From: Corallococcus macrosporus
Lineage (GTDB): Bacteria > Myxococcota > Myxococcia > Myxococcales > Myxococcaceae
Direction of reading: 5' to 3'
Length of the DNA stretch: 64,000 nucleotides
Assembly: GCF_017302985.1 (NCBI RefSeq)
Contig: NZ_JAFIMU010000012.1
Coordinates: 1-64,000, forward strand
Below the pieces are notes generated by a model, which was not told the DNA's origin, searched no databases, and saw only the letters and a program-made list of their open reading frames with translations. Below, piece by piece: positions 1 to 64,000 of this stretch; the first letter of the stretch is position 1; each line of letters starts with the position of its first letter. A program made the position numbers and the translations under genes.

Positions 1-2
1 TC

Positions 3-1583
3 GCGTTCAACCAGCGCGGCAAGCTGGTGGTGGGCCACCCCGCCAAGGGGCAGATGCTCACCAACCCGCGCCAGACGGTGTACGGCGCCAAGCGGCTGGT
101 GGGCCGGCCGTACGCGTCGCCCATCGTGGGGCAGATCAAGGGCCGCTTTCACTACGAGATCGCCGCGGGCCAGAACGGCGAGGCGGCAGTGCGCCTGGGC
201 GACCGCATCTATTCGCTCCAGCAGATCTCCGCGCTGATCCTGCGCGAGGTGCGCGAGGTGGCGCAGAACCAGCTGGGCCAGCCCATCTCGCGGGCGGTCA
301 TCACCGTGCCCGCCTACTACAACGACAACCAGCGGCACGCGGTGCGCGAGGCGGGCAAGCTCGCCGGGCTGTACGTGGAGCGCATTCTCAACGAGCCCAC
401 GGCGGCGGCGCTGGCGTACGGCTACGGCAAGAAGCTCAACCAGCGCGTGCTGGTGTACGACCTGGGCGGCGGCACCTTCGACGCGTCGGTGCTGGAGCTG
501 CACGACACCGTCTACGAGGTCATCAGCACCGGCGGCGACACGTTCCTGGGCGGCATCGACTTCGACAACGCCATCGTGGAGTACCTCCTGGAGGAGTTCC
601 AGCGGCAGACGGGCCGCGCCTTCCAGGGGGACCGGGTGGCCCTGCAGCGCATCAACGACGCGGCGGAGCGGGCCAAGTGCGCCCTCTCCGAGCGCTCCGA
701 GATGCGTGTGCACGTGGCCTTCATCACGATGATCGACAACAAGCCGTACGACCTGGACGTCACGCTCACGCGGCAGAAGCTCATCGCCCTGACGGAGGGG
801 CTGGTGGACCGCACGGTCCAGGTCTGCGAGGAAGTGCTGCAGGCCAAGGGGCTGAAGCCCACGGACATCGACGAGGTGATCCTCGTGGGTGGCCAGAGCC
901 GCTTCCCGCTGGTGCACGAGAAGATCACGAAGTTCTTCGGGCGGCCGCCCAGCAAGGGCGTGCACCCGGACGAGGCCGTGGCGCTGGGCGCGGCGCTGCT
1001 GGCGCACAGCCTGGGACAGCTGGAAGGCGTGGTGCTCATCGACGTGCTGCCCATGGCCATTGGCGTGGGGCTGCCGGGTGGGCGCTTCAAGCCGGTGCTG
1101 GAGCGCAACGTGTCGCTGCCAGCCGCCAAGAGCTACACGCTGTCCACGCACCGGGACGACCAGACGGAACTGGAGCTCACCGTCTTCCAGGGCGACTCCG
1201 AGCGCGCGCAGGACAACGAGTACCTGGGCACGCTGCGGCTCGCGGGCCTGCCGAAGCGGCCTCGCGGCGCGGTGCAGGTGCAGGTGACCTTCGAGGTGAA
1301 CAACGAGTCCCTGCTGAAGGTGACCGCGCGGGAGGGCACCTCGGGGCGTGAGGTGGTCAGCACGTTCACCACCCGCGACACGCCGGAGGCGGTGAAGGCG
1401 CGGCTGGCGCAGCAGGAGCCCGCGGCGGCTCCGGTGCCTCCCGTCGTGGGCCCGGGAGCGGCGGCTCGCAACCCCGTGGCGGCATCCCCTCCGGTCGTCG
1501 CGGAAGCGTCCGCGGACGTCGCGGTCGTGTCACGACAGAAAGGTTTCATGGGGTGGTTGAAGGGGTTGTTCGGCCGCGCATGA
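3..1583 (+). CDS. Hsp70/DnaK-family chaperone, 5' end outside the window
   Basis: ATP-dependent chaperone of the Hsp70 family. The reading frame is open to the window edge and the first visible residues ([17 protein letters not shown]) match DnaK from about residue 40, so only the extreme N-terminus is missing. Visible are the ATPase-domain motifs [37 protein letters not shown] and [13 protein letters not shown], followed by a beta-type substrate-binding domain. The protein is about 565 residues in full, roughly 70 shorter than classical DnaK. The helical lid is absent and replaced by a Pro/Ala/Val-rich stretch of about 45 residues ending in the amphipathic tail [13 protein letters not shown]. 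No dnaJ or grpE lies nearby, so this is probably an accessory paralogue rather than housekeeping DnaK. It is co-directional with the synthetase gene, 138 bp upstream of it. Family assignment is certain; the client is unknown. Confidence 0.93.
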
Positions 1584-1680
1584 TTCCCGGCGGGTTCCCG
1601 CTCGCCGAGTGGGCTGGCGGCGGGGGCCACGGCTTCGGGTCATCACCGCGAGTGCCTGCGGGACAAATCGCGAGGGCTGC

Positions 1681-1707
1681 TATTAAGTGTCGGCGGTTTT
1701 TCGACAC
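1681..1707 (+). promoter_or_regulatory. Candidate -10 element and operator-like dyad before the synthetase gene
   Basis: The 138-bp gap between the Hsp70 and synthetase genes holds an AT-rich -10-like hexamer TATTAA (1681-1686). Directly after it is a perfect dyad, GTGTCG (1687-1692), nine bases, then CGACAC (1702-1707). No good -35 hexamer is visible; GGGACA at 1660-1665 is poor and only 15 bp away. The dyad overlaps the expected transcription start, a common place for a repressor site. Positions are direct observation; the role is inference. Confidence 0.35.
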
Positions 1708-1721
1708 ATGGACGGCCCCCC

Positions 1722-3480
1722 GTGCCCGACTTCTCGCGAACCCTTCCTGGCGTCCTGCTGAAGCTTGTCCAAGGGCCTTCCGCCCACGCGCCGCTCTATA
1801 CCTTTTTGGGAGACGGCGACGGCGAGGAGACCGTCTGGAGCGCGGCGGACCTCGACGTGCGCGCGCGGAGGATCGCGACGGCGCTGCGTGAGCGTGGCGC
1901 GGTGGGCGAGCGCGTGCTGCTCCTGTACCCGCCGGGGCTGGATTACGTCGCGGGCTTCTTCGGGTGTCTGTACGCGGGCGCGGTGGCGGTGCCCGCGTAT
2001 CCGCCGGATCCGATGCGGCTGGAGCGCACCCTGCCCCGCCTGCGCGCCATCATCCAGGACGCGCGTGCGTCAGTGGTGCTCACCACATCCGGCATCCTGG
2101 ACCTGTCGGACTTCGTCTTCGAGCAGGCGCCGGACTTCCGCGCGCTGCACTGGATGGCGACGGACGCGCTGCCGGAGGGCGGCGAGCGGGACTGGGTGGC
2201 GCCCGAGGGCGTGGGGGCGGAGTCGCTCGCGTTCCTCCAGTACACGTCCGGGAGCACGGGCACGCCGAAGGGCGTGATGCTCACGCACGGGAACCTGCTG
2301 CACAACCTGTCGCTGATCCACGGCGCGTTCGGGGCGCGCTCGGACAGCGTGGGCGTCATCTGGCTGCCGCCGTACCACGACATGGGGCTCATCGGCGGCA
2401 TCCTGGAGCCGCTGTACGGTGGCTTCCCGGTGGCGCTGATGTCACCGATGGCGTTCCTCAAGCGGCCCATGGCGTGGCTGGAGGCGGTGTCGCGCTTCGG
2501 GGGCACCATCAGCGGCGGGCCGAACTTCGCGTTCGATTTGTGCGTGCGCAAGAGCACGCCGGAGCAGCGCCAGGCGCTGGACTTGAGCCGCTGGGAGGTC
2601 GCGTTCTGCGGCGCGGAGCCCATCCGCCCGGAAACGCTGGACCGCTTCGTGGAGGCGTTCGGTCCGAGCGGCTTCCGGCGCGAGGCGTTCTATCCCTGCT
2701 ACGGACTGGCGGAAGGCACGCTCATCGTCTCCGGAGGCGAGAAGTCGGCTCCGCCGGTGTCGGTGACGCTTTCGGGTGGAGCGCTGGAGCGGCATCGCGC
2801 GGAGGAAGTGGGCGCGGCGGAGCCCGGGGCGCGGACGCTGGTGGGGTGTGGCCGGACGCTGGCGGAGCAGAAAATCGCCATCGTGGATCCGGAGACGCTG
2901 GAGCGGCGCGTCTCGGGTGAAGTGGGCGAGGTCTGGGTGTCAGGGCCGAGCGTCGCCCAGGGGTATTGGGGTCGCGAGGATGCGACGCGCGAGACGTTCC
3001 AGGCGCGCATCGCCGGTGATGCTTCCGGGCCGTATCTGCGCACGGGAGACCTGGGGTTCCTGCGGCCGGATGGCGAGCTGTACGTCACCGGGCGGCGCAA
3101 GGACCTGATCATCCTGCGAGGCAGGAACCACTATCCGCAGGACCTGGAAGCGACGGTGGAGCTGGCGCACCCGATGCTGCGGCCGGGTGGCGGCGCGGTG
3201 TTCGCGGTGGAGGTGGCGGGCGAAGAGCGCGCGGTCGTCGTGCAGGAGCTGGACGTCCGGCGGTTGGGTGGGCTGCGTGAGCAGTTGGCGGCGGCGGACG
3301 CGGCGGTGGGGGCCATCCGGCAGCGGCTGGCGGAGTCGCACGAGGTGCAGGCGCACGCGGTGGTGCTCATCGAGCCGGGCAGCCTGCCCAAGACGTCCAG
3401 CGGCAAGGTGCAGCGGCACGCGTGCCGCACGGGTTTCCTGACCGGGACGTTCCAGGAGGTGATGGCCTGGCGGGAGGAAC
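1722..3480 (+). other. FAAL domain (fatty acyl-AMP ligase), residues 1-586
   Basis: Activates a fatty acid as acyl-adenylate and loads it on the following ACP, setting the lipid tail. The AMP-binding core YTSGSTGTPKGVMLTH and the FAAL-type motifs LPPYHDMGLIGGIL, GGPNFAFDLC and FYPCYGLAEGTLIVSGG are present. The C-terminal lysine motif is PKTSSGKVQR. FAALs are known to stop at the adenylate and pass the acyl group to a carrier without CoA. Chain length cannot be read from the sequence. Confidence 0.9.
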
Positions 3481-6400
3481 TGCCCGGTGGGCCGGGTGCG
3501 TTGTCGGAAGCTCCCCTTCCCTCGGGTTCCAGCATCGCCGGGTCTGTTCTCGCATCGGGCGCTTCGGGATCGCATGGCTCCCCCAGCACAGGCTCCGGAC
3601 CATCGGCTGCATCTGGTTCGCATGGCTCCCTCAGCGCGGGTCCTGGCGCACGCGACGCGACTGGCACGGGTCCTGACGTACGCGGGGCGTCGGGCGCTTC
3701 GGGTTCGCATGGTCCCTCTGGCACGGGATCCGGAGCACGCGACGTTTCGGCCGCCTCCGGTCTGCACGGATCCTCTGGCACGGGTTCCGGCGCACGCGAG
3801 GCGGCAGGTGCTTCCGGGGCGCATGGATCCCCTGGCACGGGTCCTGGCGCGCGCGAGGCCTCGGGCGCTTCGGGTTCGCATGCTTCGTCTGGGCGGGATC
3901 CGGCGGCGCTGGCTGCGAAGCCGGACGCGGAAGCGTTGGTGGCGTGGCTGCGCGACATCGTGGCGCGGCACGTGCGCATGCGCCGTGAGGAGATCGACGT
4001 CGAGGCTCCGGTCACGCGCTTCGGACTGGACTCTCTGGGCGCGGTGGAGCTGGCCCACGAGGTGGGCACGGGCACGGGCCTGACGGTTCCCATGGAGTGG
4101 TTGCTCCAGGGGCCGAGCATCACGTCGCTGGCGCGGCAACTGCTCACGCTTCGAGCGTCGACGGGGCCGGCTTCGAGCACGCTGCGTCGCCGGGACGTCG
4201 AGGGTGCCCGGGCTGTGTCCTTCGCTCAGGCGCGGTTGTGGTTCCTGGACAAGTACGCACCGGGCGACGTGGCGTACAACCTCCCCGCGGCCGTGCGCCT
4301 GGAAGGCGACCTGGACGTAGCCGCGCTGGAGGGCAGCCTCACGGCGCTCGCCGCGCGCCATGACGCGCTGAGGACGTCCTTCGGCAGTCAGGACGGACGG
4401 CCCCTTCAGCTCATCGCGAAGGACGCGGTGCTGCCGCTGGCCCGCGTGTCGCTGGAGTCCCTGCCTCTGGAAGCCCGCGAGGCTGAAGCCTCCCGCCTTG
4501 CTCATGAAGAAGCCCGCCGCCCGTTCAACCTGGCGCAGGGGCCGCTGGTTCGCGCCACGCTGCTGACGCTGGATGCACGCACGCATGTGCTGGTGCTCGT
4601 CATGCACCATGCCGTGTCGGACGGCACGTCCATGGCCGTGCTGGTGCGTGAGGTGTCCGCCCTCTACGCGGCGCTGCGTGAGAGCCGGCCTTCTCCGCTG
4701 CCCGCGCTGCCGCTGGGATACGCGGACTACGCGGAGTGGCAGCGGGAGTGGCTGGACGGCGCCGCGCTGACTTCGCAACTGGACTACTGGCGCAAGCAGC
4801 TTGCGGGTGCACCCCGGTTGCTGGAGCTGGCCACGGACCGGCCTCGTCCCGCCGAGCGTGGAACTCAAGGCGCGCGGGTGCCGGTGGTGCTGGACTCCCG
4901 GCTGGCTGAAGCAGTGCGCAAGCTGGCGGTGCGCGAAGGCGTCACGCCCTTCATGGTGCTGCTGGCGGGCTTCCAGGCGGTGCTCGCTCGCCGCGCCGGA
5001 CAGGACGACGTCAGCGTGGGCACGGCCATCGCGGGCCGGGGACGTGCGGAGCTCCAGGGGCTGGTGGGCTTCTTCGTCAACACGCTGGTGATGCGCACGC
5101 GGCTGTCCGGTGCGCCCACCTTCCGTGAGCTTTTGGGCCGGGTGCGCGCGACGGCCATGGGCGCGTACGCGCACCAGGACGTGCCCTTCGAGAAGCTGGT
5201 GGAAGCGCTTCAGCCCACGCGCGAGCGCGGGCACACGCCCCTCTTCCAGGTCATGTTCATCCTCCAGGGCGCGCAGGTGGGCGCCCCCGTGCTGCCGGGC
5301 CTCCAGTCGAAGCTGCTGGACGTGCACCCCGGCACGGCGATGTTCGACCTGACGCTGTCGCTCTCCGAGTCCGCTCGGGGCTTCGAGGGCTGGCTGGAGT
5401 ACGCCACCGACCTCTTCGACGCGGACACCGTGGCCCGCCTCGCTGGCCACCTGCGCGTGCTGCTGGAGGCCGCCGTCGCGGACCCGTCGCGTCGCGTGGA
5501 TGCGCTGCCGTGGCTGGACGCCTCGGAGTCGGAGCACCTGCGCGCCCTCTCGCGCGGACCCGACATCGAGTTCCCCTCCGACGCCACCATCTCCGCGCGC
5601 TTCGCGGCGCAGGTGGCGCGCACCCCGGATGCCGTGGCGCTCGTCGCCGGGGAGACGCGGCTCACGTACCGCGAGCTTCGTGCTCGAGCCCGGGCCCTGG
5701 CGCACACGCTGAGGCAGCGTGGCGTAGGACCGGAGTCCGTCGTGGGGCTGTGCGTGGACCGCACGGCGGAGCTGGCCGTGGGGTTGCTCGGCATCCTGGA
5801 GGCGGGCGCGGCGTACCTGCCGCTGGATCCGGCCTACCCTGCACAGCGGCTCGCCGCGATGTGGGAGGACTCCGGGGCGAAGGTTCTCGTGAGTCCTCGT
5901 CACCTGGAGGACGTGGTCGCGGTGCCGGTGGAGCGCCGGCTCTTCCTCGACGACGTGGACCCCTCCGTAGGCGGGGACTTCGTGCGGTCCGCGAGTGACG
6001 CGCGGACGCTCGCGTACGTGCTCTACACGTCCGGTTCGACGGGGCGCCCCAAGGGCGTCGGCGTGCCGCACCGGACGGTGATGAACTTCTTCCGCGCGAT
6101 GGATGCGCACGTCTCGCCGTGCCCGGGCACGTGGCTGGCGATGACGAGCATCTCCTTCGACATCTCCGTGCTGGAGCTGCTCTGGTCCTGGACGCGCGGC
6201 TTCCAGGTGGTGCTCGCGCCCACGGGCCTGGAGCCCGCCGCGCTCGCGGAGGCGCTGGAGCAGCACGCCGTCACCCACTTCCAGTGCACGCCGTCCTACG
6301 CGCGCGCCGTCGCGGAAGAGCCCCGGGCACTGCATGCACTGCGCGGCCTGCGGCAACTGCTCGTGGGCGGTGAAGCCCTTCCGGGCAGCCTGGCCTCGCG

Positions 6401-9400
6401 GCTGCGCGAGCACGTCCCTGCCCTGCTCAACATGTACGGCCCCACCGAGACGACGGTGTGGTCGTCCATGCATCGCGTGGAGACGGACACCGCTGGAACG
6501 GTGTCGCTGGGACGGCCGCTGGCGAACACCGGGCTCTACATCCTGGACGCCCGGCTGCAACCGATGCCGGTCGGTGTTCCCGGGGAGCTGTTCATCGGCG
6601 GTGAAGGCGTGGTGCGCGGTTACCTGGGCCGCCCGGACCTGACGGCCGAGCGCTTCGTGCCGGACGCGTTCCGCGACGAGCCGGGCACGCGGATGTACCG
6701 CACGGGGGACCGGGCGCGCTGGCTCCCGGACGGGACGCTGGAGTTCCTGGGCCGCATCGACCACCAGGTGAAGCTGCGGGGCTTCCGCATCGAACCCGGT
6801 GAAATCGACGCCGCGCTCCGCACGCACCCCGAGGTCCGCGAGGCCGTGGTCACCGTGCGCGAGGACGTGCCCGGCGAACAGCGCCTCGTGGCCTACGTCG
6901 TCCCCGCCTCCGTGGACGCGGACGCCCTGCGTGAACACCTGCGCTCCCGCCTCCCCGGCTACATGGTGCCCTCGGCCTTCGTCGGCCTGGGCGCCCTGCC
7001 CCTCACGCCCAACGGCAAGGTGGATCGCCGCGCCCTGCCCGCCCCCACGGCCGTCACCACCACCGGGGATGCCGGCCCCCTGACGCCGCTCCAGGCCCAG
7101 GTGGCCGCGCTGTTCCAGGACGTGCTGCACGTGGAGCGCGTGGGCGCGCACGATGACTTCTTCGCGCTCGGTGGGCATTCGCTGCTGGCCACCCAGCTCA
7201 TCACCCGCGTGAGCGCTCGGTTCGGCGTGGACCTGCCCGTGCGTGCGCTGTTCGACGCGCCCACCGTGGCGCGGCTCGCGGAGCGCATCGAGGCGCTTCC
7301 GTCGCGGCATCCCGCCACGCCCATCCCCACCGTGCCCCGCGACGGCGCGCTGCCGCTGTCGCTCGCGCAGCAGCGCATGTGGTTCCTGGACCGGCTGGAG
7401 CCCGGTCAGGCCCTCTACAACATCCCCCTGGCCCTGCGGCTCTCCGGCCCCCTGGACGTGGAGGTGCTGCGCCGCACCTTCGCGGAGGTCGTCCGCCGGC
7501 ACGAACCGCTGCGCACGACGTTCGAGGAGCGCGACGGTCAGCCGCTCCAGCGCATCCACGCTCCGCCCGCGGAGTGGCCGCTCCCGGTGGAGACGCTCCC
7601 CGAAGGTGACGCGCGCGAGGCCACCCTGCGCCAGCGCATGCGCGAGGACGCGACCTGGCCGTTCGACCTGGGCACCGGTCCGCTGATGCGCACGCGCCTG
7701 CTGCGGCTGGCCCCGGACGAACACGTGCTGCTGCTGTGCATGCACCACATCGTCACGGATGGCTGGTCCATGGGCGTGCTCGTGCACGAGGTGGGCAGCC
7801 TCTACTCGGCGCTCGCGGCGGGACAGCCGTCGCCGCTGCCGGCGCTGGAGGTGCAGGCCGCGGACTTCGCCGCATGGCAGCGCCAGCAGGAGGACTCCGA
7901 TACCTCGCGGGCCAACCTGGGCGCGCTGCGCGAGTCCCTGAAGGACGTGCCCGTGCTCACCCTGCCCGCCGCGCAGGGGCTGCCCGGGACGCGGTCGACG
8001 CGCGGGGACACGCACGTCTTCACGCTGCCCGCGTCGCTGGTGCGCTCGCTGGAGCAGGTGGGCCGCGCGCATGACGCCACGCTGTTCATGGTGCTGATGG
8101 CCGGCTACCAGGCCGTGCTGTCGCGCTACTCCGGGCAGGACGACTTCGCCGTGGGCACGCCCGTGGCGCACCGCACCCGGCCGGAGCTGGAGCCCCTCAT
8201 CGGCGTGTTCCTCAACACGCTGGTGCTGCGCGCGCGCCTGGACGGAGCCCCCCGCTTCTCCCAGCTCCTGGAGCGCGTGCGCGAGTCCTCCCTGGCCGCG
8301 TTCGCGCACCAGGACGTGCCCTACGAGCAGCTCGTGGAGGCGGTGGCGCAGGCGCGCGGCGGCGACCGGACCGCGCTGTTCCAGGTGATGTTCGTGCTGC
8401 AGAACGCGCCGCTGTCCGCACCGTCCCTGCCCGGCGTCCGCGTGGAGCGGCTGCCCACGTCGACGGAAACCGCGCGCTTCGACCTCATCCTGTCGCTGAC
8501 CGCGCGGGACGGCGGCCTGGAGGGGGCGCTCGAATACAGCCGCGACCTCTTCTCCGCGGACGCGGCGGCGCGGTTCGCCACCCACTTCCGGGTGCTGCTG
8601 GAGGCCGTGGCTCGCGAGGCCTCGACGCCTGTGCGCCTGCTGCCCCTGATGGCCGAGGCGGAGCGTGAGCAGGTGCTCAACGACTTCAGCGCGCCGGACG
8701 TCCGGCCGCTGCGCGAGCCGCCCCTGCTGGACCTCTTCGACATGCAGGTCCGTCGCGCCCCCGACGCCATCGCCGTGGAGCACGAGGGCCGCACGCTCAC
8801 GTACGCGGCGCTGGATGCGCGCGCGAACCAGTTGGCGCGGCACCTGCTGGCCCGGGGGCTCCAGCCCGAGGGCCGCGTGGGCCTGTGCGTGGAGCGCGGC
8901 CTGGACCTCGTCGTGGGCATGCTCGGCATCCTCAAGGCGGGCGGCGCTTACGTGCCGTTGGATCCGGCCTATCCGGCGTCGCGCCTGATGTTCATGTTCC
9001 AGGACGCGGGGCTGTCGCTGGTGGTGACGGAGCGCTCGCTGCCCGAGGCCGTCCAGGACCGGGCCTGGCCCACGGTGAGCCTGGAGGCGGACCGGGAGGA
9101 GCTCGAGCGCCACGACACGTCCTCGCCGGGCGTGCGGCTGCTGCCGAACCAGCTGATCTACGTGCTGTACACGTCGGGCTCCACGGGCACGCCCAAGGGC
9201 GTGGGCGTCACGTACGCGTCCGTCGTGCACGTGGTGCGGGACACGAACTACCTCCAGGTCACTCCGGACGACCGGATGGTGCAGGGCGGGACGCCGTCGT
9301 TCGACATCGCGACGTTCGAGGTCTGGGGCGCGCTGCTCAACGGCGCGCGGCTCGTCATCCTGCCTCGCGACGTGACGCTGGCTCCGGCGCAGCTTGCGCG

Positions 9401-12400
9401 CGTGCTGCGTGAGACGGGCGCCACCGTGGCCATGTTCCCCACGGCCCTGTTCCACGTCGTGGCGCGAGAGGTCCCCGACGCGTTCGCCACGATGCGGGCG
9501 GTCTACTTCGCGGGTGAGGCCGCGAACGCGGATGCGATCCGCGCCGTGCTGCGCGCCGGACCGCCGGTGCAGCTGGTGAACTTCTATGGCCCCACGGAGA
9601 TCACCGTGGGCGCCAGCACGCAGGTCCTCAACGGCCTGTCCGAGCACGTGACCATCGTGCCCATCGGCCGGCCGATGACGCGCTGCCGGACGTACGTGCT
9701 GGATGCGCACCTGCAGCCCGTGCCCGTGGGCATCCCGGGCGAGCTGTACCTGGGCGGCGACGGCGTGAGCCGGGGCTACCTGGGCCGCCCCGCGCTGACG
9801 GCCGAGCGCTTCGTGCCCCTGCCCTTCGGTGACGTGCCCGGGGCGCGGCTGTACCGCACGGGCGACCGCGTGCGCTGGATGGCGGACGGCACGCTGGAGT
9901 TCCTGGGCCGTATGGACACGCAGGTGAAGCTGCGCGGCTTCCGCATCGAGCTGGGCGAGGTGGAGGCCATCATCCGTCAGCACCCGTCGGTGAAGGCCTC
10001 GGCGGCCGGGGTGCTGGACGATGGTGTGGGCGATCCGCGCCTGGTGGCGTGGTACGTGCCGAAGGCCCCGCTGGACGCGGCGGAGCTGCGAGCCTTCGTG
10101 TCCGAACGGCTGCCCGCGCCGCTGGTGCCCGGTGCGTTCGTGCAACTGGACGCCCTTCCGCTCACGCCCGTGGGCAAGGTGGACCGCAAGGCCCTGCCCC
10201 CTCCGGATGCGCGCTCGGTCGCGGCGGCAGCGCCGGAGAAGCCCGTACGGATGACGCCCTTCCAGCAGCGCATCGCGGATCTGTTCCGCGACGTGCTGCG
10301 CGTGCCGCAGGTGGGCGTGCACGATGACTTCTTCGCGCTGGGCGGCCACTCGCTGCTGGCCACGCGGCTGCTGTCGCGCGTGCGTTCCACCTTCCAGGTG
10401 GAGCTGCCCCTGCGCGGCCTCTTCGAGGGCGCCACCGTCGCCGGTGTCACCGAGCAGGTGGAGGCGCAGCTCCTCTCCCGCTCCGACCTGCCGCGCGTGC
10501 CCGCGATCCGCAAGGTCGCCCGTGATGGTGAGCTGCCCCTGTCGTTCGCACAGCAGCGGCTGTGGCTGGTGGAACAGCTCCAGCCCGGTGCCACGCCGTA
10601 CATCCTGCTGGGCGCGGTGCGGCTGGAGGGCGCGCTGGACGCGGAGGCCCTGCGCCGCGCGCTGGAGCTGCTCGTCGAACGTCACGAGGCGCTCCGCACC
10701 ACGTTCGCCCTGAAGGGCCGTGACCCCGTCCAGATCATCCAGCCCACGCCCCACCTGGCCCTGCCCCTGACGGACCTGGGCGGCGTGCCGGCGGCGGACC
10801 GCGAGGCGGAGGTGCAGCGGCTGGCGCGCGAGGAGGCCGGCCGGCCCTTCGACCTGGGCACGGGACCGCTGCTGCGCACCCGGCTGCTGCGGCTGACCCC
10901 GTCGCACCACGTGTTGCTGCTGGGCATGCACCACGTCGTCTCCGACGGCTGGTCGCTGGGCGTGATGGTGCGTGAGGTGGCCACGGCCTACGCGGCCTTT
11001 GCTTCCGGCGCGGCGCCGTCCCTGCCCGCCCTGCCCATCCAGTACGCGGACTTCGCGGCGTGGCAGCGCGGCTGGCTCCAGGGCGACGTGCTCGCCGATG
11101 AAGTCGCGTGGTGGAAGGAACAACTCGCCGGTGCGCCTCGGGTCCTGGACCTGCCCACCGACAAGCCGCGTCCCACGACGCGGTCCCCGCACGGTGCGCT
11201 GCTTCCCGTGCACGTGCCTCGCGACCTGACGGACCGTCTGGCGGGGCTTGCCCGCGCCGAAGGTGCCACGCCGTTCATGGCGCTGCTGGCCGTGTGGCAG
11301 GTGCTGCTGTCGCGCTACAGCCGGCAGGAGGACCTGCTCGTCGGCGCTCCCATCGCGGGCCGCACGCATGGCGACGTGGAGGGGCTGGTCGGCTTCTTCG
11401 TCAACACGCTGGCGCTGCGGGCGCACGTCCGTCCGGAGGCGTCGTACCGCACACTGCTGGGACAGGTGCGGGACACGACGCTCGCGGCCTACGAGCACCA
11501 GGACCTGCCGTTCGAGAAGCTGGTGGAGGAACTCCAGGTGCCTCGCGACCTGGGCCGCACGCCGCTGGTGCAGGCCGTGTTCGCGCTCCAGAACGCTCCG
11601 GCCGGGGCGCTTGAAGCGCCGGGCTTGAGGATGGAGTTGCTGGAGGTGGACGCGGGCACGGCGCACTTCGACCTGGGCCTGCTGCTCACGGAGACGCCGG
11701 ACGGACTGCGCGGCTCCATCGAGTACAGCACCGACCTCTTCGAGCGCGACACCATTGCCCGGATCTCCGGACACCTGCGCGTGCTGCTGGAGGCCGCCGT
11801 CGCCGGCCCGGACGTGCCGGTCTCCGCGCTGCCGTGGCTCACGCCGGAGGAGCGCCAGCAGGTGCTCGTCGCGTGGAACGACACCGCGCTTCCCTACCCC
11901 TCCGACAGCACCGTCGCGGCGCGCTTCGAGCTTCATGCCGCGCGGCAGCCGGACGCCATCGCGGTGGAGGACGGGGATGAGCGGCTGACGTACTCGCAGC
12001 TGGATGCCCGGGCGAATCAGCTTGCGCATGTCCTGCGGGCCAAGGGCGTAGGGCCGGACGTGCCGGTGGCGCTGTGCCTGGAGCGCTCCGTGGGCTTCGT
12101 CGTCACGGTGCTCGGCATCCTCAAGGCGGGCGGCGCTTACGTGCCGCTGGATGCTTCGTATCCCGCGCAGCGGCTGAGCTTCATGCTGGAGGATGCGCGT
12201 CCGCACCTGCTCGTCACCACGCGCGAGCTGCGCGGACGGCTGCACCTGCCGGACGCGTCCCTGCCCTGTCTGTTCCTGGAGGAGCCGTCGCTGGCGGATC
12301 AGCCCGCCACCGCGCCGGAGTCCGGCGTGGGGCCGCGACACCTGGCCTACGTCATCTTCACCTCCGGCAGCGGCGGACGGCCCAAGGGCGTGGGCATCGA

Positions 12401-15400
12401 GCAGCGCGGTCTGCTGCGCCTGATGCACTCGGCGCCTTACACGCGCTACGGCGCTCGTGACACGGGGCTGCTCTTCGCGCCTGTGTCCTTCGACGGCTCC
12501 GTGCTGGAGCTGTGGACGCCGCTGCTGCATGGCGGCCGGCTCGTCGTCTTCCCGGGCAACGTGCCCGCGGGGGACATGGACACCCTGGCCCGCGTGGTGG
12601 AGCGCCACGGCGTCACGTTCGTCCACCTGCCCTCCGGCCTCTTCTCGCAGTTGATGGAGCACCGGCCGGACATCCTCGGGCGGCTGCGGGAGCTGCACGC
12701 GGGCGGCGACATCGTCTCCGTGCCGCACGTGCGCAAGGCCGTGGAGTCGCTGGGCATCCCCTTCACCAACGCCTACGGCCCCACGGAATGCTCCGTCGTC
12801 GCCACCGCCTTCACGGTGGAGCGGCCGGAGCAGGTGTCGCTGTCGGTGCCCATTGGCGCGCCGCTCTCCAACACGTCGGTGTACGTGCTGGACGCGCGGC
12901 TGCACCCGGTGCCGGTGGGCGTGCCGGGTGAGCTGTTCCTCGGCGGTGACGGCGTGGCGCGCGGCTACGTGTCTCGGCCGGACCTCACGGCGGAGCGCTT
13001 CGTTCCGGACGCGCACGGCGCGACTCCGGGCGCGCGGCTGTACCGCACGGGCGACCTGGTCCGCTGGCGCGCGGACGGGACGCTGGAGTTCCTGGGCCGC
13101 GCGGACCACCAGGTGAAGGTGCGCGGCTTCCGCATCGAGTTGGCGGAGGTGGAGGCCGCCCTGCGCGACCTGCCCGCGGTGCAGGAGGCCGCGGTGGTGG
13201 TGCGCGAGGACGTGGCCGGGGACAAGCGGCTGGTCGCCTACGCGATGCCCCGCATGGGGCAGGTGCTGGAGGCGCAGGCCATGCGCACGGCGCTGCGGCA
13301 GCGGCTGCCGGAGTACATGGTCCCGTCGGTGTTCGTGACGCTGGCCACCCTGCCCCTCAACCCCAGCGGCAAGGTGGACCGCAAGGCGCTGCCCGCGCCG
13401 GACGCCGCGTCCACCGGACGGCAGGGCCGGTTCGTGGAGCCCTCGCACCCGCTGGAGCAGCGGCTGGCGCCTGTCTTCGCTCGCGAGCTGGGCACGGACA
13501 AGGTGGGCGCGCAGGACCACCTCTTCGAGGACCTGGGCGCCACGTCCCTGACCGTGGTGCGCCTGGCCGCGCGCCTGCGCGAGGAGCTCCAGCGCGAGGT
13601 GCCCGTGGTGTGGCTGTTCGAGCACCCCACGCTCGAAGGCATCGTCCAGCGCCTGGAGCGCGAATCGCAGGGCCCGGGAATTGCCCCGCCCGCGTCCCCG
13701 GCTCCGGGGCATCGTCCTCGCGAGGCCCCGAAGGCGGGCGCTTCCGGTGGCATCGCCATCATCGGCATGGCGGGCCGCTTCCCCGGCGCGATGACGGTGG
13801 CGGAGTTCTGGAGCAACCTGCGCGGGGGCGTGGAGTCCATCTCGCGCTTCTCGCCGGAGGAGCTGGAGCACATGCCCGCCCTGCCGGAGGGCGTGGAGCT
13901 GTGGCACCACCCGGCCTTCGTGCCGGCCGCGGGCGTCATCCACGGCGTGGACAAGTTCGACCACGCCTTCTTCGACATGAGCCTGCGCGAGGCGCAGTTC
14001 ACGGATCCGCAGCAGCGGCTGTTCCTCCAGACGGCGTGGGCCGCGCTGGAGGACTCGGGGATTGATCCGGACCGCTTCCCGGGCGCCATCTCGCTGTACG
14101 CGGGGGCCACGGGCTCCGGGTACACGGACGCCGTGCGCCAGGCGATGCCGCTGGACGCGGCGTCGTTCATGGAGCTGCACGGCACCGCCACGCACGAGAG
14201 CCTGGCGACGAAGACGTCCTTCAAGCTGGGGCTCACGGGTGAGAGCACGCTGCTCTACACCGCGTGCTCCACGGGTCTGGTGGCGGTGCACCTGGCCTGC
14301 CAGAGCCTGCGCACGGGCCAGTCCGACGTGGCGCTCGCGGGCGCGACGCGCCTGTCCGTGCCGCAGCGCACGGGCTACGTGCACCAGGAGGGGCTCATCT
14401 TCTCGCCGGACGGCCACTGCCGCGCGTTCGACGCGAAGGCGGGCGGCACGCTGTCCGGTAACGGCGTGGGCGCGGTGGTGCTCAAGCGCCTGGAGGACGC
14501 GGTGCGGGATGGGGATGCCATCTACGCCGTCATCCGGGGCTCGGCGCTCAACAACGACGGCCGGAACAAGTCCGGCTTCACCGCGCCCAGCGTGCAGGGC
14601 CAGGCCGCCGTCGTGTCCCAGGCGCTGGCCAACGCGGGCGTGTCCCCGGAGGCCGTGGGCTACGTGGAGGCCCACGGCACCGCGACGCCGCTGGGCGACC
14701 CGATTGAAGTGGCGGCGCTGACTCGCGCATACGGCCTGGGCGCCGAGCGCCGCGGGAGCATCGCGCTGGCGTCGCTGAAGACGAACGTGGGCCACCTGGA
14801 CACGGTCGCGGGCCTCGCGGGGCTCATGAAGGCCGCGCTGTCGCTGCACCACGGGGAGATTCCTCCCAGCCTCCACTTCGAGCGGCCCAATCCGCAGATC
14901 GACTTCGACGCGGGGCCGTTCTTCGTCAACACCACCTTGCGGTCGTGGCCCCGGGGCGAGACGCCCCGCTTCGCCGCGGTCAGCTCCTTCGGCATTGGCG
15001 GTACCAATGCCCACGCGGTCCTCGAGGAAGCCCCCATGCGGCAGAGTGGTTCCACCACGCGGTCCCACCAGGTCGTCGTGCTTTCCGCGCGCTCGCAGGA
15101 GGCGTTGCAGGCGGCGGCGCGGCAACTGGACGCGCACGTGGCGGAGGGCATGGACGCGCAGGCGCTGGCGGACCTGGCCTTCACGCACGCCGTGGGGCGC
15201 AAGGCGTTCGAGTTCCGCAAGGCGCTGGTGGTGAAGGACGCGGCGGACCTGGCGCGGCAGCTGGGCAAGCCGGTGATTGCCGTCAAAGGCGAGAAGCGCG
15301 CGCCGCGCGTGGCGTTCGTGTTCTCCGGCCAGGGCGCGCAGCGGGTCGCGATGGGGCGTGAGCTGGCGGAGGCGTCGCCCCGGTTCCGCGCGCACCTGGA

Positions 15401-18400
15401 CGCGTGCCTCGCGCTGATGGAGGCGCCGCTGCGGGCGCGGGTGTCGAAGCTGCTGTCGCCGGAGGCCGGCGCGGAGGCGGAGGCCTCGGCGGCGCTGGCG
15501 GACACGCGCGTGGCGCTGCCCGCGTTGTTCAGCGTGCAGGTGTCGCTGGCTCGGCTGTGGCAGGACCTGGGCGTGACGCCCTACGCAGTGATGGGGCACA
15601 GCTTCGGGGAGTACGCGGCGGCGTGTGTCGCGGGCGTGCTGTCCCTGGAGGACGCGATGCGCCTCACGGTGGCGCGCGGGGAGCTGATGCACCGCATGCC
15701 GCCGGGGGCGATGCTCGCGGTGGCGCTGCCTGTCGCGCAGGTGCAGCCGCTGCTGTCGGGCCGGCTGGAGCTGGCGGCGGTGAACGCGCCGGACCGCTGC
15801 GTGGTGTCCGGGCCGGTGGAGGAAGTGGAGCGGCTGGAGGCGGAGCTGAAGGGCCGCAAGGCCGGAGCGGTGCGCATGCCCGCGCCGCACGCGTTCCACT
15901 CGGTGGACGTGGAGCCGGTGATGCCGGAGCTGGCCCGGGTGGTGGGGACGCTGCGCCGGTCGGAGCCGACGGTGCGTTACGTGTCCAGCCTCACGGGGAC
16001 GGTGGCGCAGCCGGGGCAGCTCGCGGATCCGCGCTACTGGACGGAGCAGATGCGCAGGCCGGTGCACTTCACCCGCGCGGTGGAGACGCTCCAGGAGGAA
16101 GGCTGCGCGGTGCTGCTGGAGGTGGGCCCCGGTCAGGACGTGACGCCGCTGGTGCGCGCGAACCTGACGCGCGAGGAGAACGGCCGCAGCCGCGTCCAGG
16201 CGCTGGCGTCGCTGCGCGTGAGCGGGGCGACGACGGAGCAGATGGGCTGGCTCCAGGCCGTGGGAGAGCTGTGGACCGCGGGCGTCGCGGTGGACTGGAA
16301 CGCGTTTTACGCGCACGAGCAGCGCCTGCGGATGCACCTGCCCACGTACGTCTTCCAGGAGAAGACGGTCTGGGTGGAAGCGAAGGCACAAGCTCCTGCG
16401 TCTGGCCGCATTACCACGGGCACGCGTTCTCCAGCGCAGGTGCATGGCGCTGATGGAGGAGGAACCGACGGGCTGTCCAGCACCGCGCATCTGAGCGGGA
16501 CAGGCCGGGTGGCACCGCCCACCGACAACCGCATGGCAGGGCCGTCGTCTTCGCTAATGGGCGCTGCGTCCGCGTCCTTCGACAGCGGGCCGCGGGCCGC
16601 GACCCAGACGCCGGCCGCGTCCTTCGACCCCTACGCGGCGATACAGCAGCCGGCCGCGTCCTTCGACCCCTACGCGGCGATGCAGACGGCGGCCTCGTCC
16701 TTCGATGCAACTGGCCGGGTAGCGCCCCATGCCGGAGCGACGTCCTTCGACAGCGGCCCTGGCGCCGCGACCCAGACGACCGCGTCCTTCAACAACGGGC
16801 CCTACGCCGCGACCCAGACGGGGTCTTCGTCCTTCGGAAGCACCCACGGGGCGACCCAGACCGCGTTCTCCGGCACGGGTCGCGTGGCGACGCTGACCGA
16901 GACCTCCTCCTTCGACGGACCTCCGTCGACGCCTTCCACCTCCGCCTCCCAGCCTCAGACCGGCGCCGCACCCTTCGACAGGTCCCAGATGCCCACGCGC
17001 ACCGACGCCGCAGACTTCGACGAGCCTGTCTCCGCGGCCCCGGCCTCCTCGAAGCCTCCCGTCCGCGACGATGCTCCTCGCGGTGAGGTGGAGGAACGCG
17101 TGGCCGCGCTGTGGCGCGAGCGCCTGGGCCTGGAGTTCGTCGGCCGCAACGACGACTTCCTGGAGATTGGCGGCAACTCGCTGACGGCCGCCCAGCTCCT
17201 CAACCAGGTGCGTGACGCCTTCGGCGTGAACCTGCCGCTCGCGGCCCTCTTCGAGGCTCCCACCGTCGCGGGCATCGCGGAGCGCCTGGTGCCCCTGCTG
17301 CGCCAGGCCCCGCAGGCCCCCGTCTCCGTGGAGCTCCCCCTGGTGCCGCTGCCTCGCACCGGCGAGCTGCCCCTGTCCTTCGTGCAGGAGCGCGTCTGGC
17401 GCCTGGAGCAGCACCTGCCCGGCCAGTCCGCGTACAACATCCCGTTCGTCCTGCGGCTCGAAGGCGACGTGAACGCCGACGTGCTGGAGCGCGGCATCCA
17501 GGAGATCGTCCAGCGCCACGAAGCACTGCGCACCACCTACGACGTCGTGGACGGCCGCCCCGTGCAGCGCTTCCACGCGCACATGCGCGTCCCGCTCACC
17601 CGCGTGGAGCTGCGCGGCCCCATGGAGACGCGCGAACCCGAGGCCATGCGGCTCGCTCGCGAGGACGCCGCCAGGCCCTACGACCTCGTCAACGGCCCCG
17701 TCGTGCGCACCACCCTGGTCCGCCTGGATACGCGGCTGCACATGCTGATGGGCGGCATCCACCACATCGTCAGCGACACGCTCTCCATCGCGCTCTTCGT
17801 CCAGGAGCTGGTCCACCTCTACAACGCGTTCCTCCAGGGACGTCCGTCTCCCCTGCCCCCGCTGCCCCTGCAGTACGCGGACTTCGGTGCGTGGCAGCGC
17901 CACAGCATCGCGGGCAACCGGCTGCCGGAGCAGGACCAGGGCTGGCGGCAGCGGCTGGCCGGCATGCCGCGCAAGCTGGACCTGCCCACGGACCGCCCGC
18001 GCCCCCCGGAGAGCCCGCTCACCTCCGCGCGCATGAGCGTGGACTTCCCGCCCACGCTCGCCCGCGACCTCACGGCCTTCACGCGCCGCGAGGGCTTCAC
18101 CGGCTACATGACCGTGCTCGCCGCGTGGCAGGCGCTGTTGCACCGCTACAGCGGGCAGACGGACGTCATCGTCGGCACGCCCATCGCCAACCGCACGCGG
18201 CCGGAGCTGCTGCCGCTCATCGGCTACGTGGCGCACTCGGCGGCGTTCCGCACGCGCTTCACGGACGGGCTCACGTTCCGCGACCTGCTCGCCCAGGTGC
18301 GTGACGAGGTCGCCGACGCGCAGACGCGTCCCGACGTTCCCTTCGAGTACCTGGTGGAAGCCCTCATCCCGGGCAAGGACATCGGCCGCGGCCGCATGAC

Positions 18401-21400
18401 GGACTCCGTGTTCGTCTACCACACGGGCGCGGGCGCCGGCGCGACGACGCTGGAGCTCACCGGCCTGCGCGGCTCACTGGTGGAGGTGCCGGGCACGCCC
18501 GTGCAGTGGGGCGCCACCCTGGCGGACCTCACGCTCGTGCTCTCCGAGGCCCCCGGCCGCGTCCACGGCGCGCTGGAGTACGCGACGGAGCTGTTCGACG
18601 CGTCCACCGTGTCGCGGCTCGTGGCGCACTTCGAGGTGTTGCTGGCCGCCGCGCTCGCCCGGCCCGAGACGCCCGTCTCCCACCTGCCCCTGGCCACGGA
18701 GGCCGAGCGCCGCGCCTGGCCCGCGCCCCGGGCCTCGCAAGGCTTCACCTCCGTGCCCGCCCTCCTCGCGGAGCGGCGCGCGCGCCACGCGGACGCCACC
18801 GCCGTCTCGCGCGGGGACACGCACTGGACCTGGGCCGAGCTGGGCTCGCGCGCGGACGCGCTGGCCTCGCGCTTGAAGACCCTGGGCGTGACGGCCGGGA
18901 CGCCGGTGGCCGTGTGCCTGCGCTCGTCGCCGGAGAAGCTGGCCGCGCTGTGGGGCGTGCTGGCCGCCGGTGGCGCGGGCATCGCGCTGGGCCCCGCGGA
19001 CCTGGGGCAGCTGCCCGTCTACGCGCTGGAAGGCGCCCGCGTGCCGGTGCTCGTCACCACGCGCGCGCTGGTGACCTCGGTGCGCGTGGAGGCCTCGCGC
19101 GTCGTGTACGTGGAGGACGTGGAGGCTTCGGGCGCACCCGCCCACACGGCCGGTGACGCGCAGGCCCTGGCGTGGCTGCTGCCCACGGGTTCGGGCCAGC
19201 CCGCGTGGGCGCTGGGCCACCGTGAGCTGTCGGAGTTCTTCACCGGCCTGGACGCGCGGCTGTCCCCGCCGGATGGCGGCGCGTGGCTGTCCGCGAGCGA
19301 AGCGTCCGCGGATCGGCCGGAGCTCGAAGCCCTGTGGGCGCTCACGCGCGGGCTGCGCGTGGTGTACCCGCCGGAGCGCATCACCGCGGGGCTGGTGAGC
19401 CTGGGCGGCGGCGGGCCTCGCGCGAAGGCGATGGACCTGAGCCTCATCTACTTCGCCAACGACGAGGACACGCTCCAGGGCCCGAAGTACGAGCTGCTGC
19501 TGGAGGGCGCGAAGTTCGCGGACGCGAACGGCTTCTCCGCCGTGTGGACGCCGGAGCGGCACTTCCACTCCTTCGGCGGTCTGTACCCGCAGCCGGCCGT
19601 GGTGTCGGCGGGTCTGGCCACCATCACGAAGCACCTGCACCTGCGCTCCGGCAGCGTGGTGCTGCCGCTGCATGATCCGCTGCTCATCGCGGAGCAGTGG
19701 TCCGTGGTGGACAACCTGTCCCAGGGCCGCGTGGGCCTGTCCGTGGCCACGGGCTGGCACACGCAGGACTTCACCTTCGCGCCGGCCAACTTCGAGAAGC
19801 GCCGCGAGATCCTCGTGGAGAAGCTGGCCACGCTGCGCGCGCTGTGGCGCGGAGAGCGGTTCAAGCGCCCCGGCGGCGCGGGCACCACGATGGAAGCGGT
19901 GCTGCGGCCCAAGCCCGTGCAGAAGGAGCTGCCGGTGTGGCTCACCGCCACGTCCAACCCGGAGACCTTCCGCATGGCGGGTGAGCTGGGCGCGGGCGTG
20001 CTCACCGGCCTGCTGTCGCACTCGCTGGAGGAGATGAAGCCGAAGATCGCCCTGTACCGTGAGGCGTGGCGCCGCAATGGCCACCCGGGGCGCGGCCACA
20101 TCACCTGCATGCTGCACACGTACCTGGGCGACGACGACCAGGAGGTGCTGCGCCTCGTGCGCAAGCCGCTGCTCGCGTACTTCCGCAGCTCGGTGGACAT
20201 CGTCACGTCGCTGCTGCTCACCCAGGGCTACCAGGGCGAGATCAAGAAGCTGTCCGCGGAGGACATCGACGCGCTGCTGGAGCACACGTTCGAGAACCAC
20301 GCCAAGACGACGGGCCTCGTGGGCACGGTGGACGGAGCCCTCAAGCGGCTGCGCGACGTGCGCGCGGCGGACGTGGACGAGGTGGCGGCCCTCATCGACT
20401 TCGGGCTCGACACGCCGGTGGTGCTGGAAGGACTGCGCCGGCTGGCCGTGGTGCGCGAGCGCATGGACGCGGAGGCCGCCGTCCGCCAGGAGCAGGTGCT
20501 GGTGGAGGCGGAGGCCGGCGTGGAAGGCCTGCTGGAGCTGGCGCGCGCGTCCGGCGCGGTGCTGGTGCACACGTCGGCCCGCCTGGCGCGCACGCTGAGC
20601 GAGCTGTCCGGTGCGCGTGAGTCGCTGGCCCACGTGGGCGCCCTGGTGGTGGAGGGCGCGTCCGTGGAGCTGGGCGCGGCGCTGCACCGGGCCGCGGGCG
20701 TGGAGGTGTGGCTGTCCGGTGACGCCCAGGAGGGCGCGCTCCTGCCGCGCACGCCGCGCGAGCGCATCCCCGCGAACCTCCAGACGTGGGTGCTGGACAC
20801 GGCGGGACAGCCCGTCCCCGCGGGCGTGGTGGGCGAGCTGGCCCTCGCGGGTGCGGGTCTTCCCACCGCGCTGTGGCGCGCGGGCGATGAGGAGCACCGC
20901 CGCCTGGTGCCGCACCCCCGAGAGGCCGCGGCCCGGCTGTACCGCACGGGCCGCCACGCCCGGCTGCGCGCGGATGGCCGCGTGGAGCCCGTGGCGTCGC
21001 CGTCGCGCCTGCCGCCTCCGCCCGTGGCGCGTCCCGCCGTCGTGGAGGCACCGCGCCCCGTGGCGCCCGTCGCCGCGCGTCCCGCCGCCCCGGTCGTGAA
21101 CGAGGGCCCGCCGCCCATCCCGCGCGTGGGCCGCGACCGGCCGCTGCCCCTGTCCTTCGCGCAGCAGCGCCTCTGGTACCTCCAGCAGTTGGAGCCCGGA
21201 AGCGGCACGTACAACAACCCGACCCTCTTCCGCCTCGTCGGGGACCTGGACGCGGACGCGCTCCAGGCCGCGCTGGACGCGCTGGTGGCCCGGCATGAGG
21301 TGCTGCGCAGCACGTACACGCTGGACGGCGATCGCGCGGTGCAGGTCATCCACCCGCCGCGCGGCATGGCGCTCCAGCGCCGGGACGTCCCGGGCGACAC

Positions 21401-24400
21401 GCCCGAGGCCCGCGAAGCGGAGATGCAGCGCTTCTGCAAGGCGTACGCGCTGCTGCCCTTCGACCTGGAGCAGGGCGTGCTGCGCGCGACGCTGCTGCGC
21501 CTGGAGCCCCAGGTGCATGTGCTGGCGCTCATCTTCCACCACGCGGTATCCGACGCGTGGTGCAACATGGTCATCGCGCACGACCTGACCGCGAACTACG
21601 CGGCGTTCCACGCGGGCCAGCCGTCACCCCTGCCGGAGCTGCCGGTGCAGTACGCGGACTACGCCGTGTGGCAGCGCGAGTGGCTGGGCGGCGGCGAGCT
21701 GGAGTCGCAGCTCGCCTGGTGGAAGCAGCAACTGGCCGGGGCGCCCAACCTGGAGCTGCCCACGGACCGGCCGCGTCCCGCCGTCATCTCCTTCGCGGGC
21801 GCGCGGCACCGCTTCACGCTCCCGCCAGAGGTCGTCACGCCGCTGCTCGCGCTGGGCCGCCGCAACGGCGCCACCACGTTCATGGTGATGATGGCGCTCT
21901 TCCAGACGGTGCTGTCGCGCTACTCCGGCCAGGAGGACTTCGTCGTCGGCACGCCCATCGCGGGCCGCACGCGTCCGGAGGTCGAGTGGCTGATGGGGTG
22001 CTTCATCAACACCCTGCCCTTCCGCTCGAAGCTGTCCGGCCTGCCGTCCTTCGTGGAGCTGCTGGGCCGCGTGCGCGCCCAGGCACTGGAGGCCTACGCG
22101 CGCCAGGACGCCCCGTTCGAGCGCGTGCTGGACGTGCTCCAGTTGCCGCGCGACCTGAGCCGCACGCCGCTGTTCCAGGTGAGCATCAACGTGGTCAACA
22201 CGCCGGAGGCCAAGGCGCGCCCCGCCGGCCTGGAGCTGAGCGGCGTGGACGTGCCGTCCGATACGTCAAAGTTCGACCTGGGCCTGGAGGTGCTGGAGGG
22301 CCGCGACGGCTTCACCTGCCGCCTGGAGTACTCCACCGCCCTGTTCGACGCGGCCACCATCGAGCGCCTGGCGGAGCACCTGGTGGGCCTGGCGCGCGAG
22401 ATCGTCGCCAGCCCGCGGACGCCCGTCGCCCTGCTGCCGCTCTTGGGTGACGCCGAGCGCCAGCAGGTGCTGGGCGCCTGGAACGACACGTTCCGCGACT
22501 ACCCGCACGACGCCTGCATCCAGGACCTCTTCGCCCGTCAGGCCGCGCTGCGCCCGGACGCGGTGGCGCTGGAGTTCGGCAAAGAGCGCCTGACGTACGC
22601 GCAGCTGGACGCGCGCACGAACCAGTGGGCGCACCTGCTGCGCGAGCACGGCGTGGGCCCGGACGTGCTGGTGGCGGTCTGCATGGACCGCTCCGTGGAG
22701 CTCATCGTCTCCCTGCTGGCCATCCTCAAGGCGGGCGGCGCGTACCTGCCGCTGGATGCGTCCTACCCGGCGTCGCGCCTGACCGCGATGCTGGAGGACG
22801 CGCCCGCGAAGCTGCTGCTCACCACGCGCAAGACGCGCGAGTCGCTGCCCCTGCCGGCGGAGCTGCCGTCCCTCTTCGTGGAGGAGGCGCCCGTCGCTGG
22901 CCTGCCCACGGCGCCCGTCGTCGCGGGGACGCACTCGCGCCACCTGGCCTACGTGGACTTCACGTCCGGCAGCACCGGGCGCCCCAAGGGCGTCGCGGTG
23001 GAGCACCGCTCCGTGATGCGCCTGCTGCATCACCCGAGGTTCGGGAACCTGGGGCCGGACGAGACCTTCCTGCTCGTCGCGCCCATCTCCTTCGACCCGA
23101 CGACGCTGGAGATCTGGGGCCCGCTCGCGCACGGCGGCAAGCTGGCCGTGTTCCCGCCCACGTCGCCGTCGGACGTGGACCTGCTGGCCCAGGTCATCCA
23201 GCGCCACGGCGTCACCACGCTGCTGCTCACGTCGGGCCTCTTCACGCAGGTGGTGGACGTGAAGCTGGAGGCGCTGCGCGGCGTGAAGCGGGTGCTCGTG
23301 GGCGGCGACGTGGTGTCGCCCACGCACGTGCGCCGGGTGTTGGAGTCGGACCTGGGCACGGCGGTCGTCGCCTGCTACGGCCCGACGGAGTCGACCCTCT
23401 TCGCGTCCACCTACCCCGTGCCGGACGCGGCGTCGGTGGGCGGAACGATGCCCATTGGACGGCCCATCGCGCAGACGCAGCTCTACGTGCTGGACCGGCA
23501 CGGGCAGCCGGTGCCCGCGGGCATCCCCGGCGAGCTGTACGTCGGCGGTGACGGCCTTGCTCGCGGCTACATCTCGCGGCCGGACCTCACCGCGGAGCGC
23601 TTCGTCCCGCACCCCTTCGCCTCCCGTCCGGGTGAGCGCCTGTACCGCACGGGCGACCTCGCGCGGTGGCGCCGCGACGGCGTGATGGACTTCCTGGGCC
23701 GCGCCGACAACCAGGTGAAGGTGCGCGGCTTCCGCATCGAACTGCCGGAGGTGGAGGCCGCGCTGCGCGCCCACCCGGACGTGCGCGAGGCCGTGGTCGT
23801 GGTGCGCGAGGACGCGCCCGGCGACAAGCGGCTGGTGGCCTACGTCGTCCCTCACGGCGCGGAGCCGGGCCAGGGCTCGCTGCGCGACTTCCTGCGGCAG
23901 CGGCTGCCGGAGTACATGCTGCCGTCCGCGTTCGTCGCGCTGGCGGCGATGCCGCTGACGTCGAACGCGAAGGTGGACCGCAAGGCCCTCCCCGCCCCCG
24001 GAGGCCAGCGCGCGTCCCGCAGGGAGTACGCCGCGCCGCGCACCCGCCTGGAGCGGACGCTGGCGGAGGTGCTGGGCCAGGTGCTGCGCGTGGAGCGCGT
24101 GGGCCTGGACGACAACTTCTTCGAGCTGGGCGGCGACTCCATCATCAGCCTCCAGGTCGTCGCGAAGGCGCGGCAGGCCGGCGTGCAGTTGCTGGTGAAG
24201 GACCTCTTCCAGCACCCCACCCTGGGCGCGCTGGCGGCCGTGGCCCGTGAGAGCGCCACCAGCCTCGCGGAGCAGGGCCCGGTGGTGGGTGACGTGCCGC
24301 TCACCGCCATCCAGGCGGACTTCCTGGAGCGCGAGCCGACGCACGCGCACCACTTCAACCACGCCCTGCTGCTGCGGGCGCGCCAGCCGCTGGTGCCGGC

Positions 24401-27400
24401 GCACCTGGAGCAGGCCCTCCAGGCGCTCGGCGTCCACCACGACGCCCTGCGCATGAAGTACGTCCGGAACGCGGACGGCGCGTGGCGCCAGCGCGACCCG
24501 AGCCCCGACGAGGCCGCGCTCACGCTGCGCCAGGTGGACCTCTCCGTGCTTCCGCCCGAGGCGCGTCTGGCCGCGATGGAGCAGGAGGCCACGCGCGCCC
24601 AGTCGACCTTCGACCTGTCCGCGCCGCCGCTCGTGCGCCCCGTGCTCTTCCACTTCGGGCCGGGCGAGGAGCAGCGCCTGCTGCTGGTCATCCACCACCT
24701 GGTGGTGGACACCGTGTCGTGGCGGATCCTCATGGAGGATCTGGAGACGGTCTACCGCCAGGTCCAGTCCGGCCAGGTCCCCACCCTGCCGGCGAAGACG
24801 ACGTCCTTCCTGTCCTGGGCCCGCCGGCTGGAGACGCACGCGCTGTCGGACGTGCTCGGCTCCGAGCTGGCCTTCTGGCGGGACTCGGTGCGCGGTGACG
24901 TGGCCGCGCTGCCCACGGACGGTCCAGGCCCGCACACCTACGCGTCGCACCGTTCAGTGTTCGCCGAGCTGGACGCGGAGGAGACGCGGCTGCTGCTCCA
25001 GGAGACGCCCATCGCGTGGCGCGCGCGCATCGACGACGTGCTGCTGACGGCGCTCGCGCAGGCGATTGGCGAGTGGACGGGCAAGCCGGATGTCCTCATC
25101 GACATGGAGGGCCACGGCCGCGAGGAGCTGTTCTCGGACGCGGACGTGTCCCGCACCGTGGGCTGGTTCACGTCCCTCACGCCGGCCCTGCTGCGGCTGC
25201 CGGCGCAAGGCTCGCTGGGCGACCGGCTGCGCGCCGTGCGCGACACGCTGAGCGCGTGGCCGAACAAGGGCATCGGCTTCGGGCTCCTGCGCCACCTGGG
25301 GCCGCCGGAGGCTCGGGCCGCGCTGACCGCGCTGCCGCGGGCACAGGTGTCCTTCAACTACCTGGGACAGCTGGACGGCGCGACGGGCGCGAGCACCCTC
25401 TTCGCCCTGAGCGACGAGGGCGTGGGGCCCAACGTGGCGCCCCAGGCCGTGCACCCGCATGTGCTGACGGTGGAGGGCGCGGTGTCCGGCGGACAGCTTC
25501 GCCTGAACTTCGGCTACAGCACCCTGCTGCACCACGAGGAGACGGTGCGCGCGGTGTCCCAGCGCTTCCTGTCCACGCTGCGGGAGCTCATCGCCCAGCG
25601 CCACTCGGAGGACTCGCGCCGGCGGACGCCGAGCGACTTCCCGCTGGCGCGCCTGTCCCAGGCCGCGCTGGACGCGGTGCTGGCGGCGCAGGGGCCCACG
25701 GTGGAGGACCTCTTCCCGCTCTCCGCGCTGCAGGAGGGCATGCTCTTCCACGCCCTCCAGGATCCGCACGCGGGCTACTACTTCGAGCACACCGCGTGGT
25801 CCATCCACTCGGACGTGGACATCTCGCTGTTCCAGCGGACGTGGCAGACAGCGGTGGACCGCAACCCCATCCTGCGCACCGCCTTCGTGTCCCAGGACCT
25901 GGCGTCGCCGCTGCAAGCGGTGCACTCGCACGTGGCGCTGCCTTTCGAGGTCCATGACTGGCGCCACCTGCCGGAGGACGCGAAGAAGGCCGGGCTGGAG
26001 CGGCTCATCGTCGTGGACCGCGCGCGCGGCTTCGACGTGTCGCGCGCGCCGCTGAGCCGGATGACGGCGGTGCGGCTGGCGGACGCGCAGTGGCGCTTCA
26101 TCTGGAGCCACCACCACCTGCTGTTCGACGGCTGGAGCCTGGGCCTGTTCTTCCAGGAGGTCTTCGCCATCTACGACGCCCTGCGCGCCGGGACGCCGCT
26201 GCCTCCCTCCGGCCGGCCGCCGTATCGCGACTACATCGCGTGGCTGGGACAGCGCGACCTCGTGGAGGACGAGCGCTTCTGGCGCAACCAGCTCCAGGGC
26301 CTGACGGCGCCCACGCCCGTGCCCGCCATGCGCCCCGTGGCCACGGTCGCCTCGGGCACCGTGAACCAGCCCATCCTCGGGGTGACGATTCCGGAGGCGC
26401 GCAGCGCGGCGCTGGAGTCCTTCGCCAAGCGGCATCAGCTCACGCTCAACACCCTGGCGCAGGCCGCCTGGTCGCTGGTGCTGGCGCGCCACGCCGACAC
26501 GCGCGACGTCATCTTCGGCACCACGCTGGCGGGACGTCCGCCGGAGCTGGCGGGCTCGGAGGCCATGCTGGGCCTGCTCATCACCACGCTGCCGGTCCGC
26601 ATCGCGCTGCCGGATGACAGCGCGCCCGTGCTGCCCTGGCTCAAGGACCTCCAGGTGAAGCTGCTGGGCATCCAGCAGCACCAGCACACGCCGCTCGTCA
26701 CCGCGCACGGGTGGAGTGACATCCCCCGAGGCGTGCCGCTCTTCCAGTCGCTGCTCGTCTTCGAGAACTTCCCCTTCGACGAATCGCTGCTGCGCCGCTC
26801 CACCGCGCTGGACCTGCGCGACCTGCAGATGGGCGAGAGCATCAACTACCCGCTGGCGGCGACGGTGCTCCCGGGCCGTGAACTCCAGCTGCACCTGGCC
26901 TACGACGAGAACCGCTGCGACGCGGAGGCCGTGCAGCGCGTGCTGGGCCAGTGGCACCAGGCGCTGGAGACCCTCATCCAGCCCGAGGCCCGGCTGGCCG
27001 ACGTGTCCCTCCTCCCGGCCGAGGACCGCGCGTGGCTGCTGCGCACCGGCCGCGGTGACGTCGCGGAGTTCGAGCGCGAAGCCACCGTGCACGCGCGCTT
27101 CGAGCGGCAGGCCGCCGCGACGCCGGACGCGGATGCCGTGGTGTTCGGAGAGACGACGCTCAGCTACCGGCAGCTCGACACGCGCGCCAACCAGCTCGCG
27201 TGGCACCTGCGCTCGCTGGGCGTGGGCCCTGAAGTCAGGGTGGGCCTGTGCCTGGAGCGCTCGACGGAGGCCATCGTCGCGCTGCTGGCGGTGCTCAAGG
27301 CCGGTGGCGCCTTCGTGCCTTTGGATCCGTCCGCACCCGCCGCGCGCAAGTCGTTCCTGCTCAAGGACAGCGGCGCGTCCGTGCTCGTGACGACGCAGGC

Positions 27401-30400
27401 CCAGGAAGAAGCGTGGCGTCCGGACGTGCCCCACGTGGTGCGGGTGGACGACGAAGCGGTCCGGCAGTCGGACCGGTTGGAGAGCCCACCGGCACTGACC
27501 GGGTCGGGGAACCTCGCCTACGTCATCTACACCTCGGGCTCCACGGGTACGCCCAAGGGCGTGATGGTGCAGCACCGCTCCGTGCTCAACCTGCACGGCG
27601 CGCTGACGCGGAGCATCTACGCGGGCCTGCCGCGCGGCCAGCGCATCACCGTGAACGCGCCGCTGTACTTCGACGCGTCCATCGAACAGGTGCTCCAGCT
27701 GCTGGATGGCCACTGCCTGTGCATCGTCCCGGAGGACGTGCGCGTGGATCCGGAGGCGATGCTCGCGTGGCTGGAGCGTCAGCGCATCGACGCGCTGGAC
27801 TGCACGCCGTCGCAGCTCAAGCTCCTGCTGTCCGCGGGGTTGCTGGAGCGCACCCACGTCCCTGCCCTGCTCTCCGTGGGCGGCGAGGCGATGGACGAGG
27901 TGACGTGGAGGCAGCTCGCCGCGACGAAGCGCACGCGCGCGTTCAACGGCTACGGCCCCACGGAGGTCACCGTGGACGCGACGACCTGGGCCCTCCAGGA
28001 CGCGTCCCAGCCGGTGCCCGTCATCGGGCGGCCGGTGGACAACCTGCGCGCCTACGTGCTCGACGCGAAGCTGCAGCTGGTGCCCATCGGGACGCCGGGC
28101 GAGCTGTGCTTCGCCGGTGAAGGCGTCACGCGCGGCTACCTGGGCCAGCCCTCGCTCACCGCGGAGCGCTTCCTGCCGGATCCGTTCAGCGACGCGCCCG
28201 GCGCGCGCCTCTACCGCACGGGCGACAAGGCCCGCTGGCGCGAGGACGGCACGCTGGAGTTCATGGGCCGCCTGGACTTCCAGGTGAAGCTGCGCGGCTA
28301 CCGCATCGAGCTGGGTGAAATCGAGGCCACGCTGCGCGCGCACCCGGGCATCCGGGACGCGGTGGCGCAGGTCCTCGGCGACCGACTCATCGCGTGGGTC
28401 GCTCCGCGGGTGGACACGTCGCACCTGGGCGAGCACGTGCGCCGCCACCTGCCGGAGTACATGGTGCCCGCCGCTTTCGTCGCGCTGGACGCCCTGCCCC
28501 TGACGCCCAACGGCAAGGTGGACCGCAAGGCGCTGCCCACGCCGGACGTCGCGCCGGCCACCGAGCGCGTCATCGAACCGCCCGCGACGCCGACGGAAGC
28601 AGCGCTCGCCCCCCTGTGGGCCGAGGTGCTGCGCGTCCCCGCCGTGGGCCGCCACGACGGCTTCTTCGAGCTGGGCGGCCACTCGCTGCTGGCCACGCAG
28701 TTGGTGTCGCGCATGCGCACGCACTTTGGGGTGGAGCTGCCCCTGCGCGCGCTCCTGGAGGGCCCCACGGTCGCGGCGCTGGCCGAGCGCATCGACGCGC
28801 TCCGGCAGGCCCAGCCGCAGGCCACCGAGGCCGCGGCATCCCCCACGTCCGCCCTGCCCGCGCTGGTCCGCGCGGAGCGGCCGGAGGTGCTGCCCCTGTC
28901 GTTCGCGCAGCACCGGCTGTGGTTCATCGAGCAGCTGGGCACGGCGGGCAACGCCTACAGCCTCCCGAGCATCCTGGAGCTGGACGGCACGCTGGACATC
29001 ATCGTGATGCTGGCCGCGTTCGACGAACTGGTTCGCCGCCACGAAGCGCTGCGCACCACGTTCCGCTCGCACGAGGGCATGCCGTCGCAGGTCATCCACC
29101 CGCCCTTCCCCATGCCGCTGCGCAACGTGGACCTGTCCGCGCTGCCGACGGCGGAGGCTCGCGAGGAGGAGGCGTCGCGGCTGGCGCTGGAGGAGACGCG
29201 CACCCCGTTCGACCTGGAGCAGGGGCCGCTGTTCCGCGGGCTCCTCATGAAGCTGGGGCCCACGAAGCACCTGCTGCTGCTCAACACGCACCACATCATC
29301 TCCGACGGCTGGTCCACGGGCGTGCTGGTGCGGGAGATGGGGGCGCTCTACGCGGCCTTCTCCGCGGAGCAGCCCTCGCCGCTGCCGGAGCTGCCGGTGC
29401 AGGCCGCCGACCACGCGCTGTGGCAGCGCGGCTGGCTCCAGGGTGAAGTCCTGGAGTCGCAGGTCGAGTACTGGCGCGGGAAGCTGGAGGGCGCAGCGCC
29501 CTACCTGGAGCTACCCACGGACCACCCGCGTCCGGCCCGCCAGTCCTTCCGCGCGGGCGTGCAGCCCATGACGCTGCCGCGCGAGCTGAGCGAGGCGCTG
29601 GAGGCCCTGGCGAAGCAGACGGCCTCCACGCCCTTCATGGTGCTGCTGGCGGCGTTCCAGACGCTGCTGCACCGGTACGCGGGCCAGGAGGACGTGCTCG
29701 TGGGCTCGCCCATCGCGGGCCGCCGTCACGCGGAGGCCGAGGACCTCATCGGCTACTTCGCGAACACGGTGGTGCTGCGCACGCGGGTCCGCGACACGCT
29801 GCGCTTCCGCGAGCTGCTGGACGACGTGCGCGCCACCACGCTGGGCGCGTACGAGCACCAGGACCTGCCGTTCGAGAAGCTGGTGGAGGTGCTCCACCCG
29901 GAGCGCGACCTGGGCCGCACGCCGCTGTTCCAGGTGACCTTCACGCTGCAGAACTCGCCCATGCCGGAGCTGTCCCTGCCCGGCCTGACGCTGCGCCCCC
30001 GCGAGGCCAACCCGGAGACCATCCTCTTCGACCTCCAGTGCATCCTGATGCGGACGCCGGAAGGCTTCGACGGCGCGCTCGTCTTCAACCAGGACCTGTT
30101 CGAGCCGGCCACGGTGGCCGGCATGGCCGAGCAACTGCGCGTGCTGGTGGAGGCCGCCGTCCGCGCGCCGGACACGCGGCTGTCGCAGCTGCCGTGGCTC
30201 ACGGAGGCGGAGCGTCAGCGGCTGCTCGTCGGGTGGAACGACACGGCCCGGGACTACCCGCGCGACGCGTCCGTGGCCGCCCTCTTCGCGGAGCAGGCCG
30301 CGCGCACGCCGGACGCCATCGCGCTGAAGGCCGGCGCGGAGACGCGCACGTACGCGGCGCTGGACCGCGCGTCGAACCAGCTTGCGCACCACCTGCGGCG

Positions 30401-33400
30401 CCAGGGCGTGCGGCCCGGCCACCGGGTGGGCGTGTGCGTGGAGCGCTCGTTCGACCTCGTCACGGGCCTGTTGGGCATCCTCAAGGCCGGCGCGGCGTAC
30501 GTGCCGGTGGACGTGAAGGCGCCCGCGGAGCGCATCACCTGGATGCTCCAGGCGGCCAGCGTCAGCGTGCTCGTCACGCAGGAGACCCTGGCCGACGAGC
30601 TGCCCCAGGTGACGGACCTCCAGGTCCTGCTGGACGGTGACGCTGCCCAGATCGCACGTCAGCCGGAGACGGCGCTGGACCTCACGGTGCCCGCGGAAGC
30701 ACTGGCCTACGTGATGTTCACGTCGGGCAGCACCGGCCGGCCCAAGGGCGTCAGCGTGCCGCACCGGGGCATCACCCGCCTGGTGCGCGGCGCGGACTTC
30801 ATCCACTTCGGTCCCGGGGAGGTCTTCCTCCAGCTGGCGCCCGTCGCGTTCGACGCGTCCACGCTGGAGCTCTGGGGTGCGCTGCTCAACGGCGCGACGC
30901 TGGTGCTGGCGCCGCCCAAGGCGCTGTCGCTGGAGGAGACGGGCGCGCTCTTGCGGCGCGAGGGCATCACCACGCTGTGGCTCACCGCCGCCCTCTTCGA
31001 GCAGATGGTGCTGCACCAGGGCGACGCGCTGGCCCGCGTGAAGCAGGTGCTGGCGGGCGGCGACGTGCTGCCCGTGGAGCGCGTGCGCGAACACCTGAAG
31101 CGGCTGCCCGCGGGCGCGGTGCTGGTCAACGGCTACGGGCCCACGGAGAACACCACGTTCTCCGCCACGCACACGCTGCGCGCCGGGGACGCCGTGGGCC
31201 GCTCGGTGCCCATTGGCCGGCCGCTGACGAACTCCTCGGTGTACGTGCTGGACGCGGCGCTCCAGCCCGTGCCGCCGGGCGTGCCGGGCACGCTGCACGT
31301 CGGCGGAGACGGCCTGGCCTGGGGCTACCTCCAGCGCCCGGACCTGACCGCCGAGCGCTTCATCCCCCACCCCTTCGCCACGCAGCCCGGAGCGCGCCTC
31401 TACGACACCGGCGACCGCGTGCGCTGGCGCCGCGACGGGACGTTGGAGTTCCTGGGCCGCACCGACTTCCAGGTGAAGCTGCGCGGCTTCCGCGTGGAGC
31501 CGGGCGAGATTGAAGCCGTGCTCCGCCAGGCGCCGGAGGTCGACGAGGCGGTGGTCGTGGTGCGCGAGGACGTGCCGGGCGACCGGCGCCTCGTGGCCTA
31601 CGTCGTGTCCAGCGAGGAAGAAGGCGTCGACACGAACGCGCTGCGTGCGGCCGTGCAGAAGCAGCTGCCGGAGTACATGGTGCCGTCGGCCATCGTCGTC
31701 CTGCCGAAGCTGCCGCTGAGCCCCAACGGCAAGGTGGACCGCAAGGCCCTGCCCGCGCCGCAGGTCCGCGCCGCGGATCCGGCCGCGTCCGCCGCCCCCC
31801 GCAGCGCGCTGGAGAAGGCGCTCGCGGACATCTGGGCGGAGGTGCTGCACCTGGAGACCGTGGACATCCACGGCGACTTCTTCGAGCTGGGTGGGCACTC
31901 GTTGCTGGCCACGCAGGTGGTGTCGCGCATCCGCGCGTCGCTGGGCGTGGAGCTGCCGCTGGGCGAGCTGTTCCGCGCGCCCACGGTGGCGTCGCTGGCG
32001 GAGCGGCTGGTGGACGCGCGCCGCACGCAGGCCCCGCCGCTGGTCCGCGCATCGAGGACGGCCCCGCCGCCGCTGTCGTTCGCGCAGCAGCGCCTGTGGT
32101 TCATCGACCAGCTGGAGTCGGGCAGCCCGCTCTACAACATGCCCCTGGCGCTGAACCTCATCGGCGACCTGGACGTGGACGCGCTGCGCGCCAGCCTGGA
32201 CGCGCTGATGGCACGGCATGAGTCCCTGCGCACGACGTTCCGCATGGAGGCCGGCAAGCCGGTGCAGGACATCCACCCGGAGGGCCGCGTCCCGCTGGAG
32301 CTGGTGGACCTGACGGGCCTGGGCAGCCGCGCCGCGAAGCAGGCCGAGGCCCAGCGCCTGGGCCACGCGGAGACGCTGCGCCCGTTCGACCTGAAGCGCG
32401 GCCCGGTCATCCGCGCCCTGCTGCTGAAGCTGGACGCGCGCGAGCACCTGCTGGTGCTGCATCTGCACCACATCGTGTCCGACGGTTGGTCGCTGGGCAT
32501 CCTCGTGCGGGAGGTCACCGCGCTCTACGAGGCCCGCCGCGCCGGACGTCCCCCCGCCCTGCCGGAGCTGCCGGTGCAGTACGCGGACTTCGCCGTCTGG
32601 CAGCGCGGCTGGCTCCAGGGCGGCGTGCTGCAAGCGCAGGTGGAGTGGTGGAAGCACCAGCTCTCCGGTGCGCCGTTCGTGCTGGACGTGCCCACCGACC
32701 GGCCGAGGACCGCCACCGCTTCGCAGCGTGGCGGACTCATCCGGGTGACGCTGCCGCGCGCCCTTGCCGAGCGCGTGGATGCGCTGGCGCAAGCCGAGGG
32801 CGCCACGCCGTTCATGGCGCTGCTGGCGGCGTTCCAGGCCGTGCTGTCGCGCATGTCCGGACAGGACGACGTGCTGGTGGGCTCGCCCATCGCGAACCGC
32901 CGCCACGCGGAGACGGAGGGCCTCATCGGCTTCTTCGTGAACATGCTGGTGCTGCGCGGCCGCTTCGGCGCACGGACGACGTTCCGTGAGCTGCTGGCCC
33001 AGGTGCGCGCCACCACGCTGGGCGCGTACGAGCACCAGGACATCCCCTTCGAGCACCTGGTGGAAGCGCTCCAGCCCGAGCGCGACCTGGGCCGCACGCC
33101 GCTGTTCCAGGCGATGTTCGCGCTCCAGAACGCGCCCGTGTCGGAGCTGTCGGTGCCCGGCCTGTCCGTGACCCCGGCCCTCGTCGAGGGTGAGTCGCTG
33201 TCCCAGTTCGAGCTGGCGCTGGACCTGCACCGGACCGGCGACGGCTACGAGGGCGGCTTCCGCTACGCTGCGGACCTCTTCGACGCCAACACCATCGAGC
33301 GGTTCGTCGCCCACCTGCGACGGCTGCTGGAGGCCGTGTGCGACGCGCCCGACCTGCCGCTGGCGGACGTGTCGCTCGTCTCGCCGGAGGAGCTGGTGCG

Positions 33401-36400
33401 GCTGGTGCGCACCGGCAGCGGCGAGTGGGTGGAGTTCGAGCGCGACGCCACGCTGCACGGCCTCATCGAGCGGCAGGTGGCGCGTACCCCGGACGCCCCG
33501 GCCGTCGTGTTCGGAGAGACGACGCTGACGTACCGGCAGCTCGACACGCGGGCGAACCAGCTCGCGTGGCGGCTGCGCTCCATGGGCGTGGGCCCCGAGG
33601 TCCGGGTCGCCCTGTGCCTGGAGCGCTCGGTGGAGGCCATCCTCGCGTTGCTCGCGGTGCTCAAGGCCGGCGGCGCGTTCGTGCCGTTGGATCCTTCCGC
33701 CCCGTCGGCGCGCAAGGACTTCGTGCTGCGCGACAGCGGCGCGGCCGTGCTCGTCACCACCGAGGCCGCGTGCGGCGACTGGAGCCCCTACGGCGCCCAG
33801 GAGCTGTGGCTGGACGTGGAGCAGGCCGGCCTGGGGGCCCTCTCGCATGAGCCCCTGCCCGCGCTGACGGGCCCGGAGCATCTGGCGTACGTCCTCTACA
33901 CGTCGGGCTCCACGGGCACGCCCAAGGGCGTGATGGCGCAGCACCGCTCCGTGCTCAACCTGCACCGGGCCATGGGCCGCGCGCTCTACGCGGGCCAGCC
34001 CCGGGGCCAGCGCGTCACCGTCACCGCGCCGCTGTACTTTGACGCGGTGATGGAGCGGGTCATCCGGCTCATCGACGGCCACTGCCTGTACGTCGTCCCG
34101 GACGCGCTGCGCCTGGATCCGGAGGCGATGCTCGCGTGGCTGGAGCAGCACCGCATCGACTCGCTGGACTGCACGCCCGCGCAGCTCAAGCCGCTGCTGG
34201 CGGCCGGGCTGCTGGAGCGCGCCTGGGTGCCGCCGCACATCGTGCTGGGCGGTGACGCACTGGACTCCGAGTCGTGGCGGAAGCTGGCCGCGACGGACCG
34301 CACGCGCGCCTTCAACGCGTACGGCCCCACGGAGTGCACCGTCGGCACGACGACCGCGCCCATCCAGGGCAACCCCCGGACGGAGCCCGTCATCGGCCGT
34401 CCGCTGGCGAACCTGAACGCGTACGTGCTGGACGCGCGGCAGCGCCTGGTGCCCTTCGGCACGCCGGGCGAGCTGTGCTTCTCCGGCGAAGGCATCACGC
34501 GCGGCTACCTGGGCCGGCCGGACCTGACCGCCGAGCGCTTCCTGCCGGATCCGTTCAGCGCGGAGCCCGGCGCCCGCCTCTACCGCACGGGTGACAAGGC
34601 CCGCTGGCGGCCGGACGGCACGCTGGAGTTCATGGGCCGCCTGGACTTCCAGGTGAAGCTGCGCGGCTTCCGCATCGAGCTGGGCGAAATCGAAGCCACG
34701 CTGCGCACGCACGCCGCCGTCCGCGACGCGTTGGCGCTGGTGCGCGAGGATGTCCCGGGAGACCGGCGCCTCGTGGGCTACGTGGTGACGGACGCCGACA
34801 CGGAGTCCCTGCGCGAGCACCTGCGCCGGCACCTGCCGGAGTACATGGTGCCGTCCGCGCTGGTCACCCTGCCCTCGCTGCCGCTGACGCCCAACGGCAA
34901 GGTGGACCGAAAGGCCCTGCCCTCGCCGGAGGCGCAGCTGCGCGCCGCGCGCTCGTACGAGGCCCCGGCGACGCCCGCGGAGGTGGCCCTGGCCTCGCTG
35001 TGGGAGGAGCTGTTGAACGTCCCCGTCGTGGGGCGCAACGACCACTTCTTCGAGCTGGGCGGCCACTCGCTGCTGGCCACGCAACTGGTCTCCCGCATCC
35101 GCGCCCGCTTCGGCGTGGACGTGGGCGTCCGGGCGCTGTTCGAGTCCCCCACCGTGGCAGCACTGGCCCAGCGGCTGCCGGACGCACCGGAGGCCAGCGC
35201 CCTGCCGCCGCTGCGCCCCGCCGCGACGCCCGGTCCGCATCCGCTGTCGTTCGCGCAGCAGCGGCTGTGGTTCATCGATCAGCTCGACCCGGGCAGCGCG
35301 CTCTACAACATGCCCACCGCGCTGCGCCTCTCCGGCGCGGTGGACGTGCCCGCGCTCCAGCAGGCCTTCGACGCCCTGGTCCAGCGCCACGAAGGGCTGC
35401 GCACCACGTTCGAGTCCCACGACGGCGAACCCCGCCAGCACGTGCACCCCGCCCCCACCGGAGTCCTGTCGGTGGTGGACCTCACGGGGCTGTCCGACGA
35501 AGCGCGCGAGGCGGAGACGCTGCGCCTCGCGAGCGAGGACGCGCTGACGCCCTTCGACCTGGCCACGGGTCCGCTGGCACGCCTCACGCTCCTGAAGCTG
35601 GGCGAAGAGGAGCACGTGCTGCTCCTGTGTCTGCACCACGCCATCGGCGACGGCTGGTCCATGAGCATCCTCGTGCGCGAAGTCACCGCGCTCTACGAGG
35701 CCTTCCGGCAGGGCCAGCCCTTGCCGCTGGCCCCGCTGCCGGTGCAGTACCCGGACTTCGCCGTCTGGCAGCGCGGCTGGCTCCAGGGCGAGGTGCTGGA
35801 CGCGCAGCTCGCCTGGTGGACGCAGCAGTTGGCCGGAGCCCCGCAGGCACTGGCGCTGCCCACGGACAAGCCGCGTCCGCCGCAGCGCTCCGCTCGCGGT
35901 GCGACGTTCCCGGTGCGCCTGTCGCAGGCGTTGAGTGAAGCCGTGGAGGCGCTGGCGCAGCGTGAAGGCGCCACGCCCTTCATGGTGCTGCTCGCGGCCT
36001 TCCAGACGCTGCTGCACCGGTACTCCGGTCAGGAGGACCTGCTCGTCGGCACGTCCATCGCGGGCCGGCGCCACGCGGAGACGGAGGGGCTCATCGGCTT
36101 CTTCGTCAACACGCTGGTGCTGCGCGCGCGGTTCGACGGCAGCCCGTCGTTCCGCAAGCTGCTCGCGCAGGTGCGCACCACGACGCTGGGCGCGTACGAA
36201 CACCAGGACATCCCCTTCGAGCGGCTGGTGGAGGCCGTGCAGCCCACGCGCGACCTGTCGCGCACGCCGCTCATCCAGGCCCTCTTCGCGCTCCAGAACG
36301 TGCCGGACTCCGAGGTGCGCCTGCCGGAGCTGACGCTGCGCCCGGTGGAGGTGGACCTGCCCACGACGAAGTTCGACCTGGACCTGACGCTCGGCCGCAC

Positions 36401-39200: not shown

Positions 39201-39213
39201 GCCCGCAACGAAG

Positions 39214-39246
39214 AACCCCGCTCCCTCCTTCGAGGGGGCGGGGTTT
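39214..39246 (+). terminator. Rho-independent terminator after the synthetase gene
   Basis: The arm AACCCCGCTCCCT pairs with AGGGGGCGGGGTT (13 bp with one G-T wobble) around a CCTTCG loop, starting 13 bp after the TAG stop. The T run after it is short (TTT). It lies between convergent genes, the DedA gene stopping at 39276 on the other strand, and could serve both directions. Confidence 0.8.
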
Positions 39247-39275
39247 CGGGAACCGCGGTCACCGTCGAGCTTCGG

Positions 39276-40064
39276 CTACTTGTGCGCGTTCCGGTCGGCG
39301 TCGGACGTGGGCGCCTTGTCGGCGGGCACGTCGAAGAAGGCGCTGGGGCTGGGCGGGCGCGCCACGCTGTTCTCCAGCGTCTCCGGCACGGGCGGCAGGG
39401 CCACCGGCGTCATCTGCGCCTTGGCTGCGGCCTCGGCCGCGAGCTTCGCGTTCTTGCGGCGGCGGTAGAGGAAGTAGCCCACGCCCAGCACCGCCAGCGT
39501 GCCCATCACCACCACCTGGCCGTCCTTCAGCTTGCGGATGACCATGTCCAGCTCGCCACCGAAGTGGAACCCGAGCCACACGAACACCGGCGCGGACAGC
39601 AGCGCCGCCAGGCCGTCCCAGAAGATGAAGCGCCAGTAGCTCATGTGGACGGAGCCCGCGGTGAAGTACGTCACCGCGCGCACGCCCGGCATGAAGCGGG
39701 CGATCATCACGATCTTCTGGCCGTGCGTGATGAAGAGCGACTCCACCTTCGCCCGCTTCTCCGGCGTGACGATCTTGGAGAAGAACCCCCCACCCTTCGC
39801 CCCCGGGTCGCGTCCCAGCCGCGTGCCCAGCCGGCGCCCCGCCAGGTAGATGAGGCTGTCACCCACCAGGATGCCCAGGAACCCCACCACCATCATCACG
39901 TGGACGTTGGCCGCGCCCTTGTGCGCCAGGAACCCACCGAGGATGAGCGAGATGTCCTCCGGCAGCGGCACGCCCAGGCCGCACGCCACCAGGATGGCGA
40001 ACACGGTCAGGTAGGCGAAGAGGCCCTGGGAGTTACCGAGCAGGTTGGTGAGCAGTTCTTCCAC
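39276..40064 (-). CDS. DedA-family membrane protein with C-terminal extension
   Basis: Integral inner-membrane protein of the DedA/SNARE-associated (VTT) family, proposed in other bacteria to act as undecaprenyl-phosphate or phospholipid flippases. Family marks include the N-terminal hydrophobic helix with GLGVPLPEDISLILGGFLA, then GDSLIYLAGRRLG, and IARFMPGVRAVTYFTAGSVHMSYWRF with its conserved arginine and proline. A last transmembrane segment (VMGTLAVLGVGYFLY) is followed by basic residues and a Pro/Ala-rich cytoplasmic tail of about 60 residues that is not typical. I chose the GTG at 40064, which puts the protein at 262 residues; an alternative GTG at 40130 adds 22 residues unlike family members. 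It converges on the synthetase terminator. The roughly 300 bp upstream to 40372 hold no gene I can support, only a short hairpin (GAGCCC/GGGCTC near 40258-40273). Confidence 0.88.
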   Translation of the reverse strand: MEELLTNLLGNSQGLFAYLTVFAILVACGLGVPLPEDISLILGGFLAHKGAANVHVMMVVGFLGILVGDSLIYLAGRRLGTRLGRDPGAKGGGFFSKIVTPEKRAKVESLFITHGQKIVMIARFMPGVRAVTYFTAGSVHMSYWRFIFWDGLAALLSAPVFVWLGFHFGGELDMVIRKLKDGQVVVMGTLAVLGVGYFLYRRRKNAKLAAEAAAKAQMTPVALPPVPETLENSVARPPSPSAFFDVPADKAPTSDADRNAHK

Positions 40065-40372
40065 GCGTCGTTCCGTCCAATCACTTCCGAAGGGCCGCTC
40101 GGCAACCACCCGGGCCGGCCCGTCCATCACCCAGCCATCAACCGGGTGGGACAGTTGAAAACTCCGGCCGCCCAGCTTCCCACCTCAAGCGCCCGCGCCC
40201 CACCACGAAAGCCCTCGGCCTTGTGCCTACCCACGCCCACGGTGTGCGACAGCCTGCGAGCCCGGAGGGGCTCCAGGCAAGCAGAGTAACCACCTCGGGT
40301 GCGGGTGGCAGCGTCCTGGCTGCTTTCCGGCCTCCGGGCAGGAGCCCGACGCCACCTGTCCGACAGCCGGGG

Positions 40373-40843
40373 TCAGCTTCCCGGGGCCCGCGCCACGAGC
40401 GTGCGCAGCATGTCCCGGTTGTCCCGAGCCTTCGCGCCGAAGTGGCTGACGATGCCCATCAGCAGCTTGATGCAGGCCTGCGGCTTCGCCGCGAGCAGCT
40501 TCTGGAAGTCCGCGGCGCGGATCTCCAGCGCCATGACGTCCGTCTGCGCGGTGGCGGAGCACAGCCGCTCCCCCTTCTGCACGAGCGCGAGCTCGCCCAG
40601 GGGCTCACCCACCGTCACCTCACCCAGCGGGATGTCCTCGCCCGACGGGCTCCGGGCGCTCAGCCGCACGGTGCCCTCGCCGACGATGAGCAGCGAGTCC
40701 CCCGGCTTGCCCTCGGTGAACAGCGACGTCCCCTTGGGGAAGGCGCGCGACACGGCCGCCGCCGCGAAGATGGAGATGCCGGTGTCGGTGAAGCCCTTGA
40801 AGAGCGGACAGGCCTTCAGGGTCGTCTCGGGCACGAGAGCCAT
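40373..40843 (-). CDS. Cyclic nucleotide-binding (CNB/CAP-like) single-domain protein
   Basis: A stand-alone CNB domain of 156 residues. The beta-roll is visible (LFTEGKPGDSLLIVGEGTVRLSA), followed by the phosphate-binding-cassette region (GEPLGELALVQKGERLCSATAQTDV). The cassette has GEL but a lysine where cAMP binders have the arginine-containing RxA turn, so ligand binding is uncertain. There is no DNA-binding helix-turn-helix, so it is not a CRP-type regulator by itself; it may sense a nucleotide or act as a regulatory subunit. ATG at 40843 is preceded by TTAGGA 8 nt upstream, readable either as an AGGA ribosome binding site or as a -10 element. It follows the gamma carbonic anhydrase gene after 33 bp. 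Confidence 0.82.
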   Translation of the reverse strand: MALVPETTLKACPLFKGFTDTGISIFAAAAVSRAFPKGTSLFTEGKPGDSLLIVGEGTVRLSARSPSGEDIPLGEVTVGEPLGELALVQKGERLCSATAQTDVMALEIRAADFQKLLAAKPQACIKLLMGIVSHFGAKARDNRDMLRTLVARAPGS

Positions 40844-40851
40844 GGGGGTGT

Positions 40852-40880
40852 TCCTAACACGCACAGCGTGGCCGCGTCAG
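40852..40880 (-). promoter_or_regulatory. Candidate internal promoter for the CNB gene
   Basis: CTGACG (40880-40875), 17 bp, TTAGGA (40857-40852), ending 8 nt before the ATG at 40843. The -35 matches four of six consensus bases. If used, the transcript would begin almost at the start codon. The same layout occurs before four other genes in this window. Confidence 0.33.
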
Positions 40881-41392
40881 CGGCTGGCGCGGTGTTCGGC
40901 GGCGGTGTGCACGTAGTGGAGGGCGGACTGCACCAGGAACTCGCGCTCGCCGTCGTGGATGGGGCGCTTCACCTTGCCGGGCGAGCCCACCACCAACGAC
41001 CCCGGTGGAATCTTGGTCCCGGGCGTCAGCAGCGTGCCCGCGCCGATGATGCAGTCGTCCCCCACCTCCACGCCGTCCATCAGGATGGCGCCCATGCCCA
41101 CCAGCACCCGGTTGCCCACGACACACCCGTGGAGGATGACCCGGTGGCCCACCGTGCAGTCGTCGCCCACCGTCGTGGAGTCACCCTGGCTGGTGACGTG
41201 CACCATGGTGAGGTCCTGGATGTTGGTGCGCTTGCCGATGCGGATGGAGTTCACGTCCCCGCGCAGCACGGAGTTGAACCAGATGGACGAGTCCTCGCCC
41301 AGCTCCACGTCGCCCACCACCTGGGCGGAGTCCTCGATGAAGCAGCTCGGGTGGACGCGGGGGGACACCCCGCGAAACGGCTTCAACGGCAT
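40877..41392 (-). CDS. Gamma-class carbonic anhydrase-like hexapeptide-repeat protein
   Basis: Left-handed beta-helix trimer of the gamma carbonic anhydrase/YrdA/PaaY group, 171 residues, the usual family length. Hexapeptide turns run through the protein (SAQVVGDVELGEDSSIW, IGKRTNIQDLTMVHV, VGHRVILHGCVVGN). The three expected zinc-binding histidines are present in MVHVT and GHRVILHGC. Whether it has CO2-hydrating activity or only metal binding cannot be told from sequence. The ATG at 41392 has a strong ribosome binding site, GGAGGT, six bases upstream. It follows miaB after 36 bp and is probably cotranscribed with it. Confidence 0.9.
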   Translation of the reverse strand: MPLKPFRGVSPRVHPSCFIEDSAQVVGDVELGEDSSIWFNSVLRGDVNSIRIGKRTNIQDLTMVHVTSQGDSTTVGDDCTVGHRVILHGCVVGNRVLVGMGAILMDGVEVGDDCIIGAGTLLTPGTKIPPGSLVVGSPGKVKRPIHDGEREFLVQSALHYVHTAAEHRASR

Positions 41393-41428
41393 GGGAGTAC
41401 CTCCGACGGCGGGACAGCGGCGGAAGCG

Positions 41429-42814
41429 TCAGGCCTCCGCCGGCACATGCAGCGGCACGGGCAGCTCCACCGCCGGCGGCGTCACGGTGGGGGCCTGGAG
41501 CATCGCCACCTGCTTGCCCGCGAGCTGGTTGGGCGTGGCGCGCTCCACGTGCACCTTCACGATGGAGCCCGCCGGAGCGTCGCCCTCGAAGTTCACGGTG
41601 CGGTTCTCCGGCGTGCGGCCGAAGCGCTTGGTGGCGTCGTAGCGCGAGCGGCCCTCCACGAGGACCTCCACGTCCAGCCCCACCTGCGCCTGGGTGTACT
41701 CGCCGCTGATGCGCCGCTGCAGCTTCTGCAGCCGCTCCAGCCGGGCCACCTTCACCTCGTGCGGGATGGGGCCCCAGTCCTTCTCGCGCAGCGCGGCGCC
41801 CGTCTTGGGGCGCGGGCTGTACACGAAGGAGAACTGGTTGTCGTACTTCACCCGCTCCGTGAGCTGCATCGTCATCTCGAACTCTTCCTCGGTCTCTCCG
41901 GGGAAGCCCACGATGATGTCCGTGGTGATGGCGATGCCGGGCCGCGCCGCGCGCAGCTTCTCCAGCCGCTCCATGTACTGCTCGACGGTGTAGTCGCGGC
42001 GCATCATCTTCAGGATGCGGTCGCTGCCGCACTGCACGGGCAGGTGGAAGTGCGGAGCAATCTTGGGCTGCACGCGGAAGGCTTCAATCAGCTCGTCCGA
42101 CAGGTCGTGCGGGTGGCTCGTGGTGAAGCGCACGCGCTCGATGCCCGGCACCTCCGCGGTGCGCAGGAGCAGCTGCGCGAAGCTGATGCCGCCCTGGTAC
42201 GAGTTGACGTTCTGGCCGATGAGCGTGACTTCGCGCACGCCCACGCCGGCCAGGTCCGCCACCTCGTTGAGGACCTCCGGGAAGTTGCGGCTGACCTCGC
42301 GGCCACGGGTGTGCGGGACGATGCAGAAGGAGCAGACGTTGTCGCAGCCCTTCATCACCGTGACGAACTCGGACACCTTGCCTCGGGACGTCTCCGCGTC
42401 AGCGCGCGGGAAGACGTACTCCTCGGAGTCCACGAAGGCCGTCTCCACCACGCGCTCGCGGGCGTCCTGCACGCGGGCGATGACCTCCGGCAGCTTCGCG
42501 ATGTTGTCCGGGCCGAAGACGAAGTCCAGGTACGGGACCTTCTTCAGCAGCTTGTCCTTCTCCTGCTGGGCCACGCAGCCGCCCACGCCCAGGATGGCGC
42601 CGCGGCTGGCCTTCACGGCGCGGTAGCGCCCCAGCGCGGACAGCATCTTGTCCTCGGCCTTCTCCCGGATGGAGCAGGTGTTGAGGATGATGAGGTCCGC
42701 GTTGTCCGCCTCGGGCGTGGGGACGTAGGACATCTTCGACAACGCCTCGCTCATGCGGAGCGAGTCGTTGACGTTCATCTGGCAGCCGAAGGTGTGGATG
42801 AAGTAGCGCTTCAT
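41429..42814 (-). CDS. miaB: tRNA-2-methylthio-N6-dimethylallyladenosine synthase MiaB
   Basis: Radical SAM methylthiotransferase that converts i6A37 to ms2i6A37 in tRNAs reading U-starting codons. Three domains are visible in 461 residues. The N-terminal MTTase domain has cysteines C11, C47 and C80 for the auxiliary [4Fe-4S] cluster. The radical SAM core has C157, C161 and C164 in GCDNVCSFCIVPHTRG. A C-terminal TRAM domain (EVLVEGRSRYDATKRFGRTPENR) binds RNA. The CSFCIVP motif and TRAM spacing fit MiaB better than MtaB or RimO. ATG at 42814 with AAGG upstream. It sits mid-operon after a small gene of unknown function; the dimethylallyltransferase MiaA is not in the window. Confidence 0.95.
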   Translation of the reverse strand: MKRYFIHTFGCQMNVNDSLRMSEALSKMSYVPTPEADNADLIILNTCSIREKAEDKMLSALGRYRAVKASRGAILGVGGCVAQQEKDKLLKKVPYLDFVFGPDNIAKLPEVIARVQDARERVVETAFVDSEEYVFPRADAETSRGKVSEFVTVMKGCDNVCSFCIVPHTRGREVSRNFPEVLNEVADLAGVGVREVTLIGQNVNSYQGGISFAQLLLRTAEVPGIERVRFTTSHPHDLSDELIEAFRVQPKIAPHFHLPVQCGSDRILKMMRRDYTVEQYMERLEKLRAARPGIAITTDIIVGFPGETEEEFEMTMQLTERVKYDNQFSFVYSPRPKTGAALREKDWGPIPHEVKVARLERLQKLQRRISGEYTQAQVGLDVEVLVEGRSRYDATKRFGRTPENRTVNFEGDAPAGSIVKVHVERATPNQLAGKQVAMLQAPTVTPPAVELPVPLHVPAEA

Positions 42815-42887
42815 GGGTGGGCCTTGAAGGAAAACGGGCCGTTATGGAACGCCCGGACGCGGAATGCAACCGGGCGGACACTCCGGG

Positions 42888-43403
42888 TCATCCCCGGCTG
42901 AGCACCTTCGTGAGCCGGGTGTGCAAGGCCAGGATCTCCGCCTCGCGCTCCCGGAGCAGGGCCACCGTCTCCACGCCGTACCGCCGGCCCAGGGCGTCCG
43001 TCTCCCGCTCCTGCTTCACCAGCTCGTCCTGGACGCGCTTCTTCACCTCGGCCACCTCCGGCCCGGAGCGCGACTCCAGCTCCGTCAGCTTCGAGCGCAG
43101 CCGCTGCACCGTCCACCGCCGCCCGCCAAAGGCCCGCAGCACGGCGCTCCCCCACTCCGCCGCCTTCACGTCCAGGCCGCTCGTCTCCAGCCCTGCCTTC
43201 GCCGCGCGGGCCATGGCCTCCGGGCCGGCGTCCGCCTCCACGTGCGCCAGGAAGGTCTCCTGGTAGCGGACCAGCGCGTCGAGCAGCGCCTTGTCCACCG
43301 GGCGGGACGCCATGCGCAGCGTGCGGTCGTCGGCGGCGTCGAAGTCTGGACCGCTCTCCACGTTGGGGACGTCCTGGTAGTCGTCGAAGAAGGACGGGGC
43401 CAT
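42888..43403 (-). CDS. Conserved protein of unknown function, coiled-coil C-terminus
   Basis: A 171-residue soluble protein I do not recognise. It begins MAPSFFDDYQDVPN. The C-terminal 70 residues are charged and heptad-like (LRSKLTELESRSGPEVAEVKKRVQDEL onward), suggesting a coiled coil. There is no signal peptide or membrane segment. The ATG at 43403 is favoured over longer frames because AGAGGAG lies four bases before it. It follows the VWA-domain gene by 29 bp, so the two are likely cotranscribed, and a partner role for the VWA protein is possible but unproven. Confidence 0.75.
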   Translation of the reverse strand: MAPSFFDDYQDVPNVESGPDFDAADDRTLRMASRPVDKALLDALVRYQETFLAHVEADAGPEAMARAAKAGLETSGLDVKAAEWGSAVLRAFGGRRWTVQRLRSKLTELESRSGPEVAEVKKRVQDELVKQERETDALGRRYGVETVALLREREAEILALHTRLTKVLSRG

Positions 43404-43432
43404 GGGGCTCCTCTGCGTTGGGAAGCGGGGTT

Positions 43433-44830
43433 TCAGACGGGGACGAGCTGGTCCGCGATGCGGGCCAGGTCCGACACGGAGGTGACGACGACGGCCTGGG
43501 TGCAGTGCTTCTCGTAGGTGAGCATCTCGCTGTCGCCGATGCCCCAGTTGCCCCGGTCCTCGGGGCAGATCCACAGCACGCGCTTCGCCTTGCGCTTCAG
43601 GTCCTTGAGGGCCCAGGCGTTGCTCGCGTTGTAGTTGTTGCGGCCGTCGCCAATGATCATCACGGTGGTGCGGCGCGTGATGCTGCCCAGGTGGTCGCGC
43701 GTGAAGTCCGCCAGCGCACGGCCGTAGTTGGAGTTCGCGCTCATGGACACGGTGCGCCCGGCGGTCGCCGCGTCGATGGCCTCGCTCACGTCCAGGTCCT
43801 TGAAGAACTGGGTGACTTCCCCCACGTCGGACACGAAGACGAACGAGCGCACGCGCACGAACAGCGACTGCATCGTGTGCATGAACAGCAGCATCATCCG
43901 GGACGTGTTGCGGACGGAGTCGGACACGTCACAGAGCACCACCAGCTCCGGGCGCTCCGGCCGGCGGGTGCGGAACACCGGCACCATGGGCACGCCGTCC
44001 CAGGGCATGTTCCGGCGCAGCGTGCGCTGGGCATGGAGCGACCCGCGCCGGTGCGACCGCTGCTTGCGGATCATCCGGCTCTTGAGCTTCTCCGCCATCG
44101 TGCGGACGGCGGCCTCCATCTGGTCCACCTCCGCCTGCGTGAGCAGGTGCAGCGGCTTCTCCGTGACGGCATCCGTGCGGCGGCGGATGCGAGCCTCGGA
44201 CTGACGTTTCACCTCGGCGCGAGCGGCGTCTTCAATCTTGCGCATCGCCGCGGCCACGTGGCGCGAGACGATCTCCACCCCTTCGGCATGGAGCCCGCGA
44301 GCCTTGAGCTCGTCCTCCAGCGACTTCAAGTCGGAGCGCGCCCGCTCCATGCCCGCGGCCGCGAGCATCCGCCGCGTGAAGAACCCCGTCTGCAGCGGGC
44401 TCTCCAGTTGCCCCAGGTCCAGCTGGAGCGACGCCTGACGGAAGATCTGCGCCAGCCGCGCGCGGTCGCCCGCGAGGAGCGCCTGCGCCAGCGGGGACAT
44501 CTCCGGGGCCAGCAGGTTCATCTGGTAGATGACCATCTTCAGCAGGTCGCCTTCCAGGTAGCCCTCTTCCTCCAGCTGCTTCGCCAGCGATGCGTCGATG
44601 GCCTCGAACGTGCGGGCCGCGCCGGAGAAATAGAAGTCGAACGCGCGGCGGAAGGTCTCCACGTCCAGCTCGCGCTTCACCAGCGTGGTGCGCAGCACGG
44701 AGCGGAACAGCGCGCGGTCCTGGACGCCCACCTCGGCGGTGGCGCGCAGGGCGTCCTGCACCTCGGACGTGCTGACGCGGACGCCGTTCTGGCGAAGCAC
44801 CTCCGCGAACTCGACGATGCGCGCGTCCAT
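43433..44830 (-). CDS. VWA-domain protein, CoxE-like
   Basis: A 465-residue protein with a C-terminal von Willebrand factor A domain. The metal-ion-dependent adhesion site DVSDSVR (D-x-S-x-S) is at about residue 300, followed by SNYGRALADF (the conserved threonine region) and MIIGDGRNN. The N-terminal 280 residues are helical and basic, as in CoxE-like proteins that act with MoxR-type AAA+ ATPases in cofactor insertion or complex maturation. No MoxR ATPase gene is in this window, so the partner must be elsewhere. It starts four bases after the RlmD-like gene ends, implying cotranscription and probably translational coupling. Confidence 0.87.
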   Translation of the reverse strand: MDARIVEFAEVLRQNGVRVSTSEVQDALRATAEVGVQDRALFRSVLRTTLVKRELDVETFRRAFDFYFSGAARTFEAIDASLAKQLEEEGYLEGDLLKMVIYQMNLLAPEMSPLAQALLAGDRARLAQIFRQASLQLDLGQLESPLQTGFFTRRMLAAAGMERARSDLKSLEDELKARGLHAEGVEIVSRHVAAAMRKIEDAARAEVKRQSEARIRRRTDAVTEKPLHLLTQAEVDQMEAAVRTMAEKLKSRMIRKQRSHRRGSLHAQRTLRRNMPWDGVPMVPVFRTRRPERPELVVLCDVSDSVRNTSRMMLLFMHTMQSLFVRVRSFVFVSDVGEVTQFFKDLDVSEAIDAATAGRTVSMSANSNYGRALADFTRDHLGSITRRTTVMIIGDGRNNYNASNAWALKDLKRKAKRVLWICPEDRGNWGIGDSEMLTYEKHCTQAVVVTSVSDLARIADQLVPV

Positions 44831-44834
44831 GGCG

Positions 44835-46130
44835 TCAGGCCTCCCGCTCGAAGGACATCACCGCTTCCACGTGGTGCGTCTGCGGGAACATGTCCACCAC
44901 CTGGAGCGCCACGGGCTTGTAACCGGCCTCCACCAGCCCCGCCGCGTCGCGCGCCAGCGAGGCCGGGTCACACGCTACGTACACGACCCGGCGCACATTC
45001 AGCGCGCGCATCCACTTCGCCAGGCCCGGAGCCCCGGCACGCGGCGGATCCGCGAGGCACAGGTCGAACGAACGCCCCTCCGCCACCAGCCCGTCGCACA
45101 CCTTGCGCGCGTCACCCTGGACGAAGCGCACGTTGGCCACGCTGGCCTCGCGAGCACTCCGCTGCGCCAGCTCCACGCCCACCGGGGAGGACTCCACGCC
45201 CAGCACCGACCCGGCCGTGCCGGCCAGCGGGAAGGTGAAGTTGCCGTTGCCGGAGTACAGCTCCAGCACGGAGTCCGTCTCCTTCGCGCCCAGCTCGTAC
45301 AGGGCCGCGGTGACGAGCCCCACGTTGGCCTCCGCGTGCGCCTGCGCGAACGCATCCGGCCGCAGGTACACCGGCACCTCGGGGCGCAGCGGGGACAGCG
45401 AGCGCAGCACCGGCCGCCCAATCAGCCGCGCCGAGCCCTCCTTCGGCACCAGCACCGCGCCCTCCAGCCGCAGGGCCCGCACAGCGGCCTCCGCCGCCTC
45501 CAGGTGCCGCGCCGTCACCGTGCCGCTGAGGTTCACGGCGAACGCGGCCTTGTCGCCCTCCGCGAGCAGCAGGACCTCTTCCGTGTCCTTCGCCAGCGGC
45601 TTGAGCAGCGGGGCCAGCTTCCCGGGCAGCGCGGTGAGCACCGGCGTGAGCGCGGGGCAGACGTCGATGGGAATGCGCTCATGCGTGCGTCGGCCGAAGT
45701 AGCCGAGCGCCCCCTTCCCCGCCCCGTGCAGCACCGCGCGCCGCCGGTAGCCCCAGTCGCGCGGCGCCACCATCAACGGCCGCACGGTGAACGCCGAGCG
45801 CTTCAGGTGGCCCAGGTGCTCCAGGGTGGAGAGGACGATCTCCTGCTTCGCGGACCGCTGCGCCGGCACCGCCAGCTCCAGCCAGTCACAGCCGCCGCAC
45901 GCGTCCGAGTACACGCAGCGCGACGCCACGCGCTCCGCACCGTCCGTCAGCACCTGGCCCAGCAGGCCACGCAGGACCTTGCCCTGGGCCTCCAGGTGGA
46001 CGCGCACGGTGTCGCCGGGGAACGCGCCAGGGACGAAGACGGTGCGTCCCTCCCATGAGGCCACGCCCTCCCCGAGCTGGCCCAGCCGTTCAATCGTCAG
46101 TTCAATGGGAGCTTCGGGCAGCGTCGTCAT
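44835..46130 (-). CDS. rlmD: RlmD/RumA-like 23S rRNA (uracil-C5)-methyltransferase
   Basis: Class I SAM-dependent RNA methyltransferase of the TrmA/RlmD family, 431 residues, very close to E. coli RlmD. It has an N-terminal TRAM-like domain (IERLGQLGEGVASWEGRTVFVPGAFPGD). The [4Fe-4S] ligands are C72, C78 and C81, with a fourth cysteine in IPIDVCP. The SAM site is ELYSGNGNFTFPLA. LADPPRAG and YVACDPASLARD carry the catalytic cysteine. The iron-sulfur cysteines favour RlmD (U1939) or RlmC over TrmA, but other target uridines are possible. No clear ribosome binding site precedes the ATG at 46130; the PilZ gene ends 39 bp upstream. Confidence 0.88.
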   Translation of the reverse strand: MTTLPEAPIELTIERLGQLGEGVASWEGRTVFVPGAFPGDTVRVHLEAQGKVLRGLLGQVLTDGAERVASRCVYSDACGGCDWLELAVPAQRSAKQEIVLSTLEHLGHLKRSAFTVRPLMVAPRDWGYRRRAVLHGAGKGALGYFGRRTHERIPIDVCPALTPVLTALPGKLAPLLKPLAKDTEEVLLLAEGDKAAFAVNLSGTVTARHLEAAEAAVRALRLEGAVLVPKEGSARLIGRPVLRSLSPLRPEVPVYLRPDAFAQAHAEANVGLVTAALYELGAKETDSVLELYSGNGNFTFPLAGTAGSVLGVESSPVGVELAQRSAREASVANVRFVQGDARKVCDGLVAEGRSFDLCLADPPRAGAPGLAKWMRALNVRRVVYVACDPASLARDAAGLVEAGYKPVALQVVDMFPQTHHVEAVMSFEREA

Positions 46131-46169
46131 CGCAGGCGCACTCGCGGGGGCCGCCTGGGTGGGGCCGCC

Positions 46170-46562
46170 CTACTTCCGGGTCGCACTGCCACGCTCGTCC
46201 GCCGGCAGGGCTTCCCGCAGGCGCTCCACGAACGCTTCGATGCGCGACCGCTTCTCGTCGTCAACGTCCAGGAACTCCACCGCCATCCCCGGCACCTCCG
46301 CGCCCGTCGTGCCCTGCGCGTTGGTCCGGGTCACCTTCCCCGACAGGTCCACCGGGAAGCTGGCCCCCGGCAGAGACACCAGCAGGCGCACCACCGTGCC
46401 CACCGGCAGCGGCTGCTGCGTGTTGATGTAGAGCCCGCCGCGCGACAGGTTCACCGCCCAGTCCGTCACGAAGCCCGCCACCGTGCGGTACGCCACGGGC
46501 AGCTCGTGGTCGATGCGGTGCGCGCGAGGCGCGGGGACGGGCTTCTCCGAAGTGTCGGCCAT
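46170..46562 (-). CDS. PilZ-domain protein, myxobacterial type
   Basis: A 130-residue single PilZ domain, a fold that often binds cyclic di-GMP. Visible are a basic N-terminal patch (PRAHRIDHELPVAYR), the NLSRGGLYINT turn equivalent to the D/NxSxxG motif, and the strand VDLSGKVTRTN. The canonical RxxxR is weak, so c-di-GMP binding is not assured. It resembles the family of short PilZ-like proteins expanded in myxobacteria (TIGR02266 type). The ATG at 46562 is chosen for the GGAG six bases upstream; a longer frame to 46634 would cross the hairpin at 46591-46630. Confidence 0.82.
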   Translation of the reverse strand: MADTSEKPVPAPRAHRIDHELPVAYRTVAGFVTDWAVNLSRGGLYINTQQPLPVGTVVRLLVSLPGASFPVDLSGKVTRTNAQGTTGAEVPGMAVEFLDVDDEKRSRIEAFVERLREALPADERGSATRK

Positions 46563-46590
46563 GAGGTGCTCCGTTCCCCGGGGGAAGGTG

Positions 46591-46630
46591 GCTTCCGTCC
46601 GCCTCCAAGAATTGGCGGGGAGACGGAAGC
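46591..46630 (-). terminator. Long hairpin between CoA-transferase B and PilZ genes
   Basis: GCTTCCGTCCGCC (46591-46603) pairs with GGCGG (46614-46618) and ACGGAAGC (46623-46630) as a two-part stem with a four-base bulge. It begins 19 bp after the CoA-transferase B stop codon. No U tract follows on the minus strand, so it may be a weak terminator, an mRNA-stabilising hairpin or a leader structure for the PilZ gene. Two TAGGGT -10-like hexamers lie just before it. Confidence 0.5.
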
Positions 46631-46648
46631 GCACCCTAGCACCCTACG

Positions 46649-47311
46649 TCAGGCGGGAAACTTCATCTCGCGCAGGTCGGGCGCGATCTTCAGCTTCGGC
46701 TCGGTGAGCTGCTGCACCCGTTCCACCGTCAGTCCTGGCGCCAGCTCCCGCAGGACCAGTCCTTCGGACGTCACGTCGATGAACGCGTGGTCCGTGACGA
46801 TGTGGTGCACGCACTTGAGGCCCGTCAACGGCAGCGAGCACTTCTTCAAGATCTTGGGCTGCCCGTCCTTGTTGGCGTGCTCCATGGCCACGTAGATGCG
46901 CTTGGCACCGACGGCCAGGTCCATGGCGCCGCCCATGCCCTTCACCATCTTGCCGGGGATCATCCAGTTGGCCAGGTCACCCTCTTCGCTGACCTCCATG
47001 GCGCCCAGCACGGCCAGGTCGATGTGGCCGCCGCGGATCATCCCGAAGGACAGCGCGGAGTCGAAGAAGGCGGAGCCCTTCACCACCGTCACCGTCTCCT
47101 TGCCCGCGTTGATGAGGTCCGGATCCTCCTTCCCCTCCTCCGGATACGGCCCGATGCCGAGCAGGCCGTTCTCCGACTGGAGCACCACCTCCACCCCGGG
47201 CGGGATGTAGTTGGGGACCAGCGTGGGGATGCCGATGCCCAGGTTCACGTAGAAGCCGTCCTTCAGCTCCTGGGCGATGCGCTGCGCGATCTGTTCACGA
47301 GTCAGGGGCAT
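46649..47311 (-). CDS. 3-oxoacid CoA-transferase subunit B
   Basis: Beta subunit of a two-subunit class I CoA-transferase that moves CoA between succinyl-CoA or acetyl-CoA and acetoacetate or a related 3-oxoacid. It is 220 residues, the normal length. The catalytic glutamate is in the [12 protein letters not shown] motif near residue 50; [11 protein letters not shown]-type and [11 protein letters not shown] signatures are also seen. It lies three bases after subunit A and together with the thiolase forms a small operon for acetoacetyl-CoA metabolism. The exact acid substrate (ScoB, AtoA or a butyrate-type enzyme) cannot be fixed from sequence. Confidence 0.92.
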
Positions 47312-47314
47312 GGC

Positions 47315-48016
47315 TCAGGACGCCTTCTTGCGGACGGTCCGCCGCTCGATCCACTTCTGGAGGTTCTGCGCCTGCACGATGCGGTGCACGAAGATGCTCG
47401 GGATGTGCACCTGATCCGGGTCCAGCTCTCCCGGCTGCACGATGTGCTCCGCCTCCACGATGGTGACCTTGGCGGCCATGCACATCATGGGCGTGAAGTT
47501 CCGCGCCGTCTTGTGGAACACCAGGTTGCCCCAGGTGTCCGCCTTCCAGGCGTGGACGATGGCGAAGTCCGCCTTCAGCGGCGTCTCCAGGACGTGGAGC
47601 CGCCCGTCGATCATCCGCGACTCCTTGCCCTCCGCCACCTGGGTGCCCGCGCCCGTCGGCGTGAAGAACCCGCCGATGCCGCAGCCCCCGGCGCGGATGC
47701 GCTCCGCGAGCGTGCCCTGCGGGTTGAGCTCCACCTCCAGCTCACCGGAGAGGAACTGCCGCTCGAACTCCTTGTTCTCCCCCACGTAGCTGGCGACCAT
47801 CTTCTTCACCTGCTTGTTCTGCAGGAGGACGCCCAGCCCCAGTTCCGTGGTGCCGCAGTTGTTGGAGATGATGGTGAGGCCCTTCACGTTCTTCTTGTGC
47901 AGGGCCGTGATGAGGTTCTCGGGGTTGCCGCACAGCCCGAACCCACCACTCATGAGGGTGATGTTGTCCGGGATGTCGGCGACCGCCTCGTCCGCGCTCG
48001 CGTAGACCTTGTTCAT
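47315..48016 (-). CDS. 3-oxoacid CoA-transferase subunit A
   Basis: Alpha subunit of the same CoA-transferase, 233 residues. It starts MNKVYASADEAVADIPDNITLMSGGFGLCGNPENLI, with the glycine-rich GGFGLCG CoA-binding loop usual in the family. NNCGTTELGLG and GGFFTPTGAGTQVAEGKE are further family blocks. It is 16 bp downstream of the thiolase gene and three bases upstream of subunit B, so all three are expected on one message. Confidence 0.93.
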   Translation of the reverse strand: MNKVYASADEAVADIPDNITLMSGGFGLCGNPENLITALHKKNVKGLTIISNNCGTTELGLGVLLQNKQVKKMVASYVGENKEFERQFLSGELEVELNPQGTLAERIRAGGCGIGGFFTPTGAGTQVAEGKESRMIDGRLHVLETPLKADFAIVHAWKADTWGNLVFHKTARNFTPMMCMAAKVTIVEAEHIVQPGELDPDQVHIPSIFVHRIVQAQNLQKWIERRTVRKKAS

Positions 48017-48032
48017 GCGGGCGGTGTCCTCT

Positions 48033-49214
48033 TCAGCGCTCGACCATCAGCGCGATGCCTTCGCCGCCGCCGATGCAGAGCGACGCCACGCCGCGCTTCT
48101 TGTCCTGGTCCTTCATCGTCTGCAGCAGCGTGACGAGCACGCGCGTGCCGGACGCGCCAATCGGGTGGCCCAGCACCACCGCGCCGCCGCGCACGTTCAC
48201 CTTGGAGGGCTCCAGGCCGAGGATCTTGTTGTTGGCGATGGACACCACGGAGAAGGCCTCGTTGATCTCCCAGAGGTCCACGTCCTTGGCGGTGATGTTC
48301 TGCTTCTTGAGCAGCGCGTTGATGGCGTCCGCCGGCGCGATGGTGAACTCCACCGGCTTGCGAGCGGCCTGCGCGTAGCCCTTGATGCGGCCCAGGATGG
48401 TGCGGCCCTCGGCCTTCGCGCGCTCCTCGCTCATCAGCACCACGGCGGCGGCGCCGTCGTTGATGGAGGACGCGTTGGCGGCCGTCACGGTGCCGTCCTT
48501 CTTGAACACCGGCTTCAGGCCCGGGATCTTGTCCGGCTTGGCGTTCTTGGGGCCCTCGTCCTCGGAGACGGTGGTGAACTCATCCGGCTTCTTGCCGGGA
48601 ATCTGCACGGGGACGATCTCCGCGGTGAACAGGCCTTCCTTCTGGGCCTGGATGGCGCGGCGCGTGGACTCCAGCGCGAACTCGTCCTGCTGCGCGCGGC
48701 TGATGCCCTGCGAGGTGGCGCACTCCTCGGCACAGTTGCCCATGTGGACGTTGCCGTACACGTCCCAGAGGCCGTCGTGGATCATCGCGTCCTTGAACTC
48801 CACGTTCCCCATGCGCGAGCCGCCGCGCATGGTGTGGCTCAGGTAGGGCGCGTTGGACATGGACTCCATGCCGCCCGCGACGACGACGTCCGCGTCACCC
48901 AGGGCGATGGACTGCGCCGCGGCGATGACCGTCTTGAGGCCGGAGCCACAGACCTTGTTGAGGGTGACGGCCGGCACGGACTCCGGGATGCCCGCGAAGA
49001 TGGCAGCCTGACGGGCAGGCGCCTGTCCCACGCCGGCCTGGAGGACGTTGCCCATGATGACCTCCTGCACGGCCTCCGGCTTCACGCCCGCGCGCTCCAG
49101 CGCCGCCTTGATGGCGATGGCGCCCAGCTGCGGGGCGGTGAGCTTGGACAGCGCTCCCTGGAAGGAGCCGATGGGGGTACGGGCCGCGCCCACGATGACG
49201 ACTTCACGAGCCAT
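48033..49214 (-). CDS. Acetyl-CoA C-acetyltransferase (thiolase)
   Basis: Thiolase of 393 residues that condenses two acetyl-CoA or cleaves acetoacetyl-CoA. The acyl-binding cysteine is C89 in NKVCGSGLKT; the histidine is in GHPIGASG and the second cysteine in SLCIGGGEG near the C-terminus. The biosynthetic/acetoacetyl type (AtoB/PhaA-like) is favoured over the long-chain FadA type because of its length and its pairing with a CoA-transferase. The ATG at 49214 has AAGGAG eight bases upstream, one of the best ribosome binding sites in the window. It is first in the operon thiolase, CoA-transferase A, CoA-transferase B. Confidence 0.95.
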   Translation of the reverse strand: MAREVVIVGAARTPIGSFQGALSKLTAPQLGAIAIKAALERAGVKPEAVQEVIMGNVLQAGVGQAPARQAAIFAGIPESVPAVTLNKVCGSGLKTVIAAAQSIALGDADVVVAGGMESMSNAPYLSHTMRGGSRMGNVEFKDAMIHDGLWDVYGNVHMGNCAEECATSQGISRAQQDEFALESTRRAIQAQKEGLFTAEIVPVQIPGKKPDEFTTVSEDEGPKNAKPDKIPGLKPVFKKDGTVTAANASSINDGAAAVVLMSEERAKAEGRTILGRIKGYAQAARKPVEFTIAPADAINALLKKQNITAKDVDLWEINEAFSVVSIANNKILGLEPSKVNVRGGAVVLGHPIGASGTRVLVTLLQTMKDQDKKRGVASLCIGGGEGIALMVER

Positions 49215-49267
49215 GGAACTGTCTCCTTGAGAGGGGAACCGGAACCGCTGGAAAGGTTTGGATGCGA

Positions 49268-49296
49268 CTTATCACGGGCGGTTTCGGGCGAATCAA
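49268..49296 (-). promoter_or_regulatory. Candidate promoter of the thiolase operon
   Basis: TTGATT (49296-49291), 17 bp, GATAAG (49273-49268) on the minus strand, about 54 bp before the thiolase ATG. Each hexamer has four of six matches to the sigma-70 consensus. It lies just downstream of the rpsA terminator, where a new promoter would be expected. Confidence 0.45.
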
Positions 49297-49303
49297 ATGG
49301 AAA

Positions 49304-49333
49304 CGGCCGGGCTCCCGCATGGGAACCCGGCCG
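49304..49333 (-). terminator. Rho-independent terminator of rpsA
   Basis: Stem CGGCCGGG/CCCGGCCG (8 bp), one mismatch, then four more pairs around a four-base loop (49317-49320). On the minus strand the hairpin is followed by TTTCCATTTGATT, a fair U-rich tract. It starts 27 bp after the rpsA stop. Confidence 0.85.
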
Positions 49334-49359
49334 CCATCCACTTCAAGACGTGGGGCTGA

Positions 49360-51066
<1,707 letters not shown>

Positions 51067-51192
51067 GAAGTGGAAGTCCTTGGAACGGTACAACTGCCCC
51101 CTGTTGGAATGGGTGCGCGGCCGTCTGCGGGGAGCGACGGATGACCGCGGATGTCCCCTGAATGGGAACGCAAGGCTGGTTGGAAGCCGCGC

Positions 51193-51222
51193 ACCCTAGA
51201 CACCTGGGTTTCCGGGAGTCAA
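51193..51222 (-). promoter_or_regulatory. rpsA promoter
   Basis: TTGACT (51222-51217), 18 bp, TAGGGT (51198-51193) on the minus strand. The -35 matches five of six sigma-70 consensus bases. The predicted start lies near 51186, giving a leader of about 120 nt, long enough for autoregulation by S1, which is known in E. coli. Confidence 0.65.
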
Positions 51223-51264
51223 GTGGAGCGCCGCGCCATGTGGTGATCCGTGTTCTATGAACCC

Positions 51265-51297
51265 CCGGCCGGGTCCGCATCTGTCCTACCCGGCCGG
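51265..51297 (-). terminator. Hairpin terminator after the acyl-CoA dehydrogenase operon
   Basis: A perfect 10-bp inverted repeat, CCGGCCGGGT (51265-51274) and ACCCGGCCGG (51288-51297), with a 13-base loop, 40 bp past the stop codon at 51338. There is no clear U tract. The position between the end of a long operon and the rpsA promoter supports a terminator role. Confidence 0.65.
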
Positions 51298-51337
51298 TGC
51301 CCCCTGCCCGCTCGCCCTGTGTGGGACAAGCGGAGCG

Positions 51338-52483
51338 CTACCCCTCGCGCCGGAATGTTTCCCGGGCGATGACCATGCGCTGCACCTCGCTGGTGCCCTC
51401 GTAGATGGTCTGCACGCGCGCGTCGCGGAAGTAACGCTCGACGGGGAACTCGTCGATGTAACCGTAGCCCCCGTGCAGTTGCACGGCCTTGTCCGCGACC
51501 TTGTTGCTCATCTCGCTGGCGAAGAGCTTGGCCATGGAGGCCTCGCGGGTGAACGGCTGGCCGGCCTCCTTGAGGGCGGCGGCGCGCAGGGTCAAGAGCT
51601 CCGCCGCGTCCAGCTGGGTGCGCATGTCCGCCATCATGAAGCGCGGGCCCTGGAGGTCCGCCACGGCCTGGCCAAAGGCCTTGCGGTCCTTGGTGTAGGA
51701 CACGGCCGCCTCCAGCGCCGCGCGGCCGGTGCCGCACGCCTGCGCCGCGATGCCGATGCGCCCGCCGTCCAGCGCCATCATGGCCAGGCGGAACCCGTCG
51801 CCCTCCTTGCCCAGGAGGTTGGCCGCGGGGACTTCACAGTCCTCGAAGGTGAGCCCCACGGTGTTGGACGCGCGCAGGCCCATCTTGTCCTCGTGCTTGC
51901 CCACGTGGAGGCCCTTCGCGCCGCCCTCCACGATGAAGCAGGACAGGCCCTTGTTGCCGGCCGCGCCCGTGCGGGCCCAGACGACGATGACGCCCGCGTA
52001 GGCGCCGGAGGTGATCCACTGCTTGCTGCCGTTGAGCACGTACACGTCGCCGCGCTTCACGGCGGTGGTGCGCATGGCGCCCGGGTCGGAGCCCGCGTGC
52101 GGCTCGCTCAGCGCGAACGCGCCCACGATGGCCTCACCCGACGTGATGCGCGGGACGTACTTCTCCCGCTGCGCGTCGTTGCCGGCCGCGTGGACGAGCT
52201 CGCCGCACATGTTGGTGACGGCCATGGCCACGGCCACGGAGGCGTCCGCGGCGGCCATCTCCATCATGGCCAGCGCGTAGGACACGACGCCGGCCTCCGC
52301 CCCGCCGTACTTCCCGGGCAGGTTCACGCCCAGCAGGCCCACTTCCGCCAGGGCCTTGAAGACTTCCGGGTCGAAGCGCTCCTCGCGGTCGGACGCGCGG
52401 GCATGCGGGGCCACGCGCTCGCGGGCGAACTTGCGAGCGGTGTCACGGATGAGCGTCTGGGTCTCGGTGAGGTCGAAGTTCAC
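51338..52483 (-). CDS. Acyl-CoA dehydrogenase (last gene of the operon)
   Basis: FAD-dependent dehydrogenase that makes trans-2-enoyl-CoA from a short or branched acyl-CoA and passes electrons to ETF. It is 381 residues, normal for the family. Visible are FALSEPHAGSDPGAM (FAD and substrate loop), WITSGAYAG, DGGRIGIAAQACG, QLHGGYGYIDEFPVERYFRDARV and the catalytic-base region IYEGTSEVQR. I chose the GTG at 52483 (reading NFDLTETQTLIRDT after the initiator) from homology to the start of its paralogue at 52990-54132. It follows the AgmX-like gene by 20 bp. The preferred acyl chain cannot be assigned. Confidence 0.94.
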   Translation of the reverse strand: MNFDLTETQTLIRDTARKFARERVAPHARASDREERFDPEVFKALAEVGLLGVNLPGKYGGAEAGVVSYALAMMEMAAADASVAVAMAVTNMCGELVHAAGNDAQREKYVPRITSGEAIVGAFALSEPHAGSDPGAMRTTAVKRGDVYVLNGSKQWITSGAYAGVIVVWARTGAAGNKGLSCFIVEGGAKGLHVGKHEDKMGLRASNTVGLTFEDCEVPAANLLGKEGDGFRLAMMALDGGRIGIAAQACGTGRAALEAAVSYTKDRKAFGQAVADLQGPRFMMADMRTQLDAAELLTLRAAALKEAGQPFTREASMAKLFASEMSNKVADKAVQLHGGYGYIDEFPVERYFRDARVQTIYEGTSEVQRMVIARETFRREG

Positions 52484-52503
52484 GGGCGCGGGTGTCCTGG
52501 TCG

Positions 52504-52980
52504 CTACTCGATGGCCTTGAGGTTGAACGGGTACTCGATGGGGTGGTCGCGGCCGTCCGGGGGCTTGGGGAAGTCCATGGACGACAGCACCGCCACCACG
52601 CAGTCGTTGAGGCCCGCGTCCTTCAGCGTGCTGCCGTGCTTGTCGATCTTCGCGCTGCGCACGGTGCCTTCCGCGGTGATGGTGAAGGTGGTCCGCAGCA
52701 GGCCCTCCACCTTCTTGTCCTTCTCCACCATGTGGTCCTCGTAGCACTCCTGGATGCGAGGCATGTGGTGGGCCATCACCTGGCGGATGGAGTCCGGGGT
52801 GAAGGGCAGCTTGCTGACGTCCAGCCCGTCGTCCTTCTTGGGGGCCGGAGCCTGGGTCGTCTCCGAGGCCTTGGGAGCGGGCGTGGCCGCCGCCTTCTTC
52901 TTCGACGTACCCTGGGCGAGCGCCAGCGGAGACGCCAGGCCCAGGGACAGGAACAGCACGGGGAGGAGCGCGCGCTTCAT
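52504..52980 (-). CDS. Exported AgmX/PglI-like C-terminal domain protein
   Basis: A 158-residue protein with a signal peptide (MKRALLPVLFLSLGLASPLALA) and an Ala/Pro/Lys-rich linker to about residue 50. The C-terminal domain of about 100 residues resembles the TonB-like domain first named from the M. xanthus gliding genes AgmX and PglI. Marks are IRQVMAHHMPRIQECYEDHM, TFTITAEGTVRSAKI, a second cysteine in LNDCVV, and a closing FPKPPDGRDHPIEYPF strand. The two cysteines may form a disulfide in the periplasm. Its place between two acyl-CoA dehydrogenase genes is curious; no functional link is evident. Confidence 0.83.
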   Translation of the reverse strand: MKRALLPVLFLSLGLASPLALAQGTSKKKAAATPAPKASETTQAPAPKKDDGLDVSKLPFTPDSIRQVMAHHMPRIQECYEDHMVEKDKKVEGLLRTTFTITAEGTVRSAKIDKHGSTLKDAGLNDCVVAVLSSMDFPKPPDGRDHPIEYPFNLKAIE

Positions 52981-52989
52981 GGCGGGTGA

Positions 52990-54132
<1,143 letters not shown>

Positions 54133-54167
54133 GGTGGACCTCCCATAGTACGGGGTCCGCCCCGGGG

Positions 54168-54782
54168 CTACTCCGAAGACGTCCCCCCGTCCTCCGGAGG
54201 AGGAATCCGCGTCCCAAAGAACATCGCGAGCGGCACCGTGACGTCGAAGGACACGTCCGTCCGGGCCCCCGCGTCCGTCCACGCCCTGCGCACCACCACC
54301 GACACCGTCCAGGGTTGGGTGTCCCGGTGCCGTTCAATCAGGTCGTACGTGAGCCCCACCCCGGCCACCCCACCCTTGCCGTCTCCGCCCCACACGCCCG
54401 CCCCCTCGGCCAGCACGCCGAAGCGGTACGCGTCCGGGAACGCATACGCGCGGGCCCCGGCGAGCAGGCGGAAGGTGGACGGCCGCAGCCGCAGCTGGGG
54501 CTCCACGAAGGGTGACAGGATGAGCGTGGGACCCAGCACGCCGGGTACGTCCAGGGGCGGTGTGGCCCAGGGGTGGATGGGCCAGGAGAGCACCCAGTGG
54601 GCGCCGTCGCCCCACTCCCGGCGCAGGTCCGGGATGGCGGGCTCCAGGAAGCACAGCGTGTAGAGACACAGCGTGCGCTTCCAGGACACCAGGGCCGGGG
54701 CGCGGGGCTCACGCTCCTCCGCCCGGGCCGGCGGCGTGGCCAGGAAGCACAGCAGGCTCCCGGCCGCGACCGCGTGCTTCAC
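54168..54782 (-). CDS. Exported protein of unknown function
   Basis: A 204-residue protein with an apparent signal peptide (MKHAVAAGSLLCFLATPPARA). The rest has alternating hydrophobic and aromatic strands (LILSPFVEPQLRLR, FRFGVLAEGAGVW-like, WTVSVVVRRAW) that could be an outer-membrane beta barrel, a weak inference. It starts with GTG one base after the stop codon of the enoyl-CoA hydratase gene, so it is almost certainly translationally coupled to it. I do not recognise a family. Confidence 0.72.
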   Translation of the reverse strand: MKHAVAAGSLLCFLATPPARAEEREPRAPALVSWKRTLCLYTLCFLEPAIPDLRREWGDGAHWVLSWPIHPWATPPLDVPGVLGPTLILSPFVEPQLRLRPSTFRLLAGARAYAFPDAYRFGVLAEGAGVWGGDGKGGVAGVGLTYDLIERHRDTQPWTVSVVVRRAWTDAGARTDVSFDVTVPLAMFFGTRIPPPEDGGTSSE

Positions 54783-54783
54783 G

Positions 54784-55560
54784 TCACTTGCCCTGGAAGT
54801 TGGCCGGACGCTTGGCCAGGAACGCGGCCATGCCCTCGCGCTGGTCCTCTGAACCGAAGAGGACCGCGAAGCCCTGGCGCTCCAGCTCGTTGGCGGCGCG
54901 CAGGTCCTGGTCCGCGCCGTACTCCACCACGCGCTTGGCCTGGGCCACCGCGAGCGGGCCGTTCTTCAGGATCTTGGCGGCCACCGCCTTGCAGTGGGCC
55001 ATGAGCTGATCCGCGGGCAGGACCTCCAGCACCAGGCCGATCTCCTTCGCCTTGGCCGCGTCGATGCGGTCCGCGGTGAAGAGCAGCTCCTTGGCGCGGG
55101 CGCGGCCCAGCAGGCGCGTGAGGCGCTGCGTGCCGCCGAAGCCCGGGATGACGCCCAGGGTGACTTCCGGCACGCCCAGCTTCGCCTTCTCCGACGCGTA
55201 GATGAGGTCGCAGCCCAGGGCCAGCTCCAGGCCGCCGCCCAGCGCGAAGCCGTTCACGGCCGCGATGGTGGGGATGGGCAGGTTCTCCAGGGACGCGAAG
55301 ACGTGGTGTCCCAGCGCGGAGAACTCCCGGGCCTGCGCGGCGCTGATGGTGGACATCTCCGCGATGTCCGCGCCCGCGACGAAGGACTTGTCCCCGCCGC
55401 CGGTGACGATGAGCGCGCGCGTGTCGTCCTTCAGCGAGCGCAGCGCGTGGTCCATCTCGTGGAACGTGGCGCTGTTGAGCGCGTTGAGCGCCTTGGGGCG
55501 GTCCACGGTGAGGATGGCGATGGCGCCGTCCTTCTCGAACTTGATGTTCTGGTAGTCCAT
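54784..55560 (-). CDS. Enoyl-CoA hydratase/isomerase (crotonase family)
   Basis: Hydrates trans-2-enoyl-CoA to 3-hydroxyacyl-CoA. It has 258 residues, the same as typical short-chain crotonases. Both catalytic glutamates are present 20 residues apart, as in rat enoyl-CoA hydratase: E112 in GGGLELALG and E132 in LGVPEVTLG. FVAGADIAEM forms the oxyanion hole region and GFGGTQRL follows. It lies 21 bp downstream of the 3-hydroxyacyl-CoA dehydrogenase gene, the enzyme of the next step. It is a stand-alone enzyme, not a FadB-type fusion. Confidence 0.95.
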   Translation of the reverse strand: MDYQNIKFEKDGAIAILTVDRPKALNALNSATFHEMDHALRSLKDDTRALIVTGGGDKSFVAGADIAEMSTISAAQAREFSALGHHVFASLENLPIPTIAAVNGFALGGGLELALGCDLIYASEKAKLGVPEVTLGVIPGFGGTQRLTRLLGRARAKELLFTADRIDAAKAKEIGLVLEVLPADQLMAHCKAVAAKILKNGPLAVAQAKRVVEYGADQDLRAANELERQGFAVLFGSEDQREGMAAFLAKRPANFQGK

Positions 55561-55581
55561 GTGCGTGGTGTCTCCGGGGGC

Positions 55582-56430
55582 TTAGTACTTGTAGAAGCCG
55601 CGGCCGCTCTTCTTGCCGTACCAGCCGGCGTCCACGTACTGACGCAGCAGCGGGCACGGGCGGTACTTGGAGTCACCCAGGCCCTTGTGCAGGACCTCGG
55701 CGATGTAGAGCACCGTGTCCAGGCCGATGAAGTCCGCCAGCTGCAGCGGGCCCATGGGCTGGTTGGTGCCCAGCTTCATCGCGGTGTCGATGTCCTCCGC
55801 GGTGCCCAGGCCCTCCATCAGCGCGAAGCAGGCCTCGTTGAGCATGGGGATGAGGATGCGGTTGACGATGAAGCCCGGGTAGTCCTTGGAGACCACCGTC
55901 GTCTTGCCCATGCGCTCGGCCATCGCGCGGATGGTGGCGTAGGTCTCATCGCTGGTGGCCGCGCCGCGGATCAGCTCCACGAGCTGCATCACCGGCACCG
56001 GGTTCATGAAGTGCATCCCGATGACGGCCTCGGGGCGCTTCGTGGCCGCGGCGATGCGGGTGATGGGGATGGAGGACGTGTTGGTGGCGAGGATGCCGCC
56101 GGGGCGGACGACCTCGTCCAGCTCCAGGAAGATGCGGCGCTTGAGGTCCTCGTTCTCCGTGACGGCCTCGATGGCGACGTCCACGTCCTTGGCCTCGCGG
56201 GCGCTCGTGAAGGTGGCGAGGTTGGCTTCCGCGGCCTGCTGCTTCGCCGCGTCCAGCTTGCCCTTCTCCACCAGCTTCTTCAGGCCGGCCTTGATGCGGT
56301 CCGCGCCCTTGGCGAGTCCGTCCTTGTTGACGTCCACCAGCGACACGCGGAGGCCCGCCTGGAGCGCCACCTGCGCGATGCCCGCGCCCATCTGCCCTGC
56401 CCCGACGACGACGATGTGTTCCGTTGCCAT
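55582..56430 (-). CDS. 3-hydroxyacyl-CoA (3-hydroxybutyryl-CoA) dehydrogenase
   Basis: NAD(P)-dependent oxidation of 3-hydroxyacyl-CoA, or the reverse. It has 282 residues, the normal size for the single-function Hbd/PaaH type. The Rossmann motif VVGAGQMGAGIAQ is at residues 8-20. The catalytic histidine H140 is in GMHFMNPVPVMQLVE and the C-terminal domain has YPGFIVNRILIPMLNEA. The ATG at 56430 is chosen over an upstream frame because AGGAGA lies nine bases before it and the Rossmann fold starts there. Together with the hydratase and dehydrogenases of this operon it covers three steps of a short-chain beta-oxidation or butyrate-type pathway. Confidence 0.95.
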   Translation of the reverse strand: MATEHIVVVGAGQMGAGIAQVALQAGLRVSLVDVNKDGLAKGADRIKAGLKKLVEKGKLDAAKQQAAEANLATFTSAREAKDVDVAIEAVTENEDLKRRIFLELDEVVRPGGILATNTSSIPITRIAAATKRPEAVIGMHFMNPVPVMQLVELIRGAATSDETYATIRAMAERMGKTTVVSKDYPGFIVNRILIPMLNEACFALMEGLGTAEDIDTAMKLGTNQPMGPLQLADFIGLDTVLYIAEVLHKGLGDSKYRPCPLLRQYVDAGWYGKKSGRGFYKY

Positions 56431-56489
56431 GGCGTCTTCTCTCCTGTGCCGGCGGCCATAACGCACGCCCCCAGGAGGGTCAACGACGG

Positions 56490-56897
56490 TCAGCGGCTGG
56501 TGGCGGGCAGTCTTGGCTGGCGGACGATGGCCTCACCTTCGCCCACCGTGAGCCGCTCCTCCACGCGCACGCGCGGTTCGCGGCCCTCCACCTTCACGAA
56601 CAGGAGCGCGCGGAAGGTCCCCTCTGGCAGGCGCATCTTGAACGTCACCTCCGGGGGCGGGCCGTTCGCGAAGAAGCGCTCCTCCCGCTTGAGGATGTGC
56701 TCCTCGTCATCCAGCACCTGGAGGTCCAGGGCGCGCGCGCTGCTCCAGCCATCCCCGGTGAGCTGGAAGATGATCTGCCGCTCCGGCAGGTCCGTGGCCT
56801 TCCACAGCCACAGGCCCACGGCCACGATGGCGATGAGCGCCAGCCGCTTGATCAGGGGATGGGTGCGCCAGCCTCGGCGCGGTGCTTCCTCCGCCAC
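56490..56897 (-). CDS. Small membrane-anchored protein of unknown function
   Basis: A 135-residue protein with a short basic cytoplasmic N-terminus and one membrane segment (about residues 17-34, IKRLALIAIVAVGLWLW). An extracytoplasmic domain of about 100 residues follows, rich in beta strands (RQIIFQLTGDGW, EVTFKMRLPEGTFRALLFVKVEG). I recognise no family. It starts four bases after the upstream gene ends and is 59 bp before the 3-hydroxyacyl-CoA dehydrogenase gene, so it is part of the operon. Confidence 0.75.
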   Translation of the reverse strand: MAEEAPRRGWRTHPLIKRLALIAIVAVGLWLWKATDLPERQIIFQLTGDGWSSARALDLQVLDDEEHILKREERFFANGPPPEVTFKMRLPEGTFRALLFVKVEGREPRVRVEERLTVGEGEAIVRQPRLPATSR

Positions 56898-56901
56898 GTC
56901 C

Positions 56902-57411
56902 CTACTCCCGCTTCGAGCGCTTGGAGGCCGGCCGGCGCGCGTTCACGTCGGTGATGACCACGCGCGCGGTGGGCGCCTCCGAGGCCTTCTTGCTGGCCTT
57001 GGCGTGCGGCTCCGGCGCGGGCGCCTCTTCCGACTTCTCCGATGGCACCAGGCGGATCTGCGCCTTGACCTCCACCGTCATGCCGGAGAGCAGCTTGAGG
57101 AACTCGTCGCGCAGCTTCTCCGACTGCATGAAGCGGCGGAGCTCCTCCGTGACGACGCGGCTGATGTCGTCCTTGGTCTTCTCCGCCTGGGAGAGGATGA
57201 AGCCCAGCGCCTCCTTGGGGAGCTTGAGCTGGCCGGCGAGGGCACGGATGCCCTCCTCGCCCATGAAGACCGCGCCCATGCCGGCCACCGCCATGCGCCG
57301 CACGAAGTCCGGCACGAAGCCGCCCGAGCGGCCCTCCCGTCCGGGCTGCTGCTCCGAGTCGTCGTCGAACAGCGGATCAGGCGGGAGGTCGTCGTTGCCG
57401 GCCGGGGCCAT
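56902..57411 (-). CDS. Helical protein of unknown function, phasin-like outline
   Basis: A 169-residue protein with an acidic N-terminus, then a mildly hydrophobic and long amphipathic helical stretch (about residues 32-105; DISRVVTEELRRFMQSEKLR). A Lys/Ala/Glu-rich tail ends in a strongly basic stretch (RRPASKRSKRE). The outline recalls phasin-like or poly(3-hydroxyalkanoate)-associated proteins, but I see no diagnostic motif, so this is only a possibility. GAAGGAGA precedes the ATG at 57411. It lies 28 bp after the Mrp gene. Confidence 0.75.
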   Translation of the reverse strand: MAPAGNDDLPPDPLFDDDSEQQPGREGRSGGFVPDFVRRMAVAGMGAVFMGEEGIRALAGQLKLPKEALGFILSQAEKTKDDISRVVTEELRRFMQSEKLRDEFLKLLSGMTVEVKAQIRLVPSEKSEEAPAPEPHAKASKKASEAPTARVVITDVNARRPASKRSKRE

Positions 57412-57439
57412 GCGGGGTCTCCTTCGCTTCAGTTGAGCC

Positions 57440-58525
57440 CTACCGGGCCTGCATCACCGGCAGGGGCACGCTCTTCATGGTCTGCGCGGACACGCGCCCC
57501 GCCACGGCACGGGCGACGTCCTGGAAGGCCTTGGCCTCCGGGCTGTCCTTGTGCCCCACCACCACCGGCACGCCGGAGTCTCCCGCCTCGCGCACCTTGA
57601 GGTCGAGCGGGATCTCCCCCAGGAATGGGATGCCGAACATCTCCGCCGCCTTGTGCCCGCCGCCGTGGTTGAAGATGGGCGTGCTCTTGTTGCAGTGCGG
57701 GCAGACGAACTGGCTCATGTTCTCCACGATGCCGAGCACCGGGATGTGGACCTTGTCGAACATCTGCTTGGCGCGCACCACGTCCGCCAGCGCCACGTCC
57801 TGCGGCGTCGTCACCAGCACCGCGCCCGCGGCCCGCACGGACTGCGACAGCGTCAGCGCCACGTCGCCCGTGCCGGGGGGCAGGTCCAGGATGAGGTAGT
57901 CCAGCTCTCCCCAGTTCACGTCGCGCACCAGCTGCATGAGGGCGCCGTGGAGCATGGGGCCGCGCCAGATGAGCGCCTGATCCGCCTCCACCAGGAAGCC
58001 GATGGACATGATCTTCAGGCCGTGGGCGACCAGCGGATCCAGCGTCTTGCCGTTGGGGCTCACCGGGCGCTTGTCCGCGGTGCCTGTCATCAGCGGCACG
58101 GAGGGGCCGTAGAAGTCCGCGTCCAGCAGGCCCACCTTGGCGCCGTGCTGCGCGAGCGACGTGGCCAGGTTCACCGCCACCGTGCTCTTGCCCACGCCGC
58201 CCTTGCCTGCGCCCACGAGCAGGATGTTCTTCACGCCCGGCAGCAGCGCCCCGCCACCGGAGCCGCCCGCGACGCCGCGCACCTGGGCGCCCCACTCGAT
58301 GTCGAAGGACTTCAGGCCCGGGACGGCCTTGAGCGCGGCCTCCGCGTCCGCCTGGATCTTCCCCTTCATGGGACAGGCAGGCGTGGTCAGTTCGATCTTC
58401 AGCTTCACCGTGTCACCGGTGACGCGCACGTCCTTCACCATCCCGGCCTTCACCAGGTCGACGTGCAGCTCGGGATCGATCACCTTCGACATGGCCGTCA
58501 TCACATCGGCCTGGGACACGCTCAT
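57440..58525 (-). CDS. Mrp/ApbC (NBP35-type) iron-sulfur cluster carrier ATPase
   Basis: P-loop NTPase that binds and transfers [4Fe-4S] clusters to target proteins. It has 361 residues: an N-terminal MIP18/DUF59 domain (about 1-80, with CPM at 51-53) and a MinD/Mrp ATPase domain. The deviant Walker A is GKGGVGKST, with lysines K108 and K113. DADFYGPSVP and LDLPPGTGD are Walker-type blocks, and CPHC near residue 265 is the cluster-binding pair. It is first in the operon, downstream of a promoter with a consensus -35. The nearby radical SAM enzyme MiaB and the RlmD-like enzyme also need such clusters, but no direct link is shown. Confidence 0.95.
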   Translation of the reverse strand: MSVSQADVMTAMSKVIDPELHVDLVKAGMVKDVRVTGDTVKLKIELTTPACPMKGKIQADAEAALKAVPGLKSFDIEWGAQVRGVAGGSGGGALLPGVKNILLVGAGKGGVGKSTVAVNLATSLAQHGAKVGLLDADFYGPSVPLMTGTADKRPVSPNGKTLDPLVAHGLKIMSIGFLVEADQALIWRGPMLHGALMQLVRDVNWGELDYLILDLPPGTGDVALTLSQSVRAAGAVLVTTPQDVALADVVRAKQMFDKVHIPVLGIVENMSQFVCPHCNKSTPIFNHGGGHKAAEMFGIPFLGEIPLDLKVREAGDSGVPVVVGHKDSPEAKAFQDVARAVAGRVSAQTMKSVPLPVMQAR

Positions 58526-58579
58526 CGGGACACCTGAAACCTTTTGAAAACAGGCGTTTGCACGCTTGAAGGGGGGCGG

Positions 58580-58607
58580 AGATTGCCAGCACTCCGGGGG
58601 CTGTCAA
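58580..58607 (-). promoter_or_regulatory. Promoter of the Mrp-led operon
   Basis: A perfect TTGACA -35 (58607-58602), 16 bp, CAATCT (58585-58580) on the minus strand, 54 bp before the Mrp ATG. The -10 is weak but keeps the two most conserved positions (A2 and T6). Confidence 0.55.
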
Positions 58608-58635
58608 CGTCGTTTAACGCACATCTCCGGAGGCC

Positions 58636-58654
58636 GCCCGGCCTTCCACCGGGC
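58636..58654 (-). terminator. Short hairpin after the lipoprotein gene
   Basis: GCCCGG (58636-58641) and CCGGGC (58649-58654) with a seven-base loop, about 25 bp past the lipoprotein stop codon on the minus strand. No U tract follows. It is the only structure I see in the 154-bp gap besides the Mrp promoter. Confidence 0.35.
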
Positions 58655-58679
58655 CCGGACCGCGCCCGGCTTCTGGGCG

Positions 58680-59282
58680 TCATTCAATGGCCGCCACGCG
58701 GTACTCGCCGTCCTCCAGCACCAGCCGCACGGCGCGCTCGCCGCCCAGGGGGAACAGGGCCTCGCCGGCCGCCACGCGCACGTGGGTGTTGAGGGCCAGC
58801 CGGGCGCGGCGCAGGCGCTCCTTCGCAAGGGGCTCGCGCTCGAAGTCGTCCTTCAGGCGCTCCGGCGTGTAGCGGGCCCTCAGCGGCGAGGCGAGCAGGC
58901 CCCACGCGCCCTTCCAGTCGCGGGACTCCACCTCGTCCAGGAACTTCTTCAGCGCCGCCCGGGGCACGTCCGCAGGGCGCGACTCCACCACGCGCCAGTC
59001 CTCGCCCTGGCGGGCCAGCGTGACGGACGAGGCCCGGGCCTCCAGCACGCCCGCGCCCGTGCGGACGGCGGCGGCGCGCTCCTTGCGGGCGGCTTCGTCG
59101 GAGAACTCCTCCAGGAAGGCACCCTCGCCCTCCGGGCCGCCGGTCGTCAGGCGGTAGGCGTCCGACAGCCGGTTCTCCTCCAGCGCCTTCGCGTAGGCCT
59201 CCGCCACCGAGGCTGGTTCGCGCGAGGCGGTGGCGCAGGCGGTGCCCAACAACAGGAGGCTCAGGGGAGCGAGGCGGGTCAT
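58680..59282 (-). CDS. Lipoprotein of unknown function
   Basis: A 200-residue lipoprotein with a short signal peptide and lipobox LGTAC (cysteine near residue 16; next residue Ala, which favours outer-membrane sorting). The mature part looks like two repeats of a small alpha+beta fold. Each repeat starts with a helix for a substrate-like or NTF2/DUF4878-type unit (VAEAYAKALEENRLSDAYRLTT; VPRAALKKFLDEVESRDWKGAWGLLA) and ends in strands. I see no catalytic motif. The ATG at 59282 directly follows a GTG at 59285, which is an equal candidate because TACCCT, a -10-like element, ends nine bases before it. Confidence 0.78.
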   Translation of the reverse strand: MTRLAPLSLLLLGTACATASREPASVAEAYAKALEENRLSDAYRLTTGGPEGEGAFLEEFSDEAARKERAAAVRTGAGVLEARASSVTLARQGEDWRVVESRPADVPRAALKKFLDEVESRDWKGAWGLLASPLRARYTPERLKDDFEREPLAKERLRRARLALNTHVRVAAGEALFPLGGERAVRLVLEDGEYRVAAIE

Positions 59283-59294
59283 CACTGGCGCGGC

Positions 59295-59323
59295 AGGGTA
59301 GACCCCGGCCCCGGGGCGGGCAA
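59295..59323 (-). promoter_or_regulatory. Candidate promoter of the lipoprotein gene
   Basis: TTGCCC (59323-59318), 17 bp, TACCCT (59300-59295), ending nine bases before a GTG. There is no Shine-Dalgarno sequence between it and the start, so the message would be nearly leaderless. Confidence 0.33.
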
Positions 59324-59372
59324 TCTCCCCGCGGTGCGCAGGGCTCCAGGCGGGCGGGCGGCGCGCGGTGGT

Positions 59373-60116
59373 TCAGCGTTTCAACAGCCGGAACAGCCAG
59401 ATGACCAGGTCCGCCAGGTCGACGCCGTCCGACGCGTCGAAACTGGGCAGGGTGCTCGGGTCGCGGCTCCTGGGGAGGCTGGCGCCGGACACGGCGCCCT
59501 TCGGGCGGTGTTCGCCGCAGTAGAGGTCGCCGTTGAACGCGTGGGCGTGGACCACGGAGACCTGGATGCCGCACTGGACGCAGGCCAGGGGGGAGCGCAC
59601 GCCCAGGCCACCCGTGGGTGAATCCGACGGCGGCAGCGCGGCCGTGGCGCCCGGGGCCTTCCACGGATCCGCGCCCCCATCCGTCGCGGGGGCGACCTCC
59701 CAACCCTTGGCCACGGGCGCGGCCTTCGGGGCCGTCACGGTGGCGTTCTCCAGGGCCTCGAACTTGCCCGCGTCCAGCCACGTGCCGCCGCAGTGCGTGC
59801 ACAGGTCCACGTTGCAGACGCGCGCGTTGACCAGCGCCAGGCGCGCGCCGCAGCCGGGACAGCCCACGGGCTCGCCGTCGCAGGTGGCACAGAGGGCCCG
59901 GGCGCGAGGAATCAGGTGCCCGCCCTTGCGGCACCGCGACGCGGCCTGCTTCGCCGCGTTCACCAGCGGCTTGAGCGACGGCCGGTCCGGGAAGCGCTCC
60001 AGCTCCCCCCGGTCGAAGTACATGCCGTCACAGCGAGGGCAGACGTCCACCTCCACGTCGGAGGCCTGGACGACGTTCAGCGGCTGGCTGGGGCAGACCG
60101 GGCAGGAGCGGGCCAT
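59373..60116 (-). CDS. Multi-zinc-ribbon (TFIIB-type) protein
   Basis: A 247-residue protein with repeated zinc-ribbon motifs. CPVC with CPRCDGMYFDRGEL is near the N-terminus. CATCDGEPVGCPGC with CTHCGGTWLDAGKFE is in the middle. A third pair, CVQCG with YCGEH, is near residue 185. The CxxCxGxWxDxGE form is the zf-TFIIB family, whose members are mostly uncharacterised. It ends with a short hydrophobic stretch (ADLVIWLFRLLKR), possibly a membrane-surface anchor. I prefer the ATG at 60116 because a -10-like TTAGCA lies eight bases upstream; an ATG at 60125 adds three residues. Confidence 0.82.
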   Translation of the reverse strand: MARSCPVCPSQPLNVVQASDVEVDVCPRCDGMYFDRGELERFPDRPSLKPLVNAAKQAASRCRKGGHLIPRARALCATCDGEPVGCPGCGARLALVNARVCNVDLCTHCGGTWLDAGKFEALENATVTAPKAAPVAKGWEVAPATDGGADPWKAPGATAALPPSDSPTGGLGVRSPLACVQCGIQVSVVHAHAFNGDLYCGEHRPKGAVSGASLPRSRDPSTLPSFDASDGVDLADLVIWLFRLLKR

Positions 60117-60124
60117 GCGGCGCA

Positions 60125-60153
60125 TGCTAAGGGGCCGCCCCTCCCGGTGAAAA
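60125..60153 (-). promoter_or_regulatory. Candidate promoter of the zinc-ribbon gene
   Basis: TTTTCA (60153-60148), 17 bp, TTAGCA (60130-60125), ending eight bases before the ATG at 60116. The -35 has four of six consensus matches. Confidence 0.33.
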
Positions 60154-60164
60154 GGGAGCGCGGC

Positions 60165-61853
60165 CTACTCGATGCGATTGGACGAACCGGAGCGCTGGAG
60201 GCTCCAGGCCGCGGTGCAGAACGCGTACGTGGCCGGGTGCGCCGCGCCCATCAGCAGCTTGAGCAGCGACAGCTTCGCCTGGGGGCCGCCGTAGCGGACG
60301 ATGTCGAAGTCGTCCGACGGAACGCGCGCCTCGTCCAGCGCGTGGCGGCAGACCTCCTCGAAGCCGCCGATGCGGTCCACCAGCCCCGCGTCCTTCGCGC
60401 GCACGCCCGAGTAGACGCGCCCCTCCGCGCGCTGGTGGATCTCCTCCTTCGTGCGGCCGCGCGCCTGAGCCACCAGCTCCAGGAAGGACTGGTAGCTCTC
60501 CTCCACCTCGCGCTCCAGCGCCGCGCGCTCCTGCGGCGTGAAGCCTCGCGACGAGGAGAAGAAGGCCGCGTTCTCCCCTCGCGCCAGCGTGGTGCGGTGG
60601 ATGCCCAGCTTCTCCAGCAGCTCGCCGTACTCGAACTTGCCCACGAACACGCCGATGGAGCCCACGACGGCGTGGGGCGCGGACCAGATCTCCTTCGCGC
60701 CGATGGCCGCCATGTAGCCGCCGCTCGCGCAAATTTGATCCACGTACGCGATGACGGGCTTCTGCTTCGCCACGCGCTTCACTGCTTCCAATATCTGCTC
60801 GGACGCGAGCGCGGATCCGCCGGGGCTCGCCACGGCCAGCACCACCGCCTTCGCGCGCTTGTCCCGGCCCGCCTTCCGCAGCGCCTTCACCACCGTGTCC
60901 GCCGCCGCGAACCGGCCTGCCCCGCCGCTGCCCGGGACGATGATGCCCGCCACGTCCACCAGCGCCAGCCGGGGCTTGCGGCGCAGCCGGCGCCACTTCA
61001 CCGGCGGGAACGCGAGCGTCGCCAGGTACGCGTCATACGTGGGCACCGGCGGCTCCTCGTCCTTCTTCGCCTCCAGGCCCAGGTGCGCGCCCAGGTCCGC
61101 CTCGTGGACCAGCCCGTCCACCAGCCCCGCCTCCAGCGCCCGCTTCGCGCTGTAGGGCCCCGCGTCGATGAGCGCCCGCGCCTCGGCCGGCGTCTTGCCC
61201 CGGTCGCTGGAGATGGCCTCCACCAGGGTGGCGTAGCGCTCGTCCAGGAAGGACTCCAGCGTCTGCCGCTGGATGTCGGACACCTTGCCGTCCGTGAAGA
61301 GCTCCGGCGCCGTCTTGTAGTCGCCGCGCCGGGCGAAGTGCGCGTGGATGCCCACCCGGCCGAACGCCTCGCCCAGCACCGTGGCCTGGGCCGCGTAGCC
61401 CACCAGCTCCACCCGGCCCATGGGAGCGAGCAGCACCTCGTCCGCCGCGCCCAGGACGGGGTAGCCGTCCGTGTCCACCATCACCGCCCAGGACACCACC
61501 CGCTTGCCGGCGGCCTGGAAGTCCGACAGCAGGCCGCGCAGGGCCTCCCGCCGCGAGTCCGGGATGCCCAGCCCTTCAATCTCCAGCAGGACGCCCTCCA
61601 CCTTCGGATCCGCGGCCAGCACCTTGAGTGCGCGTCCCAGCGCTTCCAGTGAGGTCGCCGTGGCGGGCTCCACCGGGGTGCCGCCCAGGCGGAAGCGCGG
61701 CACGGGGCGCGGGCGGTACGGAAGGTTGCCGGCGAGCCGGAACCGGATCCACGTGGGTCGCTTGCGCGCCGCCATCAGACGGAAGGGCAAGCCCAGGAGC
61801 AGCCGCAGCCCCAGGAGGAGGTTCGCCAGCAGGAGGAAGGGGAGCCGGAGCAT
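60165..61853 (-). CDS. sppA: Signal peptide peptidase SppA, long (67K-type) form
   Basis: Membrane-bound serine peptidase of family S49 that degrades cleaved signal peptides. It has 562 residues, so it is the tandem-domain form as in E. coli. There is an N-terminal hydrophobic anchor (about residues 4-27). As in E. coli SppA, the general-base lysine is in the first domain (K180 in RRGDYKTAPELF) and the nucleophile serine in the second (S377 in DQICASGGYMAA). VGSIGVFVGKFEY follows. Both catalytic residues are present, so the enzyme should be active. It is divergent from the small membrane protein gene at 61933, with a 79-bp shared promoter region. Confidence 0.95.
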   Translation of the reverse strand: MLRLPFLLLANLLLGLRLLLGLPFRLMAARKRPTWIRFRLAGNLPYRPRPVPRFRLGGTPVEPATATSLEALGRALKVLAADPKVEGVLLEIEGLGIPDSRREALRGLLSDFQAAGKRVVSWAVMVDTDGYPVLGAADEVLLAPMGRVELVGYAAQATVLGEAFGRVGIHAHFARRGDYKTAPELFTDGKVSDIQRQTLESFLDERYATLVEAISSDRGKTPAEARALIDAGPYSAKRALEAGLVDGLVHEADLGAHLGLEAKKDEEPPVPTYDAYLATLAFPPVKWRRLRRKPRLALVDVAGIIVPGSGGAGRFAAADTVVKALRKAGRDKRAKAVVLAVASPGGSALASEQILEAVKRVAKQKPVIAYVDQICASGGYMAAIGAKEIWSAPHAVVGSIGVFVGKFEYGELLEKLGIHRTTLARGENAAFFSSSRGFTPQERAALEREVEESYQSFLELVAQARGRTKEEIHQRAEGRVYSGVRAKDAGLVDRIGGFEEVCRHALDEARVPSDDFDIVRYGGPQAKLSLLKLLMGAAHPATYAFCTAAWSLQRSGSSNRIE

Positions 61854-61860
61854 CCCGCGC

Positions 61861-61889
61861 GCCTAACGCCCTGCGCCGGGCGAAGCAAC
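61861..61889 (-). promoter_or_regulatory. Candidate sppA promoter
   Basis: TTAGGC (61866-61861) lies seven bases before the sppA ATG. The -35 is poor (TTGCTT at 16 bp). The mirror-image gene on the other strand has the same hexamer at nearly the same distance. Confidence 0.33.
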
Positions 61890-61894
61890 CCCTG

Positions 61895-61923
61895 TTCACC
61901 CGCCCCGGGAGGCTCTGTTAGGC
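61895..61923 (+). promoter_or_regulatory. Candidate promoter of the small membrane protein gene
   Basis: TTCACC (61895-61900), 17 bp, TTAGGC (61918-61923), ending nine bases before the ATG at 61933. No Shine-Dalgarno sequence is visible apart from AAGG only three bases from the start, too close to use. Confidence 0.35.
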
Positions 61924-61932
61924 TCAAGGCCC

Positions 61933-62286
61933 ATGCCCTCCCCCTCCCTCCCCCGGCTTGTTCTCGTCCTCGCCCTTGTCTGGGGCGGCGCTGTCCTGGC
62001 GCAGCCCCAGCGCCGGCAGCCCCAGGAGTTCCAGGAACGCAAGGAGTTGACCCAGGCAGAGAAGGACGCCGCCAAGGCGCGCGCCATGGGCAACAACCTC
62101 AACGGCTATGGCAAGGACGTGCAGATCAAGGAGACGCCCATTCCCTGGATGGCCATTGGCCTCGTGGGCATCGTCTTCCTCGTCGCCACGCCCTTCGCCA
62201 TCCGCGCCTACCGCGGCACCGTGAAGGAGATGGCGGACACCAACACCTTCGGCGCCCGCGGCAACGCGACCGAGGACGAGGCCTAG
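61933..62286 (+). CDS. Small exported single-pass membrane protein, unknown function
   Basis: A 117-residue protein. It has a signal peptide (MPSPSLPRLVLVLALVWGGAVLA), a charged Gln/Arg/Glu/Lys-rich periplasmic stretch (about 25-65), then one membrane segment (about 70-90, WMAIGLVGIVFLVATPFAI). The C-terminal tail of about 27 residues is probably cytoplasmic. I recognise no family. It stands alone on the plus strand between two minus-strand genes and ends 16 bp from the convergent rtcA stop. Confidence 0.8.
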   Translation: MPSPSLPRLVLVLALVWGGAVLAQPQRRQPQEFQERKELTQAEKDAAKARAMGNNLNGYGKDVQIKETPIPWMAIGLVGIVFLVATPFAIRAYRGTVKEMADTNTFGARGNATEDEA

Positions 62287-62302
62287 CGCCTCGCCTGCCG
62301 TC

Positions 62303-63379
62303 TCACGCCGGGCGGACCTCCACGCTCCCGCCCGGCTCCACCTGGATGTGCACCGGCAGGAAGCGCCGCAGCACCTCCGCCTGGACCGTCAGCTCCCCGG
62401 TGATGCGAGCGGCGGTGAAGCGCGTGGTCCCCGGCGTCACCGCCCCCAACCGTCCTGACGCCAGGAGCGCCGCCGGCAGCAGCAGCTGCTCCGCCAGGTG
62501 CTCGTCGAGCGCGCCGCCCGTCTGCATGAAGCGCGTCAGGGCCTCCGCCGCCTCGCGCCCCACCCCTTCGGCGTCCAGGCCCCGCTCGCCCAGCGACGTG
62601 AAGGCCGCCACGGTGTGCTCGAACTGCGCCAGCACGAACGTCGCGGACCCCTGCGAGCGCGTCACCGCGAGCGGCCGGTTGTCGGCCTCCGCCAGGATGC
62701 CCCGCTCGCGCAGCGCGGCCACCGCGGCGCGGGACTGACGCTCCGCCACCGCGAAGGGCAGCCCGCCCACGAAGGACATCACCCGCACCTCGCGCAGCAC
62801 GCCCCGCGCGGGCAGGTCCACGCGCACGGGCGGTTCGACAGGCGCGCCCACCTCCGCGGTGAACTCACCCGCGCCCTCCGGATGGAAGCCCGCGTGGGTG
62901 AGCGACAACTGCACGGGCAGCCCGTACGCGCGCGCCACCGGCAGCCACGCCCCGACGAGCGCGTGGAAGCTGGGCCCACCGCGCAGGTGCGTGGCCCCGC
63001 GCAGCGTGAGCCGTCCGCCGCCCGCGAGCGCCAGCGGATACACCAGGCACTGGAAGAGCCGGGGCGTGCTGCCGGACGCGCCGGCCTCCAGCAGGTAGTC
63101 CCCCGCGCGCACGGGCCCGGGGGTGAAGCCCAGGCCGGTGGCGCCCACGACGGCGCCCTCGCTGGTGCCGCCGCACAGCGCCTCCGCGCCGCGCACGTAG
63201 GCCAGGTGCTGGGGACGCAGGCCCGCCGGCTCGCGGTGCTCGCGCAGCCCGGTGAGCTGGAAGGGACGGCCGGTGATGAGCGACAGGGACAGCGCCGAGC
63301 GGAGGACGTGGCCGCCCCCCTCCCCCAGGCTTCCGTCGAGCAGCACCCGCCCGGCGTCGGGCCGGTCGTGACCGGTCAT
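62303..63379 (-). CDS. rtcA: RNA 3'-terminal phosphate cyclase RtcA
   Basis: Converts an RNA 3'-phosphate to a 2',3'-cyclic phosphate using ATP through an enzyme-AMP intermediate. It has 358 residues, a little longer than E. coli RtcA (about 340). The N-terminal signature EGGGHVLRSALSLSLITGRPF is present, with H24 where most members have Gln. FHPEGAGEF and the nucleotidyl-accepting histidine H294 in LDEHLAEQLLLPAAL are intact. GGGAGG precedes the ATG at 63379. In E. coli rtcA pairs with the ligase gene rtcB and regulator rtcR; neither is seen here. The EPSP/RtcA fold rules out close confusion with other families. Confidence 0.93.
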   Translation of the reverse strand: MTGHDRPDAGRVLLDGSLGEGGGHVLRSALSLSLITGRPFQLTGLREHREPAGLRPQHLAYVRGAEALCGGTSEGAVVGATGLGFTPGPVRAGDYLLEAGASGSTPRLFQCLVYPLALAGGGRLTLRGATHLRGGPSFHALVGAWLPVARAYGLPVQLSLTHAGFHPEGAGEFTAEVGAPVEPPVRVDLPARGVLREVRVMSFVGGLPFAVAERQSRAAVAALRERGILAEADNRPLAVTRSQGSATFVLAQFEHTVAAFTSLGERGLDAEGVGREAAEALTRFMQTGGALDEHLAEQLLLPAALLASGRLGAVTPGTTRFTAARITGELTVQAEVLRRFLPVHIQVEPGGSVEVRPA

Positions 63380-63482
63380 GTCCCTCCCGTCATGGCGTGG
63401 CGTGGCGCGCGGCCTGGCAGGGGCCGCGCGCCGTGGTGGCGGGCGCGCAGCCTAGCAGACCGCGCGCGGGGGGACCGGGGAA

Positions 63483-64000
63483 CTACTCGTCCAGCGCGGG
63501 CAGGACGTTCACCTTCAACGCGCTGGGCTGGGCCGCCGTGTGGTGCAGCCGGTGCATCGCGCGCACGAAGTCCGTGGGCTTCGCCTCGTAGATGCTGGGC
63601 ACGAAGGTCTGCGGATTGCGGTCGATGAAGGGGAACCAGCTGGACTGCACCTGCACCATCAGCCGGTGGCCGCGCTGGAAGGTGTGGAACACGTCGTTGA
63701 TGACGAACTTCACCTTCGTCACCTCGTTGGGCGTGAAGGGCTTGGGCTGGGAGTAGCTGTCGCGGAAGCGGCCGCGGAACGGCTCCCCGCGCACCAGCGT
63801 CTGCTGCGAGCCCCGGTTGCGCTCGCCGGACTGCTCCTGCTCCTTCGTCCAGCCGGGCATCTTCCCGGGGTTCACGTCCACCAGCTTCACCACCCAGTCC
63901 GCGTCGCTGCCGGTGGTGGACACCCACAGCTCCGCCTCCAGCGGGCCCGCGAGCGTGAGGTCCTGGGTCAGCGGCGCCGTCTGGTACGTGAGCACGTCCG
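63483..64000 (-). CDS. CocE/NonD-type hydrolase, C-terminal part only
   Basis: The frame runs off the window on the right, so only about 172 C-terminal residues are visible. They form the jelly-roll domain of the X-Pro dipeptidyl-peptidase/CocE family (PepX C-terminal domain). Marks are DVLTYQTAPLTQDLTLAGPLEA, TGSDADWVVKLVDVNP, PNEVTKVKFVINDVFHTFQRGHRLMVQVQSSWFP and the terminal RNPQTF stretch. The catalytic alpha/beta-hydrolase domain would lie outside. The family hydrolyses acyl esters or amides or N-terminal X-Pro dipeptides; which applies is not decidable here. The 103 bp between it and rtcA hold nothing I can name. Confidence 0.9.
   Translation of the reverse strand, partial: DVLTYQTAPLTQDLTLAGPLEAELWVSTTGSDADWVVKLVDVNPGKMPGWTKEQEQSGERNRGSQQTLVRGEPFRGRFRDSYSQPKPFTPNEVTKVKFVINDVFHTFQRGHRLMVQVQSSWFPFIDRNPQTFVPSIYEAKPTDFVRAMHRLHHTAAQPSALKVNVLPALDE

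Follow-up and report, generated by a model that had tools for sequence, protein, structure and literature searches.

A flavin monooxygenase held in a gutted adenylation domain behind a polyketide synthase carrier: a conserved cassette and probable oxygenation unit in a giant synthetase of Corallococcus macrosporus

The window analysed here, the first 64,000 nucleotides of contig NZ_JAFIMU010000012.1 of Corallococcus macrosporus, contains a giant NRPS/PKS ORF of 12,492 codons (1722..39200, + strand, as are all features described below). The ORF list and a domain scan resolved it into FAAL-T, NRPS modules, one PKS module, an oxygenase cassette, further NRPS modules and a tail that looks TE-like by eye, with the internal order ...C-A-T-KS-AT-T-C1-A*-MOX-A*-C2-A-T.... 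The PKS module is preceded by an NRPS A-Asub-T (11922..13643), which supplies the amino acid to be extended; a Val-derived unit from this A domain was considered and is unsupported, as the substrate codes extracted by hand, approximately DGLHHGAVVK for the window and DGMHHVGIIK for its Myxococcus-group orthologs, were both unrecognised. There follow a KS (13734..14891) in which the motifs TACST (Cys), EAHGT and NVGHL (His) were read by eye, an AT (15309..16181) with GHSFGE and HAFH, a combination that we take to mark the malonyl type, and the PKS carrier T (17058..17279; GGNSL), the probable holder of the MOX substrate. Next come C1 (17334..18698; HHIVSDT and IGYVAHS), a condensation fold of altered subtype; the N-terminal part of A* (18756..19436, with the domain match at 18765-19385), which covers the A core as far as the A4 position and has lost motifs A3 and A4; the monooxygenase MOX (19437..20456); and the C-terminal part of the A* core (20457..20993, with the domain match at 20769-20987), in which A5 is lost and A7 degenerate and which ends before A8. 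The ordinary condensation domain C2 (21111..22448; HHAVSDAW and MGCFINTLPFR) is followed by the A-Asub-T of the acceptor module (22527..24236), whose T lies at 24018-24236. The domain scan of the ORF found neither an Asub nor a T between MOX and C2, and no reductive domain (KR, DH or ER) in the PKS module. A scan of ten flanking ORFs recognised no flavin reductase. The initial annotation had placed a monooxygenase inside an A domain in the order KS-AT-T / C / A* / MOX / A* / C, with no T domain following, and the order, the coordinates and the missing carrier are all borne out.

Profile, PDB-sequence and motif comparisons identified MOX as a luciferase-like flavin monooxygenase. It belongs to TIGR04020, the MupA/Atu3671 family, scoring 482.1 bits over model positions 1-340 of 341 where the curated cut-off is 244.45, and it also matches PF00296. 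The closest solved structure by PDB sequence is the MOX of PuwE (E 3.7e-103) and Foldseek matched the domain to 6ket_A; the MOX part alone had no row among the best 50 of the VIA-align structure comparison. It interrupts the A core after the A4 and before the A5 position, at the point where the relatives with a complete A domain also carry it. Across those relatives 76 MOX positions are conserved, of which the window keeps 64 and deviates at 12, and five positions are fixed in modules of the window type and rare in the complete relatives. Because of these deviations and type-fixed positions, the substrate or reaction of MOX may be other than that of MupA or MtaG.

The motif loss in the host A domain goes further than the initial annotation claimed. 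With the motif names A3-A10 presumed to be as we assigned them, the patterns of A3, A4, A5, A8 and A10 occurred in 0/50 modules of the window type, A7 (TGD) in 7/50 and A6 in 34/50, whereas each of the same seven patterns was present in 60-68 of the 68 complete relatives. Thus, beyond the loss of A3, A7, A8 and A10 already described, A4 and A5 are gone as well, and A7 survives in a few modules. Judged from this motif loss, the A domain should not adenylate, and the reading of it as dead holds. The structure prediction that had been proposed as a check modelled A* as an A core that stops before the A-sub lobe; 374 residues of it align with 1AMU at Z 36.5. The model of A* together with C1 took the form of a C-A platform, which aligns with Txo2 at Z 38.1 over 797 residues.

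By its motifs and its place in the tree, C1 is a distinct, remodelled condensation subtype, which the initial annotation had overlooked. The combination of HHxxxDT with VxH in motif C5 was found in 25/25 C1 sequences and in 0/123 other domains of the alignment, and the C1 rows formed one clade (25 rows, support 100). These rows lie among the C domains and the 5 E rows make a clade of their own, so that C1 does not group as an epimerization-type (E) domain. HHxxxDT alone is not exclusive, since one E domain inside the window reads HHLVVDT, and a His at the position of the C5 Asn, without the Val, occurs in 2 of the 123 other domains. HHxxxDT as a mark of every C domain behind a PKS carrier was ruled out by locus L092, where a complete C-A-MOX-A-T directly after KS-AT-T has HHTVSDG. 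The string LHIADDT that a regular expression returned at locus L130 we take to be a misplaced match; T stands there in 0/24 aligned type-a C domains, L130 among those chosen. In every C1 both His and the Asp of HHxxxD are retained (25/25) and the G is replaced; because the His and Asp are kept, C1 could by sequence still condense, and we regard it as probably non-condensing.

The cassette is not confined to the window. All 20 regional relatives share its order directly behind KS-AT-T, and 27 of 80 named relatives, all myxobacterial, have the window-type order, the other 53 having a complete A domain; both sets come from searches in which A*-MOX-A* from the window or from its relatives served as query, which favours the window type. 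Recurrence of the order on this scale goes far beyond chance. The KS is visible in 23 of the 27 named loci, and in the remaining 4 the contig ends before it. Species from at least four named genera retain the cassette, and the window-type MOX sequences form one clade in the FastTree phylogeny (47 rows, support 99). A separate MOX clade of 4 rows (type c) lies after KS-AT-T without an A scaffold, and an aminotransferase was present in both of its loci that were scanned by Pfam. Matches to A*-MOX-A*, with the types not told apart, occurred in 61/96 genomes of the family. That such modules are common in the family, and that the unit is conserved in related genera, had been overlooked in the initial annotation.

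The dN/dS ratio was well below 1 in all parts of the cassette; for C1, A* and MOX alike it stayed under 0.5 in 12/12 pairs. Since the order recurs in independent genomes and dN/dS is low, a sequencing error or a pseudogene was ruled out. The ranges for the A* parts (0.07-0.40) and for C1 (0.10-0.40) illustrate that neither is decaying freely. However, dN was higher in the N-terminal part of A* than in MOX in 12/12 pairs, and in the C-terminal part in 11/12, which suggests a weaker constraint on A* that may be structural only. That A* serves solely as a scaffold for MOX, as the initial annotation put it, is a tentative reading. The cassette as a whole looks like a conserved tailoring unit, not a local accident.

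The window synthetase and a cassette-bearing synthetase of 15,473 codons in the Myxococcus group have the same neighbours, HSP70 and radical-SAM genes, between which each of them lies; the first is the positional ortholog of the second, although the number of modules differs between the two. The KS, AT and MOX of the Myxococcus-group protein share 99% identity with their M. xanthus AM003 counterparts. This protein is probably the myxoprincomide synthetase; the link to MXAN_3779 of Myxococcus xanthus rests on synteny, on the M. xanthus cassette and on literature naming mxan_3779 as the myxoprincomide gene. One survey, in the portion available, describes the myxoprincomide BGC as conserved in Myxococcus and Pyxidicoccus and not in Corallococcus. 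An overproducer of myxoprincomide in the laboratory strain M. xanthus DK1622 is described in PMC11619377.

Taken together, we consider it likely that KS-AT-T-C1-A*-MOX-A* is a dedicated oxygenation unit, in which MOX acts on the malonyl-extended beta-keto chain of the PKS carrier and C2, not C1, condenses. In this scheme, KS-AT would add malonate to the aminoacyl or peptidyl chain delivered by the preceding NRPS module, leaving a gamma-amino-beta-keto thioester on T (17058-17279), and the beta-keto group would stay unreduced because no KR, DH or ER was found. The anatomy, with KS-AT-T motifs and no reductive domain, thus provides the unreduced beta-keto chain on an adjacent carrier that a MupA-like enzyme would use. 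In the accessible text of PMC10979478, CorA of Corallococcus (A-T-C-A-T-KS-AT-ACP-TE) works in vitro as a line for a dipeptide plus malonate. MOX, held by the gutted A core that the predicted fold docks on C1 in the usual C-A platform, may then oxygenate the activated alpha carbon of the T-bound chain; by analogy with MupA, reduced flavin would be supplied in trans, and the sections of PMC10953402 at hand report no flavin reductase in the MupA cluster either. C1, with altered active-site motifs and no acceptor carrier of its own, would make no peptide bond; it might receive or position the carrier and perhaps help to process the oxygenated chain, and C2, to judge from its canonical motifs, would couple the product to the amino acid carried by the following T. 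The final unit could be an alpha-hydroxy-beta-ketone or an alpha-keto amide shorter by one carbon. Myxoprincomide may contain 2-oxo-beta-leucine, which we use as a hint only for the bolder version given below; the term had no occurrence among the literature matches listed. The single MOX clade indicates a single origin of the cassette, probably from a complete C-A-MOX-A-T module, during which the A-sub lobe and the carrier would have been lost and C1 remodelled.

A bolder version of this scheme, which we put forward tentatively and hold to be doubtful, places C1 in a novel functional class within the condensation superfamily. It would be a non-condensing, E-like partner placed directly after the carrier (T-C1 like T-E), whose kept HHxxxD, in a pocket rebuilt with Thr for Gly and His for the C5 Asn, would carry out acid/base chemistry on the MOX product. 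MOX and C1 would then convert the beta-keto thioester to an alpha-keto unit, possibly with the loss of one carbon, before C2 condenses. Such a pair would be the NRPS equivalent of the MupA/KS0 bimodule and would open a way to alpha-keto amide warheads.

The initial annotation had proposed that MOX must act on a chain held by another carrier, most likely that of the PKS, or on the product after transfer. Its first choice is supported, since this T is the closest carrier that, as read from the sequence, would bear a fitting beta-keto substrate. Under the second, MOX would act on the peptide at the carrier behind C2-A (24018-24236), oxidising the malonate-derived methylene within a beta-keto amide. 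This carrier comes next along the line, MOX is situated between both carriers in the sequence, and the methylene of a beta-keto amide remains acidic. However, MOX precedes the condensing C domain in the type b and type c loci read, and according to the parts of PMC10953402 seen, MupA requires the thioester on its own upstream ACP, with no hydroxylation on the next ACP; we therefore regard action after transfer as rather unlikely. That C1 condenses and C2 is accessory, with MOX acting on the chain once C1 has linked it to the aminoacyl carrier downstream, is less probable still: C1 has HHxxxD and adjoins the donor T, but the canonical C5 Asn and the G, A or S in C3 are each present in 25/25 C2 sequences and both are lost from 25/25 C1 sequences, and the acceptor A-T stands directly after C2. 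Least probable is that A*-MOX-A* and C1 are the inert relic of a dead module skipped by the assembly line, as the motif loss in A* and the absent carrier might suggest, given the low dN/dS in every pair, the retention of most conserved MOX positions and the persistence of the cassette across genera.

If the reading as an oxygenation unit at the PKS carrier is true, several myxobacterial genera use a dead loading domain as the holder of an oxygenase and a condensation domain rebuilt as its non-condensing partner. The signature of HHxxxDT and VxH after KS-AT-T and ahead of A*-MOX would predict an oxidised malonate unit in peptides, collinear prediction should not credit C1-A* with an additional amino acid, and the self-contained cis unit could be tested side by side with those of the PuwE and MupA types. 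Among the literature matches listed, none was found to describe precisely this cassette, and the original myxoprincomide paper may well draw it.

Comparison with known systems locates what is new in the dead-A/altered-C1 cassette. In MtaG and MelG of myxothiazol and melithiazol (type a; both known here by description only), MOX likewise lies within an A domain, and in type-a relatives it sits between A4 and A5 as in the window, where A-core matches flank MOX and the predicted fold agrees. However, the A domain of type a is complete, with A-sub and a carrier present, whereas the window, judged by the absent motifs, Asub and T, has a dead host without a carrier of its own and a PKS carrier ahead. 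In the text of PMC11342130 available, the MtaG/MelG MOx oxidises the Gly belonging to the module in which it is embedded, so that the contrast drawn in the initial annotation, with an active host A and oxidation of the alpha carbon of its own glycine, is correct. Its further suggestion that the logic here differs is not borne out as a novelty in itself: as far as the excerpts go, MupA was shown to act on a carrier-bound beta-keto thioester and only on that (PMC10953402), and for PuwE a MOX domain following a PKS carrier was proposed (PMC4219810). The alpha-hydroxylation bimodules MupA/OocM of mupirocin and oocydin, as outlined in the same portions of PMC10953402, resemble the window in a MupA-type MOX, a beta-keto thioester on a PKS carrier and a non-elongating partner (KS0); but MupA works in trans in a trans-AT PKS, whereas the window MOX is in cis and a C-fold domain may fill the role of non-elongating partner. 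PuwE of puwainaphycin and like KS-AT-T-AmT-MOX-C modules (type c) also have MOX after KS-AT-T and before C-A-T. They differ in an aminotransferase between carrier and MOX, in the lack of a C1 or an A scaffold and in their separate MOX clade; in the window T is followed directly by C1, and no Aminotran_3 appeared in the scan. Finally, the X domain of glycopeptide NRPSs, as described in the parts of PMC8949500 and PMC11546977 consulted, is a non-condensing C fold serving an oxygenase and similar in fold to C1; it has lost the catalytic motif (HRxxxDD) and recruits P450s in trans, whereas C1 keeps both His and the Asp and has its oxygenase in cis.

The giant synthetase of the window lies in a 9.8-Mb genome of 17 contigs and is encoded by a single open frame (1722-39200). 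Its module order is FAAL-T, three C-A-T, KS-AT-T, C1-A*-MOX-A*, C2-A-T, E, four further C-A-T and a tail that looks TE-like by eye. Here, MOX is a luciferase-like flavin monooxygenase domain (TIGR04020), A* is the split A core around it, and C1 and C2 are the condensation-fold domains before and after A*-MOX-A*. The initial annotation had described 17330-21110 as a MOX in a dead A domain, without a carrier, between two C domains, and these coordinates correspond to C1 through the start of C2. No carrier was found inside the cassette in the window sequence, C2 is canonical and followed by A-T, and the PKS module ahead is a non-reducing KS-AT-T with its own motifs present. The AT-T linker of this module (16182-17057) comprises about 290 residues of low complexity with degenerate repeats (ASFDPYAA, GTGRVA, ATQT), including tandem repeats at 16605-16705 and 16741-16820. 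The E domain (24321-25598), assigned by its motifs, reads HHLVVDT, with Thr as in C1. The synthetase is flanked by an HSP70 gene (27-1583) and a radical-SAM (UPF0004/TRAM) gene (41429-42814), and a scan of ten flanking ORFs brought up no recognisable tailoring or resistance gene.

We distinguished MOX in a complete A domain with Asub (type a), the window-like cassette (type b) and KS-AT-T followed by MOX and C-A-T (type c). Matches to A*-MOX-A* were found in 61 of 96 genomes of the family, all types pooled (E <= 1e-60), and TIGR04020 matched 65 of 195 genomes of the phylum (E <= 1e-80), 61 of which belong to the same family as the window. The four others lie outside it, and the one typed (G182) is type a; no type b was found outside the family among the loci typed. 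All 20 regional loci, picked for diversity from the family matches, showed the order KS-AT-T-C1-A*-MOX-A*-C2. Two are extra cassette copies in the window's own genome, in giant synthetases of 10,908 codons (L033, G000:C10:399279-401525) and 9,759 codons (L034, G000:C7:359656-361884). The 30 best TIGR04020 matches of the phylum search were all type a, and 20 further loci chosen from that search comprised 14 type a, 2 type b and 4 type c. The latter (L090, L096, L098, L100) are myxobacterial KS-AT-T-MOX-C-A-T proteins that form a group apart; in L090 and L098, the two scanned with Pfam, an aminotransferase precedes MOX, as in cyanobacterial PuwE. Among the best 80 named loci of at least 560 matches in the genome collection, obtained with queries biased towards type b and overlapping the other lists in some strains, 27 were type b, from Corallococcus, Myxococcus, Pyxidicoccus, Archangium and one Myxococcaceae MAG, and 53 were type a; these come from many phyla, and one is a Pyxidicoccus locus. 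KS was visible in 23 of the 27, the contig ending before it in the other four, and Asub and T were present in 52 of the 53, L176 being cut within Asub by a contig end. The MOX-interrupted module without a carrier was thereby confirmed and extended to many loci (20/20 regional, 27 of the best 80 named, both sets drawn with queries favouring type b). In one genome (L187-L188, G062:C1:4560001-4600000), two reading frames encode the synthetase, with the break between C1 and A*, through either a true frameshift or a sequence error.

Using search patterns for motifs A3-A8 and A10, we compared 68 type-a modules, in which Asub follows the second half of A, with 50 type-b modules (the window, L033-L052, L084, L085 and L103-L129). 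A3 and A4 were each present in 67/68 type a vs. 0/50 type b, A5 and A8 each in 68/68 vs. 0/50, A10 in 60/68 vs. 0/50, A6 in 64/68 vs. 34/50 and A7 in 68/68 vs. 7/50. The loss of A3, A8 and A10 in the initial annotation thus holds throughout type b, while A7, also listed there as lost, persists in seven loci. Of 76 MOX positions fixed to 95% or more in type a, type b retains 64 (in 90% or more of its rows) and differs at 12. Five further residues (80 D, 144 R, 157 R, 249 F and 312 D, MOX numbering) are fixed in type b, whereas type a rarely has them. The dN/dS values over 12 pairs (Nei-Gojobori, custom script) were 0.10-0.40 for C1, 0.16-0.40 for the N-terminal A* half, 0.04-0.45 for MOX, 0.07-0.37 for the C-terminal A* half and 0.14-0.53 for C2.

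A FastTree phylogeny of 117 MOX domains, 66 of type a, 47 of type b and 4 of type c, placed all type-b rows in a single clade (support 99) and type c in another (support 100). The closest rows to type b were complete myxobacterial type-a modules: L094 adjoins it at a fork with support 87, and L083, L086, L092, L095 and L101 with L157 lie nearby (support 92). These clades suggest a single loss of A function and two or more placements of MOX after a PKS carrier, with and without an A scaffold.

C1 reads HHxxxDT in 52/52 type-b stretches (window included, a few places counted twice). Across the domains of 41 sources, 23 of the 24 C domains located between KS-AT-T and A-MOX carried this Thr, the sole exception belonging to a type-a module (L092). 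We aligned 148 C-superfamily domains (25 C1, 123 others) taken from the window plus 51 selected loci. This Thr together with V-x-H in motif C5 marked 25/25 C1 and 0/123 others, among which Thr alone occurred once, in an E domain, and V-x-H never; a terminal D in motif C7 was found in 25/25 vs. 2/123. Both catalytic His and the Asp are retained in all 25. Taken with the dN/dS values above, C1 shows common, fixed changes under constraint and not decay. In the corresponding tree, C1 formed a single clade (support 100), apart from C2, 22/25 of which grouped together (support 96), and separate from the type-a C domains adjoining MOX. We lean towards a non-condensing C1, because its acceptor is missing and C2 shows the canonical features; by analogy, C1 might be an X-domain-like platform, a KS0-like gate or an E-like catalyst.

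An AlphaFold2 model of C1-A*-MOX-A*, starting at residue 21 of C1 and built with 27 rows, had a pTM of 0.65 and a mean pLDDT of 80.8, with the lowest pLDDT blocks in MOX (~721-733) and some C1 loops. In this model, the C1-A* part matched the Txo2 C-A didomain (Z 38.1, 797 residues, rmsd 4.1) and C1 the X domain 4TX2 (Z 35.4). The fold of A*, for which the initial annotation had proposed structure prediction, aligned to the 1AMU A core (Z 36.5, 374 residues, chain 18-426), without the A-sub lobe. Among PDB sequences, that of PuwE (6KET, E 3.7e-103; runner-up 7.1e-21) came nearest to MOX.

In the available text of the sources, myxoprincomide (C45H76N10O16; PMC4752588) is assigned to MXAN_3763-3797 (PMC4902038), with mxan_3779 as its BGC (PMC11619377), described as conserved in Myxococcus and Pyxidicoccus, not Corallococcus (PMC12224551). 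A one-contig genome of the group of Myxococcus and Pyxidicoccus (G077) encodes a 15,473-codon synthetase carrying the cassette, ordered FAAL-T, six C-A-T, KS-AT-T, cassette and five C-A-T (module after C2 included), with the window's flanks, HSP70 (86.6% identical) and radical-SAM (87.2%). Its KS, AT and MOX share 99% identity with their M. xanthus AM003 counterparts; this strain has a second cassette in a different synthetase (L122). The G077-like AM003 synthetase is probably MXAN_3779, chosen over L122 by architecture because it is a giant NRPS-PKS with NRPS modules ahead of the PKS module. Myxoprincomide may contain a 2-oxo-beta-leucine; such a residue would fit an alpha-keto unit formed at the cassette with one carbon lost. 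The A-domain code ahead of KS gave no support for Val.

Because of the MupA and type c/PuwE precedents, the MOX substrate would be the beta-keto thioester on the PKS carrier (17058-17279). As far as the available text describes, MupA hydroxylates only the ACP-bound beta-keto thioester, and not the free pantetheine, the beta-hydroxy form or the chain on the next ACP (PMC10953402). The accessible part of the PuwE report places MOX behind a PKS carrier and an aminotransferase, as a proposed helper towards a 3-amino-2-hydroxy acyl unit (PMC4219810), and that on CorA offers supporting precedent in a beta-keto peptidyl chain from such an NRPS/PKS in Corallococcus (PMC10979478). With MupA and PuwE as guides, the initial interpretation appears largely right on substrate and carrier and incomplete on novelty and C1. 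Its contrast with MtaG/MelG stands: there, according to the portion of the source seen, the glycine of MOx's own A domain is oxidised (PMC11342130), whereas here the substrate would be held on the PKS carrier.
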